Source of the DNA: a virus
Reading direction: 5' to 3' (one strand)
IMG/VR virus record: IMGVR_UViG_3300046808_000160
Span: 1 to 23,691 of that record
DNA length: 23,691 bases
Shown here: one piece after another, positions 1 to 23,691 of the stretch
Position numbering within the stretch: the stretch's first letter is position 1
How the letters are laid out: the number at the start of each line of letters is the position of its first letter
Program-made: the position numbers and the translations under genes
The notes under the pieces: generated by a model
Seen by the model: the letters and a program-made list of their open reading frames with translations, nothing else
The model's database searches: none
Told to the model about the DNA's origin: nothing

Positions 1-152
1 GGATAATTAACTAGCGTGTGAATAATACGAAGATTGATTGGTTTGCCTTGATAAAACACGCTGTAAATAGCGTCCGCTACAAGTACCTGTTCTGATTTAT
101 ACGTATGCTTGTTTACTGCTTCTAGCAGTACATCTGGTTTCGGTCTACTCAT
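1..152 (-). CDS. Small conserved phage protein, 3' end cut off by the window edge
   Basis: A reading frame starts at ATG 152-150 and stays open for 50 codons to the window edge, so only the N-terminal part is seen. It begins MSRPKPDVLLEAV and continues with the stretch KSEQVLVADAIYSVFYQGKP. From memory this resembles a short family of unknown function common in marine T4-like phages; I cannot assign an activity. The start is well supported by AGGAG in 5'-TAGGAGACATACACATG. A late-promoter-like GATAAATAC lies at 183-175, and the ribosome binding site sits in the loop of a 9-bp hairpin (150-175), so expression is probably late and controlled at translation. Confidence 0.75.
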   Translation of the reverse strand, partial: MSRPKPDVLLEAVNKHTYKSEQVLVADAIYSVFYQGKPINLRIIHTLVNY

Positions 153-175
153 GTGTATGTCTCCTAATACACATG
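150..175 (-). promoter_or_regulatory. Hairpin with the ribosome binding site in its loop and the start codon in its stem
   Basis: The minus-strand RNA reads CAUGUGUAU, then UAGGAGAC, then AUACACAUG. The 9-nt arms are perfectly complementary, the 8-nt loop holds the Shine-Dalgarno sequence AGGAG, and the last AUG of the 3' arm is the start codon of the gene at 1-152. The overlapping late promoter would start RNA at about position 170, inside the 5' arm. Late RNA would then lack most of that arm, while read-through RNA from upstream would carry the full hairpin. The inverted repeat is seen directly; the switching role is inferred. Confidence 0.7.
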
Positions 176-183
176 TATTTATC
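175..183 (-). promoter_or_regulatory. T4-type late promoter, GATAAATAC
   Basis: GATAAATAC on the minus strand matches the T4 late-promoter -10 element TATAAATA at seven of eight positions. It lies 23 bases before the start of the gene at 1-152 and in the only non-coding gap near it. The identical 9-mer precedes the gene at 20899-21246 (21282-21290). It would be read by RNA polymerase carrying a gp55-like late sigma factor, which is not encoded in this window. Confidence 0.65.
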
Positions 184-211
184 ATTTTTATTGAATTAAA
201 GTAGCTGTTAA

Positions 212-508
212 TTATAGTAAGTGGGATAGTTCTAGTTTAGTTTGTATTAGATCTGCCTGATCTTCAAATGTTAAGATAAGTGTCTGGTTTTCGTACCAGT
301 TAGGGCTATTATAATTCATATTTTTGTGCGGCGAAAACGTCCAACCCCATCTTCTGTCCCCGGTAATCTTATCTATTAATCCGATAAGATGCATAGGTAA
401 GGTATTGGTATGAGTCCGCCACTGATGCCTATAAATAATATTATAGCCGCAACCCTCTCTAGTCAATCCATTAACATGTTCAGTCGCTATCACCGAAACT
501 ACCACCAT
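212..508 (-). CDS. Hypothetical phage protein, about 93-98 aa
   Basis: This is a small frame with phage-like character and no family I recognise. The middle and C-terminal part is rich in aromatic residues (RRWGWTFSPHK, then SPNWYENQTL) and is probably a compact globular domain. The start is uncertain. ATG 508 overlaps the preceding gene by 29 bases and has no clear ribosome binding site. A GTG at 493 has GGTGGTAG just upstream and may be the true start, giving 93 residues. A 59-base gap with a late promoter follows it. Confidence 0.55.
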   Translation of the reverse strand: MVVVSVIATEHVNGLTREGCGYNIIYRHQWRTHTNTLPMHLIGLIDKITGDRRWGWTFSPHKNMNYNSPNWYENQTLILTFEDQADLIQTKLELSHLL

Positions 509-671
509 CTACGTTAAATGTATTATTAGGAACTGTTGCTGGTTTAATTGCAGGAGGTTCAGGTAAAGCATTGAGAATACCTAGCAAAAATTTAACATCT
601 AATGTTGCTGTATTTTTATTAGACTTTAGAAGATTTTGCAAGTGCAAAATTAGCTTCTCACGCTCCGTCAT
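480..671 (-). CDS. Hypothetical phage protein, 63 aa
   Basis: This short frame begins MTEREKLILHLQNLL, which should form an amphipathic helix, and has a Pro/Asn/Gly-rich, probably disordered C-terminus ending GDSD. It overlaps the end of the preceding gene by 14 bases and the next by up to 29, the pattern of translationally coupled phage genes. The ribosome binding site is weak, which fits coupling. No function can be assigned. Confidence 0.6.
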   Translation of the reverse strand: MTEREKLILHLQNLLKSNKNTATLDVKFLLGILNALPEPPAIKPATVPNNTFNVDGGSFGDSD

Positions 672-1176
672 TCTTGCGCTTCCGCTTGTTGAGCTCTTTT
701 AGACGTTGACGCATTTCTAATTCAGTCTTAAACGGACCTTCGTACCCATATCTATCTAAAGTAGCTAGTTTAGGTCCTCTAGACTTCTTCCAACCTTTTT
801 CAAAATTGATGCAGTAATATCCGGCAGCGTAGTAAATGCCTTTACCTTCAATTTTTGCATAGACAGGCAAGTCATCCCTATAATCAGGATGCGTAGAATC
901 AATAATAATAGGATTATCGTGATCAACTTCAAAACCTTTGATAAAGATTCGTTCCGAAGTTTTTGTTGAATTGTTTACTATTTCGTTAAACAAATTCATA
1001 TTACCAAAATGTTCGACAACTGCGTCTTGATCATTAAACTTTACAAGTTCTTTACCTGTAATATAGGTATAATGCTCTTGAACGTCTTTATTCAAGATTC
1101 CTAGCTTTGCAGGTCCTTGATGTACTAACCAAGCTACATCGGATATTTGTTGTAGAACTGTTTTTTCGTGTGTCAT
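658..1176 (-). CDS. Hypothetical phage protein, 172 aa
   Basis: The start is placed at ATG 1176 because GAAGGA lies seven bases upstream. An ATG at 1209 would fall inside the end of the preceding gene and has no such site. The protein begins MTHEKTVLQQISDVAWLVHQ, has a central IIIDSTHPDYRDDLPVY segment and ends in a very basic tail (KELNKRKRKNDGA) that could contact nucleic acid. I do not recognise the family. A late-promoter-like GATAAATAA at 1199-1207 lies 23 bases before the start, so the gene may have its own late transcript. Confidence 0.75.
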   Translation of the reverse strand: MTHEKTVLQQISDVAWLVHQGPAKLGILNKDVQEHYTYITGKELVKFNDQDAVVEHFGNMNLFNEIVNNSTKTSERIFIKGFEVDHDNPIIIDSTHPDYRDDLPVYAKIEGKGIYYAAGYYCINFEKGWKKSRGPKLATLDRYGYEGPFKTELEMRQRLKELNKRKRKNDGA

Positions 1177-1198
1177 AACTGTTCCTTCGTGTGTAAGA

Positions 1199-1207
1199 TT
1201 ATTTATC
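1199..1207 (-). promoter_or_regulatory. Probable T4-type late promoter, GATAAATAA
   Basis: GATAAATAA on the minus strand matches TATAAATA at seven of eight positions. It overlaps the stop codon of the gene at 1206-1508 and sits 23 bases before ATG 1176. The spacing equals that at 175-183. There is no start-codon hairpin here. Confidence 0.5.
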
Positions 1208-1508
1208 ATAGTGAAAATTCAACTCTCGTAACGTTTGCTAAAATGAAACTGCGCCAGCCTTCTGCGTTAATATCCCATACGCTTAGGTTAGCATCGCTAC
1301 GTTTGCGCTGTTCTTGTCCTTCAGCAAGTGGCTTAGGACGATGTTGTTCAGGAATAGTTGACTCTTCTAGTGTGCATGTCATTACACGAGTCTCACCGTC
1401 CTTCTTAGTAAATGTGACAGTAACTGGACCCATGCGTAGCATATCTTGTAGCCACTTACGGCCTGCTTCTGTTTCAAAAGGTTTTTCTTCTTTAGTAATA
1501 ATGTTCAT
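1206..1508 (-). CDS. Sm/SH3-like beta-barrel protein of the DUF2693 (WYL_2) type
   Basis: The 100-residue protein has the layout of a small family common in T4-like marine phages. A short helical N-terminus is followed by the beta segment PVTVTFTKKDGETRVMTCTL (about residues 28-47), a variable basic loop, and the closing motif VWDINAEGWRSFILANV (about 77-93). In that family the pattern V.F.K.DG..R.M.CTL plus W..WRSF..D.V builds a small beta barrel, perhaps nucleic-acid binding; the role in infection is unknown. It overlaps the upstream gene by 4 bases. The family assignment is from motif memory, not a search. Confidence 0.75.
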   Translation of the reverse strand: MNIITKEEKPFETEAGRKWLQDMLRMGPVTVTFTKKDGETRVMTCTLEESTIPEQHRPKPLAEGQEQRKRSDANLSVWDINAEGWRSFILANVTRVEFSL

Positions 1509-1726
1509 TTCATTTCATCCAGTATAATTAGATCAACTTCTTTGCCGACAATTTTATTAGTAACTTCTTCTCGTTCCGCACTAACCCACGGTGGTAATTT
1601 TGTGTCGGGATCTGCCATAGGCCGGCGATAAACAATATCGCCGTTACGCTCAAATATCCACGCAAACTTAGGCTCGCCGTTCTCTAGAATCCAAAACGCT
1701 TTTTCGGTTTCGGTCCATTCACGCAT
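1505..1726 (-). CDS. Hypothetical phage protein, 73 aa
   Basis: This small acidic protein begins MREWTETEKAFWILENGEPK and has a Trp-rich N-terminal half (FAWIFERNGDIVYRRPM) that may form a short beta sheet. It overlaps the mazG-like gene by 8 bases and the next gene by 4, so it is probably translationally coupled. I recognise no family or catalytic motif. Confidence 0.65.
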   Translation of the reverse strand: MREWTETEKAFWILENGEPKFAWIFERNGDIVYRRPMADPDTKLPPWVSAEREEVTNKIVGKEVDLIILDEMK

Positions 1727-1988
1727 AAATGTTTGACCATTGTTTTAATTTTTCAGCTTTCCTAGTAGATGCATCTTCAACTTCGGCTGCTGAAATAACA
1801 CCATGTGCTGTTAGTAGTTGTATCATACGTAGCACATCTCCAGCTTCTTGCGTGAGATGAGCTCGTTGTGTGCCACCTTCTTTGTAAGTGTTATCAATAC
1901 CAAAACGTTTGACTTTGCTGATAGCAACGATTAACTCACCGCATTCTTCTTGTAAGATATCAAGGATTTCTAGTTGTTTTGAATTCAT
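1719..1988 (-). CDS. MazG-like nucleotide pyrophosphohydrolase, 89 aa
   Basis: Residues 14-18 (EECGE) and 48-51 (EAGD) form the EExxE ... ExxD metal-binding pattern of all-alpha NTP pyrophosphohydrolases (MazG, dUTPase-2, HisE). Members hydrolyse nucleoside triphosphates to monophosphates plus pyrophosphate. Phage MazG proteins are thought to clean or tune nucleotide pools, or to act on alarmones; which substrate applies here is unknown. At 89 residues it is a single-domain form. TTGGAAC lies just before ATG 1988. A CTAAATAC late-like motif at 2006-2014 precedes it. Confidence 0.75.
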   Translation of the reverse strand: MNSKQLEILDILQEECGELIVAISKVKRFGIDNTYKEGGTQRAHLTQEAGDVLRMIQLLTAHGVISAAEVEDASTRKAEKLKQWSNIYA

Positions 1989-2001
1989 TTTGTTCCAATC
2001 A

Positions 2002-3048
2002 TTATGTATTTAGATTTGCTGTAACCCACTCATGCGTTCTTTTATAAAACTGCTCTGTTTGTTTTTTAAAAACGTTCATGTTATGGATTCGTGCGTTCTT
2101 TGATTTTTCGTAAATATTTTTTATGTAAAGGGGATTGTTAGAAATTTCCTCTACTACTTCTAGCATTGCAGTTAATCGATCAACATCATTGTACATTTTG
2201 TCGTATTCTGCTTCATAATGTGTAAAGTCAAACCCAAACTGGCTCAGATAGTTTATAACATTATTTGAATTAAACCAACAAAAAAATCTACCGGTAGCTA
2301 ATGGTTTAGCTGTTTTTTCTGTGATAAACATATTTTGTTGTTTTACAAAAGTTTCTGTCACAATATCAAAATGTGTATTAGCATAAATTTTTTCTGGTAT
2401 AACGTGCGATATCGGATACCTACAATCACCTTTTTGAATAAAGTTCATTGTATTTAATTTATGCTGTACTACATCTTGTGAAATTAGATCGGCGTAAATT
2501 TCCTTATCATCTAAATTAGGTACACTATCAAATTTAAAATTAGGATGCCCTAAATATTTAGAATATATATCCTTGTTGTCTTTTAATACTTTATATGATA
2601 ACGTTCTATACGACTTTATAGATCCTAACATTAAATTAAAAGCATACGCTTTTTCGATATAATCTAGATCTGGTGTAAAGTTAGATGGTACATATATAGG
2701 AGATTTAAAAAACCACGGATTACAAAAAGTCTTACTTGGATTTGGTTGAATTTTTAATGTTAGGTCGCGGGAAAATAAAATATAATAAACATTATACGAA
2801 TTAAGAAGTTCAAATATTTTATTAATATCAGTATTGCGATGTCGATCAAAAATTTCTTCGCTAATAAAGAAACATATATCCTGTGACTCAACAAACTTTT
2901 TTAAATTTTCTAGTTGCGATTCTTCTTCAGATGTCCACCACCAATTTATAATTCCTAAATTTTTATATTCGTTAGAAGCAAGCCGTACTGCATCACAAAT
3001 GCAACTATCTAAGGTTGATAACGCCTGATTGTAGCGGTTAATATTCAT
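2002..3048 (-). CDS. Glycosyltransferase-like phage protein, 348 aa
   Basis: The C-terminal third has a pattern typical of a group of phage and viral glycosyltransferase-like proteins: about residues 225-275 read VTETF, then ITEKTAKPLATGRFFCWFNS, then YLSQFGFDF. This is the usual F.TEK..KP...G..F.......L...GF layout of the nucleotide-sugar binding half. The N-terminal half (LASNEYKNLGIINWWWTSEE) is not recognisable to me. It is more AT-rich by eye than its neighbours and its ribosome binding site is weak. Together with a second glycosyltransferase, galE and a sulfotransferase in this window it suggests sugar decoration of virion, host surface or DNA. The acceptor is unknown. Confidence 0.55.
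   Translation of the reverse strand: MNINRYNQALSTLDSCICDAVRLASNEYKNLGIINWWWTSEEESQLENLKKFVESQDICFFISEEIFDRHRNTDINKIFELLNSYNVYYILFSRDLTLKIQPNPSKTFCNPWFFKSPIYVPSNFTPDLDYIEKAYAFNLMLGSIKSYRTLSYKVLKDNKDIYSKYLGHPNFKFDSVPNLDDKEIYADLISQDVVQHKLNTMNFIQKGDCRYPISHVIPEKIYANTHFDIVTETFVKQQNMFITEKTAKPLATGRFFCWFNSNNVINYLSQFGFDFTHYEAEYDKMYNDVDRLTAMLEVVEEISNNPLYIKNIYEKSKNARIHNMNVFKKQTEQFYKRTHEWVTANLNT
2006..2014 (-). promoter_or_regulatory. Possible late promoter, TCTAAATAC
   Basis: TCTAAATAC lies on the minus strand 18 bases before the mazG-like start. CTAAATA is the form of late promoter I recall from T4-like cyanophages. It overlaps the last codons of the upstream gene. The same 7-mer also occurs inside coding sequence elsewhere (near 8330 and 10645), so position is the main support. 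Confidence 0.35.
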
Positions 3049-3050
3049 TT

Positions 3051-4061
3051 TTAAGCGTCGACCATTTTGCTTTCAGTAATTCCCTTACCTAAAATTTCAG
3101 CAAAGTCACCGGCACTATCACTTAGTCGTTGCATATTCCATTTAGAACAGAACTTCATGAAATGAATGCCTACTTGTCCAACATGTGGTTTGTTAACAGC
3201 ATCGCGCACAACTGTACGGCAAGCATCCTTAATATCATCGGGTTGTGCAGTGAGGTCAATGAGCACACGATTGCGCTCAAAGTCATCACGTACACGATGC
3301 TCAACTTCTTCGTGATCAACCCAACGCTGTAGCATGAAATTGTTGTAATTGTATCCGCCACGTTCGCGATCTTCATATGCTTCAGTAATACCTGTCTTGT
3401 TCTTACTGCCCTTTAGTCGAGCACCAGGAAAAGCACTAAACACATTGTCAGTAGGGTCGCCACGCACACATTTCTCAAACAGGATAAATCCAGGATCTTC
3501 TACAACCTTAGGCTTACCTGTTTTTTTATCTACAACCTGCTTGCCTGTCTTAGCATCAAAGAATCCGTCTAAGCTAACAATCTGTTCTGTAGTACCGTTG
3601 TACTGCTTTACATTGTTAGCCAGCAACTGGTAGAAGTCGCTGTCAGTGCTGACAATAATATGGTTGTCATCTGGATGAGTTTGTATCCATGTAGCAATAA
3701 GATCGTCTGCTTCAGCATTAGGACAACGGATAACACTACAATTAGTCTTATCGTTAAAGAACGTAATCATATTATCGTATGCTTCGAAGAACAATTCGTC
3801 GTCTTCGATTTCTTTAGGACTACGCTTGTCAGCAGCCACCTTGCGGTTAGCTTTGTACGGAGGATAAAAGTCCTTACGCCAGCTACGACCTTCTAAACAG
3901 AATACAACGTGATCACCATTAAAGTCGCGCCAAGCCTTGCGTACACTGTTAAACATGATGTGCATAGCCATGCCTACACGCATGTCAATGTCCTTGCCAC
4001 CACCTACATGTTTAGCACGGAAAAACATGTTCAAACTGTCTACTAGAATATAATTAGCCAT
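3051..4061 (-). CDS. FEN/RNase H-type 5'-3' exonuclease, 336 aa
   Basis: This is a flap-endonuclease-family nuclease of the kind that T4 RNase H represents, which removes RNA primers and 5' flaps from lagging-strand DNA. The metal-binding acidic residues are visible in order: D8 in YILVDSLN, E117, D119 and D120 in AEADDLIATW, D140 and D142 in STDSDFYQ, and D202 and D205 in GDPTDNVF with the helix-hairpin-helix beginning FPGARLKG. FYPPYKANR (65-73) matches the PxYKxNR helical-gateway motif. It overlaps the upstream gene by 8 bases. The polymerase and clamp it would work with are encoded upstream in the same window. Confidence 0.88.
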   Translation of the reverse strand: MANYILVDSLNMFFRAKHVGGGKDIDMRVGMAMHIMFNSVRKAWRDFNGDHVVFCLEGRSWRKDFYPPYKANRKVAADKRSPKEIEDDELFFEAYDNMITFFNDKTNCSVIRCPNAEADDLIATWIQTHPDDNHIIVSTDSDFYQLLANNVKQYNGTTEQIVSLDGFFDAKTGKQVVDKKTGKPKVVEDPGFILFEKCVRGDPTDNVFSAFPGARLKGSKNKTGITEAYEDRERGGYNYNNFMLQRWVDHEEVEHRVRDDFERNRVLIDLTAQPDDIKDACRTVVRDAVNKPHVGQVGIHFMKFCSKWNMQRLSDSAGDFAEILGKGITESKMVDA

Positions 4062-4287
4062 TTAATCCACCATTCAATATATCGTCAAAAGGACTTGCTG
4101 TTAGTTTAGAAAGACGTGCCTTCTCAAAGTCTCTCTCTAAGTCTATTTTAAGATACTTTCGGTAATTTGTCAAGATATAATCTACCTCCCTAGCATCCAT
4201 TTCAGCAATATGCTGATTGATGATAGGTTGGACAGCATCCATTAGTGTGCCCAACTTATTCCTTGCTGTCTCTTCTAATTTCGACAT
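4054..4287 (-). CDS. Hypothetical phage protein, 77 aa
   Basis: This helical, charged protein starts MSKLEETARNKLGTLMDAV and contains MDAREVDYILTNYRKYLKID. It overlaps the upstream gene by 34 bases and the exonuclease gene by 8, so translation is probably coupled. GGAG lies seven bases before the ATG. It may act with the neighbouring replication genes, but no family is recognised. Confidence 0.65.
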   Translation of the reverse strand: MSKLEETARNKLGTLMDAVQPIINQHIAEMDAREVDYILTNYRKYLKIDLERDFEKARLSKLTASPFDDILNGGLNG

Positions 4288-4753
4288 CTTCTCGCTCCGT
4301 TTGCTCTAAACCGTAATCTTGGTCCGCCTTCTCTTGGATAAGAACTGTTCGGCAAACATCATTAAACCACTTATTAACCACTTCTTCATCGCTTTGCCCA
4401 ACATAGCTGTTTTCGTGTAACATAGCAATGAACTCGTCATTCCAATCAAGTTCAAAAAATCCTGCCGCAACATTGGTTGGATTTACACCCATCTTAACTA
4501 CATTGACCCAGGGTTCCTTGCGGATTGTTGCAACAGCCTTATCATATGCCGCTTGACTAATCTCTTCGTGCTTGAGCTTAATAGCAAGTACTGCTATTTC
4601 TTTATCCTCTGGAGTGTCAGCATTAATCTCTGCCAACTTCTCTTCTAAATCTTTACCTTCATACATATACTCTGCTTCGGCAACCGCCCGGGTCTTGCCT
4701 TTGAGACCCCAACTAGCTGGTAGCATCCAAAATGGTAATTTCTTTCTTGACAT
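4256..4753 (-). CDS. Conserved marine T4-like phage protein, 165 aa, function unknown
   Basis: The N-terminus MSRKKLPFWMLPASWGLKG resembles, from memory, a family seen in marine T4-like phages, always of unknown role. The rest is mainly charged helix, with a conserved-looking segment FELDWNDEFIAML and a WFNDVCRTVL helix, and the C-terminus is strongly acidic/basic mixed (EREDVEIRRDSKE). The ribosome binding site AGAGGA is good and the start unambiguous. It follows the oxygenase gene by three bases. Confidence 0.7.
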   Translation of the reverse strand: MSRKKLPFWMLPASWGLKGKTRAVAEAEYMYEGKDLEEKLAEINADTPEDKEIAVLAIKLKHEEISQAAYDKAVATIRKEPWVNVVKMGVNPTNVAAGFFELDWNDEFIAMLHENSYVGQSDEEVVNKWFNDVCRTVLIQEKADQDYGLEQTEREDVEIRRDSKE

Positions 4754-4756
4754 ATT

Positions 4757-5311
4757 TTATTCCTCTATGATAACAGATTTTGATGTACTGTTACTTTTAT
4801 TAAATTTATCAAATATAAATAATTGTAATGTAGATCTTAGTCCACTGATTACTGGCTCTACTCGGTGACTTGGTCCTCGACAAAATGTGTCATAGCAAGC
4901 AACGATGCCCTTATTAATATCTGGCATAACAACATGAGCAGTTTGATCATCCCACCACACAAATTCACCGCCTTCGATATTACTAAGAAATACAGTTAAA
5001 CTAAACATGCAGTAATCGGTATGTTTAGGTATAAATCCTCCAGCCGGTATCTTCTGAATAGCAATATCAGCATCCTTGAGCCAAGTCTTTTTATAACAAG
5101 GCAATTCAACATTGTTAAACAATTCAGATATAACAGTTAGCCTTATATTATCTGTAATAGTATGTGTAAAACATTCTGGTGCCGTTTTATTATTAGTTGA
5201 ATTTAGTGGCCATATATCATAACTACTTTTGTCTGTAGGCGATACATTCAAAAACGGTTTTAATAGTTCTAATGTGCTATGAGAAAAAATATTTGGAACC
5301 GTTTGGAACAT
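4757..5311 (-). CDS. 2OG-Fe(II) dioxygenase of the prolyl-4-hydroxylase-like type, 184 aa
   Basis: The start is ATG 5311, one base after the queE stop, with GGAAAG upstream. The longer frame from 5395 would run inside queE. The double-stranded beta-helix ligands are present: H97 and D99 in KHTDY, the distal H149 in GPSHRVEP, and R159 in GLRSTLQLF, the expected 2-oxoglutarate salt-bridge residue ten positions on. Between them lie FLSNIEGGEFVWWDD and a GIVACYDT turn typical of the family. Such enzymes hydroxylate proteins, nucleobases or small molecules using iron, oxygen and 2-oxoglutarate. The target is unknown; the position directly behind queE makes a link to base modification possible but unproven. 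Confidence 0.85.
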   Translation of the reverse strand: MFQTVPNIFSHSTLELLKPFLNVSPTDKSSYDIWPLNSTNNKTAPECFTHTITDNIRLTVISELFNNVELPCYKKTWLKDADIAIQKIPAGGFIPKHTDYCMFSLTVFLSNIEGGEFVWWDDQTAHVVMPDINKGIVACYDTFCRGPSHRVEPVISGLRSTLQLFIFDKFNKSNSTSKSVIIEE

Positions 5312-5312
5312 T

Positions 5313-6203
5313 TTACTTTCCGATAGCATTTCCGTAAATGTGTACGTGTACACGACTAGTATAGTTATAACCACGTTGAATGGCTTCATCAGCAATCATA
5401 GCTTCTGTAATCTTTAAGCCTTCTAGTGTACCACCTACACCCATAATCCATACAGGAAAGTTACATCCGGCTTCGCGGAATAACTGTGTATTCTGTTCTA
5501 CTTCTTCCCAGCTTTCCTTGCTACCATTGACAACAAACTTCAACTGACCGTGACGTGCAATGTGTGCGTACTGTGCTACTACTTCTGGTTGTATAGCTCT
5601 CTTATGCTTCTCTCCAGCAGTACTCCATAGCTTAGGACTAATGCTCCAATACCAATCACCGCCATGCTTCCAGAAGTATTCAGTAATGAACTGTTCTAGT
5701 TCGGGTGTGATTGGTTGGGTGCCGTTGGTCTCAATGGTAATGTTTTTAGGCATGTTATCTCTACGCCCGAACTCATTGAGGATAGCAACAATACCCTCCT
5801 GAGACTTCTTGAGCATAGGCTCACCGCCAGTAAACACCATGTGTGACCACTGCTTGCTCTTTGGGTGTTGGAATGAACCTCCTGGCAATAGTGCAGTTAA
5901 GTTGTCAACTGTTTCCTTAACTGTACGTTCTGTGATAAGATGGCTGTAACGTTTGCTCCATGTGTAGCTACTGTCACAGCCCTTATCAAACACAGGCAAG
6001 TCTTCTACACGAGTAATATTGCTTATATCAATAGTCTCGTAGGGCAACTCGTAAGTGCTTGGGTCAGTTGGTTTACATTGACCGAATCCATTACATTGTA
6101 AATTGCAAAGGAAAAAACGTAACCAGAGACTTGGTATACCTACGTATTTTCCCTCGCCTTGTGCGCTGTAAAACAATTCACTATATTTAATCGGCTTTTG
6201 CAT
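5313..6203 (-). CDS. queE: 7-carboxy-7-deazaguanine synthase (QueE-like radical SAM enzyme), 296 aa
   Basis: QueE contracts the ring of 6-carboxy-tetrahydropterin to 7-carboxy-7-deazaguanine (CDG) by a radical-SAM reaction. The opening SELFYSAQGEGKYVGIPSLW matches the QueE start (E.F.T.QGEG...G.P), FTGGEPML (124-131) is the GGEP SAM site, IETNG is at 157-161 and SISPKL at 187-192. The cluster region is unusual. C33 and C37 (CNLQC) are followed by NGFGQC (C43) and then about 32 extra residues before GCDSSYTW (C76), which aligns with the CDTKHTW segment that carries the third cluster cysteine in bacterial QueE. The gene lies four genes from dpdA's pathway partner folE's end and is one base from the oxygenase. 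Confidence 0.88.
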   Translation of the reverse strand: MQKPIKYSELFYSAQGEGKYVGIPSLWLRFFLCNLQCNGFGQCKPTDPSTYELPYETIDISNITRVEDLPVFDKGCDSSYTWSKRYSHLITERTVKETVDNLTALLPGGSFQHPKSKQWSHMVFTGGEPMLKKSQEGIVAILNEFGRRDNMPKNITIETNGTQPITPELEQFITEYFWKHGGDWYWSISPKLWSTAGEKHKRAIQPEVVAQYAHIARHGQLKFVVNGSKESWEEVEQNTQLFREAGCNFPVWIMGVGGTLEGLKITEAMIADEAIQRGYNYTSRVHVHIYGNAIGK

Positions 6204-6726
6204 TTTTCATCATTCTCATAAGTGCGTTATGATCTAACTGTGTTAATACATGGTCAATATTTGTTTGGTCAATGTCACCATAACTCTGCTTAAACGCATT
6301 TAATACTACACCATGCATACTATCCTCGTCAACTTTAACATTTTCTTTAAGGTCAAGTACAGCCTCAATTATAACTAAGTTAAGCGCATATGTAAATAGC
6401 TCTTGCAATGATTTAATATCAAAAAACAGTCTACCATAAATTAAAATGCTAAAATACATCTTATCATTGATCTCTGAAGTTTCTATTCCATATATATCGG
6501 AGCCTTTTGGATCAGCAATACAGCTTAACTTAAGCATATATGGCTTCTTTTCAAAAAGATCAACATATGTATCTAAACATTCAAATACTTCATCTTCAGT
6601 AATAAGGTATCTTGTAGTAATCCATTCTAGGGCCTTGTGCTCAGCAACACAATCACAGATGTCTGATACTGGAACACTATTTCTTGCAATAACATGAATA
6701 TTGCGAGGTCCTTTAGTTTTAATCAT
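6187..6726 (-). CDS. Hypothetical phage protein, 179 aa
   Basis: The gene lies between folE and queE and overlaps queE by 17 bases and the small upstream gene by 4, so it is co-translated with pathway genes. The protein looks mixed alpha/beta, with segments CVAEHKALEWITTRYLITED, YFSILIYGRLFFDIKSLQEL and a C-terminal helical part. I see no catalytic motif and recognise no family. Its place in the cluster is the only hint that it could assist deazaguanine synthesis. Confidence 0.7.
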   Translation of the reverse strand: MIKTKGPRNIHVIARNSVPVSDICDCVAEHKALEWITTRYLITEDEVFECLDTYVDLFEKKPYMLKLSCIADPKGSDIYGIETSEINDKMYFSILIYGRLFFDIKSLQELFTYALNLVIIEAVLDLKENVKVDEDSMHGVVLNAFKQSYGDIDQTNIDHVLTQLDHNALMRMMKNAKAD

Positions 6727-6953
6727 CGATAATGCCCCAATACTTTCGGTCCGGTGCTTTGGAATTCTAGTCCACCCATTGCACCAATATAATTATTATA
6801 TTTGCTATTGTATTGAAGATTAACTTTAACAGTATTAAGAGAAACAGTTAAATACTTACCCTCAACAAATGTAATCACGTCTGCTTCAACAGTTTTGTTA
6901 TTATCAATACATTCAACAATAGCTGTACGATCATATGATTTATATGTTGTCAT
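6723..6953 (-). CDS. Hypothetical phage protein, 76 aa
   Basis: This small beta-rich protein (TAIVECIDNNKTVEADVITF, then KYLTVSLNTVKVNLQYNSKY) ends with a Gly-rich segment. Alternating hydrophobic residues suggest a single small beta barrel or sheet. It overlaps the folE stop by 4 bases and the next gene by 4. A comparable arrangement of small beta proteins occurs in many T4-like phages, but I cannot name this one. Confidence 0.65.
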   Translation of the reverse strand: MTTYKSYDRTAIVECIDNNKTVEADVITFVEGKYLTVSLNTVKVNLQYNSKYNNYIGAMGGLEFQSTGPKVLGHYR

Positions 6954-7759
6954 CGCGGCGCAAATTCCTGCTGAAGTTTAATATTGTCAAAGAATTCTTT
7001 CTTTGTACCTGCATCATCCTTAAATGCACCCTTTAATACAGTTGTTTGTGTTAAACTACTGTGTGCCATAATACCACGATTCTCACAGCATCCGTGTACT
7101 GCTTGAATATAGACGCCTAAATCTTTGGCGCCTGTGGCTTTTTCGATTTCCCTAGCAATGTCATTAGCAAGTTCCTCCTGGAGAGTACCTCGTCTTGCAC
7201 ACCACTGTGCGATTCGCGTGTACTTGCTGAGTCCGATAAGTTTCTCGGCAGCAATAATACCAATATAAGCAACGCCAGTAACGGGTTGGTGATGATGGCT
7301 ACACATACTGCGAAGCTCACTGCGAACCACAAGCATACCTTCGTAGCGGTCTTGCGAGTCATTTGGAAATGCTGTTGCGTCTGGTGCTTGTTCATATCGT
7401 CCTGCCATAATTTCATTAAAGTACATTTTAGCCAAACGGCGAGCAGTACCCTTGCTGTTTGGATCAGTTTCTCGATCAATAAGTAACCTATCAAGTACTA
7501 GTTCAAAAGCCTCTGTAGCTTCGTCAATTAGCTTTTCTTTGTCACCTACCCATAAATAGTCACTGATATTATCGCCTGCCCAGAAACGCTTGTTATCACG
7601 CTTCATCTTAGCACGAATTACATCGGCTAGATAACCTTCTTCGTATTGTTTATCGCCCATAATACTACTTGCCTTATCTATGTTTTTATATTCGTCTGCT
7701 GTAAACGGTGTACGCGAATCACCGGTCACAGTAGTATCTAATTTAAATTTTTCTGTCAT
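6950..7759 (-). CDS. folE: GTP cyclohydrolase I (FolE), 269 aa
   Basis: FolE converts GTP to 7,8-dihydroneopterin triphosphate, the entry point to both folate and 7-deazaguanine. Zinc ligands are visible as C153 and H156 in SMCSHHHQPV and C224 in HGCCENRGIM. The substrate-binding stretch VAYIGIIAAEKLIGLSKYTRI follows the first site, as in bacterial FolE. At 269 residues it is about 45 longer than the E. coli enzyme, mainly an N-terminal extension (1-70) with no known motif. A CGGAG site precedes the ATG. It is the first gene after a near-perfect sigma70 promoter, so it is probably made early. With queD, queE and dpdA in the window its likely purpose is DNA modification, not folate. Confidence 0.95.
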   Translation of the reverse strand: MTEKFKLDTTVTGDSRTPFTADEYKNIDKASSIMGDKQYEEGYLADVIRAKMKRDNKRFWAGDNISDYLWVGDKEKLIDEATEAFELVLDRLLIDRETDPNSKGTARRLAKMYFNEIMAGRYEQAPDATAFPNDSQDRYEGMLVVRSELRSMCSHHHQPVTGVAYIGIIAAEKLIGLSKYTRIAQWCARRGTLQEELANDIAREIEKATGAKDLGVYIQAVHGCCENRGIMAHSSLTQTTVLKGAFKDDAGTKKEFFDNIKLQQEFAPR

Positions 7760-7799
7760 CTTAAAATCTCCGAGTTATAGACGTGGATGTCTACTTTTT

Positions 7800-7828
7800 A
7801 TTATACAGACAAATTGTTTATTTGTCAA
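7800..7828 (-). promoter_or_regulatory. Perfect-consensus sigma70 promoter of folE
   Basis: The minus strand reads TTGACA (7828-7823), a 17-base spacer, then TATAAT (7805-7800). Both hexamers and the spacing equal the E. coli sigma70 consensus. It lies in the 110-base gap before folE, 41 bases from the start codon. A phage early promoter used by host polymerase is the natural reading. A late-like CCTAAATAA lies just upstream at 7831-7839. Confidence 0.85.
7808..7826. promoter_or_regulatory. Perfect inverted repeat inside the folE promoter (candidate operator)
   Basis: The sequence gacaaat-tgttt-atttgtc is a perfect 7-bp inverted repeat with a 5-base centre. It fills the spacer between -10 and -35 and overlaps the -35 box. 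A dimeric repressor bound here would block RNA polymerase. An inverted repeat with the same 5-base spacing lies in the promoter at 12477-12506, though with a different sequence. The regulator is unknown. Confidence 0.55.
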
Positions 7829-7830
7829 TG

Positions 7831-7839
7831 TTATTTAGG
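7831..7839 (-). promoter_or_regulatory. Weak late-promoter-like motif, CCTAAATAA
   Basis: CCTAAATAA lies on the minus strand just upstream of the -35 box of the folE promoter. It fits the CTAAATA form of T4-like late promoters, but it stands 72 bases from the start codon and AT-rich DNA gives such matches by chance. Confidence 0.25.
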
Positions 7840-7869
7840 CAAAGTGTTGTATTATCGTGCATTTTTTTG

Positions 7870-8334
7870 TTAATTTCTATGCCACCAATCTTCCCAAGGA
7901 AACACAAACCATTGTGTATCATCAGAACGACCAATTTGTCTTGCAGAATAATCACACGCAAAACCACACTCTAGGTTTTCAATAGCTACAGCAAATCTAA
8001 TGTTCAATCGATTATATTCAGATGCTGCCTCAATGCCCTTTAATGTTTCTCCGCTATCACAAATATCGTCAACGATTAGAATTTGCTTGCCATCATATGT
8101 TGTGTACAGCTCTTTGAGTCTTGCAATATCTCTAGCAGAACCGTCTCTGGTCTGCCACTGAATTGATTCAAATGGAATGTCGTAGTAGTTGCTTAGTTTA
8201 ATACCAAAGTCAGCGCCGCCGCGCATTGGTGCAAACACTACATCTGGTTTAAACTTATCAACTGCCATATTACGAATAACTTCTGCATAGTAGTTATTCA
8301 TATCGCCATGAGTTAAGTATTCGTATTTAGGCAT
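7870..8334 (-). CDS. Purine-type phosphoribosyltransferase, 154 aa
   Basis: The start is ATG 8334 with GGAAG eight bases upstream; a frame from TTG 8349 is also open but less likely. The PRPP-binding motif is clear at about 85-98: ILIVDDICDSGETL. An upstream FAPMRGGADFG (34-44) gives the cis-peptide/pyrophosphate loop, and the C-terminal WFVFPWE resembles the end of xanthine-guanine and related purine phosphoribosyltransferases. It would join a purine base to PRPP. In this phage it could salvage guanine, including guanine released from DNA by base exchange, but the substrate cannot be read from sequence. Confidence 0.85.
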   Translation of the reverse strand: MPKYEYLTHGDMNNYYAEVIRNMAVDKFKPDVVFAPMRGGADFGIKLSNYYDIPFESIQWQTRDGSARDIARLKELYTTYDGKQILIVDDICDSGETLKGIEAASEYNRLNIRFAVAIENLECGFACDYSARQIGRSDDTQWFVFPWEDWWHRN

Positions 8335-8509
8335 CACTAATTCTTCCAAGTCGATGTAATAGGTTAGCGGCTATACTAAGATCAGGATGAGGATCACGAT
8401 CGCTATAGCCTTCAATCTTTTGAATCTTTGTAAGGTATGACTGCAATGCTCGTTTGATTACAGGAATATCTGCAGGAGCAAATGTGCCGCCTTTTACTTC
8501 TTTTACCAT
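8327..8509 (-). CDS. Hypothetical phage protein, 60 aa
   Basis: This small helical protein contains ADIPVIKRALQSYLTKIQKI followed by LSIAANLLHRLGRI, probably a two-helix hairpin. It overlaps the phosphoribosyltransferase start by 8 bases and follows galE by one base, so it belongs to the same transcript. AAGG stands nine bases before the ATG. No family is recognised. Confidence 0.6.
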   Translation of the reverse strand: MVKEVKGGTFAPADIPVIKRALQSYLTKIQKIEGYSDRDPHPDLSIAANLLHRLGRISDA

Positions 8510-8510
8510 T

Positions 8511-9488
8511 TTACTTTACCTTCTGTACCTTCTTTTCCCATTCATAGGCATGTTTAACAATATCATCTAACTTATATACTGGCTCCCAACCGAAAGAACT
8601 TTTTGCCTTTGCAATATCCGCAAATGTTTGCTTAGGGTCACCGGGCCTACGGTCAGTGATATTACATTCAATATTAGTTTGATTAACACGATTAAATGTG
8701 TTAATAACCTCTAGTACACTTGATGTTGAGCCTGCGCCAATGTTAAATGCACCGCTCATTCCACCATCTTCTAGATAGTGCATAGCAGCCAAATGTGCTG
8801 TAGCAATATCAAACACATGAGTGTAATCGCGCTCTGCTGTACCATCCTTTGTATCATAATCATTACCATATACATTAACAACATCACCGTTTATTGCTGC
8901 TCTTGCAAGAATAGGAATGAGATGACTTGCAGGCTCCTGTGTGTAGCCGTGCTTTAGATCCGGATCTGCGCCAGCCGCATTAAAATAACGTAGTGCGGCA
9001 AAGTTTAGACCGTATGAACGATAATAGTCAACTAGGATATCTTCTACCATCTTCTTAGTTCTACCATATGGTGATACAGGATCACGGTCAGTGGTTTCTG
9101 GCGTAGGGAACCTATCGACCATTCCGTATACACTGCTACTGCTACTAAACACAAAGTTCTTAACACCTGCACCAACTGCATGATTGAGCAGTGCAATAGT
9201 ATTAGCAACATTATTCCAGTAATACTTACCAGGTTCAACCATGCTACGACCAACTTCGTGTTCGGCAGCAAAGTGCATAATAGTGTCTGGTCTTGTTAAC
9301 TGAATAACACCTTTGAGTTGGTGATTGTCGATATCGAACGGATATTGAGTTACACCATCAATGTCTTTCTTCTTTTTGTCAATGTTAATAACATTGTGTC
9401 CGGCAGCAACAAGCAAGCGGCATACCATGCCACCTACAAATCCACTACCACCTGTAACAAGTACTGTCTTTTGCGTGTCTTTAACCAT
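8511..9488 (-). CDS. galE: UDP-glucose 4-epimerase-like NAD-dependent sugar epimerase, 325 aa
   Basis: The enzyme is an extended short-chain dehydrogenase that interconverts UDP-glucose and UDP-galactose (or the GlcNAc forms). The Rossmann motif is VTGGSGFVGG (G13, G16, G19), FSSSSSVYG (114-122) carries the catalytic Ser, and YGRTK gives Y141 and K145. The late motifs NAAGADPDLKHG, IPILARAA and YGNDYDTKDGTAERDY are those of GalE. The start at ATG 9488 has GGGAG eight bases upstream and overlaps the glycosyltransferase gene by 8 bases; earlier starts (9509, 9539) lie within that gene. It probably supplies a sugar donor to the neighbouring glycosyltransferases. Confidence 0.92.
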   Translation of the reverse strand: MVKDTQKTVLVTGGSGFVGGMVCRLLVAAGHNVINIDKKKKDIDGVTQYPFDIDNHQLKGVIQLTRPDTIMHFAAEHEVGRSMVEPGKYYWNNVANTIALLNHAVGAGVKNFVFSSSSSVYGMVDRFPTPETTDRDPVSPYGRTKKMVEDILVDYYRSYGLNFAALRYFNAAGADPDLKHGYTQEPASHLIPILARAAINGDVVNVYGNDYDTKDGTAERDYTHVFDIATAHLAAMHYLEDGGMSGAFNIGAGSTSSVLEVINTFNRVNQTNIECNITDRRPGDPKQTFADIAKAKSSFGWEPVYKLDDIVKHAYEWEKKVQKVK

Positions 9489-10560
9489 TGTTGTTTCTCC
9501 CGATGACATTGTAAAGTGAGTTACCACTAAAGAAGTCATCTGCTAGTTTTTTACGTTGTTCTCGAATAACTGGTTTCAAGTTATCATAGTTTGTCATTAG
9601 ATAATCAATATGCTTTAACAGTTGTTCTCTGTGTTTCAAATACGAATCATAGCTAAGTGTCCAGTCGCTGGGATATTTAAATTCATCTAGCGCCATTTCA
9701 CTATAACTTAATCTATCTGGTACCATAGGTATTGCATCTACTGCGATTCCTTCGTACCAACTAATACCAAGTGTTTCTTGTAGATTAGCACTAAACACCA
9801 TTTTTGATTGACCTAGCAGTGTGTGATATTCGTGCTTGCTTAGTTTATTATTCTGACATACCACAAAGTCATACTGTGGCAAGTGTTTGGCTAAGTCTTC
9901 AAAAATATCTAGTTGCTTTTCAGGGGCAATTCTATGAGGAAAAAGAATAAGATTCTTTTTAGGCAAGTTAGCATAATCATTTAACTTGTCTACAAGATAT
10001 TCCATAGGCCAACCTACACGATGAACTTTGTGTAGCAGTTGCCTATCAATATCTCTGTCGTCATTCCAAAATGTATTAAGGAACAAATCTAAATGAAACT
10101 GTGTAGCAAAGAAGTTATCGTCAAAACATTCGTACATGCTCATCTCTGCATGACGTACCCAAGGTGCATCACCAATTAGACGACCTAAGAAGTCAGCAGG
10201 ATCATAACTACCGGCATGCCACATACCACCAATACGCACCTTAACACCTAACAGTTCACTCATATACTTGAGCTGTAGTACTGTAGGATTCCATGCGTCA
10301 GTGTATAAGAAGTAATCACCATCTTGTACTTTACCGTCTGCAAACAGTTGTGCGATAGTTTTTAACTGCTCGCTCTTCCAATAGTTAGTGCCGCTAAAGT
10401 TGAGGAAGGCCCCAGGAGTAGTATCCTGAGGCGCATCACTCGGTCCTTCAATTACTTCAACATTGAGCCCAGCAGCTCGCATCTGCTCAGGCAGGAATTG
10501 TTTCCATTGTGCAGTATAACGTGTCTCAACTGGTTCAAGTTCTACTAGAAATAATTTCAT
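9481..10560 (-). CDS. GT-B glycosyltransferase, 359 aa
   Basis: The C-terminal half has a retaining GT4-like signature: LILFPHRIAPEKQLDIFEDL (about 204-223) is the usual R..P.K....F motif, and E262 to E270 in QETLGISWYEG form the EX7E donor-binding pair. The N-terminal half begins MKLFLVELEPVETRYTAQWK and has a GGMWHAGSYD loop. It transfers a sugar from a nucleotide donor to an unknown acceptor. The start overlaps the preceding stop (ATGA), and galE follows with an 8-base overlap, so the three genes should be co-translated. Candidates for the acceptor are virion proteins, host glycans or a modified base. Confidence 0.82.
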   Translation of the reverse strand: MKLFLVELEPVETRYTAQWKQFLPEQMRAAGLNVEVIEGPSDAPQDTTPGAFLNFSGTNYWKSEQLKTIAQLFADGKVQDGDYFLYTDAWNPTVLQLKYMSELLGVKVRIGGMWHAGSYDPADFLGRLIGDAPWVRHAEMSMYECFDDNFFATQFHLDLFLNTFWNDDRDIDRQLLHKVHRVGWPMEYLVDKLNDYANLPKKNLILFPHRIAPEKQLDIFEDLAKHLPQYDFVVCQNNKLSKHEYHTLLGQSKMVFSANLQETLGISWYEGIAVDAIPMVPDRLSYSEMALDEFKYPSDWTLSYDSYLKHREQLLKHIDYLMTNYDNLKPVIREQRKKLADDFFSGNSLYNVIGRNNNG

Positions 10561-10802
10561 TGCTTTTTCTTTTTATTAGATCCGTCAATAAGCCCACCGT
10601 AATCTACAACATGAGTAATAGGATCATCTAAACTCTGTGCATAGTTATTTAGACTATCAGCAGTAGCACGATCAACTTTTTCAGGCTGGGGTGATTCTGT
10701 ATTAGATGCGGGTTCACTAATCACAACATCAACAAATGCTTCGTTGAGTTCGTCAACCTGGTCATCTAACCAATCATTTGCCTTCTTTTCGGATGTAGAC
10801 AT
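10557..10802 (-). CDS. Hypothetical acidic phage protein, 81 aa
   Basis: The start is ATG 10802, one base after the stop of the preceding gene. A longer frame back to 10859 would run inside the membrane-protein gene. The sequence is acidic and low in complexity (WLDDQVDELNEAFVDVVISE, then PASNTESPQPEK), probably mostly disordered, with a basic tail of four lysines. It may be a scaffold-like or regulatory small protein; nothing in it is diagnostic. Confidence 0.6.
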   Translation of the reverse strand: MSTSEKKANDWLDDQVDELNEAFVDVVISEPASNTESPQPEKVDRATADSLNNYAQSLDDPITHVVDYGGLIDGSNKKKKQ

Positions 10803-10803
10803 T

Positions 10804-11472
10804 TTACTTCCTGTCACCAAATAGTTGCAGTAAGCTAATGAAAATATTAATAAAGTCAAGGTACAATGTTAGTGCGCCTGTGACTTCAGCATTGCCTGTA
10901 TTGTCGTATGCGATCATTTCTCGGATCTTTTGCGTATCGTATGCAGTAAGTCCAAGGAAAATAACAACAGCAAGTGCGCTAATAATCATCTGGAAAGGTC
11001 CACTACCAATAAAGATATTGATAACACTAGCAATAATAATGCCAATAAGTCCTACAAACATGAACTGACCAATGCTGGTAAGATCACGCTTAGTAGTGTA
11101 ACCGTATAGGCTTAATGCAAGGAACAAGCATGCCGCACCAAGGAACGCTTGCACAATGCTTAGTGAAGTATATACAACGAAGATAGTTGCAAAGCTCAAC
11201 CCCATTAGTGCGGCAAATCCGTGTAGCATTAGTAATGCCTGACTTCGCGTTACCTTATGCATAGTGAAACCAATAGCAAAAATTGCTACCAATGGTGCAA
11301 AGATAACAAGCCACTTCATTACTCCAGTAAAGAGAAATGTCATAAGTTCTGGACTTGTGCTTACTAGATAACTTACAATCATTGAGTTCATAACAGCTAG
11401 AAACATGTTTGAGTAAACACGGTTCATACCGTCAATTACATATTGCTTTGAATTGGCAATTGAACTTTGCAT
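10804..11472 (-). CDS. Bax inhibitor-1/YccA family integral membrane protein, 222 aa
   Basis: Hydrophobic segments appear in succession at about residues 23-45, 50-68, 77-98, 103-123, 134-153, 158-176 and a shorter one near 198-216, seven in all, as in BI-1/YccA (LFG) proteins. The LTAYDTQKIREMI segment near the C-terminus is the characteristic family motif. Bacterial members sit in the inner membrane. YccA modulates the FtsH protease, and BsYetJ conducts calcium in a pH-dependent way. A phage copy could protect the host membrane, inhibit a membrane protease or alter ion flow; none is shown here. AAGGAG stands seven bases before the ATG. The histone-like gene lies 11 bases upstream. Confidence 0.88.
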   Translation of the reverse strand: MQSSIANSKQYVIDGMNRVYSNMFLAVMNSMIVSYLVSTSPELMTFLFTGVMKWLVIFAPLVAIFAIGFTMHKVTRSQALLMLHGFAALMGLSFATIFVVYTSLSIVQAFLGAACLFLALSLYGYTTKRDLTSIGQFMFVGLIGIIIASVINIFIGSGPFQMIISALAVVIFLGLTAYDTQKIREMIAYDNTGNAEVTGALTLYLDFINIFISLLQLFGDRK

Positions 11473-11483
11473 TATGCTTCTCC

Positions 11484-11672
11484 TTAGGCTGCGCTGGCAG
11501 CGTTCTTCTTGTCCTGAATTTCAGCACGACGTACCTTTGACAACTTGCCAAGTTCGCCTAATGCCTTGCGAGCGCGAGCGGCTGCTGCCTTAACGCCCTT
11601 TACTTCAAATGCTTCTGATTCCTTAAGGTACTCTTCGAATAGTGCCTTCATCTTTAAATGTGTCTCGGTCAT
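11484..11672 (-). CDS. Small histone-like basic protein, 62 aa
   Basis: The protein is rich in Ala and Lys/Arg: a helical N-terminus (MTETHLKMKALFEEYLKE) is followed by KAAAARARKALGELGKLSKV and ends in DKKNAASAA. The composition recalls histone H1/Hc1-like small proteins of marine phages and bacteria. DNA binding or compaction is the likely role, for host chromosome or phage DNA, but it is inferred from composition. The TAGGAG ribosome binding site is strong. It lies in the queD transcript. Confidence 0.65.
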   Translation of the reverse strand: MTETHLKMKALFEEYLKESEAFEVKGVKAAAARARKALGELGKLSKVRRAEIQDKKNAASAA

Positions 11673-11684
11673 TTTTTTCTCCTA

Positions 11685-12095
11685 TTATCTAAAATATGTT
11701 GGACCATCAACCTGCCAATCTTGTTGTTTGGCAGGAAAATCAATTTCGCAGCCGTTTTCGTTATCTTCGGCTACAGAAATCTTTAGCCAGCGGTTAGGAT
11801 ACTTTTTAGTAATCTCCACTGCTAAATCTTCTGCGATCATCTCGCAACTCTTATGATTCAATTCAAGTACGTCCTGTGCGTATAACCGCTCCATCCAACG
11901 CTTGAACTGAATAAATTCGATATCCCTGTCGTCGTGGAATACTTCAATCCAGACTTTAAAATGGAACATGTGTCTGTGTGGCACACCTAGAAAACTTACA
12001 TCATCCCAACCGCCTGTGGCTAGTTTAGGATCGGTGTCGGCACCTGGATACATATGGATGCCTTCTTTTTGAAATGTAACCCAAATAGTTTTCAT
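11685..12095 (-). CDS. queD: 6-carboxy-5,6,7,8-tetrahydropterin synthase-like protein (QueD/PTPS fold), 136 aa
   Basis: QueD makes 6-carboxytetrahydropterin from the FolE product. The T-fold pattern can be followed: VTFQKEGIHMYP gives H14, and PHRHMFHFKVWIEV gives H40 and H42, which align with the three zinc histidines of QueD (AAHRL and LHGHSF in E. coli). IEFIQFKRWMERL matches the IDFAELK stretch, and ELNHKSCEMIAEDLA followed by ISVAEDNENG matches the C-terminal half with its Glu. The catalytic Cys that E. coli QueD has between the histidines is absent: positions 15-39 contain no Cys. So the family is fairly clear but the exact reaction is not certain. AAGGAC precedes the ATG. Confidence 0.78.
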   Translation of the reverse strand: MKTIWVTFQKEGIHMYPGADTDPKLATGGWDDVSFLGVPHRHMFHFKVWIEVFHDDRDIEFIQFKRWMERLYAQDVLELNHKSCEMIAEDLAVEITKKYPNRWLKISVAEDNENGCEIDFPAKQQDWQVDGPTYFR

Positions 12096-12286
12096 TCTTT
12101 GTCCTTGTTTTCAGCTGACCGCCTTAGTATTTCTTCGTGAATCTCATGTTCGTAGTATTTGCCGGTCTCTCTTCTCAAGCGATTTCTTTCTGAGATATAT
12201 TTGTTTGACTCCCAAATAAACCAAGTTAAGATTGAAAAGAAAACAAATGCGACTAAGCCAACTATAATGTTAATAAATATTTCCAT
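12092..12286 (-). CDS. Small single-pass membrane protein, 64 aa
   Basis: One hydrophobic segment (about residues 5-25, IFINIIVGLVAFVFFSILTW) is followed by a charged cytoplasmic-type tail (ISERNRLRRETGKYYEHEIH). Positive charges directly after the helix suggest the C-terminus is inside. It overlaps queD by 4 bases and touches the upstream small gene by one base. A role in membrane takeover or lysis timing is possible but there is no specific evidence. Confidence 0.65.
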   Translation of the reverse strand: MEIFINIIVGLVAFVFFSILTWFIWESNKYISERNRLRRETGKYYEHEIHEEILRRSAENKDKE

Positions 12287-12468
12287 TACTTTCTAAACTC
12301 CTGCTCTATTTGTTCTAACTCTTCAGGAAACTTAGCACCGCACTTACGAATGAATTTGATAAACTTCATAAAGACTTCTTGCAAGTCTTGCTCAGTTTCC
12401 AAGCTGTCAATCTTTAGCGTGGTACTTACTACTACTCCATCATCATCACATTCTAATTTTATATTCAT
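12286..12468 (-). CDS. Hypothetical acidic protein, 60 aa
   Basis: The protein has a beta-like N-terminus (MNIKLECDDDGVVVSTTLKI) and a helical C-terminal half (DLQEVFMKFIKFIRKCGAKF). It is the first gene after the promoter at 12477-12506, with a very short leader and no visible ribosome binding site, so its translation may be weak. No family is recognised. Confidence 0.55.
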   Translation of the reverse strand: MNIKLECDDDGVVVSTTLKIDSLETEQDLQEVFMKFIKFIRKCGAKFPEELEQIEQEFRK

Positions 12469-12476
12469 ATTAGTTT

Positions 12477-12506
12477 ATAATATACTACACTTTTTGTGTA
12501 TGTCAA
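12477..12506 (-). promoter_or_regulatory. Sigma70-type promoter of the queD segment
   Basis: TTGACA (12506-12501) is followed after 16 bases by TATATT (12484-12479), or after 18 by TATTAT (12482-12477). Each matches five of six consensus bases. It lies in the 34-base gap after the dpdA-linked gene, and its -35 box contains the TGA stop of that gene. It should feed the small genes, queD and the downstream histone-like and membrane-protein genes. Confidence 0.7.
12486..12500. promoter_or_regulatory. Inverted repeat inside the queD-segment promoter (candidate operator)
   Basis: tacac-ttttt-gtgta is a perfect 5-bp inverted repeat around a 5-base T tract, placed between -35 and -10. The folE promoter has a repeat in the same location with the same centre length but another sequence. 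It is short, so chance is possible. Confidence 0.35.
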
Positions 12507-13018
12507 GAGATAACTTCATCGCTAGTGTATTTAGACCAGTCAGTAAAGTTTTCCCTATTTTGTAGGCTGTGCAAACTGTGACACCAAACGCCCGGATTTG
12601 ACTTCTTAAATCCGGTATCATCAATTTTAATTGTAGTATTATAATTGAATAAACGAATATAGGGTACCTTAACACTAATCATAGGAATGAAGTTATCAAA
12701 CTCGCACCAACCACTATCGTGGAACCATTCATGTTTAGCATAACTGCTATCAAAATCTAGCGTTACCCAAATTCCATCTTGCAATAGCCCGGTAATTAAA
12801 ACGTCCCAATGTTCCCAATCACTATCCTTGGGTGCAAAACTTTGGTTAGCACCTAAATAGATGTGTGGGCATTTGTTGTTTAGCGCACGAGCCAAGATTT
12901 CTTCTTTTGGCTGCAACCCTACAACAAACAGTGTTCTCTGTCCGTGTGCAGGACTATGCTCTACTTCAACTCCAACAAAGAATTTGGTGCTGTCGTTGTG
13001 ACCGTCTCTATTCTCCAT
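12503..13018 (-). CDS. Unknown protein encoded directly after dpdA, 171 aa
   Basis: The start is ATG 13018 with GGAG six bases upstream (a TTG one codon earlier is also open). It overlaps the dpdA stop by 11 bases, so the two are translationally coupled. The first 60 residues look like one alpha/beta unit: FFVGVEVEHSPAHGQRTLFV, then QPKEEILARALNNKCPHIYLGANQSF. Then come acidic, Trp-rich segments (DSDWEHWDVLITGL, WFHDSGWCEFDNFIPMISV). The E-H-x-x-x-H-like cluster near residue 20 could bind metal, but this is not a recognised motif. A role as DpdA partner or in making its substrate is inferred from coupling alone. Confidence 0.78.
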   Translation of the reverse strand: MENRDGHNDSTKFFVGVEVEHSPAHGQRTLFVVGLQPKEEILARALNNKCPHIYLGANQSFAPKDSDWEHWDVLITGLLQDGIWVTLDFDSSYAKHEWFHDSGWCEFDNFIPMISVKVPYIRLFNYNTTIKIDDTGFKKSNPGVWCHSLHSLQNRENFTDWSKYTSDEVIS

Positions 13019-14564
13019 CAAAGTCTCCCATCATTGCAGGACTGAGCATTTCGTCCTCTCTGCTAACAGTTTCGTCGTGTACCGCAGTTGACGCTTCTTC
13101 AAAGAAACTAGTGTCTAGATGAGTTTCAGTAGCATAACTACCAAAGCTAATTTCATCTAAGAATTTGCTGTACTTGTCAATAAGTTCGTAAGGATTCGGA
13201 CACGCAGGATCAAGCACTTCCTGAACAAAGCTGTCAAAATATACAACACTATAAGGAACATACGGACTAAACTCGTTTGTACCTTTATTTGTTTTGTCAT
13301 TAATCCAATCGCTATAATGCACATTGGCGCGATACTTTTCCATGTCGGCTAACCGATTAGCTTCTTGTACCGCAGTAATATGATTGAACACACTATGCGC
13401 CATGTAGTATAGATAGCTCTGCGTATCCCAACTTGTACTGTCTTTGGTCTTTGCCTTACCGTTACGATCCAAGTCACCTTCTTCCATGCAGCAGATATCA
13501 CCTGCAACCAACCGCTCCATAATTGGACCATTAAACGGCATTGGTAATGTACTGCCCTTTAACTTTTGATTGTCAAACGCACGGTTCATGAAATAACCAA
13601 AACGCTTTGGAGAAAAGTAGTTATAGCTGTAGCATTGACCGTACGCTGTGTTAACAAACGGACTGGCAGCATCAAAGCTGATTGTTATGTTTGGACTGTC
13701 GTGCTTGCGTAGCATACGTTGAATGCTAGTGAGATAGCAAGCCCAATTTAACTTACCTGTACCAAGGAAGTGAATCCAGCCCTTGCCCTCAAGTAGCCCA
13801 TCTTCACGTAGCTTTAGAATACGCTTAAGAGCAATTGGCATGTTACGCATATTAATACCAGCGAAAGCATAACCTTCTAGTGTACGATCTGCATCACCGT
13901 AATTAGCAGCAACAAACTTAGGATCACTAAAATGCTTAACACTTTCATACCAGTCGTCGGCACTCTTTTGATCGGTACCTGACAGTACATTTAGAAACTT
14001 AGTTTTGCCTGGTACACGATTGCGTACAAAGTAGTCTAGGTTAAGCATACTGATATCAATAGTGTCCTGGATCTTAGTCAGTCCAGTCTTCTTGTTGTAT
14101 GGTGGTACAGCGGCAAACCCAGGAATATCTAATGTCATAGCCCAGTCGGCAGTATGTTCAAGCCAGCGTAAGATCTTTTCACATAGCTCAATACGACTAG
14201 GATCATTAGGATCTTTAGCGTTAGACCAATCTAGTTTTAATACGCCACTAGCAACCTGGAATCCGCCGGAGTCACCGAGGATAGTTGTAACATTCCTGTT
14301 ACGCTTTTGAACCATAGGTTCTTCGTTATCACTCTTAGTTGTATCTAAATGTGCGTGACCAGCTGAATAAAGACCGTATGGATAATGGTAATAGCTGTGC
14401 TCCGGGTTAAGAAAATCTAACCCTGCATTACCTAATTCAAATCCTGGCGGAGTACGCCATTCGGTTGGATTAGCTAATGTTTTTTGTAATTGCTTTGTAT
14501 AAAAGCTACTGATCGCAGGCAAATATACTGCATAGTCGCTTTGACGTTTTCCTAAGTCTTTCAT
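13008..14564 (-). CDS. dpdA: DpdA-like 7-deazaguanine DNA transglycosylase, 518 aa
   Basis: The protein has the catalytic layout of tRNA-guanine transglycosylase (TGT) in a form typical of DNA-acting DpdA. ILGDSGGFQVASG (95-107) gives D98, equal to the DSGGFQ base-binding site of TGT. WAMTLDIPGF (141-150) resembles the DpdA TLDIP segment. FLNVLSGTDQKS (190-201) replaces the VQGG substrate loop. FLGTGKLNWACY leads to ISFDAASPF with D298, which aligns with the TGT nucleophile in FDCVMPTR. No CXCX2C zinc motif is visible. At 518 residues it exceeds bacterial TGT (about 375). It would swap guanine in DNA for a 7-deazaguanine made by FolE-QueD-QueE. It begins 3 bases after the sliding-clamp gene. 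Protein or tRNA targets are less likely but not excluded. Confidence 0.85.
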   Translation of the reverse strand: MKDLGKRQSDYAVYLPAISSFYTKQLQKTLANPTEWRTPPGFELGNAGLDFLNPEHSYYHYPYGLYSAGHAHLDTTKSDNEEPMVQKRNRNVTTILGDSGGFQVASGVLKLDWSNAKDPNDPSRIELCEKILRWLEHTADWAMTLDIPGFAAVPPYNKKTGLTKIQDTIDISMLNLDYFVRNRVPGKTKFLNVLSGTDQKSADDWYESVKHFSDPKFVAANYGDADRTLEGYAFAGINMRNMPIALKRILKLREDGLLEGKGWIHFLGTGKLNWACYLTSIQRMLRKHDSPNITISFDAASPFVNTAYGQCYSYNYFSPKRFGYFMNRAFDNQKLKGSTLPMPFNGPIMERLVAGDICCMEEGDLDRNGKAKTKDSTSWDTQSYLYYMAHSVFNHITAVQEANRLADMEKYRANVHYSDWINDKTNKGTNEFSPYVPYSVVYFDSFVQEVLDPACPNPYELIDKYSKFLDEISFGSYATETHLDTSFFEEASTAVHDETVSREDEMLSPAMMGDFDGE

Positions 14565-14567
14565 TAA

Positions 14568-15323
14568 TTAACCTTTAGCTGGAAGTAGATAAGTGTATTC
14601 GCCCATGCCACTATCTACCTTAATTTGTAGCAAACCCTTGTTATTAATACTTAGAACCATGCCAGCACTATCACCGAGGCGTAAAATCTTTAGTACAATA
14701 TCAAGCGGCCAACGGAACTCATGCTTAGTTTCACCGTCAACGCCTTCGGCAATGAGAATCTTTGTACGATCACTTACACCGTCGCCGATGTGGAAATATA
14801 ATTTACCGCCATCTGTCTTTGGCATAAAAGTTGATTCGTATGCACCAAGAACACTGTTAAAGTAACCTAGGTCCTTAAGATTCTTTGCAGAAGGTACAAT
14901 GTTGATATCAAACTCTGCGCCCTTAAATGTAATGTCTTTTAGTTGCTGATTAACAACGTCAGCTAACATAAAGCGGTAGTTAGCATCTGTCCCGTCATTG
15001 GCAACAAACTTAACTTCAACAGGAATGTCTACTTCGTTACGCTTCTGTGAAACTACAGCAACCGTTGCATCTTCGCTGTCAAAACCTGGATACTTTAGAT
15101 ATCCGTCAAGTACGCTCATACGGCTTAGACCAACAGTAGCATCAACAAAGTCTGCTACAGGGTTATGTGTCTTGCCCTTAAAGATAACTGTCTTGTCTGC
15201 GTCAACAGTTTCAATTTTTGTTTCTTCAAGTGTACCGGTAACCTTAACCATTTCATAAATGCCGAGGCTGTGTGTATGCTTGATGATGTCTTTTAATGTG
15301 TCTTTGATATAATTATTTGCCAT
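14568..15323 (-). CDS. gp45: DNA polymerase sliding clamp (T4 gp45-like), 251 aa
   Basis: The protein has the all-beta, two-domain pattern of gp45 clamps. It begins with a helix (NNYIKDTLKDIIKHTHSLGI), then EMVKVTG strands, a central DVVNQQLKDITFKGAEFDIN segment and a C-terminal half with WPLDIVLKILRLGDSAGMVL, ending in EYTYLLPAKG. T4 gp45 has 228 residues; this is somewhat longer. Three copies form a ring that tethers the polymerase to DNA and, in T4, also activates late transcription. AGGAG stands eight bases before the ATG. A near-consensus sigma70 promoter precedes it, and dpdA follows after 3 bases. Confidence 0.88.
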   Translation of the reverse strand: MANNYIKDTLKDIIKHTHSLGIYEMVKVTGTLEETKIETVDADKTVIFKGKTHNPVADFVDATVGLSRMSVLDGYLKYPGFDSEDATVAVVSQKRNEVDIPVEVKFVANDGTDANYRFMLADVVNQQLKDITFKGAEFDINIVPSAKNLKDLGYFNSVLGAYESTFMPKTDGGKLYFHIGDGVSDRTKILIAEGVDGETKHEFRWPLDIVLKILRLGDSAGMVLSINNKGLLQIKVDSGMGEYTYLLPAKG

Positions 15324-15345
15324 AGAGTGCTCCTATATTTTAGAT

Positions 15346-15374
15346 ATTGTACTATTGTTATTTAGAAAAGTCAA
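15346..15374 (-). promoter_or_regulatory. Sigma70-type promoter of the sliding clamp and dpdA
   Basis: TTGACT (15374-15369), a 17-base spacer and TACAAT (15351-15346) each match five of six consensus bases at the ideal spacing. The promoter lies in the 75-base gap after the polymerase gene and 23 bases before the clamp start. A TCTAAATAA motif at 15358-15366 lies within the spacer, so a late promoter is an alternative or second reading. Confidence 0.75.
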
Positions 15375-15398
15375 GTGTTTTATTGTCATTTTCTTAGA

Positions 15399-18080
15399 TT
15401 AAAATTCAAAAAATTCATTGAGTGCTTCGCTTTCTTTGGTTTGAGACAAGTCCCAGCCCATTTGCCCAAGAACGTTTTCTACCTTCTTATCTAATACTGC
15501 TTCTTCCATTGCTTCGTTGTCAAATGGTAGATCTTTGAACCATTGAGGTAGGTTTAGTTCATCGGTAGGATACGCAATGCTACTATATCCCATAGCGTTA
15601 TTCTTTAAGCGACATACAATAACTTTCATGCCATCCATGATAGTCATACTGTAGTTGTCACCGAATGCAGTTTTAATGTCATTCCAGTTAATACTTGCTC
15701 GAACGTGACCAGGAATCATATTATTGCTAGATTCATCCTTTAGAGATTCTAGTTTGAACAATTTCATGTTTTCTGTCTTACGTGTACTCTTTAGTTTTTC
15801 GGTGTAGTTAGTTAAGTTATTGACACGCTTAGGCATGCCTTTCTTCCAAGGATCTAAACTTTGGAAATTCTTCTTAAACTCTTTTACCTTAGCGATAACT
15901 TCTTTTTCGGTCGCGCCACTTAATGCGTCATCAAGTACCTCTTCTAAGAAGTCTTGTACAAACTCAGGTGTATCACTGCGCTTGATCTCCATACCCATAA
16001 TCTTGAGCTTACCACCTTCTGGTTGGTAACCTTCAATATCGAGACACTTGATAGCGTAACGCTTCTTAGTAATAAATAGGCCTGAGCGACCAACTACTTC
16101 GCGGCCTGCTTTTAGCACCTTACCGTTTTCATACGGAACATTGAATTCTGTTTTTAGGAAACCAGGAAACCCATCGCTTACTGTATCACTGATGTGATCG
16201 TATAGTTTAACAGCACTGTCTAGATCAAGTTCACTGCCTTGCGGAAGTGCAGGAACCGCAGTAAAGTACACAGAGTCAGTGTCGCCGTAAATGATACAAT
16301 CGCCTACGTGGTCAAACTTACCAGTGAGCAATTCGTTGGTCTTACCTGCCATAAAACGTGTAATGCGGCGACCAGTTAGCGTTGTACTTTGACCGATGCG
16401 TTTATCGAAGAAGCGGCAACCTGGGTTAAGAATAGCGCCATACAAACTATTCAAGTTAATCTTCTTAACTAGCTGTCGTTTGTCCCAGAATGCCTTTTCT
16501 TCGTCTGTTGTTGCTTCTTTCTTTTTGGCTTGCAGATCCTTACGCTCAGCATACCAACGTTCTAGTAGACCAGGCACAATGCCTTGGAAATCAGTTCTAA
16601 AGATAGTACCATTTGCACTAATGTTCCAAGGTTGGCCGCTGTTAAAGATTAGGTTATAAACATCTGCCCCAGTAACTTCAACCGTAGCACCATCTTCCAT
16701 GTCAAGTTTCATAACATGGTTGACATCCTTACTAGCAACGAATTCAAACTCGTTTGTACCAAACTTGCCTAACCATGCATCAGCGAAACTAGCTTTTTCT
16801 AATTTGATCTTGTTGTTGATTTCTTCTTCAGTATAGTCAGGCCGCAACTGACCAACAATAGTTTCAGCAGCCATGTTTAGCGCCCGGAACACACTAGGAT
16901 ATAGACTGTTAATGTCCATGCTGCCTACCCAATCATGGTAGCCTTTCTTTGGGAAAGCAACATAGGCACCTGCTGCCTGAGTATCTCCCCTCTCGCTTCT
17001 ATTACGATCGGGTACTACAAATCCTCGCCGATGTGCTTCGTTAATAATTGCTTGTTCTGTAGTAGCAACAGCACCCATTGTTGTGGGTAATAACACTGTG
17101 TTATCGTGTGCAATAGTGTTAGCAAGATCAATAAACTGTAGCTTCTTATCCAGCTTATTGAGAAGTACCGTATCTTGAATGTTGTATTCTAAGAACTTTT
17201 CAAAATCGTGATTATATAGTCTGTCCAATGAACCTTCGTAAGCAACCTTGCGCTCGCCGATCTCCATCTCACCAATATAATCTAGACGATAACTGTGGCG
17301 CTCTTCGTAGTTATATTTACGATATAACTGCATGTAGTCTAGATGTACACGCCCAACTAAGTCGTATGTTTGACGCTGACTACCGTATGCTTCATACTCT
17401 CGTACTGTGGGCATTTGATCCCACAAGCAAAGTCTACGTAGTTCATTCTTACCTAATACTTTAATGATGCGGTTGATGGTATAAGGAATATCATAACCTT
17501 CACTGTTCCATCCGCTTAGGATGTCAGCATCTTCGATAAGAACAAGGAATGTTTCGAGCATTTCTTTTTCTGTACGGAATAGAATAACCTCAGGAAGTCT
17601 ACTAGCAATCGCTTGTGCTTGCTCCCAACTTAGTGTCTTAGGTGGTACAGCCAAACACACCATAGCTTCTTGCCACTGTAGATAAACACCAATGGCAGTG
17701 ATAGGCATGAATGCTTCTTCGGGGTTAGCATATCCACGCTCAGGATCAAAGTCAACCTCAATATCCCAAAATGCTGTTTGCAGTTTTGGAGTATCAGCAC
17801 CGCTATAGTGTTTAGCGATAGTTTTGTTTAGAGGCTTAATATCACTTTCAAACTTTTTAACTTGGCTGTTAATGGCCACGTTCTTTCTGAAATCTTTGAT
17901 ATTCCTACAACGTATTTCACTTACAGTATCTCCGTAAATACTGCGATGACTACCGCGCGGGTCTGCAATGTAAAAGTTGTATTCAGGTTTGTGGTCAACT
18001 AGTATTCTTTTACCGTTAACTCGTTCGACTACTCGAATAAAGTCTTTGGCCTTATCATAGAAGGCGTCTACGTAACTCAT
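15399..18080 (-). CDS. gp43: Replicative family-B DNA polymerase (T4 gp43-like), 893 aa
   Basis: This is the main phage replicase with 3'-5' proofreading. Positions count from ATG 18080. Exo I is AFWDIEVDFD (D106, E108), Exo II GWNSEGYDIPY (about 190-200), Exo III YNIQDT (D303). Polymerase motif A is SMDINSLYPSVF (D389), motif B KKINLNSLYGAILN (about 539-552) and motif C IIYGDTDSVYF (D600, D602). The C-terminus ALNEFFEF resembles the clamp-binding tail LDFLFG of T4 gp43. GGAG lies 12 bases before this ATG; a TTG at 18098 would give 899 residues. T4 gp43 has 898. All catalytic acids are present. dsbA precedes and the clamp gene follows. Confidence 0.95.
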   Translation of the reverse strand: MSYVDAFYDKAKDFIRVVERVNGKRILVDHKPEYNFYIADPRGSHRSIYGDTVSEIRCRNIKDFRKNVAINSQVKKFESDIKPLNKTIAKHYSGADTPKLQTAFWDIEVDFDPERGYANPEEAFMPITAIGVYLQWQEAMVCLAVPPKTLSWEQAQAIASRLPEVILFRTEKEMLETFLVLIEDADILSGWNSEGYDIPYTINRIIKVLGKNELRRLCLWDQMPTVREYEAYGSQRQTYDLVGRVHLDYMQLYRKYNYEERHSYRLDYIGEMEIGERKVAYEGSLDRLYNHDFEKFLEYNIQDTVLLNKLDKKLQFIDLANTIAHDNTVLLPTTMGAVATTEQAIINEAHRRGFVVPDRNRSERGDTQAAGAYVAFPKKGYHDWVGSMDINSLYPSVFRALNMAAETIVGQLRPDYTEEEINNKIKLEKASFADAWLGKFGTNEFEFVASKDVNHVMKLDMEDGATVEVTGADVYNLIFNSGQPWNISANGTIFRTDFQGIVPGLLERWYAERKDLQAKKKEATTDEEKAFWDKRQLVKKINLNSLYGAILNPGCRFFDKRIGQSTTLTGRRITRFMAGKTNELLTGKFDHVGDCIIYGDTDSVYFTAVPALPQGSELDLDSAVKLYDHISDTVSDGFPGFLKTEFNVPYENGKVLKAGREVVGRSGLFITKKRYAIKCLDIEGYQPEGGKLKIMGMEIKRSDTPEFVQDFLEEVLDDALSGATEKEVIAKVKEFKKNFQSLDPWKKGMPKRVNNLTNYTEKLKSTRKTENMKLFKLESLKDESSNNMIPGHVRASINWNDIKTAFGDNYSMTIMDGMKVIVCRLKNNAMGYSSIAYPTDELNLPQWFKDLPFDNEAMEEAVLDKKVENVLGQMGWDLSQTKESEALNEFFEF

Positions 18081-18141
18081 GTATGTGTATTTCTCCAAGC
18101 ATCATTTTAAGGCTGACGCACCACCAAGTATATTTAAATGT

Positions 18142-18405
18142 TTAAAGTGTCTTACCGACAGCTTCTAGAATAGTTTCAAGCTCGTCAAACTTATCACGCT
18201 CTTCACCAAACTTTGCCTTATGTGCAATTTTGATAGCTTTGTTTAGTGTAGCAGCCTTGATATCCATTTCTTCAGCAATGGCTTTGACTGTGTCACTCAA
18301 ACCTTCTTTAAGAGTTTCAATCTCATAGGTAACTTGCATGCCTTCGTCAATTAGGCGCTTAAGACGTGCTCGTTCTTCTTCATTAAAAGATCTGTTATAT
18401 GCCAT
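18142..18405 (-). CDS. dsbA: DsbA-like double-stranded DNA-binding protein, 87 aa
   Basis: The protein is nearly all helix and matches the layout of T4-like DsbA proteins from memory: MAYNRSFNEEERARLKRLID, then EEMDIKAATLNKAIKIAHKA and a closing LETILEAVGKTL. In T4, DsbA binds double-stranded DNA near late promoters and has been reported to enhance late transcription. The ribosome binding site GAGGA lies close to the ATG. The gene sits just before the polymerase gene and has a perfect-hexamer sigma70 promoter plus an AATAAATA late-like element ahead of it. Confidence 0.85.
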   Translation of the reverse strand: MAYNRSFNEEERARLKRLIDEGMQVTYEIETLKEGLSDTVKAIAEEMDIKAATLNKAIKIAHKAKFGEERDKFDELETILEAVGKTL

Positions 18406-18412
18406 ATGTTCC

Positions 18413-18628
18413 TCAAGTGTTTTGTGTGTTAATATTTATTTTAACATCGTTCATTATAACAGGATTCTGGTTTTTGTCAACTTCTATATAGTAAGAAGTT
18501 TTGAATCCTGGCATTTGATCAAAACTAATTTGTTCTAGAATATGACGATCTTTGATTCGGTTACCGTGTTCATCATATGCAACAAACTGATTGCCTGTTT
18601 GATGTACTTCTATTCTAATTTTGGGCAT
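18413..18628 (-). CDS. Hypothetical phage protein, 71 aa
   Basis: This small protein is beta-rich: MPKIRIEVHQTGNQFVAYDE is followed by RIKDRHILEQISFDQM and SYYIEVDKNQNPVIM. It looks like a compact all-beta domain. It overlaps the sulfotransferase gene by 14 bases and has AGGAA ten bases before its ATG. The dsbA promoter lies inside its 3' half. No family is recognised. Confidence 0.65.
   Translation of the reverse strand: MPKIRIEVHQTGNQFVAYDEHGNRIKDRHILEQISFDQMPGFKTSYYIEVDKNQNPVIMNDVKININTQNT
18433..18440 (-). promoter_or_regulatory. Possible late promoter of dsbA, AATAAATA
   Basis: AATAAATA on the minus strand matches TATAAATA at seven of eight positions and lies 28 bases before the dsbA start. 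It overlaps the last codons of the upstream gene. It is AT-rich and could be chance. Confidence 0.4.
18453..18480 (-). promoter_or_regulatory. Sigma70-type promoter of dsbA with perfect hexamers
   Basis: TTGACA (18480-18475), a 16-base spacer and TATAAT (18458-18453) lie 48 bases before the dsbA start, inside the 3' half of the preceding 71-aa gene. Both hexamers are perfect and the spacing is one base short of optimal. It would allow early dsbA and polymerase expression apart from the virion genes upstream. Confidence 0.75.
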
Positions 18629-19271
18629 AATCTAACATTTCCTGATAGTTGCTAAATTTAGTATAACCAAACGCACTAAAATCACTATGTGCAATATCAT
18701 TGATGATACTAATCACTGAATCGTCATAAAACTTTAGAATGGACCTTATAGATTCTTGTTCATTAATAATTGTACTAGTCCCGAGACCGTTGCGCTTTAA
18801 TCTAGGAAAAGAATCTAAATTTATATTATATATGCTGCTAACATCAGAAATTAAATTTTCAAATTTAATAACATTAATTTTTCCTGTAATACCTTTAGTC
18901 CAATAGGTACACGGAGCACTAGTAAGATTTGGTAGTCGATATAATGCATTCATTAAATATCGTTTAAAATCTGTTATTGATTTATTACTATCTTTTGATT
19001 CATCTAAATTAATATTTTTGCTATTCCAAAAAAATTGATAGTATATAGACACATACCTTGTATAAGGTGAACGCACACTTATCGAGTAGGTAGACTTTGC
19101 GGGATAACCAAATTCTTCAAAAGTCTTATGCATTTCTCCCGGGTCTTGCATAAATGTATCAAAATTATCGGATTGAAATACTGCAATTTTACTTTGCACT
19201 AGAGCATTAATTATGGAACTACCGGCAGTTTTAGGAGGATGTAAAAAGATAGGCCCATTATATTGAATCAA
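18615..19271 (-). CDS. Sulfotransferase-family protein, 218 aa
   Basis: Two PAPS-binding motifs are visible: IFLHPPKTAGSSIINAL (8-24) is the 5'-phosphosulfate loop, and SISVRSPYTRYVSIYYQF (63-80) is the 3'-phosphate motif with R67 and S-x-x-x-R. The rest (EESKDSNKS-type linker, CTYWTKGITGKINVIKFENL) is of the cell-surface carbohydrate sulfotransferase type. It would transfer sulfate from PAPS to a sugar or protein. The start is TTG 19271, overlapping the TGA stop of the virion gene, with GGAGGAG just upstream; the first internal ATG would remove the PAPS loop. It is AT-rich by eye. The substrate is unknown, perhaps a virion or host glycan. Confidence 0.82.
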   Translation of the reverse strand: MIQYNGPIFLHPPKTAGSSIINALVQSKIAVFQSDNFDTFMQDPGEMHKTFEEFGYPAKSTYSISVRSPYTRYVSIYYQFFWNSKNINLDESKDSNKSITDFKRYLMNALYRLPNLTSAPCTYWTKGITGKINVIKFENLISDVSSIYNINLDSFPRLKRNGLGTSTIINEQESIRSILKFYDDSVISIINDIAHSDFSAFGYTKFSNYQEMLDYAQN

Positions 19272-20578
19272 AAAATCTCCTCCCAGTCAATTGAACCAAT
19301 TGCGTCATCGTTGTCTGCGGCCGCGGCTACAGCAAGTGTATATGTTATTGCTGTATTTGACAACCCATTTCTTTCTAATTGATAATCAAAATCATCAGAG
19401 TTTAGGTCAATGGTTTGACCACTTTGGTTATTGATGCCAACATAGCCTGTGGTTAAGGTATGACCGCCGCTCATGGTGTTAGCTGTGATATTGTACGCAA
19501 CATGCTCGCCTACATCTTCAACCCAGCTGCCACCTGTGATAGTTGCATTAGCAACTAATTTGTACTGCATCTTACCATTGTTGGCAATGCCCAGCATACT
19601 GATGTTTTTAATAACTGCAATTGCATCCAGTGAAGAATCTTTTAGTTTGATTGATACTAGGGGATAGAATGTGCCTGCTGTGGCTAGATTCATAATGGCA
19701 GTTACTGGTCTACCAACTGCTCGTTGTCTGCCGCGTAGCTGATAACCACCTTCACTGATCACAGTAGAACAAATCATTTTCATTGAACTACTGGCAACTG
19801 TGTTACCGGTATTTTCAATTTGGTATCTAATAGGCAAACATGCTGTTGTCATATAAACACTGTCTAGCACATTGGCATGACCGAATGCATGGCAGAGTAT
19901 ATAGTTTCCATCGATAACAAAGCCCATACGCACAATACCAACACCAAGCCATTCAATGTCCATAAAGAAAATTTGTGCTTTGGTGGTATCCAAGGTTATA
20001 CCACTGGCTGATGTACCATCGACACGGTCAATGTTCCAATCACTTTGCTCTACAACTGTTTCCTGCACAGATCCGTTGATAAATGTTCTTTTTACAAAAC
20101 AATTTACACCATCAATGTTTGCAAAATATAAACCGTTATAGTCGTTGAAGTATCCTACTCGTTGTGCAAGATTGGTTTGTCCTTCATCCATGACAAAAGT
20201 AATCAATGTTTGCAAACTCTTACCAGGCTGATATGCAAATACACGATATGATTCTCTGGTTACTTTACAACCACTATCAGTGCCTACAATCAATTGTGTG
20301 CTACTTTCATTTACTAAGTAGTTTACACTACTGCCTGTTCCTGTAACTGATGTAGCAAAGAGGTCATCTCTTTTTGTATATCGTTGTTGTGCATCAAACA
20401 GTGTCAATGGTGTTGCTACTCTCATTCTACCAAATGCATCTCGGCCACCATCGTTGGTAGCACGAGCCGATGACGTAGTTACTCTAACGACTGGCTGCCC
20501 GGCAGCATTGTATTCCATCGCATGATGCAGGTTATTTAAATGATCGCCTTTAGGATGATTGTAAGATGTTATACTCAT
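19268..20578 (-). CDS. Virion structural protein of marine T4-like phages, 436 aa
   Basis: The N-terminal segment TNDGGRDAFGRMRVATPLTLF (about 42-62) is a motif I recall from virion-associated proteins of marine myoviruses. The rest is beta-rich and Gly/Ser/Thr-rich with few charged clusters, as in particle or fibre proteins, and ends NDDAIGSIDWEEIF. It probably assembles on the capsid surface or tail; I cannot say which. GAGGTA precedes the ATG. It lies downstream of a late promoter at 21282-21290, which fits a structural role. The sulfotransferase gene overlaps its stop. Confidence 0.7.
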   Translation of the reverse strand: MSITSYNHPKGDHLNNLHHAMEYNAAGQPVVRVTTSSARATNDGGRDAFGRMRVATPLTLFDAQQRYTKRDDLFATSVTGTGSSVNYLVNESSTQLIVGTDSGCKVTRESYRVFAYQPGKSLQTLITFVMDEGQTNLAQRVGYFNDYNGLYFANIDGVNCFVKRTFINGSVQETVVEQSDWNIDRVDGTSASGITLDTTKAQIFFMDIEWLGVGIVRMGFVIDGNYILCHAFGHANVLDSVYMTTACLPIRYQIENTGNTVASSSMKMICSTVISEGGYQLRGRQRAVGRPVTAIMNLATAGTFYPLVSIKLKDSSLDAIAVIKNISMLGIANNGKMQYKLVANATITGGSWVEDVGEHVAYNITANTMSGGHTLTTGYVGINNQSGQTIDLNSDDFDYQLERNGLSNTAITYTLAVAAAADNDDAIGSIDWEEIF

Positions 20579-20579
20579 A

Positions 20580-20888
20580 TTATACCTCTATGCTTGCTTC
20601 GAAATCAAAATCAAAGTCAAACGCTTGTAAAAGTTCGTTGGAGATAGCATCGCCCTCATCTGGGGAAATATCTCCGGCTAATAATATTTCGTATACATTT
20701 TGAGATGCAGTGTCGGGGTCAGTGTAGGCTATTACCTCTACACTGACCACTTCTTGGTTGTCACCAGTATACGCTGTAACTAATTTAGTAGACACAACAC
20801 TTTGCACTATATCATAGAATTCTATCACGTCCTCATCGCTGAGTTCGTGATCGGTTAATAGTCTGCAAAAGTGTTTAATAAATGCCAT
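20580..20888 (-). CDS. Hypothetical acidic phage protein, 102 aa
   Basis: The protein is acidic throughout with a helix-forming N-terminus (MAFIKHFCRLLTDHELSDED), a middle stretch VVSVEVIAYTDPDTASQNVY and an unusual C-terminal run LLQAFDFDFDFEASIEV of alternating Asp and Phe. It sits one base before the virion gene and after the membrane protein gene, so it is probably a late gene. It may be a chaperone or minor virion component for its neighbour; no family is recognised. Confidence 0.65.
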   Translation of the reverse strand: MAFIKHFCRLLTDHELSDEDVIEFYDIVQSVVSTKLVTAYTGDNQEVVSVEVIAYTDPDTASQNVYEILLAGDISPDEGDAISNELLQAFDFDFDFEASIEV

Positions 20889-20898
20889 TTAGTTTACC

Positions 20899-21246
20899 TT
20901 ATTCGTCGTCTTTTCTAGCGGTGTTTTCAAACGCAGTCTTACCGTAGAATGCGGCAACAATTGCTGCTACTGACACGAAGTATGTTGGTGCCATATCACC
21001 TAATACACCTGCACCATTTTCCATGCTGAAGTATGAAGCGATAAGAACACATGCAGGGTATAGTAACATACCAAATAGTGCGAACCATGCCATCTTACGT
21101 TGGCTATCGCGCATTGCATCTTCATCTTCTAAACGCTTGCGTTTAAATTCCATGTCCATTTCAATCTCTAACTTAGAAATGTGTCCGTCGCCGTTTGTGT
21201 CCTTAGCTAAGACTTCATCGTCGACTGTTACTGTTTTTCTTGCCAT
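20899..21246 (-). CDS. Two-helix membrane protein with an N-terminal EF-hand loop, 115 aa
   Basis: Residues 16-27 (DTNGDGHISKLE) fit the calcium-binding EF-hand loop D-x-N-x-D-G-x-I-x-x-x-E at every key position. A charged helix (28-50) leads into two hydrophobic helices at about 53-73 (WFALFGMLLYPACVLIASYF) and 86-104 (MAPTYFVSVAAIVAAFYG), then a short basic/acidic tail. Size and topology suit a holin-like protein, but lysis function is not shown. Late promoter GATAAATAC lies 36 bases upstream and the ribosome binding site GGAAGGGAG is in the loop of a hairpin that buries the ATG. Both point to strictly late expression. Confidence 0.82.
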   Translation of the reverse strand: MARKTVTVDDEVLAKDTNGDGHISKLEIEMDMEFKRKRLEDEDAMRDSQRKMAWFALFGMLLYPACVLIASYFSMENGAGVLGDMAPTYFVSVAAIVAAFYGKTAFENTARKDDE

Positions 21247-21281
21247 AATACCAATCTCCCTTCCTACGATCGTTGGTATTA
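21244..21281 (-). promoter_or_regulatory. Hairpin burying the start codon of the EF-hand membrane protein
   Basis: In the minus-strand RNA, UAAUACCAA (21281-21273) pairs perfectly with UUGGUAUUA (21254-21246). The 18-base loop holds the ribosome binding sequence GGAAGGGAG, and the last A of the 3' arm is the A of the AUG. The late promoter at 21282-21290 would start RNA near 21277, removing about four of the nine paired bases. Read-through RNA would keep the whole stem. The same design occurs at 150-175. Confidence 0.65.
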
Positions 21282-21290
21282 GTATTTATC
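21282..21290 (-). promoter_or_regulatory. T4-type late promoter, GATAAATAC
   Basis: GATAAATAC on the minus strand matches TATAAATA at seven of eight positions and is identical to the element at 175-183. It stands between the terminator of the upstream gene and the hairpin leader of the EF-hand protein gene, the place expected of a promoter for the late genes at 20899 and below. Confidence 0.7.
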
Positions 21291-21303
21291 AGAAATGGAT
21301 AAT

Positions 21304-21333
21304 AAAAAAGCCCCAACTTAGTTGGGGCTTTTT
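21304..21333 (-). terminator. Rho-independent terminator
   Basis: AGCCCCAAC pairs with GTTGGGGCT around a 3-base loop, extended by A/T pairs on both sides, and is followed on the minus strand by TTTTTT. It lies 18 bases after the stop of the gene at 21351-22007 and ends that transcript. Because it also has a T run on the plus strand it could work in both directions, but no plus-strand gene is nearby. Confidence 0.9.
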
Positions 21334-21350
21334 AGTTAAAATTATTTTAA

Positions 21351-22007
21351 TTAAGTAACTTTGATTCTGTTAATCATTGTTTCTTTAGCATTACTATAAG
21401 AGCTAACACTTTGACTCTTAACAAAACCTGTAATCTGTATAGCATCGCCCACCTTACCGGATGCAACACCGCTAAAAAACTTTAGGATATGCTTATTGTC
21501 AACACTACAACTAATAAGATAGCTAGAAGTTTTAGCAATATAACGTAGGTTTTCAATCTTAGCAGTGAATTCACATCGCTTACCTACATCACCGATATAG
21601 TCGCTAGTACGTGCAAGTTCAGCTTCTCTAGCAGTCCACATATCAGCTTCTAGTTTATTACGATATACATTAGGTAGGCTGGCAGCAATACCTAGCTGTT
21701 CTTTGCCTACAGTTTCGCCGCCAACAAAGTTAAGTACGTTGGTTTCAAAGTCAGTGAGTTTGCGCTCAAGTGCCTTAAAGCTAAGGCCTTTGAGATAATC
21801 AACAATTTCTTCAGCAAGCTCGAGGTCAACGGCTGAGTATTCTGTCTTTTCGTTGTTACAGAAATGTTCGTATAGGAAACTTACGTTAGGCTTCTTGTCA
21901 GAATTACTGTAAACATCGGACTTCTTTACAAAGCCATTTGTGCGGTCAACTGCACATGCAACCGCAACTACTTCTTTGATATTAAACTGATTAGGCAGTG
22001 ACGACAT
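21351..22007 (-). CDS. Hypothetical phage protein, perhaps OB-fold-like, 218 aa
   Basis: The N-terminal two thirds are helical and charged (FNIKEVVAVACAVDRTNGFV, DLELAEEIVDYLKGLSFKAL). The last 70 residues (CEFTAKIENLRYIAKTSSYL, then VGDAIQITGFVKSQSVSSYS) have the strand pattern and VGD...ITG..K turn of an OB-like nucleic-acid-binding domain, as in single-strand-binding proteins. It could act in DNA or RNA metabolism. GGAAG precedes the ATG, and the gene overlaps its upstream neighbour by 17 bases. It ends before a strong terminator. Confidence 0.7.
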   Translation of the reverse strand: MSSLPNQFNIKEVVAVACAVDRTNGFVKKSDVYSNSDKKPNVSFLYEHFCNNEKTEYSAVDLELAEEIVDYLKGLSFKALERKLTDFETNVLNFVGGETVGKEQLGIAASLPNVYRNKLEADMWTAREAELARTSDYIGDVGKRCEFTAKIENLRYIAKTSSYLISCSVDNKHILKFFSGVASGKVGDAIQITGFVKSQSVSSYSNAKETMINRIKVT

Positions 22008-22587
22008 TATAAATTTCTTCCCAAGTTTTAGCTACTACAGCATTACCCTTGTAATCCATGTTATGACCATGTTCTACAAGAATTCCCTTAAACCCAACTG
22101 CAACACCTGCATCTACATTAGCAGGTTTGTCCTCTATCCACCAGTTACCTTTATAAGTCTGTGCAAGTTCTGAGAGAATCTCGTCTTTGTCAGCACCAGT
22201 GTCTAGACAGATAACATCAACGAACGTATCATTACCAAAAATCTTCATCAAGTTACGGGTACGCAACTTCTTGGCATACGGATCCAAGCTCAACGAAGTA
22301 ACAGCAAGGAAACGATACTGATGCTTTTCTGCCAGCAACTTAACATAGTATTGTGCATCACGAACCGGAGGCAAAAAGCCAATCGCGGCACTTTCGTTAA
22401 ACTGCTTGATTAACTGCTTACCTTGATCATTGGTAATATTGTAGCGGTCGCCAATATTATAAATTAACTTACCACCATCGACCATAGTATGACCATGATG
22501 TTCCATCCAGATACCAAAGCCTTCTTCCCAATCGAGAAGCACACCATCAACGTCAGTTAAAATAATTTTGTTTTTATTAGTTCGCAC
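21991..22587 (-). CDS. HAD-superfamily phosphatase, 198 aa
   Basis: KIILTDVDGVLLDWEEGF gives the HAD motif I D12 and D14 (DxD), which form the nucleophile and general acid. AVTSLS supplies the motif II Ser/Thr, and WWIEDKPANVDAG the late acidic motif before VGFKGILVEHG. Members with this size and DVDGVLLDW start include 5'-nucleotidase-like enzymes of T4-like phages. The preferred start is GTG 22587, two bases after the upstream stop; a TTG at 22602 is also open. It could dephosphorylate nucleotides or a sugar phosphate. The substrate is not visible. Confidence 0.82.
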   Translation of the reverse strand: MRTNKNKIILTDVDGVLLDWEEGFGIWMEHHGHTMVDGGKLIYNIGDRYNITNDQGKQLIKQFNESAAIGFLPPVRDAQYYVKLLAEKHQYRFLAVTSLSLDPYAKKLRTRNLMKIFGNDTFVDVICLDTGADKDEILSELAQTYKGNWWIEDKPANVDAGVAVGFKGILVEHGHNMDYKGNAVVAKTWEEIYNVVTA

Positions 22588-22589
22588 TA

Positions 22590-22823
22590 TTAACGACCCC
22601 AATCCTTAAAGTTACCGTCTGCTTCATTATCACGATAGCCTGCGGTATAGGCTACAATTTCTTCAGCTGTCATATCTTCCAACTTTACTTCAGGTGTACT
22701 GTATGTAGCACCTTGATAATAATGAGGATTAAAAGCTCGACCATAATAGCTGTCAGCTGAACCTCGGTCATATGGGCCACCGTGCCTGTCGTCGTATGTC
22801 ACGCCTTCATATTCTACTGTCAT
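22590..22823 (-). CDS. Conserved small phage protein of the DRGSADSYYGR type, 77 aa
   Basis: The start is ATG 22823, overlapping the upstream stop (TAATG), with GGAG nine bases upstream. The sequence DRHGGPYDRGSADSYYGRAF, the NPHYY segment, and the C-terminal MTAEEIVAYTAGYRDN with KDWG match from memory a short family found in many phages and some bacteria, of unknown function. Its Tyr/Gly/Asp-rich N-terminal half is probably flexible. Confidence 0.75.
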   Translation of the reverse strand: MTVEYEGVTYDDRHGGPYDRGSADSYYGRAFNPHYYQGATYSTPEVKLEDMTAEEIVAYTAGYRDNEADGNFKDWGR

Positions 22824-23242
22824 TATGCTACACTCCAATTATAATCATCAACTGTCATTACCGATTCGTTACCATCGTATTCATCGATACGATACAGTGT
22901 ACCGGCAGAAACTTCTGCGATCCGCAATGCGGCATGCGACCCACTAGCCTTGTCTCCAAGTTCTTCTACAACCTGGACCAATACAGAATCGTTGCGCTCA
23001 ATGTCGCGATCGCTAAAATACAACTTGTTTGATTGAGAATAACGCCCCGGTCCTACCGGCTTGCTATCTTCTTCTGCAAGTATACGTTCATAATCATCAG
23101 GCGGACAAAGGTAGTAATGTGTTAATCCAAACCTACTAACAGAAGGATACAGCGTGATGCCTTTGATTTCTGCGTAACGCATGATAGCCTCATCAGAAAG
23201 ACCAAAGCCACCATAACAAGCATTATATACAATCTTAGTCAT
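22823..23242 (-). CDS. Conserved phage protein of the KIVYNACYGGFGLS type, 139 aa
   Basis: The start is ATG 23242 with GGAG seven bases upstream; an earlier ATG at 23263 would overlap the upstream gene more. The opening MTKIVYNACYGGFGLSDEAI matches from memory a family widespread in phages, with an LTHYYLCPPDDYE segment, then RDIERNDSVLVQVVEELGDK and RIAEVSAGTLYRIDEYDGNE. Function is unknown. The one-base overlap with the next gene points to coupling. Confidence 0.78.
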   Translation of the reverse strand: MTKIVYNACYGGFGLSDEAIMRYAEIKGITLYPSVSRFGLTHYYLCPPDDYERILAEEDSKPVGPGRYSQSNKLYFSDRDIERNDSVLVQVVEELGDKASGSHAALRIAEVSAGTLYRIDEYDGNESVMTVDDYNWSVA

Positions 23243-23450
23243 TATAAAACTCCGTTTCTTCAATGTGGAAACTAGGAACCCAATCGCCTACATTTTCACC
23301 TGCTTCGCGCATCGAGTTAACCCAGTCCTGTGCCTTCTCGGCTTCCCAATCACCAATCACCTTGGCAGCATCGTAGGTAGGATACACACCGAACACATCG
23401 CGATCACCATCGTAGTCAGTTTCATCGCGAATCAGAACATAAACTTTCAT
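23235..23450 (-). CDS. Hypothetical phage protein, 71 aa
   Basis: ATG 23450 has TTGGAG nine bases upstream and is preferred over one at 23465, which lies in the preceding gene. MKVYVLIRDETDYDGDRDVF is followed by GVYPTYDAAKVIGDWEAEKA and WVPSFHIEETEF. The pattern of short strand, GV...Y..A helix and E.EF ending recalls small phage proteins of unknown function that take this beta-alpha-beta shape. It overlaps the next gene by 8 bases. Confidence 0.68.
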   Translation of the reverse strand: MKVYVLIRDETDYDGDRDVFGVYPTYDAAKVIGDWEAEKAQDWVNSMREAGENVGDWVPSFHIEETEFYND

Positions 23451-23452
23451 TA

Positions 23453-23683
23453 TCACATGCTCCAATAAGATTCAGAACTGGGTGAGCAGTAGTAGGGCGT
23501 GTCGTAACGCTCCTGGAACGTCTTACCGCTCACTGCATTGGTGCGGGTCACCATAGTTTCAATGATGTTGAAAATGTAACCGTCTTTGGTTTTGTAAGTG
23601 GGGTAAAGTGCTTGGACTTCACGCTCCATGCTAGCACGATCCTTGCGATCGTAATCGTATTTGCCAACCAGGCGCTGACCCAT
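23453..23683 (-). CDS. Hypothetical phage protein, about 76 aa, start near the window edge
   Basis: The frame begins MGQRLVGKYDYDRKDRASME and is open upstream to the window edge, so the true start could lie beyond it. It contains VQALYPTYKTKDGYIFNIIE and ends YYCSPSSESYWSM. It is basic at the N-terminus, with no recognised family. It ends just before the gene at 23235-23450. Confidence 0.55.
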   Translation of the reverse strand: MGQRLVGKYDYDRKDRASMEREVQALYPTYKTKDGYIFNIIETMVTRTNAVSGKTFQERYDTPYYCSPSSESYWSM

Positions 23684-23691
23684 CTTAGTGC

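Follow-up and report, generated by a model that had tools for sequence, protein, structure and literature searches.

The stretch of DNA analysed here (the window) is a 23.7-kb virus fragment, which encodes a T4-type DNA polymerase and a 5'-3' exonuclease among its proteins; searches of solved structures and Pfam did not confirm a 251-aa window protein as a gp45-like clamp. Relatives of the window in the phage collection are jumbo phages, e.g. Sinorhizobium phage Phosso, PA5oct (gene EST35_0330), Atu_ph07 and Salicola phage SCTP-2. Positions 3-152 (minus strand) hold the 5' part (50 aa) of a conserved gene of about 100-105 aa, with the N-terminus MSRPKP, which is truncated by the window edge. 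No function was assigned to its protein by searches of Pfam, NCBIfam, PHROGs or solved structures. The spore protein family SspH matched 18 of the 37 protein family members tested, with a best E value of 0.0011 and below any curated cutoff, and this weakly supported match is a lead only. The upstream gene, in the same direction (212-508, minus strand), ends 28 nt before a T4-type late promoter box. No terminator-like site was listed on the minus strand between this gene and the box, and therefore read-through into the conserved gene is expected.

The box, GATAAATA (183-176, minus strand), directly adjoins a perfect 9-bp hairpin, and together with the first base of the hairpin it reads GATAAATAC (183-175). 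On the same strand, the hairpin comprises the 5' arm CATGTGTAT (175-167), an 8-nt loop TAGGAGAC (= UAGGAGAC; 166-159) and the 3' arm ATACACATG (158-150), the last three bases of which are the ATG start codon (152-150). The sequence and coordinates of promoter and hairpin given in the original prediction were found correct by sequence check and RNA folding. It had also placed both the AUG and the ribosome binding site in the hairpin; the AUG does lie in the 3' arm, but the Shine-Dalgarno AGGAG (165-161, minus strand) is in the loop and not in the stem, where it may stay partly reachable. Folding of a 46-nt stretch predicted the 9-bp stem at -9.9 kcal/mol (z = -2.97), and equally stable folds were obtained from 2 of 200 shuffles. 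As in the T4 e/49-type gate, the late box stands immediately upstream of the gene and the AUG is predicted to lie inside the stem, the pairing of which is conserved. The hairpin sequence occurs only once within the window. Taken alone, the window leader is modest, as 22 of 500 shuffled upstream sequences hid the start equally well, and the case therefore rests on comparison with relatives. The same holds for the box as a promoter, since the window has no excess of the motif (9 ATAAATA found, 10.4 expected). At 195-211 (minus strand), 11 nt upstream of the box, lies the element TTAACAGCTACTTTAAT (TTAA-spacer-TTTAAT), which is kept in 14 of 25 close relatives against a shuffled mean of 1.2, in most cases 10-11 nt ahead of the late box, and is possibly a second promoter. 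Two more late-box candidates (1200-1207 and 18433-18440, minus strand), which precede gene starts by 26-27 nt, have no hairpin gate.

For the comparison, one scan yielded at least 590 relatives of the gene, and the 80 best of these were retrieved; more came from two further scans. The set comprised 157 distinct leaders of the gene, with 139 leadered relatives. A TAAATA-type box was present in 151 of the 157 leaders and was GATAAATA in 114 of these. The occurrence of GATAAATA before genes was strongly biased in strand, with 224 on the same strand vs 26 on the opposite strand for all genes, and 52 vs 12 outside the hairpin-gene family. A box-abutting hairpin of at least 6 bp was found in 89 of the 139 leadered relatives, as compared to a mean of about 25 and a maximum of 37 in shuffles. 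Among 38 aligned leaders, which were selected for box-abutting hairpin geometry, 97.6% of cells were paired and 4 pairs had changed on both sides (0 of 500 shuffles); one stem position was G-C in 21, A-U in 13 and G-U in 4 of them. These alignments indicate that the hairpin pairing is preserved by compensatory changes in the arms, while the arm sequence is not. Conservation and covariation across relatives would speak against an AT-rich inverted repeat arising by chance, and both were found. A terminator-like site is listed on the opposite strand, which, along with the chance-level motif count in the window, had made either a chance repeat or an opposite-strand terminator conceivable. However, the long open reading frames here lie on the minus strand, which itself is not listed, and the stem of the plus-strand match contains 3 G-C pairs and its T run is poor, unlike the G-C-rich stem followed by a T run of an intrinsic terminator. 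We thus rejected chance repeat and terminator alike, as the least probable of the explanations considered.

The same alignments bear on a DNA operator. In T4, I-TevI represses its own late promoter through an operator that overlaps the promoter (PMC2988022). The inverted repeat described here overlaps the late promoter likewise, and could serve as the binding site of a dimeric, I-TevI-like repressor. Such an operator would show as a conserved binding sequence over the promoter, but the arms differ widely among relatives with the pairing kept, in part by G-U pairs, which are incompatible with a DNA palindrome, and in 22 leaders the arm is shifted upstream of or across the box. The operator was therefore considered highly improbable and rejected.

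Shuffle-based classification of all 157 leaders placed 86 in the class with the hairpin abutting the box and 22 in a class (geometry B), defined with a lenient threshold (p of up to 0.075, 40 shuffles), in which the complementary arm either precedes or spans the box. In 12 leaders the AUG is 5 to 8 nt from the box (at exactly 5 nt in 7), in 31 the gate is weak or absent and in 6 the box is absent. Three relatives, L018, L021 and L022, have neither late box nor hairpin, as if both had been lost together. On the protein tree, many forks of which are unresolved, gate types change repeatedly, with 30 changes for all groups vs 62 when shuffled. The variety of the leaders is also relevant to the idea that a RegA-, gp43- or RegB-like phage protein uses the hairpin as a translational operator or cleavage site, instead of the hairpin acting as a passive block. 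T4 does use such proteins (PMC3014915), and the window clade carries GGAG in the loop. Among relatives, however, the loop varies in length (4 to 24 nt) and in sequence, the Shine-Dalgarno of geometry B leaders is usually in the stem, and the leaderless forms lack a Shine-Dalgarno leader altogether, making recognition by such a protein very unlikely.

T4 late RNA begins about 6 nt after the box. A pyrimidine-purine step at nt 5/6 after the box was found in 47 of 60 non-redundant leaders, above every other position tested, and in two related genomes, 328 and 385 kb in size, 67% of the GATAAATA boxes have A at nt 6 after the box. In these two genomes (L326-L342 and L343-L362), ATG occurs at offset 5 after GATAAATA 26 times against a background of 3.5, a peak which predicts leaderless late mRNAs. 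Several genes with ATG at this distance resemble homing endonucleases by sequence. In the 7 leaders of our gene with the AUG exactly 5 nt past the box, the late RNA would likewise be leaderless. For the window, the pyrimidine-purine step (T171-G170) and the ATG peak in relatives put the predicted late start at 170 (minus strand), the 6th nt after the box. When the start was moved in silico, the hairpin was the predicted fold for starts up to 172 and was gone from 171 on; RNA from 170 would retain 4 of the 9 pairs, and the hairpin is not its predicted fold. The earlier expectation that late RNA starting near 170 would lack most of the 5' arm was thus supported by the predicted folding. A hairpin stabilising the 5' terminus of late mRNA would fit the location of the structure, with which the late unit begins. 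But the predicted late start, backed by two independent signatures, truncates the 5' arm, and geometry B leaders have this arm ahead of the box or spanning it. Hence, we rejected the stabiliser, the probability of which we consider minimal.

We determined the predicted block as the cost of freeing positions -13 to +4 of the start region in long (read-through) RNA, in late RNA and in long RNA with a shuffled upstream, where shuffling was confined to the sequence ahead of the late start. In the relatives, the opening cost was 8.9 kcal/mol for long RNA, 3.0 kcal/mol for late RNA and 5.3 kcal/mol for shuffled upstream, as compared to 5.0, 3.7 and 5.0, respectively, for control genes without box. 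The difference holds in the 60 non-redundant leaders (Wilcoxon p = 3e-9), and the start region pairs mainly with sequence at the predicted late start or upstream of it. The T4 genes e, 49 and I-TevII, used as positive controls, gave 13 to 17 for long and 0.4 to 4.4 for late RNA. This computation supports the original prediction, a timing control like that of T4 gene e, as the region upstream of the predicted late start is what hides the start codon across the 139 leadered relatives, and the three T4 genes show the same pattern. Outside the hairpin-gene family, 22% of other genes with the box (n=110) were above z = 2 vs 9% of controls. In the two related genomes, 20 of 94 box genes were switch-like vs 11 of 150 without box; most late-box genes there thus lack such a gate, and single calls can be wrong.

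The architecture of box and hairpin recurs in the window at 21290-21244 with different arms. Here the box GATAAATA (21283-21290, minus strand) is followed by the 5' arm TAATACCAA (21281-21273), a loop which holds the ribosome-binding site, and the 3' arm TTGGTATTA (21254-21246), which ends in the A of the ATG of a 115-aa gene (20899-21246, minus strand) with a weak EF-hand match below cutoff. This right copy alone is not significant (166 of 500 shuffles were as good). In the family of its gene, members with the box are more structured (8.0 long / 4.2 late) than those without (3.5 / 2.7). A terminator-like inverted repeat (AAAAAGCCCCAACT / AGTTGGGGCTTTTT) is present at 21300-21338, just upstream of the right-copy late box.

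Taken together, the conserved gene at the left edge is, with high probability, under a gate of the type of T4 genes 49 and e, which restricts translation to the late phase, as judged from sequence comparison and predicted folding. Read-through RNA from upstream genes would carry the entire hairpin, in which the stem encloses the AUG and a tight loop the Shine-Dalgarno, and we propose that ribosomes therefore initiate poorly on it. A gp55-type late sigma factor would bring RNA polymerase to GATAAATA, with RNA beginning near 170; such late RNA, devoid of most of the 5' arm, could not form the hairpin and would be translated. Since the first half of the hairpin would be cut off only with a start at the late promoter, the protein should appear only late in infection. 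For this gate, we infer where exactly late RNA starts, that read-through RNA exists, how strong the block is and why the protein must be late. Beyond the window, late-only translation of this gene may be a conserved trait of an entire lineage of giant T4-like phages, the device for which would have been swapped repeatedly between a box-abutting hairpin, an anti-Shine-Dalgarno arm that precedes or spans the promoter, and a leaderless AUG at the late start, an AUG that ribosomes on read-through RNA would miss; we hold this broader view tentatively, as a possibility that we do not yet favour.

In the reviews consulted, the T4 lysozyme-type gate is described for T4 and related phages. Sequence comparison suggests the same logic for a single conserved gene in more than a hundred relatives among giant phages, some of them isolates infecting Pseudomonas and Agrobacterium. 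The gate is a computable mark of genes that a phage must silence until late, and would mark one widespread, uncharacterised small protein as the product of such a late gene. Leaders of the relatives offer a natural test set for the way in which promoter position and RNA folding determine expression time. The leaderless class, if real, would be a simpler answer to the same timing problem.

T4 gp55 reads TATAAATA, and a gp55-like late sigma factor was detected in 11 of 13 related genomes. The jumbo phages CBB and GAP32 are reported to have the same ATAAATA late motif, along with a gp55-like sigma factor, and the available portion of their report describes no hairpin or translation gate (PMC5259590). 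No report of such a gate in jumbo phages was found in the literature searched (open-licence papers). The mechanism is already known, and this gene in giant T4-like phages is, on the predicted folding, a newly found case of it. In T4, helices that hide the ribosome binding site are described for e, soc, 49 and I-TevI; RNA of gene e from the late promoter lacks the 5' part of the helix and is translated, whereas the long RNA is silent (PMC3014915). Late RNA of I-TevI similarly lacks the 5' strand of its hairpin, and similar arrangements are reported for I-TevII, I-TevIII, segB and Aeh1 mobE (PMC2988022). I-TevI, these three genes and mobE are homing endonucleases, while the window gene is widely conserved and without assigned function. 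The original prediction had likened the layout to that of gene e, and the logic is indeed the same: the late promoter of gene e lies within the 5' half of a hairpin hiding the ribosome binding site, with 17.2 for long and 4.4 for late RNA in our calculation. However, gene e has its Shine-Dalgarno in the stem and two late promoters, as compared to a Shine-Dalgarno in the loop and one promoter in the window, and the geometry is nearer to that of T4 gene 49. In gene 49 (endonuclease VII), the box AATAAATA is followed at once by the hairpin, AAGG is in the loop and the 3' arm stands just before the AUG; the calculation gave 14.7 for long and 3.2 for late RNA. Although the gene product is unrelated, the arm sequence different and the phage only distantly related, the predicted layout of the window most closely resembles that of T4 gene 49 among the leaders compared.

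Follow-up and report, generated by a model that had tools for sequence, protein, structure and literature searches.

A virus-derived stretch of DNA of 23,691 nucleotides (the window; IMG/VR record IMGVR_UViG_3300046808_000160) encodes a conserved cassette made up of a DpdA-like transglycosylase, a QueD paralog denoted here QDL, a GT-B glycosyltransferase (GT), GalE, a phosphoribosyltransferase, FolE and QueE, which PA5oct-like jumbo phages share with many other viruses. The core of the predicted pathway, modification of DNA with 7-deazaguanines, is strongly supported. On balance, we lean towards a QueC-independent version of this modification in which QDL would process 7-carboxy-7-deazaguanine (CDG) and the GT would probably decorate the base; with similarly modest confidence, the window appears to be a fragment from a jumbo-phage-like virus carrying a predicted DNA-modification cassette of the PA5oct-like type. 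Deazaguanine in DNA and the PA5oct system are already known.

A conserved cassette with FolE, QueE and a glycosyltransferase

The four ORFs that an earlier note on this DNA had singled out (those for QueE, FolE, a QueD-like and a DpdA-like protein) were found where it had located them, stop codons included, all on the minus strand. The cassette and its surroundings comprise the following features.

5313-6203, minus strand: QueE, 7-carboxy-7-deazaguanine synthase of a phage subfamily, 296 aa (phrog_2076)
6187-6726, minus strand: neighbour between folE and queE, 179 aa, conserved in relatives; no NCBIfam match
6950-7759, minus strand: FolE, GTP cyclohydrolase I, 269 aa (PF01227)
7870-8349, minus strand: phosphoribosyltransferase, possibly salvaging released guanine (PF00156, phrog_8995)
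8511-9539, minus strand: UDP-glucose 4-epimerase (GalE), the presumed source of sugar nucleotide (TIGR01179)
9481-10560, minus strand: GT-B, GT4-like retaining glycosyltransferase, 359 aa (PF00534, motifs, match to 8xsg)
11685-12095, minus strand: QDL, a PTPS/T-fold paralog of QueD, 136 aa, candidate CDG-processing enzyme (profile comparison)
12503-13021, minus strand: conserved neighbour overlapping the end of dpdA, 172 aa, found at about this position in most relatives; no Pfam match
13008-14564, minus strand: putative DpdA-like DNA guanine transglycosylase, 518 aa (TGT/DpdA fold, by profile and model)
14568-15323, minus strand: conserved upstream neighbour, candidate sliding clamp (phrog_12062, of unknown function)
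15399-18098, minus strand: DNA polymerase, the replication context of the cassette (PA5oct homologue annotated as DNA polymerase)

The product of the gene next to the polymerase is probably a sliding clamp, judging from this position and its retention in relatives. Since homologues keep this order in up to 32 independent contigs from IMG/VR, where those of the DpdA-like protein are 64-99% identical, the ORFs are not products of chance; the cassette as a whole is conserved in 32 such contigs.

The identity of FolE is certain (PF01227, E = 1.3e-38; PDB GTP cyclohydrolase I 4du6, E = 3.8e-26), and the zinc-ligand motifs MCSHH and CCENRG are present in the sequence. The assignment of QueE, likewise proposed earlier, is well supported by a match to the "QueE-like radical SAM" family phrog_2076 (E = 6e-51) and by 40% identity to QueE of phage nt-1; the NCBIfam QueE equivalogs match weakly and below the cut-off (at best 37.9 bits against 240). 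The radical SAM cluster cysteines, CX3C and a third cysteine (CDS), align with those of Escherichia coli QueE, and the insert between the second and the third is found in nt-1 QueE as well. The presence of FolE and QueE together with a protein of the DpdA/TGT fold thus bears out the 7-deazaguanine DNA-modification pathway that had been proposed from the letters of the sequence.

Hundreds of viral contigs, along with a few bacterial chromosomes, contain the cassette, never with queC nearby; it is also found with other DpdA types and in other gene orders (reversed in the bacterial chromosomes). QDL, GT, FolE, QueE and DpdA co-occur in the unrelated settings of ACP17 (in the order QueD-FolE-x-DpdA2-GT-QDL-QueE), BUCT-ZZ01, X1, Phosso and PA5oct, and Magnetospirillum chromosomes carry QDL, GT and DpdA. 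A GT is encoded in 184 of 217 QDL loci, at a median distance of 242 bp from QDL, a phosphoribosyltransferase in 122 and GalE in 79; the BUCT-ZZ01 cassette has a phosphoribosyltransferase of the same PHROG. In the window, GalE scores 330.7 bits against a TIGR01179 cut-off of 262.3. The GT contains the motifs of retaining GT4 enzymes of the GT-B type (R/K and E-x7-E), with R210, E214-K215 and E262-x7-E270 invariant across nine diverse members, eight of which match PF00534, and it resembles the AmGGT-type glucosyltransferase 8xsg (E = 5e-5). The linkage between GT and QDL was not found in the literature searched.

We consider it probable that the GT decorates the deazaguanine base with a sugar. 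The best-surviving alternative, which we regard as unlikely although credible, is an unglycosylated system in which QDL is a CDG decarboxylase, DpdA inserts dDG or dCDG, and GT and GalE serve another purpose, such as alteration of surface glycans. Phages with dDG, dCDG and DpdL reportedly exist (Cui and colleagues), and phiST, RHph_I1_18 and Ahp1 possess FolE, QueE-type genes and QDL with no GT nearby. D479, too, shows no GT near QDL, so that GT has to be viewed as an accessory component, a point against the favoured explanation. However, GT directly adjoins QDL in most loci, in unrelated phages as well as in bacterial chromosomes with the reversed order, and a gene for surface glycans should hardly follow QDL so closely or be missing from loci that encode QueC. 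Among dereplicated, well-flanked loci, GT is present in 41 of 51 with QDL and in 0 of 12 with QueC (Fisher p = 2.4e-7), and neither QDL nor GT is found in any of 80 QueC control loci, these controls coming mostly from KVP40-like phages. The earlier note's description of the genes as not forming one compact cluster is wrong: the intervening glycan genes belong to the conserved cassette. Nor is a view of the glycosyltransferase and epimerase as unrelated glycan genes supported.

QDL and the absence of QueC

Judging from profile comparison, QDL is a separate protein of the PTPS superfamily, with a predicted T-fold, and not the QueD that it had been taken for. An alignment of QDL matches that of the PTPS family (hhalign E = 3.3e-5, prob 72%), and PF01242 is reached by only one of 19 members from the window lineage, at an E-value of 0.084; a single-sequence structure prediction was too poor for use (pLDDT 49). 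Nine residues (H14, H40, H42, H54, R57, E60, S83, E85 and E110) are invariant in 81 dereplicated members, so that three zinc-type histidines and two glutamates (H14, H40, H42, E85, E110) are retained. In contrast, the catalytic Cys27 and Asp70-His71 of QueD, invariant in the PTPS alignment, have no conserved equivalent in QDL. Furthermore, most complete genomes with QDL co-encode a true QueD: bona fide PTPS/QueD proteins, scoring above the family cut-off, accompany QDL in ACP17, BUCT-ZZ01, phiST, Phosso, X1, RHph_I1_18, Ahp1 and PA5oct. When viral sequences were scanned with QDL of phiST, no locus could be confirmed.

The suggestion that the phage might encode QueC elsewhere found no support. 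The window itself is a fragment, and no QueC or Gat-QueC was detected in a 250-kb relative; QueC is likewise missing from the complete genomes of PA5oct, Phosso, ACP17, BUCT-ZZ01, phiST, Ahp1 and RHph_I1_18 and from the searched flanks of all 217 QDL loci. QDL and QueC look like alternatives. Weak QueC matches in two relatives (G003 and G005) and in X1 were read as NAD synthetase-like proteins, and one in D479 as a divergent QueC-like protein whose gene adjoins a NAMPT-like ORF.

QDL probably converts CDG, and 7-deazaguanine is the probable product. A standard preQ0 pathway, with the QueD-like protein acting as QueD, QueC provided by the host and preQ0 inserted by DpdA, appears improbable. Hosts such as Pseudomonas aeruginosa do have QueC, and the 250-kb relative, with QDL in the place of QueD, yielded no match to PTPS or true QueD, so that in this lineage QDL could take the role of QueD. 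Nevertheless, eight genomes carry QDL alongside true QueD, whose catalytic residues QDL does not have, and the cassette family as a whole retains FolE and QueE but no QueC. What counts against the QueC-independent explanation is that CDG could yet be converted to preQ0 by a host QueC.

The DpdA-like transglycosylase

The 518-aa protein has, according to profile and model comparisons, a TGT/DpdA fold, as had been proposed, and is a putative enzyme of guanine exchange in DNA; its nearest characterised relatives are the DpdA2 proteins of phages with modified DNA (PMC6884629), specifically those of Vibrio phages nt-1 and KVP40. It has no Pfam (TGT included), PHROG, NCBIfam or PDB sequence match of its own, and searches of PADLOC, Pfam, NCBIfam and PDB sequences with the DpdA-like and QueD-like proteins returned nothing useful. 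Profile comparison aligns it with the DpdA2 group (hhalign E = 1.5e-5, prob 80%) and, in register as far as the GYAxxG and LGxGK motifs, with E. coli TGT (E = 1.2e-3); DpdA1 of phage 9g is too distant to match. The structure prediction called for by the earlier note, an AF2 model of moderate quality (mean pLDDT 68.6), agrees with this assignment: in Foldseek its top PDB matches are TGT/QTRT2, which reach only E = 1.9e-3 (prob 0.99), and its viral matches include nt-1 DpdA2 (R9TGF0, E = 1.5e-7). Both catalytic aspartates of the TGT superfamily are present, one in DSGGFQ (D98) and the nucleophile in the FD motif of ISFDAASP (D298), and are invariant in 22 members and in 10 diverse members. With no PHROG match, the protein falls outside the DpdA2 subfamily proper (phrog_10773, nt-1 and KVP40 type), its kinship being evident at the profile level only. 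A relative with 36% identity lies within a QueF-transporter-QueC-FolE-QueD cluster of Vibrio phage 2.275.O. Action on phage or host tRNA, in a queuosine-type modification, would fit the TGT-like fold but is highly improbable given the DpdA2 relatives from phages with modified DNA (PMC6884629), the missing Pfam TGT match, the replication-gene context and the lack of QueF in the window lineage and PA5oct.

Proposed pathway and significance

In the QueC-independent pathway that we favour, FolE and QueE, with QueD from the host or from a gene outside the fragment, would convert GTP to CDG. Instead of a QueC/preQ0 step, QDL would process CDG, the simplest reaction being a zinc-dependent decarboxylation that yields 7-deazaguanine. 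The DpdA-family protein would place the base so formed into phage DNA in exchange for guanine, the phosphoribosyltransferase perhaps recycling the released guanine. The GT, with a sugar nucleotide supplied by GalE, would then probably add a sugar, giving bulky protection against restriction. Of these elements, the sequence shows FolE, QueE, the TGT/DpdA fold and its catalytic motifs, an intact GT motif, GalE, the conservation of the cassette and the lack of QueC, whereas what QDL catalyses, the glycosylation of the base and the biological role are inferred. The specific form in which QDL generates a new base for insertion by DpdA and a dedicated GT4 enzyme adds a hexose, possibly at C7 or via the carboxylate, is put forward tentatively, at somewhat less than even confidence.

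Further points count against the favoured pathway, among them the moderate quality of the DpdA model and the narrow origin of the QueC controls. Plain 7-deazaguanine has no obvious sugar-accepting atom, and no chemistry for any phage of this lineage was found in the literature searched; a term search of the papers on MIJ3, PA5oct, Paride and Callisto retrieved no restriction or base data for these phages.

A widespread QueC-less branch with a T-fold enzyme and a GT would add a new or sugar-decorated base to those of DNA. If the tentative form with a hexose is correct, a purine-side counterpart of T4 glucosyl-hydroxymethylcytosine would be distributed across hundreds of viruses as well as a few bacterial chromosomes. 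Since PA5oct and Paride, which have been investigated as therapy candidates and for their killing of dormant cells, belong to this branch, restriction, CRISPR and sequencing could be affected. The phages PA5oct, Paride, Callisto, ACP17, BUCT-ZZ01, X1 and Phosso have been isolated, so that the prediction is open to a direct test.

Comparison with known systems

Most of the deazaguanine systems known in phages branch off at preQ0, by way of QueC. FolE, QueE and a transglycosylase are common to the window and to preQ0/archaeosine DNA modification by DpdA1 or DpdA2 (9g, CAjan, nt-1; PMC6884629), but the window cassette has QDL and GT in place of QueC, Gat-QueC and QueF. As in 9g, it adjoins genes for a polymerase and a (here putative) clamp. 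The window protein shares the DpdA motifs with the DpdA2 group but lies outside the PHROG of the DpdA2 homologues from ACP17, BUCT-ZZ01 and X1. QDL shares the T-fold and zinc-type histidines with the QueD/PTPS family (PF01242), whose catalytic Cys and Asp-His it lacks.

A close counterpart is PA5oct (Wroclawvirus), of the same lineage, whose deazaguanine system is noted in PMC7824862; the excerpts of that paper on the system hold no description of the QDL or GT genes. The genes lie in one region, with identities of 50% for DpdA, 62% for QDL, 45% for GT and 38% for QueE; PA5oct FolE and two PTPS genes are about 55 kb away, and its cassette has no GalE match.

The T4-like DNA glycosyltransferases that act on hydroxymethylcytosine are also GT-B enzymes and decorate an already modified base of phage DNA, as the GT proposed here would, but the window GT is of a different (GT4-like) sequence family and its acceptor, if our reading is right, would be purine-type; we know of no purine-type acceptor glycosylated in DNA. 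Cui and colleagues (2023, NAR) are said to have described dDG, dCDG and the CDG decarboxylase DpdL in phages, and the arrangement proposed here would likewise pair a QueC-less deazaguanine pathway with an additional small enzyme for CDG.

Gene content of the window

The IMG/VR virus record comprises 23,691 bases, with likely genes almost all on the minus strand. The four open reading frames (ORFs) that an earlier note had assigned to a FolE, QueD, QueE and DpdA pathway were recovered at their positions in an ORF check of the window and lie in the following cassette:

5313-6203, minus strand: QueE
6950-7759, minus strand: FolE
7870-8349, minus strand: phosphoribosyltransferase
8511-9539, minus strand: GalE
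9481-10560, minus strand: GT-B glycosyltransferase (GT)
11685-12095, minus strand: QueD-like protein (QDL), 136 aa
13008-14564, minus strand: DpdA-like protein, 518 aa

The proposed FolE is secure by its sequence matches (Pfam PF01227, E = 1e-38; GTP cyclohydrolase I in the PDB). QueE matches the phage family phrog_2076 (E = 6e-51) and scores under the cut-offs of the NCBIfam QueE models; in alignment, about 40 extra residues separate cluster cysteines two and three in QueE of the window lineage, nt-1, PA5oct and BUCT-ZZ01, an insert missing from the QueE of E. coli, 9g and ACP17. The DNA of nt-1 contains 7-deazaguanines (PMC6884629). Immediately after queE, an ORF found only in closer relatives (4757-5395) encodes a possible 2OG-Fe(II) oxygenase (PF13640, E = 0.0027, under cut-off), whose listed TTG start, overlapping queE, is probably too early. 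The 18615-19271 protein appears sulfotransferase-like by eye, with a PPKTAGSS motif close to its N terminus.

The QueD-like and DpdA-like proteins

Profile comparison relates the QDL family to PTPS proteins (E = 3.3e-5, probability 72%), and the top PDB match, not significant taken alone, is PH0634, a PTPS homologue. Among 81 dereplicated members, H14, H40, H42, H54, R57, E60, S83, E85 and E110 are invariant, and no conserved residue occupies the positions of QueD Cys27 and Asp70-His71. In eight genomes QDL is accompanied by a true PTPS/QueD that passes the Pfam threshold; none was found in G001, a 250-kb relative. With the QueD catalytic positions not kept and true PTPS/QueD encoded alongside, the original reading as QueD is not supported: judged by its sequence, the 136-aa protein is not QueD.

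The 518-aa protein has no family match in Pfam, PHROG, NCBIfam or PDB sequence searches. Its homologues in GenBank phages include "hypothetical" proteins from PA5oct, Paride and further Wroclawvirus phages (50% identity), one from Sinorhizobium phage Phosso (31%) and one from Vibrio phage 2.275.O (36%); the last is encoded within a QueF, transporter, QueC, FolE and QueD cluster. Profile comparison with DpdA2 proteins (KVP40, ACP17, BUCT-ZZ01, X1) gave E = 1.5e-5 and a probability of 80%, and the motifs DSGGFQ, LD, NVLSG/GIIQG, GYAFAG/GYAVGG and LGTGK/MGVGK are in register with E. coli TGT. A structure model built on 22 window-lineage sequences (mean pLDDT 68.6) retrieved TGT/QTRT2 as the top PDB match and, among viral structures, nt-1 DpdA2; both candidate catalytic aspartates are invariant in the alignments. 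The protein, earlier proposed as DpdA, is thus taken, by profile and fold and despite having no family match of its own, as a divergent DpdA and candidate guanine exchanger.

QDL loci lack QueC and mostly carry a glycosyltransferase

QueC was found in 0 of 217 QDL loci, 184 of which encode GT, 142 FolE and 127 QueE, with window-type DpdA in 154 and the DpdA2 type in 14; the 80 QueC control loci yielded neither QDL (0/80) nor GT (0/80). After dereplication, with at least 6 kb on each side, GT occurs in 41 of 51 QDL loci versus 0 of 12 QueC control loci, a contrast that is strong but not unbiased, since the controls are mostly KVP40-like phages. Neither the whole genomes of PA5oct, Phosso, ACP17, BUCT-ZZ01, phiST, Ahp1 and RHph_I1_18 nor G001 contain QueC. 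The sole QDL genome with a divergent QueC-like match is Vibrio phage D479, where this protein lies beside a nicotinamide-phosphoribosyltransferase-like ORF (L062, 452-2142).

In relatives the genes run polymerase, clamp-like gene, DpdA, QDL, GT, GalE, phosphoribosyltransferase, FolE, QueE and exonuclease, and divergent FolE, QueE and GT alleles are swapped locally at the same position. The same functions are gathered in the unrelated phages ACP17, BUCT-ZZ01 and X1, in other orders and with another DpdA type, and in Phosso, where DpdA is located elsewhere in the genome; an alignment scan of viral contigs confirmed at least 594 QDL matches. DpdA, QDL and GT also occur together on chromosomes of Magnetospirillum, Aurantimonas and Methylobacterium. 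The Magnetospirillum arrangement is GT-QDL-DpdA-QueD (L161, 6823-10905; L160, L162, L164, L168), close to genes for an HEPN_LA2681 protein, a nuclease of the CoiA type and an integrase of the phage type; the region may be a bacterial island for deazaguanine or the remains of a prophage. Actinobacterial QDL-like genes, in Paractinoplanes (with FolE, QueD and QueE nearby) and Streptomyces specialis (L170, L171), possibly mark 7-deazapurine metabolite clusters. Within the FolE-GT-DpdA2-QDL-QueE cassette of Xanthomonas phage X1 lies a PAPS-reductase-family gene (L058, 5846-6379), and in a close relative an IMPDH/GMP-reductase-like gene adjoins an NAD synthetase-like gene (L040, 36-1950).

By its matches the cassette GT is GT4-like: PF00534 was found in 8 of 9 members, and the closest solved structure is the glucosyltransferase AmGGT. 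R210, E214-K215, E262-x7-E270 and an N-terminal RYT motif are invariant. GT lies a median of 242 bp from QDL, GalE is above its equivalog cut-off, and the simplest reading is that GT acts on the product of the deazaguanine pathway. As genomes such as phiST and Ahp1 have no GT near QDL, this would be an accessory step. In Xanthomonas phage PhiXhv-16 (L249, 6669-9903), sugars and deazaguanine synthesis are linked in a second, different way: Gat-QueC precedes a gene of the GlcNAc-malate-deacetylase type and one for a glycosyltransferase.

Proposed pathway and known systems

We propose that FolE, QueD (from the host or elsewhere) and QueE would convert GTP to 7-carboxy-7-deazaguanine (CDG), which QDL would process at the point where QueC acts in known systems. 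Our leading guess, which we modestly favor, is decarboxylation of CDG to 7-deazaguanine. DpdA would put the resulting base into DNA, where its decoration by GT has roughly even chances; more speculatively, guanine set free by the exchange may be salvaged by the phosphoribosyltransferase.

Modification of DNA with deazaguanines, and the presence of such a system in PA5oct, are already known from published reports (PMC6884629, PMC7824862). The linkage of GT and QDL was not found described in the literature searched. A QueC-free branch with 7-deazaguanine (dDG) and CDG (dCDG) in DNA and a CDG decarboxylase was reportedly described in a 2023 study.
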